A program made the translations under genes and the position numbers. From Catalinimonas alkaloidigena (lineage in GTDB: Bacteria; Bacteroidota; Bacteroidia; Cytophagales; Cyclobacteriaceae), in contig NZ_JAQFIL010000001.1 of assembly GCF_029504655.1 (NCBI RefSeq), positions 5,027,001 to 5,091,000 on the forward strand: DNA of 64,000 nucleotides. Reading direction: 5' to 3'. The notes under the pieces are model-generated. The model saw nothing but the letters and a program-made list of their open reading frames with translations. It was not told the DNA's origin and searched no databases. How positions within the stretch are numbered: position 1 is the first letter of the stretch; each line of letters starts with the position of its first letter. Of this stretch, positions 1 through 64,000 are shown in pieces.

Positions 1-833
1 ACAAAGTCAATGGCCCAGATGACCTCATCATTGTATTCATTGTCGGGAGCAAAAACATCGGCATAGTTATCCAATAAAGCATGCGAAGAGTTGTTGATGA
101 TCTCTACCGCCTTATCTCGTGCTTCCTGCCACTTTTCCTGGATCAGGTAAATTTTTACCATTGCGGTAGCCGCTGCCCATTTGGAAGCCCTTCCTAATTC
201 GCTGTCGCCATAGCTATCGGGTAAGAGGTCCTGGGCAGTCTGTAAATCCTGCAGTATCTCATTACGAATCTCATTGACATCAGTACGTCCCAATACCCTG
301 ATCTCCTCTATGGGAAGCACATCCCGGAAGTAAGGCACATCTCCCCAGAGATTGGTCAGGTGATAGTAGGCATAAGCTCTTAAAAACAAGGTCTCTCCCA
401 CAAACTGATCTCTGTTTTCAGCACTGATATCTTCATTCCCTTCCACATTGGCCAGAATGATATTGGCGTTTTGTATGATGCGGTACAAATCCTGCCAGGT
501 GATGGGAGCACCCCCTCCCTGGGAGATATCGCCTACGTTTCCTTCATTCAGGGTATAATTCTGAATGGGTTCCACCTGCCCGAACTCCCGGTTGGGACCA
601 ATCACATCAGCACCGTTCTCATAAAATCTGTCCAGGCCGATTTTCGCATGCAGCGAATTATTTTTGTAGATGTTATACAAACCGTTGACTGCCGACTGCA
701 CTTCCGATGCTGAATTAAAGAAGTTGGAAGGAGAAACAATTTGACGTGGCTCTTCGGCCAGGAAATCCTCGCAGCTTGTAAAAGTAAATACCATCAACAA
801 GCTCAGGAGTGAATTATATATATAATTTTTCAT
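1..833 (-). CDS. SusD/RagB-family outer-membrane glycan-binding lipoprotein, 3' end beyond window
   Basis: This is the N-terminal ~277 residues of a SusD-like protein; the reading frame is still open at the left edge. It starts at the ATG complementary to 831-833, and its signal peptide ends in a lipobox (F-T-S-C), followed by the E-D-F-L type opening usual for SusD proteins. The body shows the family's helical TPR-like pattern, with a G-E-T-L-F-L-R-A-Y-A-Y-Y-H-L segment followed by W-G-D-V-P-Y. SusD proteins sit over the SusC channel on the cell surface and bind oligosaccharides. It starts 36 bp after the stop of the SusC gene at 870-4328, so the two form one pair at the end of the sigma/FecR/SusC/SusD unit. 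Confidence 0.93.
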   Translation of the reverse strand, partial: MKNYIYNSLLSLLMVFTFTSCEDFLAEEPRQIVSPSNFFNSASEVQSAVNGLYNIYKNNSLHAKIGLDRFYENGADVIGPNREFGQVEPIQNYTLNEGNVGDISQGGGAPITWQDLYRIIQNANIILANVEGNEDISAENRDQFVGETLFLRAYAYYHLTNLWGDVPYFRDVLPIEEIRVLGRTDVNEIRNEILQDLQTAQDLLPDSYGDSELGRASKWAAATAMVKIYLIQEKWQEARDKAVEIINNSSHALLDNYADVFAPDNEYNDEVIWAIDF

Positions 834-869
834 CACTATTCTGGATTATTCATTTTTTATAAAACTGAC

Positions 870-3800
870 TTAAAGAATGGCCTTGATACCAAGCGATAAT
901 ATCCTGGCACTGGGGTATTCGCCCTGAGAAAAACCAAGCGCTACATTATCTCTACCGAACATACTTGTTTCGGGATCATTCAACCTAAAGTCAGACAGGA
1001 CAAATAAATTAGTACCTGTGAAGTACACGCTGATACTTTTGAAGCCATTTAAGCCCCAGCGCTCAACCGGAAGATTATAGGTAAGCTTCAGGTTTTTGAG
1101 CCGCATATGGGTACCATCCTCTATCATTTCAGAATTATTTTTAATTTCTGACAAGGCCGCTACCGCACCTGCCCGGGGTATATCCGAATCGGGGTTTTCA
1201 GGAGTCCATCTGTCTAAGGTCTCAGCGTATTTGGTTCTTTCCGCTCTTCCGAAGAAAGCTGTTTGTGTCAGGCTGTTAAACACTTCATTGCCGTAGGTGC
1301 CCTGAAAGAAAAAATCAAGGCTCCAGTTTCCGTAAGAGACCGTGTTCTGAAACCCATAGATAAAATCCGGTTGCGGGCTTCCCAGTACGATGAAGTCATC
1401 TTCCGTAATCTGCTGATCTCCATCGGTATCTCCGAAGCGGGGGCCACCTACATCCTGCCCTACCTGGCCGGAAGCATCTATCTCTTCCTGCGATTTCCAG
1501 GTACCCAGATAATTCACGCCAACAAATACCGGAGCAGTCTCTCCAACGATTAAGCGGCCTCCGGGACCACCCTGTCCGGTAGCTGAAGGATCTACCACAT
1601 CAATCAAATCAACGCCACCCAGGTCTACCACTTCGTTTCTGTTACCGGAAAGTGTAAGCATGCTGGACCACCGCCAGTCATTTTGAGAAACGTTTACCGT
1701 GTTCAGGATAAACTCTAATCCGCTATTCCTCATTTCTCCGAGGTTTTGCAGACGGCTCACGAAGCCAGTCTGACGGGGAATCTGCACATTCAGCAGCAGG
1801 TCTTCTGTTCTTTTGTTGTAATAGTCCAGTTCAAAGGAAAGCCTGCCTTCCAGGAAAGAAGCTTCCAGACCGATATCAAACTGATTCGTGGTTTCCCACC
1901 TCAGCTCATCATTAGCCGGTCTTCCCAAAGTAACTCCCGCCTGCTCCAATCCATTAAAAGTTGTATTGGCGTTGTCCAGCAGGGCGAGTGTTCGGAAAGA
2001 TTCTATCGCCTGGCTACCGGATATGCCATAGCTGGCTCTAAGTTTAAGCTGATCAAATACGCCTAAGTCCTGAATAAAAGGCTCTTCTGACAAGCGCCAG
2101 GCTACTGCGCCGGAAGGGAAAAATCCGTACTTATTGCCGGGAGCAAAACGGGAGGAACCATCCACTCTACCTACGAAGGTGAAGAGATATTTGCTCTGGA
2201 AGATATAATTGACCCTTCCCAGCCAGGAGATCAGCTGAAAAGCGTCATAATCAGAGCTTACGATATTACGGGTAGGGTTTGAGCCGAAGGCTAGATTATT
2301 GTAGCCGGTGATGTCATTGGAAAGCTGAAATGCCTGTGAAGTATTTTCTTCTACCTGATATTTCTGTAAGGTAAAACCTCCCAGCAAATTCAGTTCATGC
2401 GCTGAGCCCAGACTCTTTCTATAAGAAATAGTATTTTCGTTAATGTATCCTACGCTGGAGCGGGTATCAATACGGGCATCTCCTCCGTCATTGATGACAA
2501 AATTTTGGGGCAGAGCACCAGGGTTAAACCTGTTGCGTTTAAAATCATTAACCTCAGGGCTAAAAGTTGTGCGGAAGACAAGATCGCTGACCGGCTCCAC
2601 TTCCAGATACAGATTTCCCAGCAGATTGGTAACGTAGCTATGATCGTCTCTTAGCACAATATCCGCCTCCGGATTGGTCTGAATAGATGCCGACACAGGA
2701 TTTTCAGCAGTATACCTTCCTTCATCATCAAAGATGGCACGGGCAGGCAGATGGTCTCTGAAAATCTGAGCGATGCCGGTTTTGTTATTCTCTCTTCTCA
2801 AGCGGGAAACATTGAGCCTGAATCCAGTTCTTACTTTATCAGATAAATCATAATCCAGGTTGGCACGGAAGATATATTTATTGATACCGGAATTTCTGAT
2901 GATCCCTTCCTGCTTAAAATAGTTACCGGAAATATAATAGTTAATATCCTGGTTTTGAGAGGCTCCGGAAACTGATACGTCCACATTATGGATGGGCGCG
3001 CTCCGTGTCACCTGATCAATCCAGTTTACATCGGGCACTGTACTCAGGTCAGGAAAGGGAAGTGCGGCACTCCTGAATTCAGCGTCTTCATTGGAATACT
3101 CCGCATGCTGAGGTCCATTTAGGAAGTCAACAGTTTCTATCATATTTTGTACGCCAGAGTACAGATTAAATGAAACCTGTGGTTTTCCTGCTTTGATGCC
3201 CTGCCCATTTTTGGTCGTCACCAGGATCACCCCATTGGCACCCCGTGTCCCATAAATAGAAACCGCAGTAGCATCTTTCAGGATATCTATGGACTGGATG
3301 TCGTTGGTATTGATGTTGTTCAGGTCAAAATTCTGCCCTACGATCACTCCATCAATCACCCACAGGGGTTCGTTATTACCCTGGATGGAGTTACCACCAC
3401 GGATACGGATAGAGGTGGCGGCACCGGGCTCACCACTCGTCTGCGTCACCTGTACGCCGGGCGCCCTGCCCTGCAGTATCTGATCTACCCTTGCGCTGGG
3501 TACATTCTCCAGACTTTCTCCTTCCACTTTACTCACTGAGCCGGTCAGGTCTCTTTTCTGCTGCGTACCATAGCCTACTACTACGACCTCGGATAGCGAT
3601 TGTACATCAGGGCTCATGCTGACATTGATAATGGACTGATCGTTGATCGCTATTTCCTGAGACACATAGCCTATGGAAGAAAAAACCAAAGTGGTGACTT
3701 CATCATCAACGGTGAGCCGATAATTTCCATCTACCCCTGTGACTGTACCCTGAGAAGTGCCCTGAGCGAGAATATTTACCCCGGGCAAAGGCTCGCCTGA

Positions 3801-4328
3801 CTCTTCATCTGTAACAGTGCCGGAGATGGTTTGTGCCATATGTCTTATGGAAGGAATATAAGCTTCACCCATAGACTGTAATCTACTTACTGCTGAATGC
3901 CTGCTCAAAGAGGCCCGAGGTTCATTTTTTTGAACAGGCCGAACTACTTCTTCCTGATAAATCATATAATAGCCTTCCTGAAGCTTCTTGTATTTAAGAT
4001 GCAGCGGCTCAAGAAAACTTTTGATCACCTCTTCCAGTGCCTTATTCTTTCGCGCGTTTTGAAGCGCTTCTGTGCTTACTTGTTTACGCTCTATGAGCTC
4101 TACATCATAATTAAAATGGACAGCATGTTCAGTTTCCAGCTCAGACAAAACTGACTTTAGTGATACGTTTTTTTCTTCCTGATCAGGAGTATTTGCAACT
4201 GAACCATCATGCGTTGTTGCCGGTAAACGAGACAGCGAGGCCAGGTCCTGCGCCCCAACGGGCCTGCCAGCCAAGAGCAGTAAAGCTCCTATAAGACAGC
4301 CGTAAAAATAGTGTAAGTGTTTGTTCAT
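870..4328 (-). CDS. SusC/RagA-family TonB-dependent outer-membrane transporter with STN domain (1152 aa)
   Basis: This is a TonB-dependent importer of oligosaccharides. After a signal peptide (cleavage near A26) come an STN/secretin-type signalling domain (about 53-126), a carboxypeptidase-regulatory-like beta-sandwich (about 167-238, T-V-T-D-E-E-S-G-E-P-L-P-G-V), the S-E-V-V-V-V-G-Y-G-T-Q segment (246-256), a plug domain and a long beta-barrel ending in an aromatic-poor L-G-I-K-A-I-L. In this family the STN domain touches a FecR-type anti-sigma factor, and a fecR and an ECF sigma gene lie directly upstream (4386-5441, 5586-6194). This therefore looks like a self-regulated trans-envelope signalling transporter. 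The partner SusD follows 36 bp downstream. Confidence 0.97.
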   Translation of the reverse strand: MNKHLHYFYGCLIGALLLLAGRPVGAQDLASLSRLPATTHDGSVANTPDQEEKNVSLKSVLSELETEHAVHFNYDVELIERKQVSTEALQNARKNKALEEVIKSFLEPLHLKYKKLQEGYYMIYQEEVVRPVQKNEPRASLSRHSAVSRLQSMGEAYIPSIRHMAQTISGTVTDEESGEPLPGVNILAQGTSQGTVTGVDGNYRLTVDDEVTTLVFSSIGYVSQEIAINDQSIINVSMSPDVQSLSEVVVVGYGTQQKRDLTGSVSKVEGESLENVPSARVDQILQGRAPGVQVTQTSGEPGAATSIRIRGGNSIQGNNEPLWVIDGVIVGQNFDLNNINTNDIQSIDILKDATAVSIYGTRGANGVILVTTKNGQGIKAGKPQVSFNLYSGVQNMIETVDFLNGPQHAEYSNEDAEFRSAALPFPDLSTVPDVNWIDQVTRSAPIHNVDVSVSGASQNQDINYYISGNYFKQEGIIRNSGINKYIFRANLDYDLSDKVRTGFRLNVSRLRRENNKTGIAQIFRDHLPARAIFDDEGRYTAENPVSASIQTNPEADIVLRDDHSYVTNLLGNLYLEVEPVSDLVFRTTFSPEVNDFKRNRFNPGALPQNFVINDGGDARIDTRSSVGYINENTISYRKSLGSAHELNLLGGFTLQKYQVEENTSQAFQLSNDITGYNNLAFGSNPTRNIVSSDYDAFQLISWLGRVNYIFQSKYLFTFVGRVDGSSRFAPGNKYGFFPSGAVAWRLSEEPFIQDLGVFDQLKLRASYGISGSQAIESFRTLALLDNANTTFNGLEQAGVTLGRPANDELRWETTNQFDIGLEASFLEGRLSFELDYYNKRTEDLLLNVQIPRQTGFVSRLQNLGEMRNSGLEFILNTVNVSQNDWRWSSMLTLSGNRNEVVDLGGVDLIDVVDPSATGQGGPGGRLIVGETAPVFVGVNYLGTWKSQEEIDASGQVGQDVGGPRFGDTDGDQQITEDDFIVLGSPQPDFIYGFQNTVSYGNWSLDFFFQGTYGNEVFNSLTQTAFFGRAERTKYAETLDRWTPENPDSDIPRAGAVAALSEIKNNSEMIEDGTHMRLKNLKLTYNLPVERWGLNGFKSISVYFTGTNLFVLSDFRLNDPETSMFGRDNVALGFSQGEYPSARILSLGIKAIL

Positions 4329-4385
4329 AACTCTGCAGTTTTAAGTTGTTCTAAAAATCTTTTTCTCAACATGGGTGAGCGTTTA

Positions 4386-5441
4386 TTATCTTGCATGAAA
4401 AGTGATAACATCTTCTTCTCGGCTAATTTCTATCTGATAAATACCTGACAATGCTTCCAGCAGTATTTCTATATTATCGGAAGGTACAGTACCTCTAAAA
4501 AGCATGTGCTGGAGCTGCTCATCATCAAAAACTACCTCTACGCCGTAAATATCTTCCAGCCTTTGGGCTACTTCAGCCAGGCTCTGATCTTCAAAAATGA
4601 GCTGGTTTTGACGCCAGGAGAGGTATTTTTCAGGCTCAACGACCTGCTGACTTAACTTTTGTTCGCTGTAAATTACCCTTTCGCCAGGTTTCATCGCCAG
4701 GGTTGGCTGCTCCCTGTTTTCCAAGAGCGACAACTGTACATTACCCTCCTGCAGCACCACTTCAGTAGCTGAATGTCGGGCACGTACATTGAACTGTGTC
4801 CCCAGTACTTCAATGCGCAGCTCAGGGGTCAGCACTTCAAACTTACGAGCTATCAAAGCAGCGCTTCCTGTATTATTTGCAGATAAGTCTTCCTGAGGTG
4901 TTGAATCTTTCACTACCTTAAAAAAAGCTTCTCCTTGCAGCCATACCTTTCTACTTTCCTGCTGTTTCCAGTCAGCATTATATTGAATAGAAGAGTTGGC
5001 ATTTAATGTGACCTGTGAACCATCGGGCAAGATGATTTCTTTAATTTCTCCATAACTAGCCCGGTACTCAATCATGGCTGGAGAGGGAAGCAGCAAAAAA
5101 TAAAAAAGAACGCTCAGGGAAAGTAGTACCGCTACCGATGCGGCCCATTTCAGATAGGGGGGCTTAATTGACCCAAGGTGAAGCGGCTCAGTTTGATTTG
5201 ATGAAATATTCTGAAGTACACGAGACTTCAAACCTACAATTTCTCGTGGCGTGACCTCCTCCTCTTCAAAAGAAAGTGAAAGTAACAGACGCTTTGCTTC
5301 CTCTACATCTTTTTGCTGGTATGGATGCCTGAGTAGCCATTGATTCCAGAACAAAGTATTTTGCTGATTGGGGTGGAAGACCCACTCCTGAAAATACTCA
5401 TCAAGTACGAAGTCATGGACTGTATAGCGTGAATAATCCAT
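4386..5441 (-). CDS. FecR-family anti-sigma factor (351 aa)
   Basis: This is an inner-membrane anti-sigma factor. It has a cytoplasmic N-terminal part of about 95 residues, one transmembrane helix (about 97-119, rich in L, S and F) and a periplasmic FecR domain with the family's Y-G-E-I-K-E-I-I-L-P-D-G-S and W-L-Q-G-E-A-F-F-K-V segments, then E-V-L-G-T-Q-F-N-V. The C-terminal DUF4974-type region (L-I-F-E-D-Q-S-L-A-E-V) is the part that in this family contacts the SusC STN domain. The gene lies 57 bp upstream of a SusC gene with an STN domain and 144 bp downstream of an ECF sigma gene. Inferred role: hold that sigma factor until the transporter is loaded. Confidence 0.96.
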   Translation of the reverse strand: MDYSRYTVHDFVLDEYFQEWVFHPNQQNTLFWNQWLLRHPYQQKDVEEAKRLLLSLSFEEEEVTPREIVGLKSRVLQNISSNQTEPLHLGSIKPPYLKWAASVAVLLSLSVLFYFLLLPSPAMIEYRASYGEIKEIILPDGSQVTLNANSSIQYNADWKQQESRKVWLQGEAFFKVVKDSTPQEDLSANNTGSAALIARKFEVLTPELRIEVLGTQFNVRARHSATEVVLQEGNVQLSLLENREQPTLAMKPGERVIYSEQKLSQQVVEPEKYLSWRQNQLIFEDQSLAEVAQRLEDIYGVEVVFDDEQLQHMLFRGTVPSDNIEILLEALSGIYQIEISREEDVITFHAR

Positions 5442-5585
5442 AGTATCAGGTTGTTGCTATACAGTAAAAGCAGGAACCGGATAAAGCTCACGGTTTTCCT
5501 GGCCAGAAAATTAATATTTACAGACCACTCAATGATCTGATTAACTATTTGCGTACATACGAATCAAAGCTATCTTTTATTACAA

Positions 5586-6194
5586 TTATGCTAATAGCAA
5601 GACCAGCAGAATTGGCCAGCAGAAGGGGAACAATATATCCTGTGAGGGCTTTAGTTCTTTTTGTAAATTACTGATCGCTTGAGAAATGAGGTTGTAAACT
5701 GTACGCTTATTGAGCGTCATCATCTCGGCAATTTCGTCATAGGTAAAGCGGTTGTAAAATTTTAAATAAAGGGCTTCTTTTTGCCTGCGGGTCAGGGAAT
5801 GAAGGGCATCATTAAGCTGCCTGATCTGCTCTTCCCTGAGCTGTTGAGAGATGATTTTATCTTCCTGGGAAAAAGTAATATGATGCTCTGCTCCTTCATT
5901 GATTTCCCAATGTTGAGCCTGCTTGATACAGCGCAGGATTCTCCTTCTCAGGCCTTTAAACAAGTAAAACTTGATAGCATTTGTATCACTCAGGCGTGTT
6001 CGCTTCTCCCAGATTTCTGCGAATAATTCCTGTATGCAGTCTTCAACCACTTCACGATTGCTGGTGAATTTATGGCCATAGCTATACAGAAGTAAAATAT
6101 ACCGGTCAAATATAACACCCACAGCTTCCCTATCTCCTCGCTTTAAGCGTTTCCAAAGATATGCATCGCTATGCGTGTTTACTGATGAGGGCAT
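5586..6194 (-). CDS. ECF RNA polymerase sigma factor (202 aa)
   Basis: This sigma-70 family protein belongs to the extracytoplasmic-function group found in Bacteroidota PULs. Region 2 is visible in the D-C-I-Q-E-L-F-A-E-I-W-E-K-R segment, which pairs with the -10 element. Region 4 is the helix-turn-helix L-T-R-R-Q-K-E-A-L-Y-L-K-F-Y followed by Y-D-E-I-A-E-M-M and K-R-T-V-Y-N-L. A short hydrophobic tail (P-F-C-W-P-I-L-L-V-L-L-L-A) ends the protein; the second sigma factor in the window (35637-36335) has a comparable hydrophobic end. It forms a cassette with the FecR and SusC genes downstream. The 196-bp gap before it (6195-6390) separates it from the sulfatase run, so it probably has its own promoter. 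Confidence 0.95.
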   Translation of the reverse strand: MPSSVNTHSDAYLWKRLKRGDREAVGVIFDRYILLLYSYGHKFTSNREVVEDCIQELFAEIWEKRTRLSDTNAIKFYLFKGLRRRILRCIKQAQHWEINEGAEHHITFSQEDKIISQQLREEQIRQLNDALHSLTRRQKEALYLKFYNRFTYDEIAEMMTLNKRTVYNLISQAISNLQKELKPSQDILFPFCWPILLVLLLA

Positions 6195-6390
6195 AGGGTC
6201 TGGCAGTGGTTACCAATACAACTTATTTTTAATATGTTAAAAGCTAAGGATGATTTCAAATAAAATTGGGAATGTGATATCAAACCTTCCCGTTTTACAC
6301 GTTTTGGATACTTATAACATAAAATCAGCTGTCAGTCACTTCCTATGCCCCCAGAGATATTTTACATAGAGAATAGCTTAAAACTGAATT

Positions 6391-8217
6391 TTATTGCTCC
6401 AGTTTCTCCACCAATCTACGGGCGGCCCTCACATCGTAGTTTCGGTTATCCTCATTATCAGGCAGCAGGGCTTTTACAGCAGAGAGTGTAGGCTTAGCGT
6501 CATCCTCCATGGTCTCTAATACATTGATAGCCTGTACTCTTGCCATTTCATTGTCTACTTTCAGCGCATCATTCAGCGTTTGTACGGCAACCTCCTTTTC
6601 TCCCAGATGATAAAGCGCCTCGGCGGCTGCAATTCTTACAGACACTTCTTCATCATCCACCAAACCTTTCAAATCCGGTACTGCTGGGGAGGCATTCTCT
6701 CCGAAAATAGTGCAGGCAGTAGCCGCCCAGTATCGTACAATCGGCTCATTGGAGCTCAGTTGCTTTGTAATGCCTTTCACATCCTTTTCAGTGATCATGT
6801 CAATGGTTTTGATGATCTTTTTCAAAGGATAGTCCTTACTTCGGGCAAACTCGTAGAGGGTAGTAGTTTTAGCAATTTCTTCCATCATGGCTTCCGGGGT
6901 AAAGCCCACATCCCGAATGTCCAGCATCCAGTCCTGATTGGCTTCTCTCATTCTTTTCAGCACTGAGGCATGCTGAGGATCGTCGGCCAGGTTCTTGACA
7001 TTATCCGGGTCAGCATCTACATCATACAATTCTTCCAGCGGCTTGGTCTCCCAGAATTTAGACTGCACTTCGTTGAGCTCGCCTGCCTTATAGGCTCTTT
7101 CCCAGGATTTCATGGAGGGTGCTCTCCACAGGTATTCAATATACTGGGCATATATTTTATGCGGCATAAAATTACGGACGTAGCGGTACTTTTTATCCCG
7201 TACTGACCTCACCATATCAATGCGTTCATCCATTCTACCTCTGAAGCTGTAGGCATACTCTCGAGGTTCATCTTCCTGCTCACCCAGAAATGCCTTACCC
7301 TGCATATAATCAGGGATGGGTACGCCTGCCAGGCTAAGGATGGTAGGAGGAAAATCCACAAAGGTCACCAGCCTGTCAGTGCGGCTACCGGCATTAGCGG
7401 GAGCCAGATGCTTGTACTTCTCAGGAAAACGGATGATCAGAGGAATATGCAGTCCCGACTCGTACATAAAGCGCTTACTCCTTCCTATCACACCACCGTG
7501 GTCACTATAATAAAAAACAATGGTATTGTCAGCCAGTCCTGCTTCTTCTAACTCCTGCAAAACCTGGCCTACCTGCTTATCCATATCTTCCACCTTGTCG
7601 TAGTACTGTGCCCAGTCATGTTTCATCTCCGGCGTACGGGGATGGTAAGCAGGGATAGGTACTTGCTCCGGATCATGACGCAAATCAGCCAGTGAGTCAT
7701 GGATTGAGCTTTCGTGAGAAGTGGTAAAGTTAAATATGGAAAAAAAAGGCTGGCCTTCCTTCCGGTTTTTATATGTCGCCTGATTGCTGGATTCATCCCA
7801 GGCTTCCGGTTGATCCTCAGTGTTATAATCTTTTTTTACATTGTTGCTGGTATAATAACCGGCTTCGCGCAGGTACCTGGGATAAAACTGTATCATCTCC
7901 GGAATGGGATAAGTACTACGCATATGCTGCGTGCCCATGCTGGTAGGATACACACCAGTGATAAGGGTAGAGCGGGAAGGGGCACAAACCGGCGCCGTAG
8001 CAAAGGCATTCTCATACAAAACTCCTTCTTTTGCCAGTTGATCAATATTTGGTGTGGTGGCAAAAGCATCGCCGTAGGCGCCAATGAGCGGACTGTTATC
8101 CTCACTAACGATCCATAAAATGTTTGGTCTGTCCTGCTGTTGCCCCTTACCTTCTGTTGCAAAGAGTGTAACAAAAAGAAAAGCCAGCATCACAAAAAAA
8201 CGGATATTCTTGTTCAT
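6391..8217 (-). CDS. S1-type sulfatase with C-terminal HEAT repeats (608 aa)
   Basis: This is an exported sulfatase that would remove sulfate esters from a polysaccharide. A signal peptide ends near G25. The formylglycine motif is C78-A-P-S-R82, with the modified cysteine in the usual place, and the first metal-site cluster is E39-D40-N41 rather than the more usual D-D. An F-Y-Y-S-D-H-G-G segment supplies further metal ligands. From about residue 480 the chain leaves the sulfatase fold and becomes alpha-helical HEAT-like repeats (segments such as V-R-Y-W-A-A-T-A and V-R-I-A-A-A-E-A-L), possibly for binding polymer or partner proteins. It is the last of four consecutive sulfatase genes, 46 bp after its neighbour. 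Confidence 0.95.
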   Translation of the reverse strand: MNKNIRFFVMLAFLFVTLFATEGKGQQQDRPNILWIVSEDNSPLIGAYGDAFATTPNIDQLAKEGVLYENAFATAPVCAPSRSTLITGVYPTSMGTQHMRSTYPIPEMIQFYPRYLREAGYYTSNNVKKDYNTEDQPEAWDESSNQATYKNRKEGQPFFSIFNFTTSHESSIHDSLADLRHDPEQVPIPAYHPRTPEMKHDWAQYYDKVEDMDKQVGQVLQELEEAGLADNTIVFYYSDHGGVIGRSKRFMYESGLHIPLIIRFPEKYKHLAPANAGSRTDRLVTFVDFPPTILSLAGVPIPDYMQGKAFLGEQEDEPREYAYSFRGRMDERIDMVRSVRDKKYRYVRNFMPHKIYAQYIEYLWRAPSMKSWERAYKAGELNEVQSKFWETKPLEELYDVDADPDNVKNLADDPQHASVLKRMREANQDWMLDIRDVGFTPEAMMEEIAKTTTLYEFARSKDYPLKKIIKTIDMITEKDVKGITKQLSSNEPIVRYWAATACTIFGENASPAVPDLKGLVDDEEVSVRIAAAEALYHLGEKEVAVQTLNDALKVDNEMARVQAINVLETMEDDAKPTLSAVKALLPDNEDNRNYDVRAARRLVEKLEQ

Positions 8218-8263
8218 AAGCTTAGGTTGTTGAATATTACATATCTTAGTTATTCCAAAATTA

Positions 8264-9640
8264 TTATTGTGTGCTCGCAGACCAGTACTGACTCTCTGTG
8301 GTATTGTCTTCTACCCAATCCTTGATGGTATTGATTACCTCAGGATGCTGAGCTGCTATGTTGTTTTCTTCTCCCTCATCTTCCTCCAGATTATACAGTT
8401 CCCACTGCTGCCCTACTCCCGGAAGTATGGCTTTCCAGTCTTTCCACCTCACCGCTCGCTGAAAACCTCTTTCATAAAACTCCCAGTATAAGAAGCGGTC
8501 AGCAGGTAAAGATTCCTGTCCACTAATCGCAGGCCATACGTTGATCCCATCCACCTCGGAAGGGGTTTGGGTTCCGGCGATGTGAGTAAGTGTGGGTAAC
8601 ACATCCGCAAAATACCAAACCGCACTGCTGTCGGTTCGGGGCTGGAGCTGTCCGGGATAGTGTACGATCATAGGGGTACGGAGGCCTCCTTCGTACATAT
8701 CGCGCTTTCTGCCTCTGAGATTGCCTGAGCTGTCAAACCTGCCTTCCCAGCGCTGTGCCGCACCATTGTCTGAACAAAAGAATAGGATGGTGTTTTCATC
8801 TATCTTCAGATCTCTGAGGGATTGCATGATACGCCCCACGTCCCTGTCCATACGGCTTACCATAGCCGCATAGATGATCTCATTTTCTTCCCAGTCTTTT
8901 TCATTGTATGGAGCTGTATCCGGCACTTCATATTCGTCATGAGGAATAGTGTAGGGAATGTAGAGGAAGAAAGAGGTATCTTTATTGGTTTCAATGAAAT
9001 CTAAAGCAAAGTCGGTGAACAGGTCATGAGAATAAATCTCTTCTTGCCCGCCTTCATTTTCGGGAATGGGATACTTTATCTCATTCTTCCAAAGATAATC
9101 GGTGTAATAATTATGAGCACGTCTCTGGTTGAGATAGCCGAACCATTCGTCAAAACCCTGCCGGGTAGGAATACCTGTGGTGCCGGGTTCGCCCAACCCC
9201 CATTTTCCGGTCATACCGGTAACGTAGCCCGCATCTTTGAGCAGTTCTGCCACAGTTACATCCTCCTCCAACAAAGGCACTCTTCCCTGCGGATTTTCAT
9301 CGGATTGTACTAGGGGTGAGCTATTGCCTCTCACCGTGGTATGGCCCATATGCTTGCCGGTCATCAGCACAGAGCGGGAAGGAGCACAAACTGTGTTTCC
9401 GGCATACACCTGGGTAAACATTACTCCTTCACGGGCCAGCCGATCTATATTGGGTGTTTGTATCAGTTCCTGTCCATAAGCACCCAGATCCGCATAGCCG
9501 AGATCATCGGCCATAATAAATATAATATTAGGTGGTGTGCTGGCGGTTTCTTCACTTTGCTTTTCCTGCTTACAACCTATGGATAGAGCAAGCAGAGTCA
9601 GGCAATACAAGCTGAGTGATTTATTCTTATTCCATTTCAT
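8264..9640 (-). CDS. Arylsulfatase-type S1 sulfatase, lipoprotein (458 aa)
   Basis: This sulfatase has the N-terminal metal motif D45-D46-L-G-Y and the formylglycine motif C85-A-P-S-R89-S, followed by T-G-K-H-M-G-H. A T-G-K-W-G-L-G-E-P-G-T-T-G segment and F-C-S-D-N-G-A-A complete the metal and substrate pocket typical of arylsulfatase A-like enzymes. The signal peptide ends in a lipobox (L-S-I-G-C23), so the enzyme is probably anchored to a membrane, likely facing the periplasm or cell surface. It begins only 11 bp after the stop of the sulfatase at 9652-11106 and is followed 46 bp later by the next one, so all are probably co-transcribed. The exact sulfate position it removes cannot be told from sequence. 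Confidence 0.95.
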   Translation of the reverse strand: MKWNKNKSLSLYCLTLLALSIGCKQEKQSEETASTPPNIIFIMADDLGYADLGAYGQELIQTPNIDRLAREGVMFTQVYAGNTVCAPSRSVLMTGKHMGHTTVRGNSSPLVQSDENPQGRVPLLEEDVTVAELLKDAGYVTGMTGKWGLGEPGTTGIPTRQGFDEWFGYLNQRRAHNYYTDYLWKNEIKYPIPENEGGQEEIYSHDLFTDFALDFIETNKDTSFFLYIPYTIPHDEYEVPDTAPYNEKDWEENEIIYAAMVSRMDRDVGRIMQSLRDLKIDENTILFFCSDNGAAQRWEGRFDSSGNLRGRKRDMYEGGLRTPMIVHYPGQLQPRTDSSAVWYFADVLPTLTHIAGTQTPSEVDGINVWPAISGQESLPADRFLYWEFYERGFQRAVRWKDWKAILPGVGQQWELYNLEEDEGEENNIAAQHPEVINTIKDWVEDNTTESQYWSASTQ

Positions 9641-9651
9641 ATTATTATCAT

Positions 9652-11106
9652 TTACTCCCTGTCCGCCAACTGATCCTCCCCTTTCACCAGATTTGTCTTA
9701 TGCTCTTCTACAAAAGCATTAATCTCTGCAAGCACTTCAGGATGCTCTTCAGCGATATTGTACTGCTCTGAAGGATCATGGCTCAGGTTATAGAGAATAG
9801 GCGTAGCATGCTCTTCTTTTCCTCCAAACTGTCCGTATTCTCCCTGGGTGATGTAATGCGCCTTGTACGCTCCTAAGCGTGCCGCATAGATTTCGGGGCC
9901 ACGATAATACAAAATTCCTTTTCGTGGGCTGGGCTCACCCTCCAGCAGCGTAGCACTCAGGTCTACCCCATCTATGATGCGATCCTCTGGTATTGGCACA
10001 CCTGCCATATTACTGAAAGTAGTAAACAAATCCATGGTAGAACCCAGGCCGGTAATTACCGCCGGTTCAATCCTGCCGGGTGACCAGAAGATACAAGGTT
10101 CACGCATACCACCTTCCCAGGTAGTGCCTTTCCCGGCCCTGAGCAATCCTGCACTTCCCCCATGCGTTTCAAAAGGTAGCCAGGGGCCGTTGTCAGAGGT
10201 AAAGACTACAATGGTATTTTCTGCCAGGCCTTCTTCTTTCAAAGCAGTGATGATTTTACCTACGCCGTCATCAATTTCCTCCAGCACATCTCCGTACAAG
10301 CCGCGCTCACTTTTTCCTTTAAAGTCTTTTGAAGCAAAGAGTGGAATATGAGGAAGGTTGTGCGCCAGGTAGACAAAGAAAGGCTCTTCTTTATGCGCTT
10401 TGATGAAGGCTACAGCTTCCTCCGAGTATCGCCTGGTAATGGTATTCTGGTCAGCAGGTTGCTCTATGATGGCTGTATCCCGCATGAGGGGCACGTTATA
10501 ATCTTCATAACGTATTGAATCTTCCGGTAGCGCTCTGTAATTTCCCTTACCTACTTTGTCCATATCATTGGAATAAGGAATGCCAAAATACGTATCAAAA
10601 CCCTGAGCAGTAGGCAGAAACTGAGGGCGATGTCCCAAGTGCCATTTCCCTATAGCTGCCGTGGCATAGCCAGCCTTTTTGAGCTGCTCAGCTATGGTCA
10701 CTTCTCCCGGAGGCAATCCATTCAATGAATTGGGGAATAGCACCCTGCTTTTGTTGCTGGTCATCCCGTTCCTTACAGGCAGGCGTCCGGTCAGAATTGC
10801 CGCCCGGCTGGGAGTGCATACACTGGCAGCCACATAGAAGTTGGTCCAGCGCTGTCCTTCTGCTGCCATCTGATCCAGGTTTGGTGTTCGGATGGTAGGA
10901 TGTCCGTAGGCACCCAGGTCTCCGTAGCCCAGATCATCAGCGAATATGATGACGAAGTTGGGAGGTCCCTGGCGCTCATCGCTTGTTTGCTCCGTGTCTT
11001 CTGAATTGCTGTTCTGCTGGCATCCCCAAAGCAGTGAGAAAAGGGACACACTTAATAAGAGCTTGTGAATAGTAAAGGTAGTTGAAGTAGTTTGTTTCAT
11101 GTTCAT
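9652..11106 (-). CDS. Arylsulfatase-type S1 sulfatase, lipoprotein (484 aa)
   Basis: This is a full-length sulfatase. The metal cluster D57-D58-L-G-Y-G-D and the formylglycine motif C97-T-P-S-R101-A are intact, and the T-S-D-N-G-P-W segment supplies the next metal ligands. I-G-K-W-H-L-G-H is the usual substrate-pocket lysine/histidine segment. The signal peptide ends in a lipobox (L-L-W-G-C29). The start could be M3 instead of M1 without changing anything else. In the wider family, proteins of this layout include arylsulfatase A- and N-acetylgalactosamine-6-sulfatase-like enzymes, but here the rhamnosidase neighbour suggests a plant- or alga-type polymer. It lies in the four-sulfatase run and is 64 bp downstream of the next gene. 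Confidence 0.95.
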   Translation of the reverse strand: MNMKQTTSTTFTIHKLLLSVSLFSLLWGCQQNSNSEDTEQTSDERQGPPNFVIIFADDLGYGDLGAYGHPTIRTPNLDQMAAEGQRWTNFYVAASVCTPSRAAILTGRLPVRNGMTSNKSRVLFPNSLNGLPPGEVTIAEQLKKAGYATAAIGKWHLGHRPQFLPTAQGFDTYFGIPYSNDMDKVGKGNYRALPEDSIRYEDYNVPLMRDTAIIEQPADQNTITRRYSEEAVAFIKAHKEEPFFVYLAHNLPHIPLFASKDFKGKSERGLYGDVLEEIDDGVGKIITALKEEGLAENTIVVFTSDNGPWLPFETHGGSAGLLRAGKGTTWEGGMREPCIFWSPGRIEPAVITGLGSTMDLFTTFSNMAGVPIPEDRIIDGVDLSATLLEGEPSPRKGILYYRGPEIYAARLGAYKAHYITQGEYGQFGGKEEHATPILYNLSHDPSEQYNIAEEHPEVLAEINAFVEEHKTNLVKGEDQLADRE

Positions 11107-11170
11107 GTATCGTATTCTAACTATATCCTTTTAATATGCATGGTTTTGTTCAATTTTCCATTTTCAAACC

Positions 11171-12778
11171 CTATAAAGCCCAGTCGGGCTTAGGAAATTC
11201 CCGCATCGGACTGTAGCGCTTGTAGGTATCAAAGACCTCTTTATCAGGCCCTACGATCCTTGGGTCTTCGGTCAGCTTCAGGTCCTGTACCATCAGAGCG
11301 TCCATCTGCTCTTTGATGCCGGTAAATTCAGGGTCCTGGGCCAGATTATTAAGACAATCCGGATCTTTTTCTATGTCAAACAGCTCATATTCCGGACGTT
11401 TTCCTACTGACCATTCAAAGTACTTTTCAAGCCCTTCCTCGTCATGATGCTCTACAATGAATGATTTGGTAGGGCAGGCATCTATATCGGTAAATGCCCA
11501 CTCGGAATGATGTACACCGGCTGAATCAATGCCATACATAGGATAGACCGCTCCACTGGAATCCGGTACCAGGCGCTGAGGGGCGCCGGCAGGCCAGCGT
11601 TCGGGTTTCATGTTCCAGATGTAAAGATAGCGTCCCTGCCGCATGATGCGCTGCGGATAGCCGGCATTGGCGAAGCGTGAGGAGGAATGACGTTCCCTTC
11701 CTGCCAGCACATAATTTTTAGTATCATCCACTACCCCTTCTTTCTCTGACTCCAGGATATTAACGAAGCTTTTTCCTGAAATGGGAAGCATTCCTTCAGC
11801 CTCAGTTTGGGTAAGTTCCAGTATGGTAGGTGCCAGGTCCACAAAGCTGATAAGGTCCTCTACAGTTCTGCCCGCAGGAAAACCATCGGGATAGCTGATG
11901 GCCATCGGCACATGCACTCCATACTCATAGCCATTAGCTTTGGCACGGGGAAAGGGCATTCCATTGTCGGCAGTGACGATGATGATGGTGTTGTCCAACT
12001 CGCCTATTTCTTCCAGATGCTCAATCATGCGCATCAGGTGGAGGTCAAACCATTCAATTTCTACGGCATAGTCCAGCAGGTCGCCTCTTATGGTGTCATT
12101 ATCGGGCAGAAACTCCGGCACTTCCACATCGGCTAATGACTTGCCATGCCGCTTCCAGGAATCCAGTTCATAGGAACGATGAGGTTCAGTGGCGCCATAC
12201 CAGAAGAAAAAAGGCTCATCTTCATTTCTTTCCCCCATGAACTGCTGAAAGTTAGCGAAGTAGTTTATGGTATTGATTTCTTCTGCATAACGCTCATCTT
12301 CCGGACTGCCTTTCTCATAACGGATTTCGTTATATGCTTTACCTGCGGCATCATCTGCCCGAAGTGGGTCTTCTCCGTATTTAAATGGCCCCACCCCTTT
12401 GCCGGTGCGACCGGTATGATAGCCATTAGCACCTAGCATGTCTATAAAGGGCACATATTTTTTGAGCCAGCCGGAAGCGTGCTGCCCCGCCGTTTCGTTC
12501 TGCCAGTGGTATCGTCCGGTGACGATAGAACTACGAGAGGGGGCACAGCCCGGAGAGCCCGCATAGCAGTTAGCAAAGTAGATACCATTGTTGGCTATCC
12601 GGTCAAAAGCCGGGGTCTGCACCCAGCTTCGTCCTGCAAAACTGGTATGGAGAAAAGACTGGTCATCGCTGATGGCAAAAAGAATGTTAGGCTTTTTGGG
12701 GGTTGATTCTTCTGAGCAACTCGTAAAAACGACTACAGTTAAAATTACAGAGACAAAATTAAGAAACGTAGTTTTCAT
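11171..12778 (-). CDS. Heparan N-sulfatase-like S1 sulfatase, lipoprotein (535 aa)
   Basis: This sulfatase has the S-D38-D39-Q-S metal motif and C78-A-P-S-R82-S formylglycine motif. Its A-I-S-D-D-Q-S-F-L-H and R-T-G-K-G-V-G-P-F segments resemble the sulfamidase (N-sulfoglucosamine sulfohydrolase)-like subgroup more than the arylsulfatase A subgroup, and V-T-A-D-N-G-M-P-F follows. This subgroup label is from memory of the family and does not prove an N-sulfate substrate. The signal peptide carries a lipobox (V-F-T-S-C21). It sits 58 bp after the GH78 rhamnosidase gene, so the rhamnosidase and the four sulfatases downstream may be read as one transcript. Confidence 0.94.
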   Translation of the reverse strand: MKTTFLNFVSVILTVVVFTSCSEESTPKKPNILFAISDDQSFLHTSFAGRSWVQTPAFDRIANNGIYFANCYAGSPGCAPSRSSIVTGRYHWQNETAGQHASGWLKKYVPFIDMLGANGYHTGRTGKGVGPFKYGEDPLRADDAAGKAYNEIRYEKGSPEDERYAEEINTINYFANFQQFMGERNEDEPFFFWYGATEPHRSYELDSWKRHGKSLADVEVPEFLPDNDTIRGDLLDYAVEIEWFDLHLMRMIEHLEEIGELDNTIIIVTADNGMPFPRAKANGYEYGVHVPMAISYPDGFPAGRTVEDLISFVDLAPTILELTQTEAEGMLPISGKSFVNILESEKEGVVDDTKNYVLAGRERHSSSRFANAGYPQRIMRQGRYLYIWNMKPERWPAGAPQRLVPDSSGAVYPMYGIDSAGVHHSEWAFTDIDACPTKSFIVEHHDEEGLEKYFEWSVGKRPEYELFDIEKDPDCLNNLAQDPEFTGIKEQMDALMVQDLKLTEDPRIVGPDKEVFDTYKRYSPMREFPKPDWAL

Positions 12779-12836
12779 ATAAGGTTAATTATTCAAATTT
12801 TGTAGTATTATTAGAGGCAATGCCTCATGAAACATT

Positions 12837-15566
12837 TCATTCCACCTCCCACTCATAAGTGCCTGGCTCTAGTTCAAAAACAGCCCGCGCTGCTTCAGTA
12901 CGATCAGGCTGTCTTGTTTCTCCATTGAGGGTAAGCATCTGGCCTTCTGTATAGGGCACATATATGCTGGCAGTGGTATTGGGAGGTACACTTACCCGCA
13001 TCAGCAAACTACCTTCCTGCTTTTGCCAGGAAGAAAGAATCTCTCCATAGCCACTCTCGTGTGAGGCATTAACCCAACTTAGCGAAGTTAAAATATCAGG
13101 GCGAATGATGAAGTGCTTAAAACCGGGGATGCTTTCGTCGAGCTGTATCCCCGCCAGTGATTCATAAAACCATTCGCTTACGGTACCAAACATGATATGG
13201 TTGAGCGACATGGAGCCATCCCAGTCCTGCCACAGGGTGTTGGCTCCTTCTTCCAGCCAGTAGCCGAAGCCGGGAAAATCTTTCTGACGCACCATGCGAT
13301 ACAGTGTTTCCGAATGTCCGTACGCCCTGAGCACATTGAATAGGTATTTCAGACCTACTACCCCCACGTCAAAGTGATTGTCCTGTTTCCTGATATCTTC
13401 CAGCAAAACATTCAGTACCTTTTCCTCACTGCTTTCCGGCACGATACCGTGGTAAAGGGCAAGTGCCTGAGAAGTTTGTCCGCCATTCCCATAGCGGCCG
13501 CTACGCTCATCAAAATACTTTCGGTTGAAAGCTCCTTTGGCTTGTGAAGCGTACTCCTCGTAATATTCAGCATCTTTGTGCTTATTCAGCACAGAGGCCA
13601 TCTCGGAGAACATACGGCTAAAGCCTACCAGATAGCCTGAAGCCAGTATATCACCTTCCGTTTTGGTTTCCACCGGTTTGTGGTCATCAATGCCAAAATT
13701 GAGGGTATATCCATCTGCATTAGTGATCAGAAAATCCAGGTACTTTTTCATGGCCGGATAATACTTCTCCAGAATAAGCTCATCACCGGTAAAACGGTAC
13801 AGGTCCCACACCATCTGAATGAATGCTCCCTCCCACTGCGGTCCATAGCCCAGATGATTTATTTCGGGATTTTTACCATAGGTATAACCCCAGCCGCTGC
13901 TGGGAATCACGCCCGGCAGATCACCACTCTCCTGCTGTTCGTCTACAAAGTCATCCATCCACTTGAGGTAGGCACGCACTACATCATAGTTGAACAGGCC
14001 CGTCTCGGCTACCAGATGAGCGTCGCCGGTCCAGCCAATCTTCTCGCGGTGCGGGCAGTCGGTAGGGATGCCATGATAATTACCGATAAAGGACCATTCC
14101 ATATTCTGCTGGGTGCGATTGAGGAGCGGGTCGGAGCAGGCAAAATTTCCAGCTTTGTCAAAAGCGGTATGCAAGACTACACCGGTAATCGTTTCCAAGG
14201 TAGGTGCTACGGGCAGGCCTCTTACTTCCACATACTGGAATCCGTGATAGACAAAGTGCGGCTCCCACACTTCTACCCCTTCTCCTTTGAGGGTGTAGCG
14301 ATCGGTCTGAGCATCGCCTGATCTGAGAAACCTCAGGATCTGCTTCTGCTCTACCGTGCCATCGGGAAAAAGGCGCTCTCCCATCTTTATGCTCACCTCC
14401 GTAGCCCGCGGACCAGCAACTTTCAGCCGACAGTAGCCCGCTATGTTCTGTCCCAGATCAAATACCCAGACGTTCGGATCTACTTCAGTAACCGATACCG
14501 GCTTCACTTCCCGCATGGCTCTGATGGGCTGAATCATCTGCGCCTGCAACTGACCGGAAGCCCCCCGGCTGATCAGGGCATTTTTCCAATCGCTATCGTC
14601 AAAACCCTTTTGACTCCATCCGGGCATTTCCAGCCGGGCATCATAAGTTTCTCCGTTGCGGATGCCATCAAAGCGGATGGGACCTTCACACGTTGTTTTC
14701 CAGCTTTCATCCGAAACGATAACTTCCCTGCTTCCATCGGCAAACGTCATTTCCAACTGGCACAAAGCCTCAGGGTAGCTTCGCCAGGGAGCCTGGTTGA
14801 AGCCCCAGACCGCTTCGGCAAAGTGATTGTACCAGCCGGTACCCAGCACCATTCCGATAACGTTTTCACCTTGCAGCAGCGCATCAGTTATATCATAAGT
14901 CAGATAACGCACTGACTTATCGTAGCGGGTTTTTACCGGGTCAAGTATATGATCTTCTACTTTCTCACCATTGAGGTATAGTTCAAAATAGCCAAGCCCG
15001 GTCACATATATTCTGGACTCCTTCGGTAATTCCTCTACGGTAAATGTTTTACGAAAAAAAGGAGCAGGTTTGCTTTCTAGCAGGCTATCACTAAAGTCGG
15101 GATGCTGTATCCATTGTGCCTGCCAGTCATCATCCTTCAATAGTGCCATTTCCCAAGAGGCAGGCTCACTCCAGCCTGAAGTGTTGCCCTGCTCATCCCA
15201 GATTTTCACCTTCCAGTAACAGCGCTGCCGTGATCGTAAGGCTTGTCCGGCATAAGGAATATATAGAGAAGCCGAGGAAGTAATTTTACCACTATCCCAG
15301 AGATCACCCTCATCGTTTGCCAGCTTTTCAGGTGAGGAAGCTACCAGAATGTGGTAAGCACTTTGCTGCACGCCTTCCTGCGAAGAGCTGATCTTCCAGG
15401 AAAGACGAGGACTTTTGTTGTCAATTCCCAAGGGATTTTCCAGGTATTCACAGCGTAGCCCTTCTAAGCTCAGATGCTGTGAAAACGTAATCAAAGGGAA
15501 GAGGAGTAGTAATGAAAGGAGCAAGAGATGTTTTGGAAAATGAGCGTTCAGCTTAGGAGTATTCAT
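12837..15566 (-). CDS. GH78-family alpha-L-rhamnosidase (909 aa)
   Basis: This enzyme hydrolyses terminal alpha-L-rhamnosides by the inverting mechanism of family GH78. The catalytic segment D503-C-P-H-R-E508-K-I-G-W-T-G-D is intact; in characterised members the acidic residues of this segment are essential. The N-terminal Fn3-like and Bac_rhamnosid_N type domains open with L-S-L-E-G-L-R-C-E-Y, and an (alpha/alpha)6 barrel and beta-sandwich tail follow. The open frame extends to 15743, but the upstream part overlaps the neighbouring sulfatase and has no signal peptide. The ATG at 15564-15566 gives a clean signal peptide ending near F-S-Q, so I use it. It lies 121 bp after the sulfatase at 15688-17139. 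It is the only glycoside hydrolase in the window and indicates rhamnose in the substrate. Confidence 0.95.
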   Translation of the reverse strand: MNTPKLNAHFPKHLLLLSLLLLFPLITFSQHLSLEGLRCEYLENPLGIDNKSPRLSWKISSSQEGVQQSAYHILVASSPEKLANDEGDLWDSGKITSSASLYIPYAGQALRSRQRCYWKVKIWDEQGNTSGWSEPASWEMALLKDDDWQAQWIQHPDFSDSLLESKPAPFFRKTFTVEELPKESRIYVTGLGYFELYLNGEKVEDHILDPVKTRYDKSVRYLTYDITDALLQGENVIGMVLGTGWYNHFAEAVWGFNQAPWRSYPEALCQLEMTFADGSREVIVSDESWKTTCEGPIRFDGIRNGETYDARLEMPGWSQKGFDDSDWKNALISRGASGQLQAQMIQPIRAMREVKPVSVTEVDPNVWVFDLGQNIAGYCRLKVAGPRATEVSIKMGERLFPDGTVEQKQILRFLRSGDAQTDRYTLKGEGVEVWEPHFVYHGFQYVEVRGLPVAPTLETITGVVLHTAFDKAGNFACSDPLLNRTQQNMEWSFIGNYHGIPTDCPHREKIGWTGDAHLVAETGLFNYDVVRAYLKWMDDFVDEQQESGDLPGVIPSSGWGYTYGKNPEINHLGYGPQWEGAFIQMVWDLYRFTGDELILEKYYPAMKKYLDFLITNADGYTLNFGIDDHKPVETKTEGDILASGYLVGFSRMFSEMASVLNKHKDAEYYEEYASQAKGAFNRKYFDERSGRYGNGGQTSQALALYHGIVPESSEEKVLNVLLEDIRKQDNHFDVGVVGLKYLFNVLRAYGHSETLYRMVRQKDFPGFGYWLEEGANTLWQDWDGSMSLNHIMFGTVSEWFYESLAGIQLDESIPGFKHFIIRPDILTSLSWVNASHESGYGEILSSWQKQEGSLLMRVSVPPNTTASIYVPYTEGQMLTLNGETRQPDRTEAARAVFELEPGTYEWEVE

Positions 15567-15687
15567 GCTGGTGTTGATGTTCTTACCAACATGAAGTAAA
15601 AGTTCGTTTGTGAGACACAAACGAAGGCTAAAGAGTCCTCTCTGGATATAATCACTCATCACAATCACATAACTTGACTTTCTCATC

Positions 15688-17139
15688 TTAGAAAGGGCCT
15701 TTTGCATTGGTTTGTACGGCTTCCTTTCCTCCGGGCATTTCACCTCTTGTTCTTTCTATATCCAGGGGATCACCCGTTTCACGATCGTACCAATCGGGAG
15801 TAAGTTGGGTGGGGGTAGTATCCAATGTTTCTGTTCTCCACTGCTGCAGCACTTCTCTCATGTACTTCAGGCGAGACTGATATTCCGGCAAGGAGGCTAC
15901 ATTCACCAACTGCATGGGGTCGGTATAGCAATTGAAAAGCTCTTCAGCAGGACGTGGAGCCATAAACATATCTGCCTGGGCAGCGCTCAGCTCACCAGCG
16001 TCACGCAGGTCTTTGAGGTCCTGAAAAGAGGGACTTTTATTGGAGTCAGCCGGTCCGGGATTGCTCAGGTTAGGGCGAAGGTTCAACACATACAAGTATC
16101 CTTCGGTACGCACCATCCTTTCCAGCGCTTCCTGGTCATGCCAGTTGTGCTCGGAGAAGACATAGTTTCTGAATTTGCTGGCAGGGTTCTCAAGTACACC
16201 CGCAAAGCTTTTGCCCTGAAAGCCGGGCTGTATTTCAGCACCTGATAGCTCCAGCAAGGTAGGCGCAATGTCTATCACACTGATCAGGCTGTTACTTACG
16301 ACACCTTTCCGGGGCAAGCCGGCATTCCATTTCACGACGAAAGGGGTTTTCATGCCACTATCGTATACCCTGGTTTTGCTTCGGGGAAAAGGGCGTCCAT
16401 TGTCTGACATGATGATGATCAGGGTATTGTCCAGTACCCCCTGCGCTTCCAGCTCTTGCTCTACCTTTCCGATATAGTCATCAAAGCGGGTAACTTCGTC
16501 GTAGTATTTGGCCAGATCCTCTTGGGTGCTTTCCGCATCAGCCAGATAAGGGGGTGGCGTGATATCGCCAGCTTCATGAGTTCCACTAAATTCATTAGTA
16601 CCCCAGGGGCGGTGGGCATCAAAGGCGGCGAACCACATGAAGAAAGGTTTGTCCTTAGGGCGTTCCTTAAGGGAGGAAACCCACATCTCTTCCCCCCCAT
16701 CGCCATTCTCTTTGCCATTGTCATGAATTACATCAAAACCTCTACGGGCATGCTCGCCCATGTGCCATTTGCCCGCCTGCGCGGTGTAATAGCCGGCATT
16801 CTGCATCAGTTCCGGAAAGATGGCCACTTCTGCCGGGAGGGGCGTATGCAGTTCAGCTGAACCGGTATTGTGAGGATACCTGCCGGAAATGATGCTGGTC
16901 CGGCTGGGACTACAGGAACTGGCCGTGAGGTAGGTATTGGTAAAGCGGATGCCTTCCTGTGCCATTCGGTCAATGTTGGGTGTTTGCACTTCGGTATTGC
17001 CATAACAGCCCAGGTCATTCCACCCGATATCATCGGCGATGATGAAGACGACATTGGGCGGATTATTCTGGGCATTTGAATTTTGGAAAAGTAGTAGGAG
17101 TAAACATCCTGCCAGCAGCAGGCTTGGTTTCAGGTTCAT
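15688..17139 (-). CDS. S1-type sulfatase, secreted (483 aa)
   Basis: This sulfatase has D36-D37-I-G-W-N-D as the first metal cluster and C76-S-P-S-R80-T as the formylglycine motif, followed by S-G-R-Y-P-H-N-T. The Q-A-G-K-W-H-M-G-E and M-S-D-N-G-R-P-F-P-R segments are intact. The open frame begins at 17175, but the ATG at 17137-17139 directly precedes a normal signal peptide (L-L-L-L-L-F-Q-N-S-N-A-Q), so I take that as the start; no lipobox is seen. Upstream lies a strong terminator (17228-17276), so this gene probably begins a new transcript with the rhamnosidase and the sulfatases behind it. Confidence 0.94.
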   Translation of the reverse strand: MNLKPSLLLAGCLLLLLFQNSNAQNNPPNVVFIIADDIGWNDLGCYGNTEVQTPNIDRMAQEGIRFTNTYLTASSCSPSRTSIISGRYPHNTGSAELHTPLPAEVAIFPELMQNAGYYTAQAGKWHMGEHARRGFDVIHDNGKENGDGGEEMWVSSLKERPKDKPFFMWFAAFDAHRPWGTNEFSGTHEAGDITPPPYLADAESTQEDLAKYYDEVTRFDDYIGKVEQELEAQGVLDNTLIIIMSDNGRPFPRSKTRVYDSGMKTPFVVKWNAGLPRKGVVSNSLISVIDIAPTLLELSGAEIQPGFQGKSFAGVLENPASKFRNYVFSEHNWHDQEALERMVRTEGYLYVLNLRPNLSNPGPADSNKSPSFQDLKDLRDAGELSAAQADMFMAPRPAEELFNCYTDPMQLVNVASLPEYQSRLKYMREVLQQWRTETLDTTPTQLTPDWYDRETGDPLDIERTRGEMPGGKEAVQTNAKGPF

Positions 17140-17227
17140 AGGGTGTTGGTTGTAGTGGTTATTGTCTGCTTTCAACGCGTCTTTGGTAACAGTATACTGT
17201 TATTTTCCCAAACTACGAGCATAGCTT

Positions 17228-17276
17228 AAGAAAACAAATTTCTCCTGCCGGAAAAGTAGTAGCCGGCAGGAGAAAT
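17228..17276 (-). terminator. Strong intrinsic terminator after SusD 17285-18742
   Basis: A perfect 14-bp inverted repeat (17238-17251 with 17263-17276, core C-T-C-C-T-G-C-C-G-G) encloses an 11-nt loop. On the minus strand it is followed by a T-rich run (complement of 17228-17237). It lies 8 bp past the SusD stop codon and splits the SusC/SusD transcript from the sulfatase/rhamnosidase genes. Confidence 0.88.
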
Positions 17277-17284
17277 ACAAGTGA

Positions 17285-18742
17285 TTAAAATCCGGCGTTC
17301 TGACTAAGATCCGGGTTAACATCTATCGCCCGTTGGGGGATAGGAAAATGCAGTTTATCCTGGTTGATATTATACCCTTTGGCTCCCATTACTTCAAGGG
17401 CCCGGCCGGTACGTACCAGGTCAAAAAACCTGTGGAACTCAAAAGCAAGTTCTACCCTTCTTTCGTGTTCAATGGCCCTCTCCAGGCTAGTGTACTCAGC
17501 GGGATAACCCGGCTCACCGAAGCCAGGCAGCCCTACTCTAGCTCTTACCATATTCAGGTAAGTAGGGTCACCCGTAACTTCTGCGTACATAAGCAGGATA
17601 TCGGCATAGCGGATAATCTCAAAATTATGCCCGGCGTAACGCCAGTTGGGATCAAAAAACTTCATCGTAAATGGATAGTCCACAAACTCCCCGGATTCCA
17701 GGTTGACGTAGCCGGGATACACCGAAGTAATCTGCCTGATACTGTCGGCAGGTTCAAACTCATCTACCAGGTCCTGGGTAGGGGTATTTCTTCCTCCACC
17801 GCGGAAAGTTTCATTGATACCGGGCAGGTGAAATGACCATTGGTAAGGTGTGTACTCCTGCTGATGATTGCTGTTTACTGCATTCTGTCCTTCCAGGTAC
17901 TGTATTTCCAGAATAGATGACTTTGAATTTTTGGTGTCGGGATGAAAAAGATGAAGATAATCCTGGGCATTCACTACACCATTATCGTCGGCATCCAGTG
18001 AGTACATCCCGCTGTCAATGATTTCTTTCAGTTCAGCCTCAGCCCCCGATTCATTTCCCCGGCTAAGGTAGACTTTAGCCAGCACTGCCGTAGCACCATA
18101 TTGGGTAACCCTCCCAATATTATTTCCTGTATAGCTTTCTGGAAGATTTTCTTTAGCATACCTCAGATCACTAATGATTTGCTCATATACCACTTCACTA
18201 TCTTCGCGCAGGTATTCGTAACCTTCTTCCGGAGAGAGAGGCTCCAGGGGTAAAGGAATATCTCCCCAAACCCTCACCATGTTGAAGTAGATCAGCGCCC
18301 GAACAAACCTCACTTCCGCACTCAGCCTTTCTTCTAATTCCTGACTACTAAATTCCACGGCTGTATTTTCAAGACGATTCAAGATATCGTTGCAAATAAA
18401 AATTGAGTTGTAGGAATCCTGCCAGGCATTTTCAGTATCCAGATCGTTGGTTGGAATATTGAAATTAGAGATCATCTCTGCAGAATTGCTGGACCCTCCG
18501 ATAAACTCTATGTACGTATTGTCCGAGCGCAACTCTCCGTAAATATCAGCGATCCCACCTGCCCGGTAAGCTCTTTCCATTTGCCGGTATGCATCATTCA
18601 CTGCCAGAATGAACTGTTCTTCTGTCTGGTAAAAATTACCTTCGGTAATCGCGGTTTTTGGGTACAGGTCAAGGTCTTCTTCACTACAGGCAAATATGCC
18701 CAGCAGTAAAGTATATAGAATAACTTTATTGATCTTTTTCAT
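17285..18742 (-). CDS. SusD/RagB-family glycan-binding lipoprotein (485 aa)
   Basis: This surface lipoprotein captures oligosaccharides for its SusC partner. The signal peptide ends with I-F-A-C, and the mature protein begins S-E-E-D-L-D-L-Y-P-K-T-A-I-T-E, a normal SusD opening. The central A-E-V-R-F-V-R-A-L-I-Y-F-N-M-V-R-V-W-G-D-I-P segment and the C-terminal R-R-V-E-L-A-F-E-F-H-R-F-F-D-L-V-R-T-G block are family hallmarks. It begins 25 bp after the SusC gene at 18768-22001 and is followed by a strong terminator, so the pair forms a short transcription unit of its own or the end of a longer one. Confidence 0.96.
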   Translation of the reverse strand: MKKINKVILYTLLLGIFACSEEDLDLYPKTAITEGNFYQTEEQFILAVNDAYRQMERAYRAGGIADIYGELRSDNTYIEFIGGSSNSAEMISNFNIPTNDLDTENAWQDSYNSIFICNDILNRLENTAVEFSSQELEERLSAEVRFVRALIYFNMVRVWGDIPLPLEPLSPEEGYEYLREDSEVVYEQIISDLRYAKENLPESYTGNNIGRVTQYGATAVLAKVYLSRGNESGAEAELKEIIDSGMYSLDADDNGVVNAQDYLHLFHPDTKNSKSSILEIQYLEGQNAVNSNHQQEYTPYQWSFHLPGINETFRGGGRNTPTQDLVDEFEPADSIRQITSVYPGYVNLESGEFVDYPFTMKFFDPNWRYAGHNFEIIRYADILLMYAEVTGDPTYLNMVRARVGLPGFGEPGYPAEYTSLERAIEHERRVELAFEFHRFFDLVRTGRALEVMGAKGYNINQDKLHFPIPQRAIDVNPDLSQNAGF

Positions 18743-18767
18743 TTCTTCAGTTTTTAAGATGGATAAA

Positions 18768-21700
18768 TCAGAAGCTTACGTTCAGGCCCAGTGAATATAC
18801 CTTAGCCGATGGGTAAGGAGAATGCGCCACTCCACGACGAGCTGCATTACTTGCTCCGCCATTGTAGTTCTCCGGATCAAACACCGGACTGTCAGAGATT
18901 GTAAACAAGTTTTGCCCGTTGAAATACGCTCTGACTGAGCCTAAACCAATTGTTTCAAGCAAAGAAGGAGAAAAAGTATAGCCTAAGGTTACACTCTTAA
19001 GCCTTACAAAAGAACCATCTACGATCCAGTAACTGGAAGGCTGTTTTTCGTAACCATCCAGGTTGACAGTAAGCTTATAGTGATAACCATCCCCCGGCTC
19101 TTCTGCTGACCTCCAGCGGTTTGTCATAGCCTCGTAGTAATTACGACCTTCATGGTACTGCATGGAGCGGTGAATGTTATTGTCAAACACTTCATTACCA
19201 TGCACGCCCTGAAACAGGAAGCTGAAATCAAAGTTTTTATAGTTAAATGTGTTGGTCATTCCCCAGGTAAAGTCCGGGGCAGCATTACCAATAATGGTTC
19301 TGTCATCTGCATTAAAAACACCATCCTGATTTACGTCTACATATCTTCCATCTCCCGCTACCGCTGTCTCGTAAGCAGCAGGATCAGCTTCCACTTCCGC
19401 TTCGTTCATATAGACTCCATCATATTTATATCCATAAAAGCTAAAGATAGGCTCGCCTATCTGGTTGATAGATTGCATACCAAAACCTGCGTTAAGAATC
19501 AAAGGGGCATCATCTGGTCCTAAATCCACTATCTCATTCCGATTCATGGAGTAATTGAGTTGGGTAGTCCATTTCAGGTCACCGGTAAGATTACGCGTCA
19601 CTAAACTTAGCTCTAAGCCTTTGTTTTGTAGCTTACCTATATTCTTAAAAATACTGGTAAATCCGGTGACTGAAGGTACGGGTACATCCAGTAACAAACC
19701 ATCAGAACGAGTGGTATAGACGTTACTTTCCAGCACTATTCTGTTGTTCAGGATACCGATGTCCAAACCTAAATTAAGTTGTCTGGAACGTTCCCAGCCC
19801 AACTCAGGATTGGTAAAGCCTGAAGGATAAAAAGAGGATTCCAGTGAATTGCCAAAAGCAACTCTGGCCTGGTTTAAAGCAGAAATCCATCGGTAGTCGG
19901 CAAACTGATCGTTTCCGGTAAAACCATAACTAGCCCGTAGCTTTAAGTTGCTGATGACATCCAAACTACTCATGAAACTTTCGTCAGAGACGAACCAGCC
20001 CGCTGAAACTGAAGGGAAGTAGCCCCATTTCTTATCAGGACCAAAACGGGAAGAGCCATCCCTTCTGATACTGGCCGCCAGCAGGTATTTTCCTTTATAA
20101 TTATAGTTTACCCGGGAGAAATAAGAGATCAAAGTTCGCTCAGTAGCCTGATCATCGGCGCGGGCAACAGTGGCTCCTGCGCTGAGATAGGGTATCAGGT
20201 CATTATTATAGCCGCGTCTTTCAGCGATAGATCTGTAAAAGTCATCTTTAAGATACTCCTGCCCCAAGAGTACCGTCAGATTATGATCACCGAAGCTTTT
20301 GTTGTAGTTCAGCAGATTTTGAACATTATAGTTGATTGTCCTGTCCATACCTACAGTCATTACACCTTCGGTCTGCACATTAGGCCCCATCGTATGATCA
20401 CGGGTAGCATAATGGGTATCATCTATACGCTGGTAATATAAATTTAACGTTGACCTGAAATTCAGGCTGGGGAAAATATCTACCTGTCCGAAGATGTTAC
20501 CCAGCCCATTAAAACGCCTGTGTTGGATATCATCCTTAATTCTGTACAGTGGATGACCGTTGAAAGCTCTGAACAGAATCGCATCATAACTGCCAAAGCC
20601 TTCTACAGAATTAGGCTCCCCCAGATAACCGTTGTCAGCATATACAGGGTAGATTGAGGGATATTGTACTGCCCATTCTACCGTTCTGTTGTAAGGTTCA
20701 TTTTCGTGATCGTAGGTTGCGTTCAGCATACCTCCCAATTCCGCCCAGTCGTTTACTTTTGAAGAAATTTTAAAGTTTAGTGAATACTTATTATAGTCAG
20801 AAGCAATGACAATACCCTCCTGCTTAACATATCCACCGGACACCCGATAATTCATTTTCTCCCCTCCCCCGGATACATTCAGGTCAACTTTATGCATAGG
20901 GGCTACTCTGAAAATCAAGTCCTGCCAGTCGGTATTGGGAAGTGACTCAGGATTTTCCAGCTCTTCAGGCCAGGTATATTTGTACTGACCACGTGCCTCA
21001 ATGGTGTTTGGCGCGTTGGGATCTCCTCCGGTTTCAATCCATCCGTTTTGGGCAGCATCAATAGAAGCCTGCGCATACTCATAGGAATCCATCACATCTA
21101 TGGTGTTAATTACCTCCTGAATACTATACGAATAATTCACCCCAATTTTTGGCTTACCGGCTTTTCCGCTAAGGGTAGTAACGAGTACTACGCCATTCGC
21201 CCCCCTTGAGCCGTAGATGGAAGCAGAGGCTGCGTCTTTTAGAATTTCTATGGATGCAATATCCGCAGGGTTAAGCATATTCATGTCATAATTGGGTAAA
21301 GGAATGCCATCTACCACAATTAGAGGAGAGCTGTTGGCCGAGATGGAGTTAATCCCCCTGATCTGGATGGAAGAAGAACTGCCGGGCCTGCCATTTCCAT
21401 TCACCACCTGTACGCCGGGCAGCTTACCGTACATGGCTTGCCCCATCTCAACCATAGGACGGCTTTGCAGGTCAATATCCATATCTACCGTGCCTTGCGC
21501 GCCCGATATGTTTGCCTTCTGCTGGGTACCATAGCCCACGACCACCACTTCTTCCAGTGACTTCACATCTGGACTTAAGGTTATATTGATGGTGGTTCTG
21601 CCACTAATCTCCACTTCTTGTGAGAGGTAGCCGATGGAAGAAAATACCAGGGTGGAAATGTTATCATCCAGCGTCAGCCGATAGCTCCCGTCAATTCCTG

Positions 21701-22001
21701 TTACCGTACCCATCGTCGTGCCCTTGCCTAATACATTGACGCCAGGCAGTGGCTCTCCTGATTCTCCATCTGTCACCTTTCCACTGATGGTCTGTTCAAG
21801 GGCTTGTGAATAATGATCAAGTGAAGGTGAATGTGTTACTGTAAAAGTTACAGCCTCCTGATTATCTCCCTTCTTAAGATCAAGATAGGCCAGTTGGCTG
21901 CCGGAGCCCACACTTTGCGATAATGCCTGACCTGCCAGAGGAATCAATAAAATAATGGATGCCAACAACATGCTGCGGCATAGTTTTAAGAGTAGTTTCA
22001 T
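18768..22001 (-). CDS. SusC/RagA-family TonB-dependent transporter without STN domain (1077 aa)
   Basis: This is a SusC-type importer. A signal peptide and a non-conserved stretch (about 30-68) lead straight into the carboxypeptidase-regulatory-like domain (about 71-140, S-G-K-V-T-D-G-E-S-G-E-P-L-P-G-V), then E-E-V-V-V-V-G-Y-G-T-Q, plug and beta-barrel. The STN signalling domain seen in the other three SusC proteins of this window is absent, which explains its shorter length, and there is no sigma/anti-sigma pair beside it. It is therefore probably expressed under the control of another regulator of the locus. SusD follows after 25 bp; a sulfatase lies 155 bp upstream. Confidence 0.96.
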   Translation of the reverse strand: MKLLLKLCRSMLLASIILLIPLAGQALSQSVGSGSQLAYLDLKKGDNQEAVTFTVTHSPSLDHYSQALEQTISGKVTDGESGEPLPGVNVLGKGTTMGTVTGIDGSYRLTLDDNISTLVFSSIGYLSQEVEISGRTTINITLSPDVKSLEEVVVVGYGTQQKANISGAQGTVDMDIDLQSRPMVEMGQAMYGKLPGVQVVNGNGRPGSSSSIQIRGINSISANSSPLIVVDGIPLPNYDMNMLNPADIASIEILKDAASASIYGSRGANGVVLVTTLSGKAGKPKIGVNYSYSIQEVINTIDVMDSYEYAQASIDAAQNGWIETGGDPNAPNTIEARGQYKYTWPEELENPESLPNTDWQDLIFRVAPMHKVDLNVSGGGEKMNYRVSGGYVKQEGIVIASDYNKYSLNFKISSKVNDWAELGGMLNATYDHENEPYNRTVEWAVQYPSIYPVYADNGYLGEPNSVEGFGSYDAILFRAFNGHPLYRIKDDIQHRRFNGLGNIFGQVDIFPSLNFRSTLNLYYQRIDDTHYATRDHTMGPNVQTEGVMTVGMDRTINYNVQNLLNYNKSFGDHNLTVLLGQEYLKDDFYRSIAERRGYNNDLIPYLSAGATVARADDQATERTLISYFSRVNYNYKGKYLLAASIRRDGSSRFGPDKKWGYFPSVSAGWFVSDESFMSSLDVISNLKLRASYGFTGNDQFADYRWISALNQARVAFGNSLESSFYPSGFTNPELGWERSRQLNLGLDIGILNNRIVLESNVYTTRSDGLLLDVPVPSVTGFTSIFKNIGKLQNKGLELSLVTRNLTGDLKWTTQLNYSMNRNEIVDLGPDDAPLILNAGFGMQSINQIGEPIFSFYGYKYDGVYMNEAEVEADPAAYETAVAGDGRYVDVNQDGVFNADDRTIIGNAAPDFTWGMTNTFNYKNFDFSFLFQGVHGNEVFDNNIHRSMQYHEGRNYYEAMTNRWRSAEEPGDGYHYKLTVNLDGYEKQPSSYWIVDGSFVRLKSVTLGYTFSPSLLETIGLGSVRAYFNGQNLFTISDSPVFDPENYNGGASNAARRGVAHSPYPSAKVYSLGLNVSF

Positions 22002-22156
22002 AGGTTATTAAAATTAAGTAGTGAAAAAATTTTGTCTAAAAAGTCACCTTTCTGTGATGATTATTTCTCTTTAAATTCTATGGTATTTTTGATAAAACTT
22101 CGGTTTACTTATCAAGTAGTAGATATTTAAAGAAGCGACATAAATATGTCTCTGAT

Positions 22157-23770
22157 CTACTCTCTCACACCCACCTCCTGTGCCCAGTTTTGATATTCAG
22201 AGGCAAGCGATTCTGTGACGTCTACATATTCACTGCTCACATCCTGTAACTCTGTAGGGTCTTTTTCCATGTCATATAAGCTCCATTGGTTATCCGATGC
22301 ATTCGTCACAATCTTCCATTTGCCTTTTCGTAATGCCTGATGGCCAAAGTGCTCCCAATACAATGCCCTTTCCTGATCCAGAGTGCCGCCGGTAAATACA
22401 GGCTTCAGGCTCTCCCCTTGTAGTGGTTTTATGGGTCTGCCCTGATAAGTTTGAGGGTAATTCGTTCCGGCTACATCCAGGCAGGTAGCCATAATATCTA
22501 TGACATGGGCATAATCATTGACGATACCTTTAGTTTTGATGCCTGCCGGCCAATGTGCGATAAATGGTGTAGCAATACCGCCTTCATTTGTCCACTGCTT
22601 GTATCTTCTGAAAGGTGTATTGGAGGCAATGGCCCAGGGTTTCTGGTAAGCTACATACGAGCCAGGGTAACCAATTTCAACTGTAGGATCATTAAGTTTT
22701 CTTCCACTGATTTCTTCCACGCAACCTCCGTTGTCAGACAGAAATAGAATCAGCGTATTTTCCCAGGCATCATTTTGTTTTAAGGTGTTAAAGACTTTGC
22801 CAATACCCTGGTCCATACGGTCTATTATCGCAGCATACACTGCCATGCGCTTTGCCCAGTCTTCTTTATTTTCCGCATCTTCCCAGGCCTCTACGTCCTC
22901 TTCACGGGGCGATAAGGCATAGGTAGAATCTATGATGCCCAAATCCAGCATTTTCTGATAACGAACCGTTCTTAATGAATCCCAGCCCAAGTCATATTTA
23001 CCTTCATACTTCTGTATATCCTCAGGCAAAGCATGCAGCGGCCAGTGGGGAGCGGTGTAGGCAAGGTACATCAAGAAAGGCTGCTCCTTCTTCTGTTGAA
23101 AATGATTATCCAGAAAATCCACTGCATAATTGGAAAAGGCATCCGTCATATAAAAATTATCCGCGGGGGGTGCCCAGGGCTGGTCATCCAGTGCCATTTG
23201 TCTTATTCTGGGCTGCACTTTGATGATCTCAAAATAGCTGCTACCTCCGCTGATCAGCCCAAAATAACGCTCAAAGCCCCGTTGAAGCGGCCAGTGCTCG
23301 GGCTTCTCTCCTACGTGCCACTTTCCGGACATATAGGTAGCATAGCCTGCCTCTCCCAATGCCTCGGCAATGGTCATTGAGCTGTCATTCAGGAAACCCT
23401 GATAAGGTCCGGGTTCAGGCTCACTATTCAGACTGGTGACCATCGCTCCGATTCCAGCCTCATGAGGATACAAGCCAGTGAGTAATGAAGCACGGGTAGG
23501 ACAGCAGCGGGCAGCATTATAAAACTGTCGGAAGCGAATACCCTTATCAGCAATTTCATCCAGATTGGGTGTAGCGATCTCGCTACCATAACTTCCGATA
23601 TCAGAATAACCCATATCATCGGCCATGATGATTAAAATGTTGGGTTTAGCGCTGGCTAGTGTGCTTTGAGTTTCTTTGGGCTGTTCAGCACAGGCGCTTA
23701 CTAACAAAGCAGCACTTCCCAATAAAGTAAGTAGGTTACTACTTTTCTTGAATATATCAGTGTATCTCAT
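22157..23770 (-). CDS. Arylsulfatase-type S1 sulfatase, lipoprotein (537 aa)
   Basis: This sulfatase has the metal motif D51-D52-M-G-Y-S-D and the formylglycine motif C89-C90-P-T-R93-A, where the first cysteine is the one expected to be oxidised. The double cysteine with T instead of S is typical of a separate arylsulfatase subgroup that also has a long insert after Y-L-A-Y-T-A-P-H-W-P-L-H. L-S-D-N-G-G-C is the next metal segment, and the W-H-V-G-E segment is intact. The signal peptide ends in a lipobox (L-V-S-A-C27). It follows a terminator (23805-23844) and lies alone between two SusC/SusD pairs, so it is probably transcribed with the SusC gene downstream. Confidence 0.95.
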   Translation of the reverse strand: MRYTDIFKKSSNLLTLLGSAALLVSACAEQPKETQSTLASAKPNILIIMADDMGYSDIGSYGSEIATPNLDEIADKGIRFRQFYNAARCCPTRASLLTGLYPHEAGIGAMVTSLNSEPEPGPYQGFLNDSSMTIAEALGEAGYATYMSGKWHVGEKPEHWPLQRGFERYFGLISGGSSYFEIIKVQPRIRQMALDDQPWAPPADNFYMTDAFSNYAVDFLDNHFQQKKEQPFLMYLAYTAPHWPLHALPEDIQKYEGKYDLGWDSLRTVRYQKMLDLGIIDSTYALSPREEDVEAWEDAENKEDWAKRMAVYAAIIDRMDQGIGKVFNTLKQNDAWENTLILFLSDNGGCVEEISGRKLNDPTVEIGYPGSYVAYQKPWAIASNTPFRRYKQWTNEGGIATPFIAHWPAGIKTKGIVNDYAHVIDIMATCLDVAGTNYPQTYQGRPIKPLQGESLKPVFTGGTLDQERALYWEHFGHQALRKGKWKIVTNASDNQWSLYDMEKDPTELQDVSSEYVDVTESLASEYQNWAQEVGVRE

Positions 23771-23804
23771 AGGCAGCTAGACTCTGTCTGTGGCTTGAGC
23801 GAAT

Positions 23805-23844
23805 ACAGAAAAAAAGATAAGCCTGCGTGCCGCAAGCTTATCTT
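23805..23844 (-). terminator. Intrinsic terminator after SusD 23852-25492
   Basis: A 9-bp stem (23814-23822 with 23836-23844, A-A-G-A-T-A-A-G-C and its complement) contains a smaller inner stem T-G-C-G/C-G-C-A. On the minus strand it is followed by six T residues and more T-rich sequence. It starts 8 bp beyond the SusD stop codon, the same position as the terminator at 17228-17276. Confidence 0.83.
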
Positions 23845-23851
23845 CATATCA

Positions 23852-25492
23852 TCAATATCCTTCATTCTGTGAAAAATCGCCGGGATTGCTTACCCTGTCA
23901 ATCTGGGTTTGCGGAATAGGCCTTACCAGATGCATTTCCTGTATGTTGGGCGCGGCATCCAGGTTGTACTCTCTCACCCTTTCCAGCAAAGTTCCGGTAC
24001 GCTTGAGATCGTACCAGCGGTGCTTTTCCCCTACAAGCTCCCTTGCTCTTTCGTCAAGAATAAAGGCAAGGTCTATATCACTGGCTGACACTTGCATCTC
24101 TGCTTCTTTGCCTGGAATAGCGGCCCTGCTTCTGATCACGTTGATATAATCAGCGGCGACCTGGTTTTTATTTTGCCTCCAGGCTGCTTCGGCAGCGATC
24201 AGATACATCTCAGCCAGCCTGATCACAGGAAAATCTCTACGACCGTCAGTGGCATTGACACTGGTTCTTAAGGGGTCCATGTACTTGAGCAAAGAAGGGT
24301 AATTTCTCCTCTGGTTTGTACCAATTTCCCAGGGAGCGGTAATATCTCCTATCCAGTTGTCATTGAAATCAAACAGCCAGTAAGGAGCTGTCTCTTGTAC
24401 TTCGTCGGGTACAGGGTACATAACGATTTTGATAGCAGTATCGCCGGGGTTCACCACATGACCATTGATCTCTGCTGACTTGTCTGCGAGCCAGGCTGTC
24501 CTGAACGAGCCATCCCAGCGGGCATCCATAGAGCGATCGTATAATTTGAGCAGATAATTCGTGGGTAAGAATCTTTGCCAGGGTCTACCATATATTACGT
24601 TCCTGGTCATGGCAGGATTAAAGGTATAATCAAATATAAAGAAAAGGTGTCCCCAGTTACCCCCGTCATTGGTGAGTGGGTCACCGGTGTACTGAATAGA
24701 CCAGACAATTTCACTGTTGACATCATTGCCTATGTCCCAAAGCTCTGCGTAGGGAGTTACCAGTTCAAAATCATATTCATTGATCACTTTGCTGGCCAGC
24801 GTTTCTGCTTCAGACCAGTTTCCTAGCGTAAGATGGACTCTTGCTAACAGGGCTTCCGCAGCGGCTTTGTTAATTCTTCCGTATTCAAAGGCCTCCACCG
24901 GCAGATTGTCCACAGCGTATTGGAGGTCAGGTACGATACCTTCCTGATAAATCGTGCCTACATCCGTGCGGTTGGCTTCGGTCTCTACCCCTACGGTTTC
25001 TTCCAGGCTAAAGTGTACCGGGCCAAACTGCTGCACCAAATGGAAGTAGTATAAAGCGCGAATAAAACGGGCTTCACCTATGATCCTTGCTTTTTGTGTT
25101 TCACTTATTTCGCTTACCTCCGGAGTTCTATTTACCACTGTATTGGCTTGATTAATACCAATATAAAACTGATTCCAAACGGTAGTAATCATGCCATTGG
25201 TACCTAACAGATTGGCAGAATAATTATTGATATCAGGAGCATTGGCTACGCCCCCAAAACCGTTGGTAAAGATATCGGTGCCAGTGACAGTGAGGAAAAA
25301 GCCTTCCTGTCTTCCGTAGAACCTTCTTAAAGGCGTATAGGCTGCCCTAAGTCCATCTTCTATTCCCTGAGCACTGTTGTAATACCCATCAGCTGTCGCA
25401 AGGCTTACCGGGTCTTCTATTATCACATCTTCACAGGCAAAATTAAAAACCAGTGACAGGCTAAGCAGAAATGTTTTATATATATTTTTCAT
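23852..25492 (-). CDS. SusD/RagB-family glycan-binding lipoprotein (546 aa)
   Basis: This is a SusD-type lipoprotein with a signal peptide ending in N-F-A-C. The conserved G-E-A-R-F-I-R-A-L-Y-Y-F-H-L-V-Q-Q-F-G-P-V segment and the C-terminal L-D-E-R-A-R-E-L-V-G-E-K-H-R-W-Y-D-L-K-R-T-G block place it clearly in the family. The protein ends N-P-G-D-F-S-Q-N-E-G-Y, the common SusD ending. It follows the SusC gene at 25511-28966 by 18 bp and is closed by the terminator at 23805-23844. Its sequence is quite different from the SusD at 29112-30818, although the SusC partners of the two are close relatives. Confidence 0.96.
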   Translation of the reverse strand: MKNIYKTFLLSLSLVFNFACEDVIIEDPVSLATADGYYNSAQGIEDGLRAAYTPLRRFYGRQEGFFLTVTGTDIFTNGFGGVANAPDINNYSANLLGTNGMITTVWNQFYIGINQANTVVNRTPEVSEISETQKARIIGEARFIRALYYFHLVQQFGPVHFSLEETVGVETEANRTDVGTIYQEGIVPDLQYAVDNLPVEAFEYGRINKAAAEALLARVHLTLGNWSEAETLASKVINEYDFELVTPYAELWDIGNDVNSEIVWSIQYTGDPLTNDGGNWGHLFFIFDYTFNPAMTRNVIYGRPWQRFLPTNYLLKLYDRSMDARWDGSFRTAWLADKSAEINGHVVNPGDTAIKIVMYPVPDEVQETAPYWLFDFNDNWIGDITAPWEIGTNQRRNYPSLLKYMDPLRTSVNATDGRRDFPVIRLAEMYLIAAEAAWRQNKNQVAADYINVIRSRAAIPGKEAEMQVSASDIDLAFILDERARELVGEKHRWYDLKRTGTLLERVREYNLDAAPNIQEMHLVRPIPQTQIDRVSNPGDFSQNEGY

Positions 25493-25510
25493 CGCTAAAA
25501 TAGCTTTAGG

Positions 25511-28500
25511 TTAAAACTTAAGGTTAATGCCAAAAATATAGGTCGCTGTTGTCAAGGGAGAGCCCGCGCCCACTATACCATTAGAAGTTTCAGGGTCCAC
25601 CCAGTCATATTCTGAGAGCGTTATCGCATTGTTCACAGTAGTATAAAGTCTTAAAGAGGATAAACCTACGCGGCTGATAAGCTCGTTCTGAAAATTATAG
25701 CCCAGTGTAATATTTTTGATTTTGACAAAAGACCCATCAAAATACCTTACTGCATCCGAATAGAGCGGAGCTTCACCCGCATCAGGTAAGGGAAATGCAT
25801 TGGTAGGGTTATTCACCGTCCAGTAATCCAGATTTAAGCTGTTGTACCTTCCCTGCCAGTTGTTTCCTCCCAGGTTATGGTAGTCACTGCGGAGCCACTG
25901 CCCCTGGCGGGCATAAATGAGAAAAGAGAGGTCAAAGCCTTTGTAGCTCAAGCGGTTGGTAATCCCCCCACTCCAGTCAGGCACATCAGAGCCCAGTATG
26001 GTTCTGTCATCCGCGTTAATGGTACCGTCCGGCTGATCGGTGAGTTCCCCGTTTTCATCCCTGCCATTCACATCCGCTATTTTGATATCGCCGGGAAACT
26101 GCCCTTGCTCTTCTGCCTCTACAGCTTCGTCGCTTTGCCATATGCCGCTCTGCTTAAAGCTGTAAAATACATTAATAGGCTCACCGATAAACCAGCGGTT
26201 TCCTACATCGTCATTTTGTCCGTCAAACAGCTCAACGATCTCTTCATTGTTAGAAAAAGCATTTAGGTTCACATCCCACCTGAAACCTTTATTGCTATTG
26301 ATCACATTGGCATTCAGGTTGAACTCCCAACCGCTGTTGCGGGTAGCTCCTATGTTTTGGAGGATAGAAGAAAAGCCGGAAGTAATGGGAATGAGCCTTT
26401 CCAGCAGGAGGTTTTCTGTATTTGTAATATAATATTCTATTGAACCGGTAATCCTGTCTTCCAGCAAGCCGTAGTCCAGTCCCAAATTGGTGGTGTTTTT
26501 TTTGGATATCTCCCAGCCAAGATCAGGATTAGAAATCAGATTCTGCCCATAGCCAAAGCCCTGATTTTCACCAAAGGCATAGATTGTACGTTCTAAGCCT
26601 CCCAGGGTCTGAAAAGGGTCTATGGATGTATTTCCTACTTCTCCATAGCCTGCCCTTAACTTAAGAAATGAAACAGAGGGAACAGAAAGAAAGTCTTCTT
26701 CGCTGATGATCCAGCCGGCGGAGACTGCCGGAAAAAAAGCCCATTTGTTACCTTCTGCCAGCCGAGAAGACCCATCCGCTCTACCGGTTAAGGTAAACAG
26801 GTATTTGTCTTTGAACCTATAGTTTACCCTTCCCATGTAGGACAAAAGCCCCCAATTGCCTAATGAGCTATTTATTCCGGTAATCGTAGCAGCACTTCCC
26901 AGATCACGAAATTCTGATTTTTCTATAGGGAGGTCCTGTGCGGCGGCCTGCGAGGTTTCAAATTCATTTTCCTGCACACTGAAAAGGCCTACCACATTAA
27001 GTGCATGCTCACCGAACTGCTTATCATAGCTCAGTATATTTTCCAGTGTATAAGCAAAATTAGTTTCGTTATTTACAGAAGCTGTATTGATACTACCGCC
27101 TAACGAACCATTATATCTCCCCCTTCTTTCAGAGCGATAATCAGGGCCGTAGTTCAAACGGTAAGATAAACCCTCAAGAATTTCGTATTCCGCATAGATA
27201 TTGGCAAAGACACGATAACTTTTGGTTTCATCTACATACTGCAATGGTTGATAATTCAACAGCGGGTGTGCCAATAAACCCTCTCTGGGATTGGGGTAAG
27301 GGTCAAATTCTCCATCTTCGCCATAAGGCTCAATCAAAGGTGAAAAACTCAGGGCAGCGTTATATGGTGCACTTGACATCTGGTTCCTCAGGTTTCTGGC
27401 TACCGTTGAGCTTAACCCAATTTTCAGCTTTTCTGAAAGGTTTGCCTCTATATTTGCCCGGAAGGCATAGCGGTTAAAGTCACTGTTCTGTATAATGCCT
27501 TCTTCATCGTAGTATGAGCCTGAGAGATAATAAGTAATATTTTCACTTCCTCCACTCACTGATACCTGATGGTCCTGCTGGGTGCCGTCCTGGAGCACCA
27601 ACCCTAACCAATCTGTGTCTACGCCATTTTGTAAATTTTCAATTTCCACATCACTAAAAAAAGTACCGTCCTGGCTGGCGTCGTTCGGATCTATGCCGCG
27701 CGATATCCGAGAGTACTCGGTAAATTGCCGGGCATTCATCAGGTTCAGGTTTTCTATCGGCTGCTTCACGCCATAGTATCCGTCATAGCTCACTACCGCT
27801 TTACCGGCCTGTCCCTTCTTTGTTGTAATCAGCACTACGCCATTGGCACCTCTGGAACCGTAGATTGCCACTGCACTCGCATCCTTGAGTACCTCCATAG
27901 ATGCGATATCGTTTGGGTTAAAATTATTGATGCCAGCGGTAGTAGGGATTCCATCAATGACATAGAGAGGCTCATTGCTGGCGTTTATAGAGCGGTTGCC
28001 GCGCACCCTGATCCGTACATCAGAGCCAGGAGAGCCGTTTGACTTCACAATATCCACCCCTGCTAATCTGCCTTGCGATTGCTCAAGCACATTACTTGCC
28101 GGGGTTTCTGCCAGCGATTCACTGGAAATAGAAGAAATAGCCCCTGTAAGATCACTTTTCTTTTGCGTTCCATAGCCCACGACCACAACTTCGGATAGTG
28201 ACTGAATATCGGGCATCAGAGTGAGGTTAATAGTATTACGCCCTCCGATAGTAACTTCTTCTGACTCGTAACCTATAGAAGAGAACACCAGTATGCTAAC
28301 ATCATCACTCACTGTAAGGCGATAGTTTCCATCCACGTCAGTTACAGTGCCCACTGTGGTACCCTTAGCCAGTACATTAACACCCGGAAGCGGTTGTCCA
28401 TTTTCGCCATCTGTTACGGTGCCAGCGATGTTTTGCTCTAAAACCTGTGAATAAAGATCAGGTGAAGGGGCCTTACCGGCCAACGCCAGTAAGCCAGCCT

Positions 28501-28966
28501 GCTCCTTATCTTGGCCGTAGGTCTGCCGATCAGATAGGTTTAGATTACTACGTTTCTGCTCAATCTTTTGAACTTTCTGTCTTTTCTCCTGCGGATAGAT
28601 GGCATAAGAAGCATCCTGAAATTTCCTGAAATCAAGTCCCAGGGGAGTAAGAAGAAATTGTAAACTGCTCTCCAGATCTTTTCTTTCCTCAATAGCCTTT
28701 GCTATTTTTTCGGTTACTTTCTTATTCCTTACTGTTTCACTGTCATAGTTAAACTCAGTATCAAATCTTTCAGCAAGTTTGGAAAGCACGAGGGAAAGCT
28801 CCTGCGCCTGCGCCTGATAAAGCTCTGCTTTTTGTTGGTGTGAGTCTGTGCGAATCAAAAGATCACTTGTGGCCAAAGTCTGGGCGTTTGCCTGCCGGTT
28901 TGTCAGGACACAAATAGCTATGCCTACCAGCAAAAATCCGGAACATGTGCGTAAGAATAGTTTCAT
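25511..28966 (-). CDS. SusC/RagA-family TonB-dependent transporter with STN domain (1151 aa)
   Basis: This SusC protein has a signal peptide (cleavage near A-N-A-Q), an STN domain (about 56-126, L-S-L-V-L-S-K-L-A-E-R-F), a carboxypeptidase-regulatory-like domain, the S-E-V-V-V-V-G-Y-G-T-Q segment, plug and barrel. The STN part and the leader are closely similar to those of the SusC at 30836-34264, so the two genes arose by duplication. Despite its STN domain it has no complete FecR/sigma pair; only a remnant of the fecR 3' end remains upstream (29053-29097). It may now depend on the FecR at 34350-35414. SusD follows after 18 bp. Confidence 0.97.
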   Translation of the reverse strand: MKLFLRTCSGFLLVGIAICVLTNRQANAQTLATSDLLIRTDSHQQKAELYQAQAQELSLVLSKLAERFDTEFNYDSETVRNKKVTEKIAKAIEERKDLESSLQFLLTPLGLDFRKFQDASYAIYPQEKRQKVQKIEQKRSNLNLSDRQTYGQDKEQAGLLALAGKAPSPDLYSQVLEQNIAGTVTDGENGQPLPGVNVLAKGTTVGTVTDVDGNYRLTVSDDVSILVFSSIGYESEEVTIGGRNTINLTLMPDIQSLSEVVVVGYGTQKKSDLTGAISSISSESLAETPASNVLEQSQGRLAGVDIVKSNGSPGSDVRIRVRGNRSINASNEPLYVIDGIPTTAGINNFNPNDIASMEVLKDASAVAIYGSRGANGVVLITTKKGQAGKAVVSYDGYYGVKQPIENLNLMNARQFTEYSRISRGIDPNDASQDGTFFSDVEIENLQNGVDTDWLGLVLQDGTQQDHQVSVSGGSENITYYLSGSYYDEEGIIQNSDFNRYAFRANIEANLSEKLKIGLSSTVARNLRNQMSSAPYNAALSFSPLIEPYGEDGEFDPYPNPREGLLAHPLLNYQPLQYVDETKSYRVFANIYAEYEILEGLSYRLNYGPDYRSERRGRYNGSLGGSINTASVNNETNFAYTLENILSYDKQFGEHALNVVGLFSVQENEFETSQAAAQDLPIEKSEFRDLGSAATITGINSSLGNWGLLSYMGRVNYRFKDKYLFTLTGRADGSSRLAEGNKWAFFPAVSAGWIISEEDFLSVPSVSFLKLRAGYGEVGNTSIDPFQTLGGLERTIYAFGENQGFGYGQNLISNPDLGWEISKKNTTNLGLDYGLLEDRITGSIEYYITNTENLLLERLIPITSGFSSILQNIGATRNSGWEFNLNANVINSNKGFRWDVNLNAFSNNEEIVELFDGQNDDVGNRWFIGEPINVFYSFKQSGIWQSDEAVEAEEQGQFPGDIKIADVNGRDENGELTDQPDGTINADDRTILGSDVPDWSGGITNRLSYKGFDLSFLIYARQGQWLRSDYHNLGGNNWQGRYNSLNLDYWTVNNPTNAFPLPDAGEAPLYSDAVRYFDGSFVKIKNITLGYNFQNELISRVGLSSLRLYTTVNNAITLSEYDWVDPETSNGIVGAGSPLTTATYIFGINLKF

Positions 28967-29052
28967 AAGTTGTTGTACTTTAGTAGTGAATTAATTTCAA
29001 AGAAGCCTTTCCTCAGGATTTACCATTTGCTAAGGAAGGGCTTCTGTTTGTT
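28967..29052 (-). promoter_or_regulatory. Conserved SusC leader with hairpin (copy 2)
   Basis: This leader contains a 13-bp stem (29001-29013 with 29033-29045, one G-T type mismatch) and is followed on the minus strand by T-T-G-A-A-A-T-T-A-A and a conserved C-A-A-C-T-T-ATG start. The same layout precedes the SusC at 30836-34264. It may act as a terminator/attenuator for the SusD transcript upstream, or as a 5' stabilising structure for the SusC message. Confidence 0.55.
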
Positions 29053-29097
29053 CTACTTGTCTCTGATGGTTATTTTTTGATCATCTTCTGCCAGCCA
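29053..29097 (-). pseudogene. Remnant of a fecR 3' end
   Basis: On the minus strand this stretch reads W-L-A-E-D-D-Q-K-I-T-I-R-D-K-stop. The complete FecR at 34350-35414 ends R-N-D-Q-K-I-T-I-T-D-K-stop, so about ten of the last twelve positions match, and the bases between the stop and the next SusC gene also match. There is an in-frame TGA just upstream (29098-29100) and no room for a full gene. It is best read as the scar of a tandem duplication of the fecR-susC-susD segment followed by loss of most of the second fecR copy. Confidence 0.75.
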
Positions 29098-29111
29098 TCA
29101 TGATATCCCCA

Positions 29112-30818
29112 TCATTCTGCTGAGTATCCCGGATTCTGCTCAAGCAAGGCCCCGGTATTACTTTCTATCTCATCAAAAGGAATGGGAAACAGATTATGAT
29201 AAGGCTGTACGTCACAGCCGAAATTAGTGGCTACCGGATTGCCGTTACAGTAACGGCTGGCACGGTCATAGAGCAGTCCAAGGCGGTTGAGTGTCAACCT
29301 TCTTTTCTCTTCTACGCCGAGTTCCCGCATTCTTTCGTCCAGGATATAATCTATATCCACTTCATCGGGCGTCACCGGAGTAGCCTGTGCTCTGCCCCGC
29401 ACCACATTGATGTCCGCTGCCGCGCTGCTTACATCTCCATTACCCAGATGTGCCTCTGCCCTCAGCAGATAAGTTTCGGCCAGGCGGATAAAATACTGAT
29501 CGGTGTAGGTGCTGCCGGCGGTAGAGGCATTCAGGGTTTGAAGCACCGGGTCTACAAATAATTCAGGCGGATGGTTGCCGGGGGTAAACACTTTTGACTG
29601 GAAAGGATAGAAGCGCCTGATGGTATCTTCATTATCTTGTCTGAATAGCTCCATATGGTCGGAAATCATTTGCCCATACCATTCGGATTCAGGGTTGTTG
29701 AAGGCTACATCCCGTATAAAATTGTGTTCCGAATTTCGCATATCGTTCCAATCGCTGTTCTGCCATATTCCATAATTCAAATGGTCTGTGCCTCTCAAAC
29801 GGCCTATTCCTCTTCCGGAAGTGTAGGAAACTCCTAAAGGCAGGAAGGGAGAAACACCAGAAGGGTCTTTAACGCTGAAAGCATAGGGCCGAGGGGCGTG
29901 GTCTCTTTCCAGTTGCGCCCCTTCCCGGCTGCCTGACTGAAGTTCCCCTCCCAAAACATCTATTTCCTGTTGAAAAACCCAGATTCCTTCGGTATTGCCA
30001 GCAGAACGGTTTTGGTTATTTCTTCTATACAAATCCCAGTATACATCCCCTTGCTCGTTCTGACGGGAGCCAAAACGCTCTGTCATCAGGGCAGTGGAGG
30101 GATGATCTATTACTACACTGGCAGCGGTAATGGCATCGCTCCACCTTTCCAGGGCAAGGTAGGTTTCTGCCAAAAGGTGATAAGCAGCCAGGTCCGAGAC
30201 CTGCCCATCAGCTACATCATTGATCCCGGCCAGATTTTGCGCAGCAAACTCCAGATCAGCTACCGCTTGCTCGTATACGGCCTGCCGCGAAGCCCTTTGA
30301 TAATCCGTTTTGGGAGAGCTTACCGCTTCCAGCTCTATAGGAACCCCACCGTACAGGTAACCCAGATTACGATAAGAAAGTCCTCTGAAGAGCTTGGCCT
30401 CTGCTTCAATCTTTACCTTTTGTTCATCAGTGAGCTGAGACTCACCTAACCTGTCCAGAATGATATTGGCCGATGAAATAATTTTGTAATACTGATTCCA
30501 GTGGTATTCTGCCTGTTCTGAGCTAGGCGTAAGCGTAGCCAGATAGCTGCCGAATCGCTGGTTGAGCTGCTGCGCTCCGTTGTATCCAATGTCAGTACCG
30601 TACAGATAGTCCAGGGGACGGTGCTCGCTGGCAGAGAGCATCACCCTGAGGTTATCGTAAAGCGCGTATACAGAAGAATTAAAATCACTGATTGTCTCAA
30701 AAGCATTTTCCGGGCTGGCAAAGTCCAGCGGGGTCTCTTCCAGAATTTTGTCTTCATTACAGCTAATCACTGCCAAAGCTAAAGTCAGAATAAGTAGGTA
30801 TTTTCTATATTTTTTCAT
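29112..30818 (-). CDS. SusD/RagB-family glycan-binding lipoprotein (568 aa)
   Basis: This SusD protein has a signal peptide ending in V-I-S-C and opens N-E-D-K-I-L-E-E-T-P-L. It keeps the A-E-A-K-L-F-R-G-L-S-Y-R-N-L-G-Y-L-Y-G-G-V-P segment and the C-terminal L-D-E-R-M-R-E-L-G-V-E-E-K-R-R-L-T-L-N-R block; it ends L-L-E-Q-N-P-G-Y-S-A-E. The family role is to bind glycan at the cell surface and close over the SusC pore. It starts 17 bp after its SusC partner (30836-34264). It belongs to the first transporter pair behind the sigma/FecR genes at the right end of the locus. Confidence 0.96.
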   Translation of the reverse strand: MKKYRKYLLILTLALAVISCNEDKILEETPLDFASPENAFETISDFNSSVYALYDNLRVMLSASEHRPLDYLYGTDIGYNGAQQLNQRFGSYLATLTPSSEQAEYHWNQYYKIISSANIILDRLGESQLTDEQKVKIEAEAKLFRGLSYRNLGYLYGGVPIELEAVSSPKTDYQRASRQAVYEQAVADLEFAAQNLAGINDVADGQVSDLAAYHLLAETYLALERWSDAITAASVVIDHPSTALMTERFGSRQNEQGDVYWDLYRRNNQNRSAGNTEGIWVFQQEIDVLGGELQSGSREGAQLERDHAPRPYAFSVKDPSGVSPFLPLGVSYTSGRGIGRLRGTDHLNYGIWQNSDWNDMRNSEHNFIRDVAFNNPESEWYGQMISDHMELFRQDNEDTIRRFYPFQSKVFTPGNHPPELFVDPVLQTLNASTAGSTYTDQYFIRLAETYLLRAEAHLGNGDVSSAAADINVVRGRAQATPVTPDEVDIDYILDERMRELGVEEKRRLTLNRLGLLYDRASRYCNGNPVATNFGCDVQPYHNLFPIPFDEIESNTGALLEQNPGYSAE

Positions 30819-30835
30819 CTCGCTGAATTTTAAAG

Positions 30836-33800
30836 TTAAAAGCTCATATCTAGGCCAACAGAAAAGCCACGCAAAACTGGGCGGCCATTCGTGCCAAACC
30901 CGCTTTCTGTTTCCGGATCCCAGCCCTGCCAGTCTGTCCAGGTGTATAGGTTTTTGCCGCTGACAAAAACTTTCAGATTGCGGATGCCTATGTTTTCTGC
31001 CAGGTTGCTGTTCAAACGATAAGCTAAAGTAATGTCCTGTAGCCTTACAAAGCTGCGGTCGCCATAGTAGATATAGTCAAAGGCAGGCTCCTGATCCAGT
31101 CTGCGGTAGCGGGCATCGGGGTTGGCGGGTGTCCAGTAGTCATAGCCGTTCCACATATTGTTTCTCCGGATGTTGTCGGCACTGCCAAAGCCATCCAGCA
31201 TATTCCTTCCCCGATAGCTATCTTTTCCTCCCTGTACAGCATTGAGAAAAAATCTGAATGTAAAATTTTTGTATGTAAACTCGTTGAGAATACCGAAGCT
31301 GTAGGCGGGCTCTTCCCTTCCCAGTATCACCCTGTCATTGGGGTCAATGAAGTCGTCCCCGTTTTGGTCTACAATGCGATGGGTGCCCACAAAAAACCCT
31401 TCCGGAGCTTCCTCGCCCAGTTGGATGATACCAGCCGACTCATAGTCAAATATGGAATTGATAGACTCCCCGATGAACAAGCCACTGGCTTGCAGATCAT
31501 CTTCCTGCCCGTCACCATCAGCATCCAGCCCTACCAAAGACACGATTTCGTTACGGTTGGCAGCCAGGTTAAAATTCAGGTTCCAGGCAAAATCATTTCT
31601 CTTTACCGGCTGGCTATTGATAGCTAGTTCTATTCCGCGGTTGGCTACTTCCCCTACGTTGGAAGTGATCTGTTCAAAGCCGGTAATTTCGGGAATAGAG
31701 ACATCAAAAATGAGGTCGTTGGTGGTGGTGCTATAGTAATCAATGCTACCGCCCAGGCGATTACTCAGCATTGAGAAATCAAGACCGAAGTTGAAGCCGG
31801 TAGTGGTTTCCCAACTCAGGTTGGGGTTAGCCAGGCGGGTTACTTCCTGCCCAAACAGGGTAGAGCCTCCATCACCAAACACATAGGCTGCATAGGTATT
31901 GAGTACTGCCAGGGAAGCATAGCGGTCTACCAGGTTACCGTTGGTACCATATGAGCCTCTTAGCTTTAAATTGTTAATCCAGCTCTGATCAATGAAATTT
32001 TCTTCGCTGAGCACCCAGCCTACACCTAAGGAAGGAAAGAGCGCTGTCTTTTCATTTCTGGCAAAGCCCGAGAACCCATCGCGGCGCAGGGTAGCGGTGA
32101 CCAGGTACTTATAATCAAACTCATAATTCAGACGTGCCATCTGGTATAAATAGCTCTCGTCCCAGGCTTCAGACTCGATCGTTTGAATAGCAGCAAGACT
32201 CAGGTCATTGTAGCTCAGGCGCAGGTTGTTATAGTTGGTACCTGTAGCCAAAGTGGTTTCATAGTTTCTTTCTCTTTGCCCTGCTACAAGGGTCAGGTCT
32301 ATCTGATGTTTTTCGCCTAATTCTTTTTTATAATTGATGATGTGGTCTAATGTCCAGTCGTACCAGGTTTCGTTTGCTTTGAAAGCCCCACCTGAAGCTC
32401 CGTTCTCATATACGTTGCTGCTATAGTGCCGATCCCAGGCATAGTTATTACCGAAATTAAGCCGATAGTTCAGGCCTTCTACAAAGGGCAGACTCAGGTC
32501 AGCATAGAAGTTACCGAAAAGGCTGTTGCGCTTTTCAAAATCATCTGCTGCTGCATCCAGAAAGGGATTGGAAAGATTCGCACCGTTTGGATTTAAAATA
32601 TATTCACCATCTTCTCCGCTGGGCTGGACCAAAGGGGCCATTCTGGACAGGGTGCTGATCACTGGCGCATTACCTGAATAATCGGAGAACGAGCCAAAGG
32701 TTTGAGCACCTATCTTGAACCAGTCAAAAATCTGGTTTTCTAAATTAATCCTCGCGGTAATACGCTCAAACTCGTCATTGATGATATAGCCCTTTTGCTT
32801 AGTATAGCCGCCTGATAGATAATAGGATACATCACCGCTACTGCCCCTCACACTTAGGTTATGTGCATTGATATAGCCGGGGTCAGTAGCGGCATCCCAC
32901 CAATCGTAATCCGTGCCATTGTCAAAGCCAGCTCTCAGCTCGGGATCTCCTACGATATCTGCATAAGACCAGTCTGGTTTTAGCTCAGTGTATTCAGGCT
33001 CCTGATAAGATGCTTCCCAGTCCACGTCAAAAGACTTTTGAATAAACTGCTCCCGATCCATCAGAGTAAGTGTATTGCTAGGGTTTTGGGTAGTAAATGA
33101 ACCCGTATAGTTGAACACTGGCTTGGAAGATTTATTTCCACCTTTGGTGGTAATCAGCATCACACCGTTGGCGGCCTGCGCTCCGTAGATAGCCATACTA
33201 CTGGGGTCTTTGAGGATGTCTATAGACTCAATATCATTGGGGTTAAGGTCATTAAGACTACCGGTATAGATAATTCCGTCTACTACCAGCAGTACATCCT
33301 GATTTCCGTTAATAGTAGACCTCCCTCGCACAGAAATGTTGGGGTTCTCCCCTGCTGCATCCACCTGTCCGACATTAAGTCCGGGCACTGTGCCCTGAAG
33401 AGATTGGGCGATGTTTACATTGGGTGATTCCCTGAATGATTCAATATCCGCTCTTACCACCGCGCCAGTCAGGTCGCTTTTTTCCTGGGTACCATAACCC
33501 ACAACTACGACTTCAGAAAGCGACTGAATATCGGGAAACAAGTTCAGGTTAATCTGATTACGACCGTTGATCTCTACCTCTTCAGTTTCATAACCGATAG
33601 AAGAAAATACCAATATGCTAACGTTATCATCAACTGTAAGGCGATAATTGCCCTCTATGTCGGTTACAGTACCGCTAGTGGTCCCTTTGGCCAGTACATT
33701 GACGCCCGGAAGCGGCTCACCTGACTCTCCGTCGGTCACTATTCCACTTACTGTTCCCAAGGCTTTTACATGACCAGCAAACATCATGGGGTGCCTGCTG

Positions 33801-34264
33801 AAAGAAACTAAGCCACCCTGTTTACTGTCACCGATATTTTCTAATATTCTGAATGAGCCAGGAGTGCTTTCAACCCTCTTGATTTCTCCTTCTTCTTTTT
33901 TAGGAAAAATAGCATAAGAGGCATCTTCAAACTTTTTGAAGTCAAGCCCCAGCGGAGATAGAAGGAGGCGCAAGCTGCTTTCCAGATCTTCTTTTTCTAA
34001 AATATTCGGTATTTTTTGAGTAACCTTTTTATGCTGGATGGTTTCCGAATCGTAGTTAAACTCTGCACCAAATTTTTCGGATAGTTTTGATAATACCACG
34101 GAAAGCTCTTGTTCCTCATCCTGATAGGGGTTGTTGGGCGCTACATTAGCTTGCAAAGCTGTATGCGCCGCAAGCGCCTGTGCCTGCAGCTGGTTTATCA
34201 GCGGGGCTAGTAATATCATGCATGACAGCAAAAGACTGTAGCGCGATCGTAAGGTTAGTTTCAT
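30836..34264 (-). CDS. SusC/RagA-family TonB-dependent transporter with STN domain (1142 aa)
   Basis: This is the SusC protein of the cassette sigma-FecR-SusC-SusD. The domain order is signal peptide (cleavage near L-Q-A-Q), STN domain (about 53-122), carboxypeptidase-regulatory-like domain (S-G-I-V-T-D-G-E-S-G-E-P-L-P-G-V), S-E-V-V-V-V-G-Y-G-T-Q, plug and barrel. The open frame reaches 34297 with a TTG codon, but the ATG at 34262-34264 is the better start: it directly precedes the signal peptide and sits in the same C-A-A-C-T-T-ATG context as the start of the paralogue at 28966. The FecR gene lies 85 bp upstream across a leader hairpin, and the STN domain is its expected contact. Confidence 0.97.
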   Translation of the reverse strand: MKLTLRSRYSLLLSCMILLAPLINQLQAQALAAHTALQANVAPNNPYQDEEQELSVVLSKLSEKFGAEFNYDSETIQHKKVTQKIPNILEKEDLESSLRLLLSPLGLDFKKFEDASYAIFPKKEEGEIKRVESTPGSFRILENIGDSKQGGLVSFSRHPMMFAGHVKALGTVSGIVTDGESGEPLPGVNVLAKGTTSGTVTDIEGNYRLTVDDNVSILVFSSIGYETEEVEINGRNQINLNLFPDIQSLSEVVVVGYGTQEKSDLTGAVVRADIESFRESPNVNIAQSLQGTVPGLNVGQVDAAGENPNISVRGRSTINGNQDVLLVVDGIIYTGSLNDLNPNDIESIDILKDPSSMAIYGAQAANGVMLITTKGGNKSSKPVFNYTGSFTTQNPSNTLTLMDREQFIQKSFDVDWEASYQEPEYTELKPDWSYADIVGDPELRAGFDNGTDYDWWDAATDPGYINAHNLSVRGSSGDVSYYLSGGYTKQKGYIINDEFERITARINLENQIFDWFKIGAQTFGSFSDYSGNAPVISTLSRMAPLVQPSGEDGEYILNPNGANLSNPFLDAAADDFEKRNSLFGNFYADLSLPFVEGLNYRLNFGNNYAWDRHYSSNVYENGASGGAFKANETWYDWTLDHIINYKKELGEKHQIDLTLVAGQRERNYETTLATGTNYNNLRLSYNDLSLAAIQTIESEAWDESYLYQMARLNYEFDYKYLVTATLRRDGFSGFARNEKTALFPSLGVGWVLSEENFIDQSWINNLKLRGSYGTNGNLVDRYASLAVLNTYAAYVFGDGGSTLFGQEVTRLANPNLSWETTTGFNFGLDFSMLSNRLGGSIDYYSTTTNDLIFDVSIPEITGFEQITSNVGEVANRGIELAINSQPVKRNDFAWNLNFNLAANRNEIVSLVGLDADGDGQEDDLQASGLFIGESINSIFDYESAGIIQLGEEAPEGFFVGTHRIVDQNGDDFIDPNDRVILGREEPAYSFGILNEFTYKNFTFRFFLNAVQGGKDSYRGRNMLDGFGSADNIRRNNMWNGYDYWTPANPDARYRRLDQEPAFDYIYYGDRSFVRLQDITLAYRLNSNLAENIGIRNLKVFVSGKNLYTWTDWQGWDPETESGFGTNGRPVLRGFSVGLDMSF

Positions 34265-34349
34265 AAGTTGATGTATTTTAGTAGTAGTTAATTTCAAGGA
34301 AGCCTTTTGCTCGCGATTTGCTGTCTGCCAGGATAAGGCTTCCGCTTTT
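34265..34349 (-). promoter_or_regulatory. Conserved SusC leader with hairpin (copy 1)
   Basis: This is the gap between fecR and susC. It holds a perfect 9-bp inverted repeat (34298-34306 with 34335-34343, G-G-A-A-G-C-C-T-T and complement) with a 28-nt loop, and is followed by T-T-G-A-A-A-T-T-A-A on the minus strand. It is plainly homologous to 28967-29052. A structure here could set the ratio of transporter to anti-sigma message; that is an inference. Confidence 0.55.
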
Positions 34350-35414
34350 TTACTTGTCTGTGATGGTTATCTTTTGATCATTTCTGTCAATTTTAAGGTT
34401 ATACACTACGGCCATTTTGGCCAGTAGAATATCCAGCTTATCTGCCGGAGCAGCACCGGTAAACTCTCTCTCCAATAAGCCTGTTGATTGCACAGATACT
34501 TTGAGGCCATAGTTATCTTCTATAAGCTGAATGATTTCTGTAATGGGAGTATGGTCAAAAAGTAACTTATTCTCTTTCCAGGATGTGTAATGCGATGTAT
34601 CCACTACTTTTTTCACTACTTCACGCTTGACTTTGCTCACCGCCACCATGTCACCCGGCTCCATCATAATCTCTCTTTCAGCACTTTCTGATGCTTGCCG
34701 CAGGTTTAGTTTCACACTTCCTGAGCTCAATACCACTTTAGTCTCCTGGTGTCGATGATTGACATTAAATGCAGTTCCCAGCACTTCTACGTGAACACTC
34801 CCGGTGTGGACAATAAATTTGGCCGGCTGACCGGAGGGAGTCACCTTTTCCTCTACTTCAAAAAATGCTTCTCCTTCCAACCATACTGTCCGCTCAGCAG
34901 CATCTTTCCAACTGCTTTCCTCCAGGCTAAGTGATGAATTCGCATTCAGTACGACCAGCGAAGAATCGGGAAGCCTAAGCTTCTTTGTCTCCCCATATGC
35001 AGTGTGATACTCAGTAACCTCAAGGGAAGAAGTAAGCAAAAAGTAAATACTTGCTAAAAGGATTAAGCCACTTACCGTTGCGGCAACAGCAAACCATGAT
35101 CTAGTAAATAATTTTCTGGTGTCAGAAAGTTGCATATGCCGCTCATTACCAAATAGCCCTGGCTGAGCCTTCTCCTGAATAGCACTATCAATCTTTGCTT
35201 TGATCCTGGTTTTTGCGCTTACAGCTCGCTTGTTCTCCTGAAAGTCAAGTTGCAGGATGATGCTACGCGCTTCTTCTATTTCCTGCTTTGCCTCAGGATG
35301 CAGGCGGATAAACTCCTGCCAATAGTTATTAATTTCAGTTGTAGGTGACTTTACCCATTGATGAAAATGTTCATCCAGCAGAAAGTCTTTGGCAGTATAA
35401 TGTGGGTCAGGCAT
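34350..35414 (-). CDS. FecR-family anti-sigma factor (354 aa)
   Basis: This inner-membrane anti-sigma factor has an N-terminal cytoplasmic part, one transmembrane helix (about 106-128, W-F-A-V-A-A-T-V-S-G-L-I-L-L-A) and a periplasmic FecR domain. The family segments are Y-G-E-T-K-K-L-R-L-P-D-S-S, W-L-E-G-E-A-F-F-E-V and E-V-L-G-T-A-F-N-V. The C-terminal part, ending N-D-Q-K-I-T-I-T-D-K, is the region expected to receive the signal from the SusC STN domain. It lies between an ECF sigma gene (222 bp upstream) and a SusC gene with STN. A remnant of its 3' end recurs at 29053-29097. Confidence 0.96.
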   Translation of the reverse strand: MPDPHYTAKDFLLDEHFHQWVKSPTTEINNYWQEFIRLHPEAKQEIEEARSIILQLDFQENKRAVSAKTRIKAKIDSAIQEKAQPGLFGNERHMQLSDTRKLFTRSWFAVAATVSGLILLASIYFLLTSSLEVTEYHTAYGETKKLRLPDSSLVVLNANSSLSLEESSWKDAAERTVWLEGEAFFEVEEKVTPSGQPAKFIVHTGSVHVEVLGTAFNVNHRHQETKVVLSSGSVKLNLRQASESAEREIMMEPGDMVAVSKVKREVVKKVVDTSHYTSWKENKLLFDHTPITEIIQLIEDNYGLKVSVQSTGLLEREFTGAAPADKLDILLAKMAVVYNLKIDRNDQKITITDK

Positions 35415-35636
35415 GGCTTAGTATTTACGGCTCTTCCAGAGAGGCTCTTCCAAAGTGAAAAGACATTTTGGAAAAGCGCTGTTTACTAAGCAAAGACAGG
35501 AGGCTAAGATTTTACACTATGATTTTTTTACTTTCTCAAATAAATACACCTGATACAATAGAATGCGTATTTACTTTGCATATTTTTAACAAAAGGCAGT
35601 AAAATTTAGTAAACAAATAGCGGTAGCAGAGTTCTT

Positions 35637-36335
35637 TTACGCGTATTCCAGACAAGCCGACAGTAAAGTAAGCAACATGGGAAGTGATGCCAGTTCAGCG
35701 TCAGGGTTTGTCTTTTTAAAGTCCGCTCTTAAAATATCGATAGTGCGTCCGACCAGGTTATATACTGACCTCACTCCTATCTCCATCACTTCGGCTACTT
35801 CCTGGAAGGAGAGATTGTTATAAAACTTCAGGTAGATTGCTTCTCTTTGCCTGTCCGTAAGCTTATGTAATGCCTGGTTGAGCACCTTCTTTCTTTCTTC
35901 CTCTATATCAGAAATAGTTGTGGAAGTGGCTTTAGCTGATAGTTCAAGCTGAAAACTAATTCCTGAAGTAAAAGAGTAAGCATTGCCCCTTTTTTCTTCC
36001 TGCTGCACTCTCCGGATAAGCATTCTCCTGAGACAGCGAAAAAGATAAAACTTAATAGAATCTGTGCCTCCCAAATGTTCCCTGCGGGTCCAAAGGCTGA
36101 TGAATAAGTCCTGTATGACATCTTCTACCAGCGCCTTTTCTGCACATATTTTATCGCCGTATCCGCATAAAGGCTGGAAAAGCCGGTCATAGATGCTATC
36201 AAACGCTTTTTTGTCGCCGGCTTTGAAAAGTTCCCATAACTGCATATCCGTAATTTGATCATAAGCCTCCCCTGGCAAATGTGGATTAGCCAAAGTGTAT
36301 TTTGTTGTGGAGGGATTATCATCCATACGTTCCAT
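35637..36335 (-). CDS. ECF RNA polymerase sigma factor (232 aa)
   Basis: This ECF sigma factor is paired with the FecR gene downstream. Region 2 is visible as V-E-D-V-I-Q-D-L-F-I-S-L-W-T-R-R and region 4 as L-T-D-R-Q-R-E-A-I-Y-L-K-F-Y-N-N-L-S-F-Q-E-V-A-E-V-M followed by R-S-V-Y-N-L-V-G-R. An N-terminal extension of about 30 residues precedes region 2. It is the first gene of the whole minus-strand locus, so it is a good candidate for its main inducer-responsive regulator. Its relative at 5586-6194 has the same role in the left cassette but differs clearly in sequence. Confidence 0.95.
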   Translation of the reverse strand: MERMDDNPSTTKYTLANPHLPGEAYDQITDMQLWELFKAGDKKAFDSIYDRLFQPLCGYGDKICAEKALVEDVIQDLFISLWTRREHLGGTDSIKFYLFRCLRRMLIRRVQQEEKRGNAYSFTSGISFQLELSAKATSTTISDIEEERKKVLNQALHKLTDRQREAIYLKFYNNLSFQEVAEVMEIGVRSVYNLVGRTIDILRADFKKTNPDAELASLPMLLTLLSACLEYA

Positions 36336-36477
36336 GCGTTTTTTTTCCTTCTTTCACATAATTAATTTAAATCACTGGCAATCACAAATTCATATAATCA
36401 AAAACCCGTAAAACCAGCATTTAAACTGACTGTATTTTTGTGAGTTATTAAATACTGTTTCCTGTAGCAAGCATTTT

Positions 36478-37701
36478 TCAAACCTTCAAAAACAGCTTAT
36501 TTCTATATAAAAAATAGAGAAAAATCCAGACCAGAGCCAACCCTCCCAACGCCTGAAATACGCCATGCCAGGCTTCAGGAGCCGGAGCATATATTCCTCC
36601 AAAAAGCAGACGGGAAGTAGCTCCAAAACTGATAAAACGATATGCAAGGTAAATCGTAAGCGAGTTCATGCCAATCACCTTGAAAAAGAATGCCCATTTC
36701 TGGAATTTGAGCACATCAATCACCCAGAAGAATATAGCCAGCGTCAAAAACGCCATGCCTCCGGTGAGTAGGATAAAGGAACTGCTCCACAGGTGTTTGT
36801 TGATAGGAAAATGTAGGCTCCATAGCAGGCCTAAGGCCATACAGCCAATTCCTGATAACAGCAATAACTGTAATTTTTTATGATCCTTTTGTTGCTTTCG
36901 CAACATATCTCCGGCAGCGGCGCCCAGTACAGTCAGGCAAAGTGCAGGAAACTGGGTAAGCAGCCCCAATTCATCATATGTACCCTGTAATAGGCGGCCG
37001 GGCAGAAATGTGCGGTCAAACCAGCCCACCAGATTTCCTTCAAAAGAAAGGTCTCCGGCACCATAGCCGGGTACAGGTATGAGGAAGAGTGCAGCATAAT
37101 AAAATAAGAGTATTCCTCCTACCCAGGCCAGGCGTGTCCGGGAAGAAAAATTCAGGTAGAGTACAGTCGTAACAAAACCAGCGAAGCCTATTCTTCCCAA
37201 CACACTCCCCAGGCGTATCTCTGAAGGTTCAAAAAAGGGGATAGGGGCATTTTTGTATAAAATACCCAGTGCGATCAGGATGAGCAGGCGACGAAAAGCT
37301 TTTTGGTAAATCTCCGCTTTACCCATTCCTAACGATAAACCTTTTTGCAATGAAAAAGGCAATGACACACCTGCGATAAACAGGAATAGCGGAAAGATAA
37401 AGTCGTAAAAGGTAAAGCCATGCCATGCAGGATGCTTCATTTGTAATGCCACAGCATCTACCCAACTCCAGCCGGTTTTCCCCTCCATCAACATCAGAAA
37501 AGTACCTGCACCGGAAATGAACAGCATATCAAAACCCCGCAGCGCATCTATGGAAAGTAGCCTTCGTGGTTTCTCTGCTGCTATCGGTGGAACCGTTTTT
37601 TTGGATACAGGAGCATGGGTAGTACTTTCTGCTGTACTCCCGGCGCTCATTAGGTAAGAGGAAAAAGAAGACCAGAATGTTGTGAGATCAAGTTTTGCCA
37701 T
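36478..37701 (-). CDS. DUF5009/HGSNAT-like multi-pass membrane acyltransferase (407 aa)
   Basis: This integral membrane protein has about ten hydrophobic segments. It opens with a cytoplasmic tail of about 45 residues, then R-L-L-S-I-D-A-L-R-G-F-D-M, the family signature. The next block, K89-H90-P-A-W-H-G-F-T-F-Y-D-F-I-F-P, matches the loop that in human heparan-alpha-glucosaminide N-acetyltransferase carries the active-site histidine, so H90 is the likely counterpart. Bacterial members are thought to acetylate sugars across the membrane, but the substrate here is unknown. It lies 142 bp upstream of the first sigma gene on the same strand, which suggests a link with the glycan locus without proving one. 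Confidence 0.85.
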   Translation of the reverse strand: MAKLDLTTFWSSFSSYLMSAGSTAESTTHAPVSKKTVPPIAAEKPRRLLSIDALRGFDMLFISGAGTFLMLMEGKTGWSWVDAVALQMKHPAWHGFTFYDFIFPLFLFIAGVSLPFSLQKGLSLGMGKAEIYQKAFRRLLILIALGILYKNAPIPFFEPSEIRLGSVLGRIGFAGFVTTVLYLNFSSRTRLAWVGGILLFYYAALFLIPVPGYGAGDLSFEGNLVGWFDRTFLPGRLLQGTYDELGLLTQFPALCLTVLGAAAGDMLRKQQKDHKKLQLLLLSGIGCMALGLLWSLHFPINKHLWSSSFILLTGGMAFLTLAIFFWVIDVLKFQKWAFFFKVIGMNSLTIYLAYRFISFGATSRLLFGGIYAPAPEAWHGVFQALGGLALVWIFLYFLYRNKLFLKV

Positions 37702-37823
37702 TAGTTAGGTTGTTGTTTTTACTAAAAAAACGGACGCAGGTCCTTGATGGCAAAAAATACAAAAGAAATTTATCTTTTCTATCCCCGGCCCCCTTCAATA
37801 TAATTATCATTTTGTCTGTGCTA

Positions 37824-37880
37824 AAAGAAAAAAGCCTTTTGCAAATCCCGGCTTATTAGCGTCGGGCAGTGCAAAAGGCC
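37824..37880 (-). terminator. Intrinsic terminator after the lipoprotein gene 37972-39912
   Basis: A 10-bp stem (37834-37843 with 37870-37879, G-C-C-T-T-T-T-G-C-A and complement) is extended by an inner C-C-C-G/C-G-G-G pairing. The minus strand continues T-T-T-T-T-T-C-T-T-T-T. It separates the PKD/beta-helix lipoprotein gene from the acyltransferase gene. Confidence 0.8.
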
Positions 37881-37971
37881 AATTGTATTGCTTAATTCTT
37901 AGTAGTAAGACCACAGACTTACTATCAGGTTTTATTCACATTGTACCCGATATGATCCTCATGACCTTCTG

Positions 37972-39912
37972 TTACTTAAGCTTATAATACTGTGAATAGG
38001 CACCATTTTCATGATGTAGTTTCAACTCCCATACTGTTACTCCCAATTCATTTGTCTCTTGGAAGAGCTCGCATACCATCGCAAAGCTTTCAGTAGACTC
38101 ATCCTGATCAAAGTTGAGCGAAGGCTCACAAGTACTGTGGTACTTTCTGCGTCGTACTGTTGGCGCAAATATGATGGTGTTACCTTCGGTTGACACCTTA
38201 CCACCCACAAACTCTACAGTATAGGACTGACAGCCGCCTACGTCGGTGCTTAGTTCATAGTTCCAGACAAAGTCACTGTTCTCCTGTACGCTGAAGCCTG
38301 TTCCGGGGCGCGGGTTCATATCCCAGGGGCTGTTAGCCCCTCTGAACCAGATACCTGTAGTAGCATCATAAAACTTATCGTCAATAGTATAACTTTGCTG
38401 AAAACTCCAGCTATCTAGCCACTTGCCTTTCAGGACTTCAGAAAGCTCATGATTCTGACTGTCGACGATCTGGTTGTTTTTGCTGCTGAGCCACGCACCG
38501 GGCTCTACATGCAGCGCATCTCCCACATTATAACCCACGAAGCTGTTGGTCAACTTCAACCTGGCTTGCTTGTCGCCTTCCAGCGCTATTCCGCTTGAAA
38601 CTGAGATACCTGGCAATAAAGTACTCCCTGCCCGGGTCAGGTCAATAAAATCCAGCTCGTTCAGTTGGTTAGCAGACTCAATTAAAATTCCTGCCCAATG
38701 TCCGTGATGCTGATCAGCACTGGTGAAAATCACTGGATTAGAAGCGCTGCCTTTGACAGAAATATAAGCCTGCTCTTTCACCATCAGACTCTTGTCCTGC
38801 CCGAAAGCCAGGCTAACTCCTGCTTCTATGTGTAAGCCGCCATAAATTTCAATATTTTTGCTGACCAGATATTCCATTGCCCCCGCAAACCTGCTTATGG
38901 TCATTGCTTCCAGTGGGGGTATGGTGCCTTCAATGATTTCTATGCGAGGATTATGGTTAGACTGATCCAGTTCCGAATTGGCATCCAGCTTACGGGCCAG
39001 GTCCAAGGGTATCGCGATAGGAATATCATTTCCCAGATAGATGCTGCTCCTCATTTCCATATCCGAACCTTTCTCTGCATATAAACCATAGTGTTTGCTA
39101 TGGGTAATTGCAGTATGATTCAGTTTGATGAAGCCGAAATCTTCACCATCTAGTCCTAAGTTTGCAGCGGCTTCCATACCGGGAAGGGCTTCACTCCCAC
39201 CATAAGAAATCTCAGTATAATTCAACGCATTCTCAGGGCTGGGAGAATTAAAAACAATCCCTTTCCAATAGCCTTCGGTCTTTTCTTTTCCGGTAAGCTT
39301 CACCGAATCATCCTCAGTACCTAGCGCTTTCAGATAGCCGGGGGAAGTGACGATCATACCCTGATCGGCTTCAAAGGCAATGGTGACACCTGCTTCTATG
39401 ATCAAGGGGGCTTTTACGGCAATTAAGTCCTTTACCAAGTAGTCAGCTTTTGCAGGTTCAACAAATATATTGGAGAGTACTGTCTCAGTCTCAATATCTT
39501 CCTGAATAATGACTTGCGTTACTGGCTCAGTAGATTCGGAAGTTGCTGTGACCTTTATTTCATCAGCATGTTCGTTACCTATTACATTATACACGGTGAG
39601 TTCAATGTTGTACTCACCAGCCAGGTCAGGAGTAAAAGTAGCTTTTGCTTTGCCCTCATCTACTAAATCTGCCTCACTGCCTTCCGGCTTAGTCAGGATC
39701 GTCCAGACGTATTGATGTGGTTTATCTTTACCGTCCTTTGAGGCCGAGCCATCCAGGCTTACCAAAGTATTTACCTCCACCTGCTGATCGGGGCCTGCCA
39801 CAGCTTTTAACTGAGAAACTGGCTGCGGTTCTTCATTTTCATCCTCTTTCTGACAACTGATCAAAAAGGTAAGCGCCCATATACATGAGCATACAAAAAA
39901 AAGGCGTTTCAT
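37972..39912 (-). CDS. PKD-domain plus right-handed beta-helix lipoprotein (646 aa)
   Basis: This is a surface or periplasmic lipoprotein (lipobox L-I-S-C20). A PKD/REJ-like domain comes first (about 38-128, A-G-P-D-Q-Q-V-E-V-N-T-L-V-S-L-D-G-S-A-S). Long repeats of beta-helix type follow (I-E-A-G-V-T-I-A-F, G-Y-W-K-G-I-V-F, then G-L-H-I-E-A-G-V-S-L-A-F and G-H-W-A-G-I-L-I). The last ~150 residues form a different domain (F-R-G-A-N-S-P-W-D-M) not present in its paralogue at 42019-44070. Enzyme activity is not evident; such repeats are often found in carbohydrate-binding or structural surface proteins. It is transcribed away from the response regulator and closed by the terminator at 37824-37880. 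Confidence 0.85.
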   Translation of the reverse strand: MKRLFFVCSCIWALTFLISCQKEDENEEPQPVSQLKAVAGPDQQVEVNTLVSLDGSASKDGKDKPHQYVWTILTKPEGSEADLVDEGKAKATFTPDLAGEYNIELTVYNVIGNEHADEIKVTATSESTEPVTQVIIQEDIETETVLSNIFVEPAKADYLVKDLIAVKAPLIIEAGVTIAFEADQGMIVTSPGYLKALGTEDDSVKLTGKEKTEGYWKGIVFNSPSPENALNYTEISYGGSEALPGMEAAANLGLDGEDFGFIKLNHTAITHSKHYGLYAEKGSDMEMRSSIYLGNDIPIAIPLDLARKLDANSELDQSNHNPRIEIIEGTIPPLEAMTISRFAGAMEYLVSKNIEIYGGLHIEAGVSLAFGQDKSLMVKEQAYISVKGSASNPVIFTSADQHHGHWAGILIESANQLNELDFIDLTRAGSTLLPGISVSSGIALEGDKQARLKLTNSFVGYNVGDALHVEPGAWLSSKNNQIVDSQNHELSEVLKGKWLDSWSFQQSYTIDDKFYDATTGIWFRGANSPWDMNPRPGTGFSVQENSDFVWNYELSTDVGGCQSYTVEFVGGKVSTEGNTIIFAPTVRRRKYHSTCEPSLNFDQDESTESFAMVCELFQETNELGVTVWELKLHHENGAYSQYYKLK

Positions 39913-40008
39913 TTTATTTGTTTTGGGTTAATCTATATTGTGTCGTGATACGATAGAGTTATTGTTTTTAATGGGTGTCTGTATATGCTCATTTGAACTA
40001 TCACACCC

Positions 40009-40767
40009 TTATATCTGCTCGGAGGGTAATTCAATTTCCTGCTGCAACAAAAGACCTGCACATGCAGCAGCCAGTAAAGACTGCATATCGTCAGACAGGC
40101 TTTGGTTGACCCATACACGTCCTTGATTAAGTAGCTCAACCGCGGCCAATGATTTCCCATCCTGCTGAAACTCAAAACCTACGATATCTCTGCCCCAGCT
40201 TTTTTGCGCTGCAAGCTTACGCACAGGTACAATTTGGATAGGTGCATCTGCGTCGTTACTCAGCAAACCTACATACTTACCATTTTTCCGAAAGTCATCG
40301 GGGTGCATCATCAACATATGCCAGACCACTTGTTCCTGATGGTTATACAGCGTAGCAGCCATCATATCCTTGGTCTGTACAGTAAAAGAAAGCAGCTCTT
40401 CTACTGCGGGTTTAGCTTTGAGCGCAAAACGGTCTACCGGAATTACTAATCCACGCAGCTTATGCGCACTCATCACTGTGAAGCGCTGTCCTTTTTCATC
40501 TTCTATCGTAAAGCTGAATTTCTGTTGTGCGCCCTGTAGCTCGGTTAAAAACAAATCTATACCATAGCTGAAAGTCCATCCTCGTTGTACTCTGTCGGTT
40601 TGGTAGTTACCAAAAGAGAGTCTCTGATTGATGAGCCAGCCTTGTCTGCCTTTTACCGGCATAGGGGTAGCTTCACTGGCGAGAGGCTCCTGTAGCAGCA
40701 TCTGGGGGGTTGTGCAGGCTGCGAGAGACATATATATGCTTAACAGGAGCCAAATTACATTTTTCAT
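40009..40767 (-). CDS. Uncharacterised lipoprotein (252 aa)
   Basis: I do not recognise the family. The signal peptide ends in a clear lipobox (S-L-A-A-C18), so the mature protein of about 235 residues is membrane-anchored. The rest is a mixed alpha/beta soluble domain without known motifs; the segment F-S-F-T-I-E-D-E-K-G-Q-R-F suggests a beta-sandwich, and the C-terminal L-L-A-A-A-C-A-G-L-L-L-Q-Q is a short amphipathic stretch. It lies 96 bp upstream of the PKD/beta-helix lipoprotein gene on the same strand, so the two may be co-transcribed. It is divergent from the orphan response regulator at 41064-41717, which could control both sides. Confidence 0.7.
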   Translation of the reverse strand: MKNVIWLLLSIYMSLAACTTPQMLLQEPLASEATPMPVKGRQGWLINQRLSFGNYQTDRVQRGWTFSYGIDLFLTELQGAQQKFSFTIEDEKGQRFTVMSAHKLRGLVIPVDRFALKAKPAVEELLSFTVQTKDMMAATLYNHQEQVVWHMLMMHPDDFRKNGKYVGLLSNDADAPIQIVPVRKLAAQKSWGRDIVGFEFQQDGKSLAAVELLNQGRVWVNQSLSDDMQSLLAAACAGLLLQQEIELPSEQI

Positions 40768-41063
40768 TCATTTTCAATTTTAATATTGTCGCTCATGACG
40801 ACACACAAAATTGAAGAGAATACAAAGGTCATAGTATACCCTGAAGACGGTGAATTGCCTACCTTTTACACGGTATTTTCAGGGGTAAAATAAAAAAGGA
40901 TTGTCATACTGATTGTCAGATGTGTACGGGATGTACATTAATGACCACAAGAGTGTCCGTAAAAGAACACTTACATTTTGCTAACACTTTGTTTTTGAAG
41001 AATTATCCACACAAAAAGTTTGGCCTTTAATTTGAAAAGAGCTCTTTATCCTGATATAAATGT
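40768..41063. promoter_or_regulatory. Divergent intergenic region between lipoprotein and response-regulator genes
   Basis: This 296-bp gap separates two divergent start codons and must hold promoters in both directions. It is A/T-rich in its right half (40970-41050). A T-T-T-T-T-G near 40990 followed about 17 bp later by A-A-A-G-T-T-T-G resembles a Bacteroidota promoter only loosely. I see no gene in it. Confidence 0.4.
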
Positions 41064-41717
41064 ATGGTAAAGAACTACTTACTCGCAGACGACCATCAAC
41101 TTTTTTTAGATGGACTGCACTCGTTGCTAGCGGAGATGGAGGGTGTAAAAGTGCTGGGAACAGCTACCTCCGGCAAAAAACTTTTAGACAAACTTCGCTC
41201 TTTCCCTTATTGTGATATTGTTATTGTGGATCTCCATATGGCTGATGGTAAGGGAAAATTTGTCAGCCAGGTGATCAAAGAGAACTACCCGCATGTCAAG
41301 GTAGTGGTACTGACCATGAATGATCAGTTGGAAAATATTCGCGAAGCGTTACAGGCAGGCGCGAAAGGTTATATCTTGAAAAACACAGGGAAAACTGAGC
41401 TTCAAATCGCTTTGGAAAAAGTAGCTAATGGAGAGTTTTATCTGAGCCAATCAGTCAGCCAGCTTCTTGCTCAGAATATGCTTAGGTCAAGTGCCTACTC
41501 ACCCTATCGTTCTACAGAGAGTACGCTTACCGAACGTGAAGAGGAAATCTTACGTATGATTGCTGATGAGTACTCCAATCAGGAAATTGCTGAACAGCTT
41601 TTTATCAGCCCCAAAACCGTGGAAACCCACCGGAAAAATCTGATGAAAAAAATTGGTGCAAGGAATTCCCTGGGAATCTATAAGTACGCACTCAAGCACC
41701 AACTGGTCTACGTCTGA
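41064..41717 (+). CDS. NarL/FixJ-type response regulator, orphan (217 aa)
   Basis: This two-domain DNA-binding regulator has a receiver domain with the acidic pair D9-D10, phospho-acceptor D56 (I-V-I-V-D-L-H-M), T84 and K106. A LuxR-type helix-turn-helix follows at about 150-213 (L-T-E-R-E-E-E-I-L, then E-I-A-E-Q-L-F-I-S-P-K-T-V-E-T-H). All key residues are present, so it should be phosphorylated and bind DNA. No histidine kinase gene lies nearby, so its kinase must be encoded elsewhere. It stands between two divergently placed PKD/beta-helix lipoprotein genes, the most obvious candidate targets, and is closed by a strong terminator (41777-41813). Confidence 0.95.
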   Translation: MVKNYLLADDHQLFLDGLHSLLAEMEGVKVLGTATSGKKLLDKLRSFPYCDIVIVDLHMADGKGKFVSQVIKENYPHVKVVVLTMNDQLENIREALQAGAKGYILKNTGKTELQIALEKVANGEFYLSQSVSQLLAQNMLRSSAYSPYRSTESTLTEREEEILRMIADEYSNQEIAEQLFISPKTVETHRKNLMKKIGARNSLGIYKYALKHQLVYV

Positions 41718-41776
41718 AGCCCTTCGTTTTCATGAGGTCTGGATAACTTACCAATACATTTACCCACTTTACAACA

Positions 41777-41813
41777 AAAGCGTGAGCGAAAGATTGCTCA
41801 CGCTTTATTTTTT
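41777..41813 (+). terminator. Intrinsic terminator after the response regulator gene
   Basis: A perfect 11-bp stem (41777-41787 with 41796-41806, A-A-A-G-C-G-T-G-A-G-C and complement) with an 8-nt loop is followed by T-T-T-A-T-T-T-T-T-T. It lies 60 bp beyond the stop codon and isolates the regulator as a single-gene transcript. Confidence 0.9.
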
Positions 41814-42018
41814 GCCCTCATCAAAGTCTTGCACTTAATGCTTTCCTGACGTAGGCTAACAAATATCAGCCGATAAAATACGGTTATCTTCTACCATCAA
41901 AATACCATCAACACGGTAGTACAAATGCCCCTCCTACGGTATTCTAAGCCAAAGCATTACCCACCATATTTGTCATGTGAAAGAACCCCATAAAACAAAG
42001 ACATTAACTCAGATTCAA

Positions 42019-44070
42019 ATGAAACATTTTTTTTTGATGATGCTTCCACTTTTCCTCATTATGGTGAGCTGTGAAGAAGAAGAAACGCCCAAACCCGATA
42101 ACAAACTGGAAGCCAATGCTGGAGCCGATCAGCAGGTGGAGGTAAATTCGCTGGTTACACTGGATGGCTCGGCCTCAAAAGACGGCAATGGCGAAACCTT
42201 TAACTATGCCTGGACCCTCAAAACACAGCCTGCCGCGAGTGAAGCCGAGCTTAAGGATAAAACCGTAGCCAAGCCTACTATTACTCCAGATGCAGCCGGT
42301 GAATATGTCATTGAGCTCAAGATCAGCAATGAGTCTGGCAGCGATACCGATGAGGTAACCATTAAGGTCAGCGCCGCTCCTGATAATACCGCTACCATTA
42401 TTGATGCTGACATTGCTCAGGACAGGGTGCTGAAAAATGTTTTTGAAGACCCCGAACTGCCCGACTATCATGTAAGCGCTATGGTCGCAGTCAATGCCAA
42501 ATTGACGATTGAGCCTGGCGTGGTGATCATTTTTGATGAAGACAAAGGGCTGAAAATCAATGCTGATGGTAAACTGATCGCCGAAGGTACTGAAACGCAA
42601 CTGATCACTTTTACCGGAAAAGAGGCAGAAAGCGGATACTGGGCTGGCATCACTATCCTCAGCAGCAGCACTGACAATGAGATGAGCTACACTGAAGTAA
42701 AATATGCTGGAAGTGAGGCTGTCTATCCAATGTCAAATCCTGCAGCCCTAGGCGTTGCTAAGCAGGGATATCTCAAACTGACAAATTCCACCATTACGTA
42801 TGCTGCAGATCATGGTCTGCTGGTAAGCAATTCCGGCACGATTGACCTCGCTCACAACTACTTTCTCAATAATCCAGGCTTGAACGTGAGCATACCGCTA
42901 GGCCAGGCACACAAAATGGATGCTGAAAGCCGTATTGAAGCTGCTAGCGAAGAACTTAATTATGTGGCGCTGACTGGTGGTTTCCTGGAAGAGGATGAAG
43001 AAGTGAGCTGGGTTAAGCTTTCTAATGGCACCGCTTATAAATTGATAGAAGAAGTAGTGGTTTCGTCCGGACTTAGAATACAAGAAGGCGCACACCTGAG
43101 ATTTAACCCTAATAAATTCTTCAGAATTACGCCTGACGGTTATCTGTATGCCAAAGGCAGCAACAGCCTTCCCATTACGTTTGACATCGCACCTGAAGGA
43201 GGCTTCAGGTGGGGCGGAATTCTCATCCAGTCTTCCAGCCCTGACAACCTGCTGGAGTGGGTAAAAATCATTGATGCCGGTAATGGAATCCCTGCCTACG
43301 GCATGATGCACAGCGCAGCGCTGAGCATAGACAATATCGCCGCTTCCAGGGTCAGTATTAAAAACACCTACATCTCAGGTAGCCGTGGCTATGGTTTATA
43401 CGTTGAGCATGGGGCTAATCTGCTAGCCTTTGCAGACAACAGTTTTGAGCACAATGAGGGCACTGCCCTGGCGCTGCCCATACACGAAATCGGAAAGCTC
43501 AGCGCATCATCAGTAAGCACCAGCGCTAATGGCATGGATGCCATAGAGATCATTGAAGGCTCACTAAAGCTGGATCAGGAAGCAAGCTGGACAGCCATGG
43601 CAGACGGAACCGCTTACTACGTGCCTAAAGAAATCAATATCATGTCAGGCTTGAAGGTGACTCCCGGAGTAAGGCTGAACTTTGGTGCAGACGCACTTAT
43701 GAAAATCAGCCAGGGTTACCTCAATGCAGTGGGCACAGCAGATGCTCCCATCGTATTTACCGGTGCCGAACAGCAAAATGGCTACTGGCAAGGTATCCTG
43801 ATCCAGTCAGGCAGCAGCCAGAATGTGCTGGATTATGCAGAAGTTGCTTATGGGGGTAGCAATGATATGCCCGGCATGGTAAATACCAGAGCGAATATAG
43901 CCGTAGATGCCCTAAACCCTGGTAAGCTGATCGTAATAAACTCATCTATCAGTCATGGCGCTGGCTGGGGTATAGCAGTAGAAACCGGCTGGGGTGCTAC
44001 CATCAATGATGATGTGGAGAGCAGCAACCTCTTTGACGATTTATCACAAGGCAATCTTTATAAGTACTAA
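42019..44070 (+). CDS. PKD-domain plus triple beta-helix-repeat lipoprotein (683 aa)
   Basis: This is a paralogue of the lipoprotein at 37972-39912. The ATG at 42019 precedes a signal peptide with lipobox M-V-S-C; an in-frame GTG at 41977 is possible but adds an unlikely leader. The PKD-like domain (A-G-A-D-Q-Q-V-E-V-N-S-L-V-T-L-D-G-S) is followed by three copies of a repeat of roughly 150-200 residues, each with an I-x-x-G-V-x-x-x-F type turn, an L-x-A-x-G-T segment and a G-Y-W-x-G-I-x-I-x-S-x-S type strand (first copy G-Y-W-A-G-I-T-I, last copy G-Y-W-Q-G-I-L-I). It lacks the extra C-terminal domain of the paralogue. Function is unknown; a surface structural or glycan-binding role is possible. 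The small lipoprotein at 44160 follows after 89 bp. Confidence 0.85.
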   Translation: MKHFFLMMLPLFLIMVSCEEEETPKPDNKLEANAGADQQVEVNSLVTLDGSASKDGNGETFNYAWTLKTQPAASEAELKDKTVAKPTITPDAAGEYVIELKISNESGSDTDEVTIKVSAAPDNTATIIDADIAQDRVLKNVFEDPELPDYHVSAMVAVNAKLTIEPGVVIIFDEDKGLKINADGKLIAEGTETQLITFTGKEAESGYWAGITILSSSTDNEMSYTEVKYAGSEAVYPMSNPAALGVAKQGYLKLTNSTITYAADHGLLVSNSGTIDLAHNYFLNNPGLNVSIPLGQAHKMDAESRIEAASEELNYVALTGGFLEEDEEVSWVKLSNGTAYKLIEEVVVSSGLRIQEGAHLRFNPNKFFRITPDGYLYAKGSNSLPITFDIAPEGGFRWGGILIQSSSPDNLLEWVKIIDAGNGIPAYGMMHSAALSIDNIAASRVSIKNTYISGSRGYGLYVEHGANLLAFADNSFEHNEGTALALPIHEIGKLSASSVSTSANGMDAIEIIEGSLKLDQEASWTAMADGTAYYVPKEINIMSGLKVTPGVRLNFGADALMKISQGYLNAVGTADAPIVFTGAEQQNGYWQGILIQSGSSQNVLDYAEVAYGGSNDMPGMVNTRANIAVDALNPGKLIVINSSISHGAGWGIAVETGWGATINDDVESSNLFDDLSQGNLYKY

Positions 44071-44159
44071 AAATAAAGTGCCTGAAGACCGATACCGACA
44101 GGCGCCCACCAAACCCAAATTTTATTATTCATAATTCATTCAATATTAATCTCAAACCC

Positions 44160-44624
44160 ATGAAAAAGTTAAATGCAATATTATTGTTATCCGCGCTAAT
44201 ACTAACTTCAGCCTGCGAAAAAGATGATGATGAACCCGAAGCTCCAGTAAGCATTAAAACGCAAATGCTTATCGCTCCGAGTTGGAAAACCACTGGCTAC
44301 TATTTGATAGATGTTGAGTCCAGTGAAATATTTGATCTCATAGAAGAAATGCCCTGTTACAAAGACAACTTCCTGAAATTCAACAAAAACGGAAAGTTTG
44401 AGATGAACGAAGGTAGCGACATTTGTGAAGATGAGGAACAAGTTTCCAAAGGTAGCTGGAAATTCAATACTGATGAGTCAAAAATCACATTTACCGATGA
44501 GGATGGCCCGCAAGATGTAGAAATATTAGAACTTTCTGAAGATGAATTTATTTTTGCCATAGATGAAGTCATTGTGGTAGGAGAATCATCCTTTATTGTC
44601 GCTTTTGCCTTTGAAGCTAAGTAA
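44160..44624 (+). CDS. Small lipocalin-like lipoprotein (154 aa)
   Basis: The signal peptide ends in a lipobox (L-T-S-A-C19), followed by an acidic linker (E-K-D-D-D-E-P-E). The mature domain shows the pattern of Bacteroidota lipocalin-like proteins: a W-K-T-T-G-Y-Y start, a paired cysteine segment (P-C-Y-K-D-N-F-L-K-F and I-C-E-D-E), G-S-W-K-F-N-T-D and a closing V-E-I-L-E-L-S-E-D-E-F strand. Two cysteines could form a disulfide. No ligand can be named. It lies 89 bp behind the PKD/beta-helix gene and is probably in the same transcript. Confidence 0.7.
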   Translation: MKKLNAILLLSALILTSACEKDDDEPEAPVSIKTQMLIAPSWKTTGYYLIDVESSEIFDLIEEMPCYKDNFLKFNKNGKFEMNEGSDICEDEEQVSKGSWKFNTDESKITFTDEDGPQDVEILELSEDEFIFAIDEVIVVGESSFIVAFAFEAK

Positions 44625-44824
44625 TATATAGAATCATCAACGCTCATATATAGATACCCCTTTCCACTAGATTGTTTTACTTCGGCCGATGTATCAGGAT
44701 GCCAAAGCAAAAGTCTATGGATTAGGGGTATTTTTTACTAGCCTCTTCCAGCTTCCGCAAAAATTATCACGGGATTTAATAAAAAACATGTCTTATCTAT
44801 TCAGAATCTTTAATAGATTGTGGG

Positions 44825-46603
44825 ATGTTTTTGAAAAGATACCTACAACCTACTACCATCTATCTGTCTGGTGTTTTGCTGTGTGGAAGTTTGCTATACC
44901 AATGCAGCAACCCAAATAATGAATCTGCCGAAAGTGCCATCACTACCGATCCGCAAATGCTCGCACAGGGTGAACAACTTTTTCAGGAAAACTGCTCAGC
45001 CTGTCATAACTTCCGGCAACGAGCCATCGGTCCTGAGCTTTCTGGTGTGACCCGGGAAACGGATGCCGACTGGCTGTTTCACTTCATCCGCAATGCTCCG
45101 GAAATGATAGAGCAGGGTGACCCGCGAGCAGTTCGGTTACATGAAGAATATCAGACCTATATGCCCCCCTTTTCGTCTTTGGATAGTACTGATGTAAAAG
45201 CTATCATCGCTTATCTACATACGCATCAGCCACAGCAGGAGGCTTCCTCTGAGGCAATAGATACTACCAAAGTTCTGGAAGATCCTATTCCGGAAAAAAT
45301 TATGGAGTCCGGCCTGAGTCTCGTAATTGAGGAGGTAGGGCAGGCTCCTGCCACTGCCCAGGAACCCCCGCTGGCCCGCATCAATAAATTGCTTACTATC
45401 AAAACTGACGGGCAGGAACGCATGTTTATCCATGACTTGAATGGGGTGCTTTATGCGTTGGAGAAGGACACATTTCATCCTTTTCTGAACATCAGAAAAG
45501 AAAAACCTGACTTTATCAGCAAGCCTGGCCTGGCTACAGGCTTAGGAAGCTTTGCTTTTCATCCTGAGTTTGAGCAGAATGGCATTTTTTATACCACCCA
45601 CACCGAGCCTCCCGGTACCGCCCCTGCTGACTTTGCCTATGATGATAGCATCAAGGTTACATTACAATGGGTGCTCTGTGAGTGGACAATGGATAATCCA
45701 GAAGCCAGTACTTTTTCCGGAACAAACCGCGAATTATTAAGGGCCAATATGGTGGGCGGTATTCACGGGGTACAGGAAATAGCTTTTAATCCGCTAGCAG
45801 CGTCTGGGGATCCTGACTACGGTATGCTCTATATGAGTACCGGTGATGGCGGTGCGGTACTGGCAGGCTATCCTTTTATCTGTGGAAGCAAAGAGCGTTT
45901 CTGGGGCACCCTAATCCGCATTGACCCACAAGGAAACAATAGCCAGAATGGCCGGTATGGAATTCCGCAGGATAACCCTTTTGTAAACTCAGAAAACCCG
46001 GAAGCGCTGCAAGAGGTTTGGGCTTACGGCTTCCGAAACCCGCACCGTATCTCCTGGGATATGGGAGGAGATCATAAAATGCTGATCACCAATATCGGAC
46101 AAAAAAATATTGAAGCCATTTATCTAGGCGTAGCCGGTGCCAATTATGGATGGGGCAATAGAGAAGGAGCTTTCATGATTGACCCCCAGGGTGATATCAA
46201 CAATGCGTACTCGCTGCCCGAAAATGATGATAAAATGAATTACACTTATCCCGTAGCCCAGTATGACCATGATGAAGGAAGAGCTATTTCGGGCGGCTTT
46301 GTATACCGAGGCGACCTCGTTCCACAGCTCAACGGCAAATATATTTTTGGAGATATTGTAACGGGAAGACTTTTTTGTGTAGAAAGTAATGAACTGGAAT
46401 TAGGCAAGCAGGCTGAAGTCAAGGAGTTAGGCATACAAGTCAATGGAAAAGAAACTAGCTTCAGAGAAGTAACCGACAATAAAAGAGTAGACCTCAGGTT
46501 TGGCATTGGTGCTGAAGAAGAGTTTTATATTTTCACCAAAGCCGATGGTAAAGTGTGGAAGGTCACTAATGTGGCAGGCAACTATATCTCTAAAGCATAT
46601 TAG
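44825..46603 (+). CDS. Cytochrome c-PQQ-type sugar dehydrogenase fusion (592 aa)
   Basis: This is an exported two-domain redox enzyme. After a hydrophobic N-terminal segment comes a class I cytochrome c domain with heme motif C57-S-A-C60-H61 and probable axial M113 (T-Y-M-P-P-F). From about residue 150 follows a six-bladed propeller of the glucose/sorbosone dehydrogenase family, with G-L-G-S-F-A-F-H-P-E-F, G-G-I-H-G-V-Q-E-I-A-F-N-P and F-R-N-P-H-R-I-S-W-D. The family oxidises aldoses or related sugars with PQQ; here electrons would pass straight to the fused cytochrome. The start ATG at 44825 is preceded by a 200-bp gap. It is on the plus strand ahead of a sugar-acid-dehydratase-like gene, which suggests oxidative sugar use. 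Confidence 0.88.
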   Translation: MFLKRYLQPTTIYLSGVLLCGSLLYQCSNPNNESAESAITTDPQMLAQGEQLFQENCSACHNFRQRAIGPELSGVTRETDADWLFHFIRNAPEMIEQGDPRAVRLHEEYQTYMPPFSSLDSTDVKAIIAYLHTHQPQQEASSEAIDTTKVLEDPIPEKIMESGLSLVIEEVGQAPATAQEPPLARINKLLTIKTDGQERMFIHDLNGVLYALEKDTFHPFLNIRKEKPDFISKPGLATGLGSFAFHPEFEQNGIFYTTHTEPPGTAPADFAYDDSIKVTLQWVLCEWTMDNPEASTFSGTNRELLRANMVGGIHGVQEIAFNPLAASGDPDYGMLYMSTGDGGAVLAGYPFICGSKERFWGTLIRIDPQGNNSQNGRYGIPQDNPFVNSENPEALQEVWAYGFRNPHRISWDMGGDHKMLITNIGQKNIEAIYLGVAGANYGWGNREGAFMIDPQGDINNAYSLPENDDKMNYTYPVAQYDHDEGRAISGGFVYRGDLVPQLNGKYIFGDIVTGRLFCVESNELELGKQAEVKELGIQVNGKETSFREVTDNKRVDLRFGIGAEEEFYIFTKADGKVWKVTNVAGNYISKAY

Positions 46604-46883
46604 TGTTATCATTTTGCTTTTGTAAAAAGTAAAAAATTCGTTAATTATAAAGTGACTTAATGCGAGAGGTAAAGCTCAATTGAGCGTTGTAGTTTGTTGG
46701 ATCAATGAGAGTGTCTTTTATTATCAAGCGTACATAAAAAGTCAAAGATTAGATTTTTAGCGATAGCACCCTTAAGAGTTGGCGTTGAATTATGTAGCCC
46801 AAAGGGATATATCAAATTGGTTATGTAGCGAAACCATCCGTCTTTCTGATTTTTTCTATTACTAATATATATAAACCTAAACT

Positions 46884-48275
46884 ATGAAAGATCAACAAAA
46901 CAACGAAAGACGCGACTTTCTAAAGAAAGCAGGACTAGGCGGCCTCAGTCTGGCAGCATTTACAGCGGCACCGATTGAAGAAGTGCTGGGCTACTCTACC
47001 CAGAAAGTAAATCGTTTATCCGCTCCTTCCGACCTCAAAATCACCGATATGCGCATTGCTGAAGTTACCGGAGTAATGTTCAGAACCCCTATCGTTCGCA
47101 TATACACCAATCAGGGCATTATCGGGCATGGCGATGTGAGGGACGGCGCAGCCAAAGAGTACGCACTTTTCCTGAAAAGCCGGATTTTGGGAGAAAACCC
47201 CTGCAATGTAGAACGCCTGTTTAAAAAAATCCGGCAGTTTGGTCATCACGGCAGACAGGGTGGTGGCGTATCCGGGGTAGAAATGGCGCTCTGGGACCTG
47301 GCGGGTAAAGCCTATAATGTACCTGTTTACCAGTTATTGGGAGGTAAATACCGTGACAAGGTGCGCGTATATTGCGATACTACCACTTCATCTGACCCCC
47401 AGGAATACGCCCAGCGTATGCAGGAAAGAATTGACAAGGGTTACACCGCCCTGAAAATGGATATCGGGATCAATCTGATCAAAGATATCCCGGGAGCCAT
47501 TACCAATGCCCCTGAAGCTGAATTTAATCCTTATCAGCATGAGTATCGCCAGTACAACCTAACCGAGCATCCTTTCACCCGGGTACAGATTACAGAGAAA
47601 GGCATAGACAAGCTCATGGAGTTTCTGGATGTGATGCGCTCTCAGATCGGCTACGAAATTCCGATGGGGACTGACCACTGGGGACATTTTGGCGTCAATG
47701 AAGCTATCAAAATTGCCCGTGCTGCCGAGCCTTACAATCTCGCCTATATTGAAGATATTATCCCCTGGCATTATACCGACCAGTGGCGTGAAATTACCAC
47801 TTCCTCTACTACACCTACACAAACCGGTGAAGACATTTATGGGCTGGAAGGCGGTTTCAAAGAGCTGATTGACAAGCGTGCCGTAGACATCGTGCATCCG
47901 GACCCCAACACCGCGGGAGGAATTCTGGAAACCAAACGCATTGGTGACTATGCCTCACAGCACGGTATAGGTTTTATGCATCACCACGCTGCCGGGCCGG
48001 TCTCGTTTTTGGGTTCTGTACATAGTGCTGCAGCTACCGAAAACTTTATGTGGCTGGAACACCATGCGGTGGACAAACCTCAGTGGGAGGACCTGGTGAG
48101 CGGAATAGAAAAACCTATCGTTCAGGATGGCTACGTCAAAGTACCTGAAAAACCTGGCATTGGCGTGGAGCTGAATGAAGATGTGGTAAAAGAATTCCTG
48201 GTAGAAGGCGAAAAGCTTTTTGCCCCTACGCCGGAATGGAATGAAATCCGTGCCTGGGACAGGCTCTGGAGTTAA
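46884..48275 (+). CDS. Tat-exported mandelate racemase/enolase-superfamily sugar-acid dehydratase (463 aa)
   Basis: This enzyme carries an N-terminal twin-arginine signal (R9-R10-D-F-L-K-K followed by a hydrophobic stretch), unusual for a superfamily that is mostly cytoplasmic. The barrel shows K191-M-D-I-G as the basic strand, D264-H265, E290-D291 and E316-D317 as acid and metal-site candidates, and H366-H-H-A-A in the last catalytic segment. The N-terminal capping domain contains G-V-S-G-V-E-M-A-L-W-D-L-A-G-K-A. Members such as galactonate, rhamnonate or fuconate dehydratases remove water from sugar acids; the exact substrate is not determinable here. It follows a sugar dehydrogenase fusion gene by 280 bp, so the two may act in succession in the periplasm. 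Confidence 0.9.
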   Translation: MKDQQNNERRDFLKKAGLGGLSLAAFTAAPIEEVLGYSTQKVNRLSAPSDLKITDMRIAEVTGVMFRTPIVRIYTNQGIIGHGDVRDGAAKEYALFLKSRILGENPCNVERLFKKIRQFGHHGRQGGGVSGVEMALWDLAGKAYNVPVYQLLGGKYRDKVRVYCDTTTSSDPQEYAQRMQERIDKGYTALKMDIGINLIKDIPGAITNAPEAEFNPYQHEYRQYNLTEHPFTRVQITEKGIDKLMEFLDVMRSQIGYEIPMGTDHWGHFGVNEAIKIARAAEPYNLAYIEDIIPWHYTDQWREITTSSTTPTQTGEDIYGLEGGFKELIDKRAVDIVHPDPNTAGGILETKRIGDYASQHGIGFMHHHAAGPVSFLGSVHSAAATENFMWLEHHAVDKPQWEDLVSGIEKPIVQDGYVKVPEKPGIGVELNEDVVKEFLVEGEKLFAPTPEWNEIRAWDRLWS

Positions 48276-48290
48276 GGTCAAACTAACTTT

Positions 48291-48329
48291 AGATCTGGCA
48301 GATTTTTGAAATCTGCCAGATCTATTTTT
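48291..48329. terminator. Bidirectional terminator between convergent genes
   Basis: A perfect 15-bp inverted repeat (48291-48305 with 48309-48323, A-G-A-T-C-T-G-G-C-A-G-A-T-T-T) encloses a 3-nt loop and is followed by A-T-T-T-T-T on the plus strand. It occupies most of the 59-bp gap between the dehydratase and permease genes and can serve both. Confidence 0.85.
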
Positions 48330-48334
48330 CATCA

Positions 48335-50701
48335 TCACTCACTCCGTAATGAATTCACCGGATTAGCCTGTGCTGCCTTCAGCGATTGTGTGGTCACCAC
48401 GATTAGCGCAAAGGTCAGGGCAAAAAGTCCAGTGATTGGAAAAATCCACCAGGCTACTTCCGTTCGGATAGGGTAGCGTTCCAGGTACATATTCAGCAGC
48501 CACCAGGCGATAGGTGCAGAGACCAGAAAGGAGATAATCACCAGCCGGGAAAAGTCTTTGGACATGATAGACACGATGCTCAGTACTGAGGCGCCCAGAA
48601 CCTTGCGTATGCCAATTTCTTTGGTACGCTGTTCCGCAGTGTAGGATGCCAAACCAAATAAGCCCAAGCCAGTGATGATAATCGTCAGTATGGCAAAAAG
48701 ATTCGCCAGTTTGCTGGTCAGGTTAATGGTCGTAAACTTCTTCTGAAACTCTTCGTCTACAAAGGTATATTCAAAAGGATAGGCAGCATTATACTGGCTG
48801 AAAATATCTTTTACCTCAGCCAGCGAAGCTTCCAGCGCTCTGCCCTTAGTCAGGCGGATGCTTACTGCATTCGTCCAGTCAGGGTCCAGGATCATGAACA
48901 TAGGCTTGACTTCCTGATAGGGAGAACCCATCATCACATCGTCTACCACACCAATCAGGGTACGCTTATCGCCCCACAAATCCAGTTGGGTACCAATAGG
49001 CTCCTCCAGCCCCATAATTTCCAGTGCTGCCTTATTGATGACAATAGCCGAAGTGTCGCTAACAAAATCTCGGGAGAAGTCTCGCCCCATCAGCACCTTG
49101 ATACCCATCGTCTCGGCATAATCGTATTCTGTAGCGATTGTCGTAAAGATCACGCGCTGGTCTTCCGGCTTACCTGGCCAGCCTACAAAATTATTGGAAT
49201 TGATCTGCGTAATAGAACTGTTTGAGCGGGTTACAGCTTCCACGGCACCACTTTGCAAGAGTTCCTGCTTGAGCACATCATAGTTTTTGCCTATCTCTTC
49301 AGTAAAATCTACTGTAATCAGGTTTGTCTGATCATAGCCCAACTGTCTTCCTTTTACCAGTTGAATCTGCTCGTAGATCACAATCGTACCGATGATAAGC
49401 AGGATGGAAAAGCCAAACTGTAAGGTCACCAGTACTTTTCGGGGCGTGCTGGCTTTTTTGCCGACTTTCACTTTACCCTTGAGTACCTTCACCGGCTGGA
49501 AGGAAGAAAGATAAAAAGCCGGGTAGCTTCCGGCAATCAGCCCGGTAAGCAATATTATGCTCATGGAGCATAACCAGAACAGACCGGAAGTATAATTGAT
49601 GGCCAGCTCTTTTTCTACTAAATCGTTATAAAGCGGTAACAGCAGTTGCGCTAACAGGATAGCAATCACGAAAGCCATAAGACTGATAAATATCGACTCA
49701 CCTAAAAATTGCCCCATGAGGTCAATCCGGCGGGAACCAACGCTCTTGCGTATGCCTACCTCTCTGGCTCTACGCTCCGAGCGGGCAGTCGCAAGGTTCA
49801 TAAAGTTGATACAGGCAATGATCAGAATAAACACAGCGATGATGGTAAAAAGGTTGACGTAATCTATCATGCCTCCTTTTTCTAGCCCGTTCTCAAATTC
49901 GGAATGCAGGCGCCAGCGCAGCATAGGATGCAAGAACAGCTCAGGTTTAAGGTCCTCCTCTCCATGCTCAATTAGTATATTTTTGATGCTACTCTCTACC
50001 GCTTCTTCATTCGCAGGATCATTCAACTCCAGAAATACCTGAAAGGAATAATTGCCCCAGTTATCTTCGTTCTCTACTACCCAGGGACTTGCCTGCCGCC
50101 ATTGGGAGTAAGGGATAAGGAAGTCAAACTCAAAAGAAGAATTGCTGGGCACATCCTTCAGGATACCGCTCACCTTGAGGTCACTTTTGTCATCTACCCT
50201 GATAATCTGGTTGATAGGATCTTCATCGCCAAACAACGCTTTAGCTGTTGACTCTGTGATCACGATAGCGCTGGCATCATCCAACACGCTAGCCGCATCA
50301 CCATAGAGTAATGGAAACTCAAACATCTCCAGAAATTCCTCACCCACATAATAGCCCTCCTTCATGATGGGGTTTTCATCCACGTTAAGCAGGTGTTCAC
50401 CACCCCAATTCGTTACCACTGCGTTTTTGATGTTCACATCCGCATCTTTCATTGCCTGATACGTAGGCAAAGGCACAGAATTCCATGAATTGACCTTTCC
50501 ATCAAACTCCGCATTGACCATCAGCTGATACAAGCGATCTGATTTAGGAATAAAACTATCGTAAGAAGTCTCATCAAACACCCACAGCAGTATCAGAATG
50601 CTACAGCAGATACCGATGGAAAGTCCTGCAACATTGATGAAAGAATACACACGATTCTTCAGCAGGTTACGAATGGTAACGAGGAAATAGTTCTTGAACA
50701 T
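48335..50701 (-). CDS. MacB/FtsX-type ABC transporter permease (788 aa)
   Basis: This membrane protein has the duplicated layout of the Bacteroidota MacB-like permeases: TM helix near residue 20, a large MacB_PCD periplasmic domain, three TM helices with the coupling segment R-A-R-E-V-G-I-R-K-S-V-G, a second periplasmic domain, and three more helices with T-K-E-I-G-I-R-K-V-L-G. The last residues A-N-P-V-N-S-L-R-S-E are the usual family ending. Such proteins transmit ATPase motion across the envelope in export of peptides, antibiotics or lipoproteins. No ATPase gene lies beside it, so its partner is elsewhere. A candidate operator with three C-G-T-A-C-A boxes lies upstream (50964-51000). Confidence 0.93.
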   Translation of the reverse strand: MFKNYFLVTIRNLLKNRVYSFINVAGLSIGICCSILILLWVFDETSYDSFIPKSDRLYQLMVNAEFDGKVNSWNSVPLPTYQAMKDADVNIKNAVVTNWGGEHLLNVDENPIMKEGYYVGEEFLEMFEFPLLYGDAASVLDDASAIVITESTAKALFGDEDPINQIIRVDDKSDLKVSGILKDVPSNSSFEFDFLIPYSQWRQASPWVVENEDNWGNYSFQVFLELNDPANEEAVESSIKNILIEHGEEDLKPELFLHPMLRWRLHSEFENGLEKGGMIDYVNLFTIIAVFILIIACINFMNLATARSERRAREVGIRKSVGSRRIDLMGQFLGESIFISLMAFVIAILLAQLLLPLYNDLVEKELAINYTSGLFWLCSMSIILLTGLIAGSYPAFYLSSFQPVKVLKGKVKVGKKASTPRKVLVTLQFGFSILLIIGTIVIYEQIQLVKGRQLGYDQTNLITVDFTEEIGKNYDVLKQELLQSGAVEAVTRSNSSITQINSNNFVGWPGKPEDQRVIFTTIATEYDYAETMGIKVLMGRDFSRDFVSDTSAIVINKAALEIMGLEEPIGTQLDLWGDKRTLIGVVDDVMMGSPYQEVKPMFMILDPDWTNAVSIRLTKGRALEASLAEVKDIFSQYNAAYPFEYTFVDEEFQKKFTTINLTSKLANLFAILTIIITGLGLFGLASYTAEQRTKEIGIRKVLGASVLSIVSIMSKDFSRLVIISFLVSAPIAWWLLNMYLERYPIRTEVAWWIFPITGLFALTFALIVVTTQSLKAAQANPVNSLRSE

Positions 50702-51579
50702 AGCGGCGAGGTAGTTTAGTGGGGTAACTCAAGCTTTGGTAGAAGGTAACAGATAATTGAAAATAAAATCCTCTCACTCCTCAGATGCAAAAACATTTAC
50801 AAGAAGTTGCACCTCTTTCAACTCGGCAATCATAAAAGTCAAACATTGTACCGCTCCGCACTTTCTTAAGCATAGCATCAGCCAAAAGCCCCTATATAGG
50901 CCTTTGGTGGTTGATTAAATAAAAAATGATCCATATGGTTCATTTGCTCAAGTCCTCTGAAATCGTACAAAAACGTACAGCACTTGTTCGTAAGCGTACA
51001 CTCGCCCCAAGTCATTCATACACTCTTTTGCAAAGCCTGAAGGATAGTTTTCTATGTTTGTCACCCAGGAGAGGTCTTTTCCGTTAAAAGCAACAAGTGA
51101 ATTCAGCGAAGCTAGCTTAAAGTCAGGGTAGCAAGGCAGCATTTTCACTTTCACTTTCCCCCCCCTCTTTTAACAAGTTTAAACAAGATCCCTCCTGAAG
51201 GACAATTGCTTTTCCGCGCAATTAACGTTTAGCATTTTTTATGTACGCCATCTCTGCACTGCTGCTAACTGACATTTTTACGGCCGATTTTTCTGCTCAT
51301 GCATTTGACAGTACACTTTACCTCTATCCCTCACACGACATAGGGTCTGGCATATCGCAGGATGATACAGGCAGCCACGCCTGAGAAATATCAAGCTTAC
51401 CGAATTTACCTATCGCTCCGACAGTACGATAAAAACCACCACCCCTTAGTCTGGAGTAAGAGACTAATTTAACCGGAAAAAGACCAAGTTTTGATAAGCC
51501 GTTCTTTTTACTGTATTTAGTTTCTATTCCTTTTACCCCTAAGCACAGCATTTACTTTATGCTGCTCGATTCACTACCA
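50702..51579. other. 878-bp intergenic region upstream of the permease gene
   Basis: No gene is supported here. Two short minus-strand frames (50948-51154, 51324-51551) have no recognisable motifs and are most likely chance. The main structure is the triple C-G-T-A-C-A element at 50964-51000. The rest (51160-51330) is A/T-rich and may contain the promoter of the permease gene or relics of earlier genes. Confidence 0.5.
50964..51000 (-). promoter_or_regulatory. Candidate operator: three C-G-T-A-C-A boxes in helical phase
   Basis: The hexamer C-G-T-A-C-A occurs at 50964, 50974 and 50995. The offsets of 10 and 21 bp keep all three on the same DNA face. It lies about 265 bp before the permease start. 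That it binds a regulator is inference. Confidence 0.35.
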
Positions 51580-52428
51580 TTAGGCCAGGCTACTCCTCAC
51601 TTCTTTTGCCTTCATCAGTTCTACCGCTTTGAAAATAAGAATGATTTCTGCCAGTTCTGCCGGTAGTAAAGCCATCAGTCCTAAAGGGGATAAGAATACC
51701 GTCAGAAAAAGTAAAGCTGCGATGATTTCAAAAACACCGGCTACAGAAGCAATGGTACCTAAAGACTTTTGAAGCCTGAACAGCGCGAGACCATACACAA
51801 TGCCTATTCCCCCCAAAGTAATTATGGCTCCGAATAGTACCAGTTCACGTTGAAGAGGGGCATAAAAGATAGAGACAATGTCGTACCCCAGGATAAGGGT
51901 GTTGAGTCCTATCAGAATAATCGATATTACTTTGAGCAGATAATTACTGAACAACCCAGCAAGAATCACAAACCCACGCATAAAGAACACATAGGCGATA
52001 AGCACAAATATTTTGATGCTGACATATAGGGTACTGCCTACAATCATCTCTCCATCAGTAAAGCGATAGTATTCAACGATGCTTTCTGGTATCCCCAGAA
52101 TAAAGTAAGCGACACCAAATATCCAGGCTATGTTTAGCTGCTTCATCAGAAAGCCGGAGGGCTGGCTGAGGTCCAAGTCTCTTAATAAAAAACTCTTCAG
52201 GGACAATGTCTTCACATCCTCTTCTTCCTGCTCCGCTATTTTATCCAGATCGGCACCCAGGGCTAGCAGTATGGTTTTTAGGGTATAGCTTCTGGGCGTT
52301 ACCTCGCCGGATTCTATTCGCTGTATGGTCCGTACACTTATGTTACACATTTCTACCAGTTCTTCCTGCGTAAGCCCTTTTGCCTTTCTTAGATCTGCTA
52401 TTTTTCTACCTAAATCTGGTTGCCTCAT
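51580..52428 (-). CDS. XRE-type HTH regulator fused to a membrane domain (282 aa)
   Basis: The first ~65 residues form a Cro/C1-type helix-turn-helix (I-A-D-L-R-K-A-K-G-L-T-Q-E-E-L, then S-V-R-T-I-Q-R-I-E-S-G). After an acidic linker, residues ~95-275 contain about five to six hydrophobic helices (for example I-K-I-F-V-L-I-A-Y-V-F-F-M and G-G-I-G-I-V-Y-G-L-A-L-F). It is thus a membrane-bound transcription factor, a layout known in Bacteroidota. The membrane part could sense an envelope signal; no ligand is suggested. It lies 879 bp upstream of the permease gene on the same strand and may regulate it, but the gap argues against one transcript. Confidence 0.85.
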   Translation of the reverse strand: MRQPDLGRKIADLRKAKGLTQEELVEMCNISVRTIQRIESGEVTPRSYTLKTILLALGADLDKIAEQEEEDVKTLSLKSFLLRDLDLSQPSGFLMKQLNIAWIFGVAYFILGIPESIVEYYRFTDGEMIVGSTLYVSIKIFVLIAYVFFMRGFVILAGLFSNYLLKVISIILIGLNTLILGYDIVSIFYAPLQRELVLFGAIITLGGIGIVYGLALFRLQKSLGTIASVAGVFEIIAALLFLTVFLSPLGLMALLPAELAEIILIFKAVELMKAKEVRSSLA

Positions 52429-53087
52429 AAGGTATAAGTATTCGTTGATGACTCTTTAGATGAATAGTATTGCTGAAAACCTGAGCGATCGCTTACAGAT
52501 AGGCTGCATCCCTACGCTTTATGTGAAACGCTATAGATTCCCGGCTGCTCTGAGGTAAGCGTTCCAGTAAATATAAGACACTGCTAAGTATATCCTCCCC
52601 TATACCCCCATATAGTGCCCCTTCATGGTAGGAAAGCTTAAGACCTGACACATACCATGCGCCTGTAAAGTTATTTTTGTTGGGCAAGGGTATACCTTTC
52701 TTCTTTCCATATACTACCACTTCCCAGTTATTGGTAAGGAAACAGATGCTCCTTTCATCTGCTTCCTGCGGCCAACAGTACTTTCATCGGATTCTAATTT
52801 TGATCTTTCAGGCAATTTTAACTTCTGACGTAAATTGTACAAGGCATGGCAAATAACTTCACCCGACATTCACCCGACATTTGGCATATCACTTGATTAT
52901 CAACAAATCTTCAGTAAGTGATAAAAGACTTCAAGTATAAGCCGTTTACTTATGACAGGTGATGGTTTTGACCCTTTACAGTAAATAACAAAAGGTGAAT
53001 CATTACTTTTTTTACGTAGCATATAGCCTTTACCCCCTGATATGGCCAGAACAGGTCACTCTTCTAGGTGTACGTACCATCCTAACT
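52429..53087. other. 659-bp intergenic region with a short tandem repeat
   Basis: No gene is supported. A minus-strand frame of 75 codons (52493-52720) has no recognisable features. A perfect tandem duplication of the 11-mer T-T-C-A-C-C-C-G-A-C-A lies at 52858-52879. The XRE gene promoter should lie near 52430-52500; no clear element is visible. Confidence 0.5.
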
Positions 53088-55694
53088 TTACAGGCCATCT
53101 GTATTTTTTAGCGCTCTTGATTTTGAATAGGCTTCATCGGCAGATTTATAGTCCTTCAGGCCATCATATGCCAGGCCTAAATTGTCATAATACACAGCGT
53201 TTTTAGGGTTCAAGGAAATGGCATTTTTATAGAAACGAATTGCTTCAGCATGTTTGCCCATGACATAATTTGCGATGCCTGCCCGGTTGTTGAGCGCCTC
53301 ATCTTCAGGGTTAATCTCCAACCCTTTCAGATATAGCGATAATGCTTCTTCATGCGCCACCTCATTTTCAAAGACATAGCCCAGATAATTATAGGTGTTG
53401 ATATTGTTAGGGTCTGACTTCAGGGATTTCTGTAATGATTGTTTGGCCTCTTTCCATTTTTTTTGCCATATCAGTGACAGGCCAAGGCCGGAAAGTGAGA
53501 TTGCGTTATTTTCATCTATTTGCGAAGCTTTCCTGAATGTCCGCTCCGCATCTTCCCATCTTTGCAAAGCATTATAAGCCAGGCCTAGATTGTTGTAATA
53601 CAACACATTTTCAGGTTCGCGCTGAACGGCTTCCTGATAGTTAGCTACAGCTTTCTCTCCTTTGCCGATATTATGGTAAAACACTCCCAGACGATTGTAG
53701 TAAGTTCCTTTGGTATTTTCTATTTCCAGCGCCTTACGATACATCTGCTCGGCATTTTCATAGTCACCCATTCTTTCGTAAGCCACTCCAATGTTCTCAT
53801 GGTAGACAGGTTCTCCAGGATTTAATGCCAAGGATCTGGAAAAACATTCGGCAGCCTGCTCGTACTCTCCTTGTTTTAGATAAAACAATCCCAAATCATT
53901 GTGGCGAAATGGATTATCAGGAGAGTCCCGAATACTGGTCGTCAATAATTCATGTAGTTCTTTGTCTTTCTTTTGCTTTTCCAAAATTACCCTCAGTGCG
54001 TTAAAGTACTTAGACTCATTCGGTCTCAGCTCCAGTGCCTTACGATACATTTTTTCTGCATTTGCAGCATCCTCCATTCTTTCGTAGGTCAGCCCCTTAT
54101 TCTCAAAATATACCGGCTCTTCGGGATTCAGGCTTATGGATTGGGAAAAGCATGCCACAGCCTGCTCCAACTTTTTTTGCTTTAGATAAAACAGCCCCAA
54201 ATCATTATGTAACAAAGGATCTTTGGGGGAGTTGCGAATACTAAAGGTCAACAATGCTTTCAGTTCACTATCTTTCTTCTGCTTTTCCAAAAGCTTTCTG
54301 AGGGAATTATAATACTTGGACTCGGTAGGCTTGCAGTTCAGGGCTTTCTGGTAGTAGGTTTGGGCATCATCGGGGGTATCCATTTTTTCGTAGTTAATAC
54401 CAAGCAAATGGTATATCACATCCGGACTGCTGTCACGCAGTTTCAGGCACTTAAGATAGCTTTCAATGGCTTTTTCCCACTGCCCGGTCTGTTCGTACAG
54501 ATAAGCGATGCCCCAGTAGCTTTCAAAAATCTCCTCTCCTACCCCAAACGCCTTATGGAAGTGCTGTTCGGCTTCTTCGTATTTTGTATCATAAGTCAGA
54601 ATATAGCCGATATCAATATGTGCCAGGCTCAGGTCCGGTTTGCTTTGGATAGCATTCCTGTAGTACCGGGCAGAGCTTTCGTACTCTCTTGACAGGGAGT
54701 AAGCAAAGCCTATGTCACGATAGCAGTTGTAGACGATATTTTCATAAGAATGTTGCTCTACCAGGATGATCTGCAGGTGGTCAATCAATGCTTTGACTTT
54801 TTCCTTTTTCTCCTCTATCCGGTTGGCGTAACCGTAAAGTATCAGTTTGCGGCGATAGCTCCCGCTATTCAGGAAATTCATGTGCAGCGCGTCATCGTAC
54901 CATTGCTCAGCGGTCTCATATTTAGATTCATCACGATAGCTATCTCCCATGAGCAGGTAAGTGTTCAGGTTCTCGGGCTCCTTCTCTATCGCCTGCAGAA
55001 AGTGCTCCCTGGCTTTGTCGTAGTCCTTCTGTTTTAAATGATATTCTCCAATAGCACTTTGAACATCTGCGCTATTATGCAACTCCCTGGCCTGATTAAA
55101 GTAAGCCAGGGCGCCCTCATAATCCGGCAGGGGGTGATACAGCTCAATCTGTCCCAGATAAACAAAGAAACTGCTTCGTTCTTTCAGCGTTAACTTTTCA
55201 TTTTGAGCCAGCTCCAGATATTCAATACCAGCGGCCAGCCAGCGGCCATCCAGGATGTTAAAGTTTAGCTTACGGTATCGCTCTATTTCCGGCTGATGCC
55301 CGGTAAACCCAAAAGGAGTTTCACACAGATGTCCGTATACGTAGCCATCCCAGTGCACGAGCGCCTCTACAAACTCTTTCCACCATAAATCGTAGGCCTG
55401 CTCCATATCGCCTTCCTTACACAATCGCGTGACCTGATCTGCCGTAACAGTGGCCAGGGCAAGAAAATATTCATGCTGAAGCTTTACCAGATATTTGATA
55501 TACTCGGGCCGGTCATACTTATTCCTGTCCAGATGTGATACATCCCATACTGAGTGAGGCTCGCATTGCCTGAACTGGGCAGCCAGATACTCCAGCATCT
55601 CTGCCAGCACAATCATCTCTATTTCCTGATCAAAACAGGCCTCCTGGTACAAAGGAGCAAGCAGAGAACGAATATGATGTTCGCTAAGATTCAT
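53088..55694 (-). CDS. Large TPR-repeat protein of the CHAT operon (868 aa)
   Basis: This soluble protein has no signal peptide. Residues 1-170 form a helical domain without known motif (W-W-K-E-F-V-E-A-L-V-H-W-D-G-Y-V-Y-G). From about 175 to the end the chain is almost all tetratricopeptide repeats, roughly 17-19 units such as G-E-Y-H-L-K-Q-K-D-Y-D-K-A-R-E-H-F. Residues 459-560 and 561-662 are near-identical 102-residue blocks, a recent duplication of three TPRs. TPR arrays bind other proteins or peptides. Its start codon overlaps the CHAT stop in a T-A-A-T-G junction, so translation of the two is coupled. Inferred role: sensor or scaffold that controls the CHAT protease, by analogy with TPR-CHAT pairs in other systems. 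Confidence 0.92.
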   Translation of the reverse strand: MNLSEHHIRSLLAPLYQEACFDQEIEMIVLAEMLEYLAAQFRQCEPHSVWDVSHLDRNKYDRPEYIKYLVKLQHEYFLALATVTADQVTRLCKEGDMEQAYDLWWKEFVEALVHWDGYVYGHLCETPFGFTGHQPEIERYRKLNFNILDGRWLAAGIEYLELAQNEKLTLKERSSFFVYLGQIELYHPLPDYEGALAYFNQARELHNSADVQSAIGEYHLKQKDYDKAREHFLQAIEKEPENLNTYLLMGDSYRDESKYETAEQWYDDALHMNFLNSGSYRRKLILYGYANRIEEKKEKVKALIDHLQIILVEQHSYENIVYNCYRDIGFAYSLSREYESSARYYRNAIQSKPDLSLAHIDIGYILTYDTKYEEAEQHFHKAFGVGEEIFESYWGIAYLYEQTGQWEKAIESYLKCLKLRDSSPDVIYHLLGINYEKMDTPDDAQTYYQKALNCKPTESKYYNSLRKLLEKQKKDSELKALLTFSIRNSPKDPLLHNDLGLFYLKQKKLEQAVACFSQSISLNPEEPVYFENKGLTYERMEDAANAEKMYRKALELRPNESKYFNALRVILEKQKKDKELHELLTTSIRDSPDNPFRHNDLGLFYLKQGEYEQAAECFSRSLALNPGEPVYHENIGVAYERMGDYENAEQMYRKALEIENTKGTYYNRLGVFYHNIGKGEKAVANYQEAVQREPENVLYYNNLGLAYNALQRWEDAERTFRKASQIDENNAISLSGLGLSLIWQKKWKEAKQSLQKSLKSDPNNINTYNYLGYVFENEVAHEEALSLYLKGLEINPEDEALNNRAGIANYVMGKHAEAIRFYKNAISLNPKNAVYYDNLGLAYDGLKDYKSADEAYSKSRALKNTDGL
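53709..54320 (-). repeat. Tandem 306-bp coding duplication in the TPR gene
   Basis: Two adjacent 102-codon blocks (54015-54320 and 53709-54014) encode near-identical triple-TPR modules, each beginning S-K-Y-[YF]-N-[SA]-L-R and ending M-Y-R-K-A-L-E. Their strong similarity relative to the other repeats in the protein indicates a recent in-frame duplication. Confidence 0.85.
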
Positions 55695-57094
55695 TATATC
55701 CTATCATGTGGGTTAAGTTGATCGCGCGAAGCGGCGGACATAGCCGGCTCAGGGGTGCGTACGTTCTCTTTTGATACTTTTTTCGGTTCCAGTCTACCTT
55801 TACACCGGTCTTTAATACAAAATTCACGTCCTGAATCATAGCTGTACTCAGTACCACATACCTGACACACCAATTTGCGGTTTTGCCGCTCCTGGTCCTT
55901 ATCCTCCTTTTCAGGAAAGAAACGAATCGGTGTAACCGTAGAGCTAAACAATACCGGAGTACCAAACGAATTATTGTTATAGTGCTCCAGCTCAATATCA
56001 GGATTACTCTTACGGTACTCGCATCCCAGAAAAACTCTGCCGATGGTGACAGCCTGAAAGATATCTTTTCCCGACAACAGAGAATGATAGAATTTGGCAA
56101 AGAAAGCAATTGAGGTATCGGGCGTTACTTCATTTTGCATAGCCAGCACAAAAGGGATGCCTTTTTTGATGAGGCTCACTGCCAGCCCTTTACCCATATT
56201 ATTGAGCTGTCCGCTCTCACAGGCCTGCATCACTACCACCCGTGGCTGTCGGTACTTCTGGTTTGTCCCGAAGAAGTTTTCAAAGAAGTCGCTGCGTACC
56301 CACTGCTTTTGTCCATTGTTATCAATAAACGCGATCTCGGGATCTTCTTTGTTCATGCGGGCATGGCCATAAAAATGTAATATATAATCCCCATCAATCA
56401 GCGCATCAAGCGTCTTCATCTCCTGGATAAAGTTTTTTACGCTTGGGTTCTCCAGGCGCCAGGTCTCTATCATCTTATCCCCCTTATCATTCACAAACGC
56501 TTTGCCCAGGGCTTCAAAGCTGTCTTCAAATTTATCAACCTCAAGAAAGTCTTTCTGCGGATTGCAGATTACCTTCACCACGATCAGCTTATTCTGATGC
56601 TTGGGAGAATAATCAGCAGCTATCTCATTGTCATTGGCAATGTAGCGGATCAGGTCAAACTTGAGGTTTTTCTGGGCACCAATGTAAAAGGGTTCAATGC
56701 GTTTGTCGGGATTACGTTTGATTTGCAAATACTCCCAGGGCAACATCGCTAGATCGTAAGCATCCTTTTCAAATTCCAGCACGATGATCCCCCGGGTGTC
56801 ATCACGCAGAATCACCGATAGCTCATTGTAGACAAAGTTTCGGGCATCCTGTTGGTCAAATAAACACAAAAGTTTGTAAAGGATGCTGCCCAGAAACTCA
56901 AAGTCATTCTTCTCAAATATGCCTTCTACCCGGGTTTTGTTCAACGCCTTATGAAATATCCTACCAATCGTAAGCTCCAGCCTGATACCTTCTTCTCTGA
57001 AAGACGCAGGTGCGGATGAAGTATCAGATTTGATAAAAGTAATGGTGTCTTTGCTAAACTTGATACGCAATATTCTAGCTTTACCTAAAGCCAT
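55694..57094 (-). CDS. CHAT-domain caspase-like cysteine protease with C-terminal zinc ribbon (466 aa)
   Basis: The CHAT domain spans about 165-385. The catalytic histidine lies in I-L-H-F-Y-G-H244-A and the catalytic cysteine in V-M-Q-A-C292-E-S-G, both intact. The upstream M-L-P-W-E-Y-L segment (118-123) is the usual start of the CHAT-associated N-terminal region. After the protease comes a linker and a C-terminal zinc ribbon with C410-x2-C413 and C426-x4-C431, absent from most CHAT proteins. CHAT proteases are relatives of caspases and separase and act in controlled cleavage, including bacterial defence. The gene begins 7 bp after the 362-aa gene and its stop overlaps the TPR start, so the three are one operon. 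A cleavage target is not visible. Confidence 0.93.
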   Translation of the reverse strand: MALGKARILRIKFSKDTITFIKSDTSSAPASFREEGIRLELTIGRIFHKALNKTRVEGIFEKNDFEFLGSILYKLLCLFDQQDARNFVYNELSVILRDDTRGIIVLEFEKDAYDLAMLPWEYLQIKRNPDKRIEPFYIGAQKNLKFDLIRYIANDNEIAADYSPKHQNKLIVVKVICNPQKDFLEVDKFEDSFEALGKAFVNDKGDKMIETWRLENPSVKNFIQEMKTLDALIDGDYILHFYGHARMNKEDPEIAFIDNNGQKQWVRSDFFENFFGTNQKYRQPRVVVMQACESGQLNNMGKGLAVSLIKKGIPFVLAMQNEVTPDTSIAFFAKFYHSLLSGKDIFQAVTIGRVFLGCEYRKSNPDIELEHYNNNSFGTPVLFSSTVTPIRFFPEKEDKDQERQNRKLVCQVCGTEYSYDSGREFCIKDRCKGRLEPKKVSKENVRTPEPAMSAASRDQLNPHDRI

Positions 57095-57101
57095 AGATGT
57101 T

Positions 57102-58190
57102 TTATTTTTTCACATTCATGAGTACAGAAAGAAGTTCTTTGTCCATGCTTTTCTCCCACGTATCACGCTCGTCCGGTGCCAGCTGTTCATCTCCCGATAG
57201 GGGGCGGCGCACGTCTATCATCGCGCTTATTTCCTTTCGGAACTCGCCTACCTGCAGTTGCACCTGATCACGTGTCAGGTCAGGACTCATCATGACTTTA
57301 TTGAGGAGGGAAAACAGCCTTGCGTTTAGCAGCTTCATCTGCTCATCCTCAAGTTTTCCGTTGATACCGGAGATAAACTCCTGCATTTTCACAAAATCCT
57401 GGTAATAAGGTAGTATTTCTACATCGCTTCTGTTTTCCGCTGCCAGTATGCTGTAGAGCACATAATCTTCTGCCCGGTAAGGCGTGGCCTCCGCGCTGGA
57501 TGTGCCATGGAAAAGCTTCCCATGTTTCACAAAAAACGCTTCGGCATTGATGTTTTCTTCTGCCTCGTTGAGCAGCGCAAAATAGCCCGGCTTAAAACCC
57601 TCCTGGGTATCCGGGTTGAAGGTGATACCATGTCCTATCAATGGCTCTACATCTTTTGAATCTACCAGGTCCTCATAACTGTCCAGCACAATTTTAGCTA
57701 CCTGCGCATAAGGGAGCACTGCGGTGCCGAAGCTGCCCAGGTAAGTCTGCGACGTGCTCTCTATCAGATTGAGTATCTTTCTGAGGTAATTTTGTTTCAG
57801 CGCACGCCCCAGCACCACCGTAACTGAGAATTTACCTCCCCTGTAGGGATGCAGGCCCGCCACTCTGGTATTTTCTATGATCATACCGTCAGGCAACTTC
57901 TCAATCTTACCTTCCAACATCTTCCGGCCTACAAAAAAGGGCACATCCTGTATTTTACCATCATACAAAAAACCGGTAGAAACAAATACACAAGGCTCCC
58001 AGGTTTTAAACCATTCTCTGCTGTAGGTGAGGTACATCTGATTTACCGTCACTTCAAAATACTGCTTGTTTCTTTGAAATGGCACGGCTACCCTGAGCTG
58101 TGGCTCTATGTTGGTCTGAGGGATGATGATCCGGGAGGGGCGAAAGGTCTCAGCCCCTTTGATTTTTCCCCATAATTCTGATAGTCCCAT
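57102..58190 (-). CDS. Unrecognised first protein of the CHAT operon (362 aa)
   Basis: I do not recognise the family. The protein is soluble, with no signal peptide or TM helix. The N-terminal ~180 residues look beta-rich (Q-L-R-V-A-V-P-F-Q and Y-F-E-V-T-V-N-Q-M-Y-L), with a charged region M-L-E-G-K-I-E-K-L-P-D-G-M; the middle contains G-H-G-I-T-F-N-P and F-F-V-K-H-G-K-L-F-H-G-T, and the last ~110 residues are alpha-helical and charged. It is the first gene of the operon, 7 bp before the CHAT gene, so it is probably a partner or substrate of the protease. It does not show a gasdermin-like pattern that I could defend. Start: ATG at 58188-58190. Confidence 0.8.
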   Translation of the reverse strand: MGLSELWGKIKGAETFRPSRIIIPQTNIEPQLRVAVPFQRNKQYFEVTVNQMYLTYSREWFKTWEPCVFVSTGFLYDGKIQDVPFFVGRKMLEGKIEKLPDGMIIENTRVAGLHPYRGGKFSVTVVLGRALKQNYLRKILNLIESTSQTYLGSFGTAVLPYAQVAKIVLDSYEDLVDSKDVEPLIGHGITFNPDTQEGFKPGYFALLNEAEENINAEAFFVKHGKLFHGTSSAEATPYRAEDYVLYSILAAENRSDVEILPYYQDFVKMQEFISGINGKLEDEQMKLLNARLFSLLNKVMMSPDLTRDQVQLQVGEFRKEISAMIDVRRPLSGDEQLAPDERDTWEKSMDKELLSVLMNVKK

Positions 58191-59071
58191 GATAATGATG
58201 GTCTGGGTTGATGGTTTTTATTTAGGTTTATCACATTCAGTCTGCCATACTAAGTGGGTTATAATGCTTTCTCTTATATAATATCATGATCAACACAGGA
58301 AACATTGGATACCTGCGTCTCAACCCAGACTGGCTATCGCCATATATTCAATAACTACCTTACTCACCATAACAATATAACTACAATTTTGGGGCTTTAC
58401 AAGCAGCAAAACCCGCCCTTTATGCTACTGGCAGCGTGCCTAAAGCTATTTACTCTCCTCTTCTATTGGGAGGCTTCTTCAAAGCGACAATTTGTTTGAC
58501 CACCCCTTCCTTATGAATACCTTATCATAGCAATGGGAGCTTTTGGGAGTATCGGCTTACCTTCCCTCATCAGGCAACGGATATTGACCATAGGGACCTG
58601 CTGTAGCTGCATGGCTTCGGTAGAATCCTGCTCCTGATCTGCTCATGCCTTGTGGAAGGTCATCACATACTAATCTGCCTCGGCGACTCCTCTCTGCAAG
58701 TTCCGTTGCGGAATGACTGGAAAAAAGAGAAAGCTTCTCTCTTGTCATCCCGGAGGGATCTTAGCCATGCTGAAATTATATAGTTTGTTTGGTCACCAGG
58801 CTTAGTGCGGGGGAAGTGCATCGTGCGGACGCATTACAAATGTCCGGCGTGGAGTGCGCTCGAGGATTATAAAAAGAAAGCTCCACTCTACTCTCTACCC
58901 CCCTGTCATCCCGGAGGGATCTTATCCGTATTGAAGTAAAAGGAGAAGGTTGAGTATGATGATGATACCATGCAAGATAGTGCACATAGCAAACTTGCTA
59001 CAGGCTGGATGTTTACACCAAAAAAGCATTGCTACCCTATTCCATTTCCTGTATCTTAAATTGAAAAAGGT
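58191..59071. other. 881-bp intergenic region with dispersed repeats
   Basis: No gene is supported. The region lies between divergent operons (CHAT operon to the left, STAND cassette to the right) and should hold both promoters. It contains a 21-bp direct repeat (58743-58763, 58904-58924) with a small palindrome, a hairpin around 58700-58715 (T-T-C-C-G-T-T-G-C-G-G-A-A), and a G-C-A-T-T-A-C-A-A-A-T-G box at 58831 that recurs at 62873. Short frames here (58557-58748, 58776-58985) look like repeat-derived noise. Confidence 0.55.
58743..58924. repeat. Pair of 21-bp direct repeats, 161 bp apart
   Basis: The 21-mer beginning T-G-T-C-A-T-C-C-C-G-G-A-G-G-G-A and ending T-C-T-T-A is identical at 58743-58763 and 58904-58924. 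Its centre A-T-C-C-C-G-G-A-G-G-G-A-T is a 5-bp hairpin. It looks like a dispersed REP-like intergenic element. Confidence 0.75.
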
Positions 59072-59268
59072 ATGAAAGAAAATAAAGCGAAGATCAAAGG
59101 GGATGGTAATACGGTGTTTCAGGACATTAAGAAGTCCCGGATAGACACTTTTAAAGGTAAAGAAAAAACAATACTTCCACCATCATTGGTATTGTGATCG
59201 CCCTCGTCGGTGTGATTGTAACCATTATTGTAGGCTGGGAGGAAATACTAAGCTTTTTCGGTATATGA
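59072..59268 (+). pseudogene. Small EAD-like plus single-TM protein, split by a frameshift (65 aa if restored)
   Basis: From ATG 59072 the frame encodes I-K-G-D-G-N-T-V-F-Q-D and on to a run of six A residues (59163-59168), where it would drift out of frame. Read with one extra A (or a -1 slip) it continues into a 23-residue hydrophobic helix (I-I-G-I-V-I-A-L-V-G-V-I-V) and W-E-E-I-L-S-F-F-G-I, ending at TGA 59266-59268. The restored end overlaps the STAND gene start by ATGA, the mark of a coupled pair, so the frameshifted reading is very probably the ancestral one. The N-terminal motif matches that of the STAND protein, suggesting a homotypic adaptor; the TM helix would be the effector part. 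In the present sequence the intact protein requires frameshifting. Confidence 0.7.
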
Positions 59269-61538
59269 TTAATAAAGCATGCATTGAGGGTGATCATAAT
59301 ATTGTGATACAGGATGCCGATGGCTCCACCATTACTATTGATGCTAACAATACTAATGAGATACAAGAGAAGTTAAAGCAACTCAATAAGGAGCAGTTGA
59401 CCGCCGTGCAACAGTTACTGGATAAACATAGCGATGCGATTTTTAATCACATCAGAAAGCTTTTACAAACCTCTTTTCCCGATCAGCCTTTCCCCAAAAA
59501 TCTTACTGCCTATACCAGCATTGCTAAAGAAAACATCGTAGGAAGGGAAAAAGACCTAGAGGAACTACGCCGCCGTTTATTGGAAGATAACAAACTTTCC
59601 CTCATCAATGGCATGGGGGGCATTGGAAAAACCACCCTTGCTGCAGTTTATCTGAATACCTATAAAGATGAGTATGTCCACATTGCCTGGCTGACCATTG
59701 AAACTTCTTTAGAGGATGCTATTATTGCCAATCATGACCTCCTAACTAATCTAAAGTTACAGGATGTTTCACCTGAGGAATTACTCAATGCCTCCCTGAA
59801 CCAATTACGTAACCTGCATAGCTCCAAACCCAACTTACTGGTGCTTGATAATGCTACCGAACGACTGGCAAAACTATATGACCACTTACCCAAAGCCCCC
59901 CATTGGCATGTGCTAGTAACCTCCCGGGAAATGATTGAACTCTTCTCTGTGATGGAACTGGGCTTTCTGACAGAAGAGGAAGCCATCGCATTGTTTCAAA
60001 AGCACAACAGTAACTTTAACGAAGAAGAAACGAGAAGTTTTGTGCAGGATGTAGAATGCCATACTCTCACCATTGAGATACTAGCTAAGTCCGCGAAGAA
60101 AAATCGTTGGAATGCAGAAAAGATTAAACAAGCTATCAGCCTTGATGAAAAAGCAGGCATAGCCACCAGCCATAGTGGACATGAGAAAATAGACCGTATT
60201 ACCTCTTATCTGATACAAATATTCCAGTTGAGCAGTTTAGATGAGCAGGAAAAATATATATTGAAGCAGTTTACAGCATTACCCAACCAATGGATAGGCT
60301 ATGACTTGCTGACTAACTTATTACAAGTAGAACAATTGACCTGGAAAGAGGATTTTCCCGGAACATTAGAAGACCTTTACGAAAAGGGCTATCTGCTTAA
60401 GGATAAGGACAGCTACAAAATGCATCCGGTACTGGTAGAAGCTCTAAGCCCTCAGTTAAAAACTTCTGCTAATGAGTTAAAACTATTAATAGAAGGGGTA
60501 GCTAAACTTATTTCATATGATCAAGATAAAGATAGCCCAATTGATAAATCTACTTACATCCCTTTTGGAGATGCAATATTACAACATGCATCAGTTACCT
60601 CTACTCCTAAAATATCAGTACTACAAAATGATATAGGGATGCTGTACTATGTGCTAGGACAGTATGAACAAGCTAGAGATTTATTGGAAGATTCTTTAAA
60701 TGGAGATATAACTAGTTTTGGAGAAACACATCCGAGAATAGCTATAAGAAGGTCAAATTTAGGATTAATCTATAAGGAATTGGGAGAGTTTGAAAAGGCA
60801 CGTGAATTGTTTGAAAAGGCTTTACTTTCTGATATAGTTAATTTTGGAGCTTTTCATGCTAAGGTAGCAATGGATCAAGCAGGTTTAGGGTTAGTATATC
60901 ATGCTTTAGGGAGATTGAAAGATGCTGAAATATTATTAAATCAAACGTTAGAATATAATAAAACTAACCTTGGAGAAAAGCATCCCGCTGTAGCTTCAGA
61001 TAAATCAAACCTTGGACTATTGTATGCAGATATGGGACAGTTTGCTCAAGCCAAAAATTTACTAGAAGAAGCCTTATTGTCAGATATAGCAAACTTTGGA
61101 GAAAAGCATCCAAATGTGGCAATAAGGCAATCTAATTTAGGAACTATACATCATGATTTGGGTGAATATGAAAAGGCACTAGATTTACTAGACAAAGCTT
61201 TAATATCTGATTAAGAAAACTTTGGTGATAATCATCCTCTCGTAGCAACAAGGCAATCCAATCTAGCTCTTGTATATAGAGATTTAGGAGAACATAAGAA
61301 AGCTATGGAATTATTAGAAACTGCCCTAAAATCTACTACTGCAAATTTAGGGAATCAACATCCAAATGTAGCTATAACTTTATCAAACTTGGGCACTGTC
61401 TATAAAGCGATGGGGCTATATGCAAAAGCCAGAGAAGTATGGGTACAAGCCTATGATATATTTTGCCAAGTAGTTGGCGAAGATCACTTCCAAACTAAAC
61501 ATGTAAAGACTTTCCTTCAGCAAATAGAAGGAAAGTAA
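59265..61538 (+). pseudogene. NB-ARC/STAND ATPase with seven 42-residue TPRs, interrupted by in-frame TAA
   Basis: The frame starts at ATG 59265. The first ~30 residues carry the motif I-E-G-D-H-N-I-V-I-Q-D shared with the small protein upstream. Then come a helical linker, V-G-R-E (92-95), Walker A G116-M-G-G-I-G-K-T-T124, Walker B L-L-V-L-D195, and V-L-V-T-S-R-E (216-222), the NB-ARC set. From about residue 445 seven kinesin-light-chain-like TPRs of 42 residues follow. The frame is cut by TAA at 61212-61214 inside repeat 5 and then stays open in the same frame to 61538 with perfect repeats 6 and 7, so 757 codons is the ancestral length and 649 aa the present one. STAND proteins of this type act as stress or invader sensors; a truncated array may change or abolish ligand sensing. 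Confidence 0.88.
60606..61514 (+). repeat. Array of seven 126-bp TPR-coding repeats
   Basis: Seven 42-codon units share N-L-G-x-x-Y/H-x-x-L/M-G-x-x-x-x-A near their start and an F/L-G-x-x-H-P type turn at their end (last one G-E-D-H-F). The array is visibly more A/T-rich than the NB-ARC-coding part before it. Such arrays can expand, shrink or exchange units by recombination. Confidence 0.75.
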
Positions 61539-62150
61539 ATACTTTGTCTGCGTATCACAAGTATTGGCAAAGCATAGTGGTTAAGATTCCTTCGCCTGTG
61601 GCTACGGAATGACTGGGAAAAGTAGAACTCCCTTCAATGAGTATACTGCTGAGCCACTCTTTCCTCTGTTCTGTGCCCAATTACAAACCTGCTGCTAAAC
61701 CAGGGCGCTTCACCCTGGCCTTAGCTACTTTTTCTTTTAGCGACCTCCCCCTTACTGTAGGCTGAAGTATTCATTCCTAAAAGCAAATCCATAGGGCTTG
61801 GCCCTAAAGACAGTCTACCGGCAGGCTGCGTCAGCTGACTTGATGCTTCGGAAGTAATGTTCAGAGGCTAAGTCACCCGGCGGCGTAAGCTATACGTAGG
61901 GTTTTCCCATCCCTCCCACTGACTTTGTCCAGGAGACAAACCACTTAAAGGCTAAGCAACTGCTTTTTCTTCCCTTTATATACAAATAATACTTAGGTGA
62001 GATAGCAGATGAATGCTTCAAAAAAGAAATACAGTAGCGCCCCTTATTTGCCAGTTTTCTTCTGCGAACTGATGGTGTAAGGCAGTGCAGGGCCCCAAAG
62101 CGCTTACCACATCTTTCGGTAAATCATTATTAACATTAATTCAAAAGAAA
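61539..62150. other. 612-bp intergenic region with hairpins and repeat fragments
   Basis: No gene is supported. It contains C-G-G-A-A-T-G-A-C-T-G-G at 61605-61616, also present at 58709-58720; a hairpin C-C-A-G-G-G/C-C-C-T-G-G near 61700-61718; and other G/C-rich, palindrome-rich stretches (61800-61920) typical of Bacteroidota intergenic elements. A GTG start at 62085 for the next gene is possible but less likely than the ATG at 62151. Confidence 0.5.
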
Positions 62151-62795
62151 ATGAATCTGAAATCAGAAAGCAGTGTGCTGGAAGCTGCACAACTGGCGCT
62201 TTCAGCTACGGTGCGGGAGGAAAATGTCCGCCTGCATATGGAGCCTTTCGGGCTTACAGCTGCTTTGCAGCAGCAAGGTAATGAGCTGCTGGAGAAGGCC
62301 AAAAGTTGCCAGAGCAGACAAACGATTCTGTACGATGAGCAGTGGAGCATATCACAGCAGCTCAATGCCGAGTTGGATGCGACACATAGCCTGTTTAAAG
62401 AGCATGCCAAGGTAAGCCGTATGGCGTTTCGCAAAGAGCCTGATCTACTGCATAGTCTTAAGATAGAGCGCTTCGTAAAGCAGGCCTGGCCGCTGGTTCG
62501 GCAGGCGGAGTATTTCTACGAGCGGGTGCTGGAGCAGGAGCTTAACCTGCAGCCCTACGGCATCAGTAAGAAGGAGATAGAGCAGGCCAAGGCTGCGGTC
62601 AGGCGTCTGCTGGAACTGAAAGAGACCCGTATGCACAAGAAGGGTCTGGCAGAGAACTGTACGCAGGAAAAGAACGCGGCCTTCAAGGAGTTGCGCGACT
62701 GGGTAAGCAGGTTCCGCGCTATTGCCCGCCTGGCGTTTAAAGGCAATCCTCAGATGCTGGAGATCTTCGGCATACAGGTACTTAGCAAGGTGTAA
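62151..62795 (+). CDS. Uncharacterised helical protein with internal duplication (214 aa)
   Basis: I do not recognise the family. The ATG at 62151 is chosen over an in-frame GTG at 62085, since it is in a better context after an A-rich stretch. The protein is soluble and almost entirely alpha-helical. Residues 30-105 and 133-208 are two divergent copies of one module: each begins P-[FY]-G-[LI], has a heptad-patterned long helix, then an S/A-R-x-A-F-[RK] segment and ends with [LI]-x-[IF]-x-[IV]. It resembles small helical proteins common in Bacteroidota genomes with no known role. It lies 612 bp beyond the STAND gene on the same strand and probably has its own promoter. Confidence 0.75.
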   Translation: MNLKSESSVLEAAQLALSATVREENVRLHMEPFGLTAALQQQGNELLEKAKSCQSRQTILYDEQWSISQQLNAELDATHSLFKEHAKVSRMAFRKEPDLLHSLKIERFVKQAWPLVRQAEYFYERVLEQELNLQPYGISKKEIEQAKAAVRRLLELKETRMHKKGLAENCTQEKNAAFKELRDWVSRFRAIARLAFKGNPQMLEIFGIQVLSKV

Positions 62796-63114
62796 ACAAT
62801 TCGTCTGTTTCCTACCTCCCCTCCGCTTTGCGCCTGGAGATAGGGTATAAATGGGAACGCATTCCTTGCCGGGCATTACAAATGCGCTCCGGAATTATAA
62901 TGTAAGTCCCTGAACATTCCCCTGCTGTAGTTTTGCAAAAAGTAAAGCCATGGCAGGGGAATCTCAAATGAAAGCAACCACGCAATCCCTAAGACTTTTT
63001 CTTTACAGCTTCCCTCTTCTTTTTCAATCGTGCCCATATCCGAATATTTCTTTAGGAGTTCTTATTGCTATGATACGCAGCCCATACACCTCAGATTACC
63101 TTGTACAGGAGTAG
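62796..63114. other. 319-bp intergenic region with repeat box
   Basis: No gene is supported. The box G-C-A-T-T-A-C-A-A-A-T-G at 62873-62884 also occurs at 58831-58842, each followed by a short C-C-G-G type palindrome and a T/A-rich stretch, so it is probably a dispersed element. Confidence 0.45.
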
Positions 63115-63468
63115 TCAACTGGATATCTTCTTCAGCTTGTGTCTCAGGCGAAACATAAAGAAAGTAGGGACTAAGGCAATTTTATTACCATTCACCTCTT
63201 TGATCTTCCTGACCCGGGAGAGGTTGATGTGTATCACAAACCAGTCGGTATCCGTTGGGCTGACAGACTTCAAATCCACCGGAACCTTAAACTCAGTCAG
63301 GCCGAAGTGATAAAGCTCCGGTTGTCCGGGAAACTCAACATATTTGACGATCGCATTTCTCATTCCTATATCAGGATGAATCTGCAAGCCCTCTTTGGCC
63401 AGAATGAGCTTAAACTAATGAGCAAACTGCTCCTTTAGGTTGGCATTGATGTCTATGAGTACATCCAT
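63115..63468 (-). pseudogene. Broken regulator remnant, possibly AraC-type N-terminal part
   Basis: The minus-strand frame starts at ATG 63466-63468, meets TAG at 63415-63417 after 17 codons, then stays open to 63115 (an M at 63387 could restart it). The open part reads L-Y-H-F-G-L-T-E-F-K-V-P and S-P-T-D-T-D-W-F-V-I-H-I-N-L, a beta-rich pattern that reminds me of the N-terminal sensor part of some Bacteroidota AraC-type regulators; this is a weak recognition. No DNA-binding domain follows, so the gene is truncated at both ends in function. It lies just upstream of, and on the same strand as, no intact partner gene. Confidence 0.4.
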
Positions 63469-63575
63469 GACTGATGAAAAGCTACATCTGAATGCCAGTA
63501 TTCCGAGATAAGTCCGCGCATAGGATTTTACAAGACTGCCTTCTGCTTAATACCAGGCACGGGGCACCTGTAGTA

Positions 63576-64000
63576 TCACTCCTTCCAATCTATTACTATC
63601 TCCAGCGGTAGGTGGTCAGAGCCGATGAAAGGGCCTGTACCTCTTGCTTTCACCTCCACCCCTTCACTCAGCAGCGCATGGTCAATACTGACCGACAGGA
63701 AAAACCAGCGGGCATGCCAGCTGGGCAGCAGGCCGAAGCCCTGTCGGCTATCCCGCAGCTTCGTTCCCTCGCTGATCCGCTTAAAATTGGGTGAGAAGCT
63801 ACTGCAGTTGAGGTCGCCCAGCAGCAGCACTTCCTTTTCGGAGTCTTTTACCAGCTGATTCAGTCGGCTGAACTGCTCATTTCTGGCTTCAAACTGAAAG
63901 GCTCCTACCGGAGGTACGGGATGCGTACCGATGATTTGTAGTACCCTGCCCTCGTAACGAACATCACTGACAAGCGTAGGCATGTTAGCCTTGCTCAAGA
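63576..64000 (-). CDS. Endonuclease/exonuclease/phosphatase-family protein, 5' end beyond window
   Basis: This is the C-terminal ~140 residues of an EEP-fold metal-dependent phosphoesterase; the frame is open at the right edge, and the TTG at its apparent start is not a likely true start. Family motifs are complete in this half: I-G-T-H-P (metal/catalytic His region), L-L-L-G-D-L-N-C (metal Asp and Asn), S-I-D-H-A-L-L and the final G-S-D-H-L-P-L with the catalytic histidine. Members cleave DNA, RNA, phosphoinositides or other phosphate esters; Bacteroidota members of this kind usually have N-terminal TM helices, which would lie outside the window. The end is followed on the minus strand by the remnant at 63115-63468. 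Confidence 0.88.
   Translation of the reverse strand, partial: LSKANMPTLVSDVRYEGRVLQIIGTHPVPPVGAFQFEARNEQFSRLNQLVKDSEKEVLLLGDLNCSSFSPNFKRISEGTKLRDSRQGFGLLPSWHARWFFLSVSIDHALLSEGVEVKARGTGPFIGSDHLPLEIVIDWKE

Follow-up and report, generated by a model that had tools for sequence, protein, structure and literature searches.

U362, a 362-residue protein encoded beside a CHAT protease and a TPR protein in Catalinimonas alkaloidigena, is accompanied by proteases of several unrelated kinds in distant bacteria. Both the protease class and the presumed sensor vary from locus to locus, and U362, not the TPR-CHAT pair, is therefore the constant part. This neighborhood suggests that U362 is a cell-defence effector that a proteolytic cut activates. 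We consider it evenly balanced whether this operon belongs, as one version among several, to a modular conflict system (probably for cell suicide or anti-phage defence) gated by proteolysis, in which the protease would clip the tail of U362 and free an effector, perhaps a membrane-acting one.

The window (the whole 64,000-nucleotide stretch of DNA that was analyzed) holds U362, the CHAT protease and the TPR protein as three tightly coupled genes in the ORF list (Table 1). An earlier note on this DNA had described a three-gene operon with a 7-base gap, a TAATG overlap and an intact dyad, the protease, TPR protein and third protein being encoded separately and without CRISPR. The layout, junctions and dyad were all as described, the three ORFs are distinct, and no CRISPR-like array or repeats were found in 50000-64000 of the window. 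Six proteins of the window, spanning 51580-62795, were scanned with Pfam, and no MoxR, vWA or VMAP genes were found among them. By eye, the wider window looks metabolic, with SusCD-like proteins, sulfatases and an ABC permease.

Table 1. Genes and gene junctions of the U362 operon, in window coordinates.
Feature	Position	Strand	Length and remarks	Basis
U362	57102..58190	minus	362 aa	ORF
Gap, U362 stop to CHAT start	57095..57101	minus	7 bases	sequence
CHAT protease	55694..57094	minus	466 aa; dyad H244/C292; Cys cluster 410/413/426/431	
Stop/start overlap, CHAT and TPR genes	55692..55696	minus	TAATG	sequence
TPR protein	53088..55694	minus	868 aa; presumed sensor/scaffold	

The protease was assigned to CHAT by Pfam (PF12770, E = 3.7e-12, 46.7 bits against a cut-off of 24, residues 226-349), and its dyad was aligned with relatives (H244 in HFYGHA, C292 in ACESG). 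Among PDB sequences it came closest to 8tl0, a CHAT-domain protein (E = 0.027). Near the C-terminus four cysteines are spaced C-x2-C-x12-C-x4-C, which the earlier note had called a zinc ribbon; for the window protein this label is by eye, and among the scanned CHAT relatives that of L004 alone scores as a double zinc ribbon, below the cut-off (E = 0.0042, 17.6 bits, cut-off 27.3). The TPR protein contains 11 TPR_1 stretches (Pfam TPR_1, E = 3.4e-83), and its N-terminal ~170 aa are weakly similar to those of relatives (E = 0.011 against L004, E = 0.040 against L007).

U362 is a real family, with 141 proteins recovered in one search. Loci were found in Bacteroidota, Cyanobacteriota, Chloroflexota and Verrucomicrobiota and on three plasmids, and the spread is sporadic (2/390 in the order, one of these a 61-residue fragment, and 2/395 in the phylum). 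A profile of the trypsin-linked branch, run over the 292 cyanobacteria of an earlier scan, returned the same 4 genomes as that scan. Membership of a known family was rejected, as Pfam, NCBIfam, PADLOC and PHROGs gave no convincing match: the window protein had no Pfam family at E ≤ 0.1, the best Pfam value among 37 members was 0.006 (in single members), and no relative was found in PDB by sequence (best E 0.24). No convincing MBL or nuclease match was obtained for the window protein or the 37 members against Pfam. No transmembrane segment was found in U362. A phage-borne origin was also rejected, relatives being absent from the searched viral contigs and phage records. No description of the family was found in the titles and abstract openings of published work, nor in the available parts of PMC7159879, PMC8195603, PMC12799240, PMC10907252, PMC10028731 and PMC10989679.

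The association of U362 with proteases was assessed in a sample of 17 loci (the 61-residue fragment, in G130, was excluded; no protease was noted beside it in the ORF list). A protease gene adjoins U362 or lies one gene away in 15/17 loci, and no protease was found at the other two. CHAT proteases were assigned by Pfam at the window and at L004, L007, L008 and L009, and a further one at L031 without a Pfam match, the H and C aligning by eye. C14 caspases were found at L003, L005, L006 and L032 (L005 and L032 are close relatives), EAD8-trypsins at L027-L029, and papain-like enzymes at L013 (C70/C39) and L034 (C1), so that U362 is paired with clans CD (CHAT, C14), PA (trypsin) and CA (papain). 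The presumed sensor varies among TPR, NB-ARC, NACHT, nSTAND1 and VMAP-MoxR, and conflict-system parts (EAD7, EAD8, EAD10, VMAP-C, MoxR, CoxE-type vWA and STAND NTPases) occur at the loci. At L032, VMAP-C and MoxR were detected and the vWA domain itself was not. A fused TPR/CHAT protein was found at one locus (L009, CHAT-NB-ARC-TPR), and the profile scan of L007:7581-9809 gave no match.

The co-occurrence check set by the earlier note was carried out on the three families, which stand together, besides the window, in a MAG labelled archaeal (L004), a Verrucomicrobiales MAG (L007) and a Ktedonobacteraceae MAG (L008, CHAT split over two frames). More widely, 9/35 U362 homologue entries were matched to homologues of the window CHAT by identical contig size, compared with a total of 2 chance matches in 40 shifted comparisons, adding 9 more cases of pairing with this CHAT subfamily. 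Because related loci keep the arrangement and the pairings so exceed the shifted control, the linkage is beyond chance. CHAT lies beside U362 in five of 14 genomes searched for CHAT, and multiplying the chances of these five gave 6.6e-12, the genomes and family having been picked after the loci were seen. In G774 (5.9 Mb) and G776 (5.6 Mb) the sole CHAT match of the assembly adjoins U362. Genome-wide counts can miss members, since no C14 was reported for G773 and that of its locus L006 was found by hmmscan. The idea of a system made of exactly these three genes thus held in part: the trio recurs, but the recurring unit is U362 with a protease, and CHAT with TPR is one version of it. The suggestion that the 362-aa protein is a substrate or adaptor is consistent with the locus pattern, a substrate role being the reading developed below.

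The AlphaFold2 model of U362 (pLDDT 84) comprises a predicted beta-rich domain (about residues 39-252) with an inserted helical hairpin (134-177), helices at 261-328, a linker at about 329-343 and a C-terminal helix at 344-360. The beta domain gave a weak structural match to C2 domains, the rows of the fold list being mostly PI3K and other C2 domains; several of the matches (PI3K, cPLA2, AIDA and others) we take to be C2 in nature. Gasdermin was not among the fold-list matches, which leaves a gasdermin fold possible. In the second, mainly cyanobacterial branch of U362 the tail has a nearly invariant motif (SLxxIMQ): within the last 60 residues, SLxxI[MV]Q occurs in 79/83 proteins, three of the four exceptions being shorter proteins. 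In cyanobacterial members with a C14 gene nearby, the tail was noticed to contain a caspase-like sequence (D-x-x-D-[IL]-G or similar); it is not claimed as a cleavage site, because its carriers are kin and L006 is without it.

Under the favored reading, a trigger would be sensed or scaffolded by the TPR protein (elsewhere by NB-ARC, NACHT, nSTAND1 or VMAP-MoxR parts), which would activate the CHAT protease or, elsewhere, its C14 caspase, trypsin or papain-like counterpart. A cut by this protease would then fall in the flexible linker near the C-terminus of U362 (about residues 329-343), and it may remove or free the conserved C-terminal helix and unmask the C2-like beta domain with its hairpin. 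The unmasked protein might act at a membrane or bind a next target. To our knowledge, substrates have been identified for few of the caspase-like proteases of bacteria. As a small constant partner of such varied enzymes (CHAT, caspase, trypsin and papain-like), U362 is a direct candidate for one and a handle to find further protease-gated immune systems.

U362 might instead be an adaptor or inhibitor that docks the protease to a membrane or sensor or keeps it inactive, the true substrates being host or phage proteins; we judge this unlikely, though it is the alternative that survives best. TPR proteins often bind C-terminal peptides, and the predicted helix after the linker resembles a docking peptide. 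C2-like folds often serve just to localise enzymes, as the weakly matched fold of U362 could. Docking of three unrelated clans (CD, PA, CA) through conserved contacts would, however, be harder than cutting of a linker by each, and the near-invariant tail motif seen in one branch is in keeping with a site of cutting or recognition, although also with a docking site.

It is improbable that cutting of U362 releases a bound regulator in a Craspase-like cascade, with an output in transcription or signalling and not in membrane damage. The lack of a transmembrane segment fits such an output, and a precedent is given in the available part of one report, where the Csx29 TPR-CHAT cuts Csx30, an inhibitor of a sigma factor until cut (PMC10028731). 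Against it, no regulator was seen as a constant neighbor of U362 in the ORF lists, of which a minority of ORFs was profile-scanned.

A role in routine regulated proteolysis during development or stress, outside any conflict system, would agree with the metabolic look of the wider window, but the sporadic occurrence over phyla and plasmids and the fact that several loci include EAD, VMAP, MoxR and STAND parts make it very improbable. That U362 and the proteases are chance neighbors without common function has a negligible likelihood, for although rarity per phylum limits the sample and two loci have no protease, the arrangement recurs with short intergenic distances across distant phyla, several U362 genomes have few CHAT matches or a single one, and these matches together with the chance product and the contig-size pairings led to its rejection.

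Among described systems, the operon shares with Craspase of type III-E CRISPR (Csx29 TPR-CHAT with the separate partner Csx30 as substrate, in the available part of PMC10028731) the combination of TPR, CHAT and a separate partner protein. In the window TPR and CHAT are separate genes, whereas they are fused in Csx29, and no CRISPR-like array was found around the operon in 50000-64000. Canu (CanABC) and the nuclease-protease pairs of Hachiman, AVAST and Lamassu combine one effector family, cut-activated, with trypsin-like or caspase-family proteases, the Canu effector being an MBL-fold nuclease (PMC12799240, available part). The likeness is the caspase-superfamily protease in the operon (CHAT, with C14 in U362 relatives). 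The differences are that U362 and CHAT gave no MBL-fold pro-nuclease match at E ≤ 0.1, that none was among the best 25 of 36 matches of the TPR protein, and that the U362 model is not predicted to be MBL-like.

In the VMAP/MoxR-vWA, EAD and EACC1/EACC2 systems, a constant component is joined by exchangeable caspase, trypsin and STAND parts, and U362 is not named in the available portions of those accounts (Kaur et al. 2020, 2021). As described there, EACC1 differs from U362 in having a transmembrane helix, and EACC2 forms a fusion with its caspase. One U362 gene is part of a plasmid locus that also has VMAP, MoxR and two caspase genes. The weak predicted likeness to the C2 superfamily extends over residues 39-252, from which the modelled hairpin, added helical part and tail set U362 apart.

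Another parallel in organization is with gasdermins. In the available part of one account (PMC10989679), fungal gasdermin genes adjoin protease genes (subtilase about 60%, CHAT about 17%) whose products often bear TPR, ANK or WD40 repeats, and bacterial gasdermins are activated by dedicated proteases, a short C-terminal peptide keeping the effector off. In that effector a cysteine close to the N-terminus is palmitoylated (C3 in Bradyrhizobium), whereas the window U362 has no such cysteine, its first being C67, and is a protein of about 360 aa with a weakly C2-like model. As the effector is constant in gasdermin pairs, so is U362 beside its adjacent proteases, and its predicted linker and C-terminal helix may correspond to the gasdermin blocking segment. 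Tentatively, and with more doubt than confidence, U362 may represent an undescribed class of protease-gated effectors (C2-like, membrane-seeking and held off by a C-terminal tail), coupled to three unrelated protease clans and at least five sensor kinds in bacterial phyla and possibly archaea, and so a functional counterpart of gasdermin on another fold. If U362 does act on membranes, proteolytic gating of a death effector would have arisen on a second fold besides that of gasdermin.

Seventeen loci of U362 and its relatives were read (window, L003-L009, L013, L027-L034), U362 being a 362-aa protein without a convincing match to a known family. A protease adjoined U362 or sat one gene off in 15 of the 17 loci (14 of the 15 by Pfam), a count in which L005 and L032 are closely related and hence dependent. 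No protease was seen near U362 at L030, a locus near a contig end, or at L033 on a Prosthecochloris conjugative plasmid.

Features in the window and at the U362 loci with a neighboring protease
Locus	Source	Feature	Coordinates	Strand	Remarks
Window	Catalinimonas alkaloidigena	U362 gene	57102-58190	minus	362 aa; first in operon
Window		CHAT gene	55694-57094	minus	466 aa; second in operon
Window		TPR gene	53088-55694	minus	868 aa; third in operon
Window		Internal duplication in TPR gene	53725-54323		293 nt, 71% alike
Window		Direct repeats	58734-58774, 58895-58935		41 nt, 80% alike
Window		STAND gene (NB-ARC/TPR)	59265-61214	plus	divergent from operon
Window		PQLLE family protein	62085-62795	plus	NCBIfam NF052641, E = 3.4e-60
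L004	MAG labelled archaeal	CHAT + TPR
L007	Verrucomicrobiales MAG	CHAT + TPR
L008	Ktedonobacteraceae MAG	CHAT + TPR			CHAT split over two frames
L009	Anaerolineales MAG	CHAT-NB-ARC-TPR			single protein
L031		CHAT-like, 376 aa			one gene off, past nSTAND1 gene; H and C align; no Pfam match
L003		Two different C14 caspases	2-1426, 2750-4138		either side of U362; one convergent
L005		C14 caspase with NB-ARC
L006		C14-EAD7 with NACHT-HEAT
L032	Pseudanabaena plasmid	C14 caspase locus	1763-14199		bracketed by IS66 and IS1634 transposases
L027, L028		EAD8-trypsin
L029		EAD8-trypsin			downstream AAA_5 ATPase and CoxE-type vWA protein
L013		Papain-like (C70/C39)			302 bases from U362; signal-like start by eye
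L034	Sporomusa plasmid	Papain-like (C1)			U362 relative retrieved with L029 protein, not window U362, as query

In the window operon, U362 and CHAT were separated by 7 bases, and CHAT and TPR overlapped by TAATG. The CHAT protein matched PF12770 (Pfam) far over the family cut-off, retained H244 and C292, and carried a C-x2-C-x12-C-x4-C cluster close to its C-terminus. Eleven TPR_1 stretches were found in the TPR protein, and the duplication in its gene is probably a repeat expansion. No CRISPR-like array was found within window positions 50000-64000. The STAND frame stops at a TAA (~61212), and as TPR-like coding apparently continues beyond by eye, this gene may be decaying. For the PQLLE family, we know of no function. 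The 41-nt repeats, around TGTCATCCCGGAGGGATCTTA, lie between genes upstream of the operon and look like a dispersed intergenic repeat. The L032 locus encoded a protein with VMAP-C, a MoxR family ATPase, a SAV_2336-related protein, U362, another caspase and an EAD10 STAND-like protein; the SAV_2336-related protein bore AAA_35 and one more C14, and no vWA domain was detected in it.

The window genome (7.92 Mb, 3 contigs) held one U362 copy and 8 CHAT matches. CHAT was matched in 13 of 14 genomes searched and C14 in 8; CHAT lay beside U362 in 5 (total CHAT matches 8, 5, 1, 7 and 1), and the chance of CHAT ≤5 kb from U362 in all five was ~6.6e-12, with genomes and family chosen after the loci were seen. 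CHAT-rich cyanobacterial genomes were also observed (G770, 45 matches; G772, 36; G943, 32). After own and length-less entries were removed, contig sizes from the protein searches (U362, n = 35; CHAT, n = 53) gave 9 U362/CHAT pairs identical in bases (including 8164022 and 984827) vs. 2 coincidences in total over 40 shifts; from length and source, we infer that these pairs are the same contigs. The TPR link is weaker: outside the repeats, the window TPR protein gave E = 0.011 against L004 and 0.040 against L007, and the TPR proteins of L004, L007 and L008 were clearly alike.

The first protein search gave 37 U362 proteins (the window's own, P0001, and 36 others). A second search, run with a profile of 31 rows, gave 141 (120 listed). 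The family comprised a branch near the window and a second, large one (15-21% identity to window U362; named members mostly cyanobacteria). Named sources among the matches listed were Bacteroidota, cyanobacteria and single MAGs labelled Hodarchaeota and Deltaproteobacteria; genome loci added Chloroflexota, Verrucomicrobiota and an archaeal-labelled MAG. Six columns were invariant across 101 aligned rows, and a Pfam scan of 37 members returned weak matches alone (best E = 0.006, in single members). U362 is rare: 2/390 genomes in the window's order (one a 61-residue fragment), 2/395 in its phylum, 4/292 in cyanobacteria, 4/301 in Chloroflexota and 1/194 in Verrucomicrobiota, counts that include the window's genome and those used as search centres. 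G372, a genome of the same genus, was without U362.

Near-branch tails (n = 36) carried L[SA]G within the final 45 residues in 19 (window RRPLSG at 328) and W[EDK] within the final 30 in 24 (window WEKSMD at 345). Among the second-branch matches listed, SLxxI[MV]Q lay within the final 60 residues in 79/83 and was found nowhere else in these proteins; three of the 4 without it were shorter proteins. Gene context was known for three second-branch members only, all EAD8-trypsin.

We give an even chance to U362 being a protease-gated effector, freed when a sensor-activated protease clips its tail. That U362 is an adaptor or inhibitor of the protease is rather unlikely; since U362 is constant beside proteases of three clans, a substrate fits better than a docking adaptor. 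A Craspase-like arrangement (as in the type III-E CRISPR TPR-CHAT protease), with U362 releasing a regulator, is improbable. A C2-like fold, if U362 has one, would point to action at the membrane, but the fold match is weak and a transmembrane segment was absent from U362. The tree of 16 members was compatible with differing numbers of protease exchanges.

Protease-gated conflict modules are a kind of system already known. No description of the constant component, U362, was found in the literature searched, which covered few subscription papers, and the U362 system is therefore taken as a new form of this kind; U362 may have been described elsewhere. Gasdermins (PMC10989679) and the caspase-nuclease defence system Canu (PMC12799240) each combine a constant effector with a varying protease, a pattern that the U362 loci resemble.
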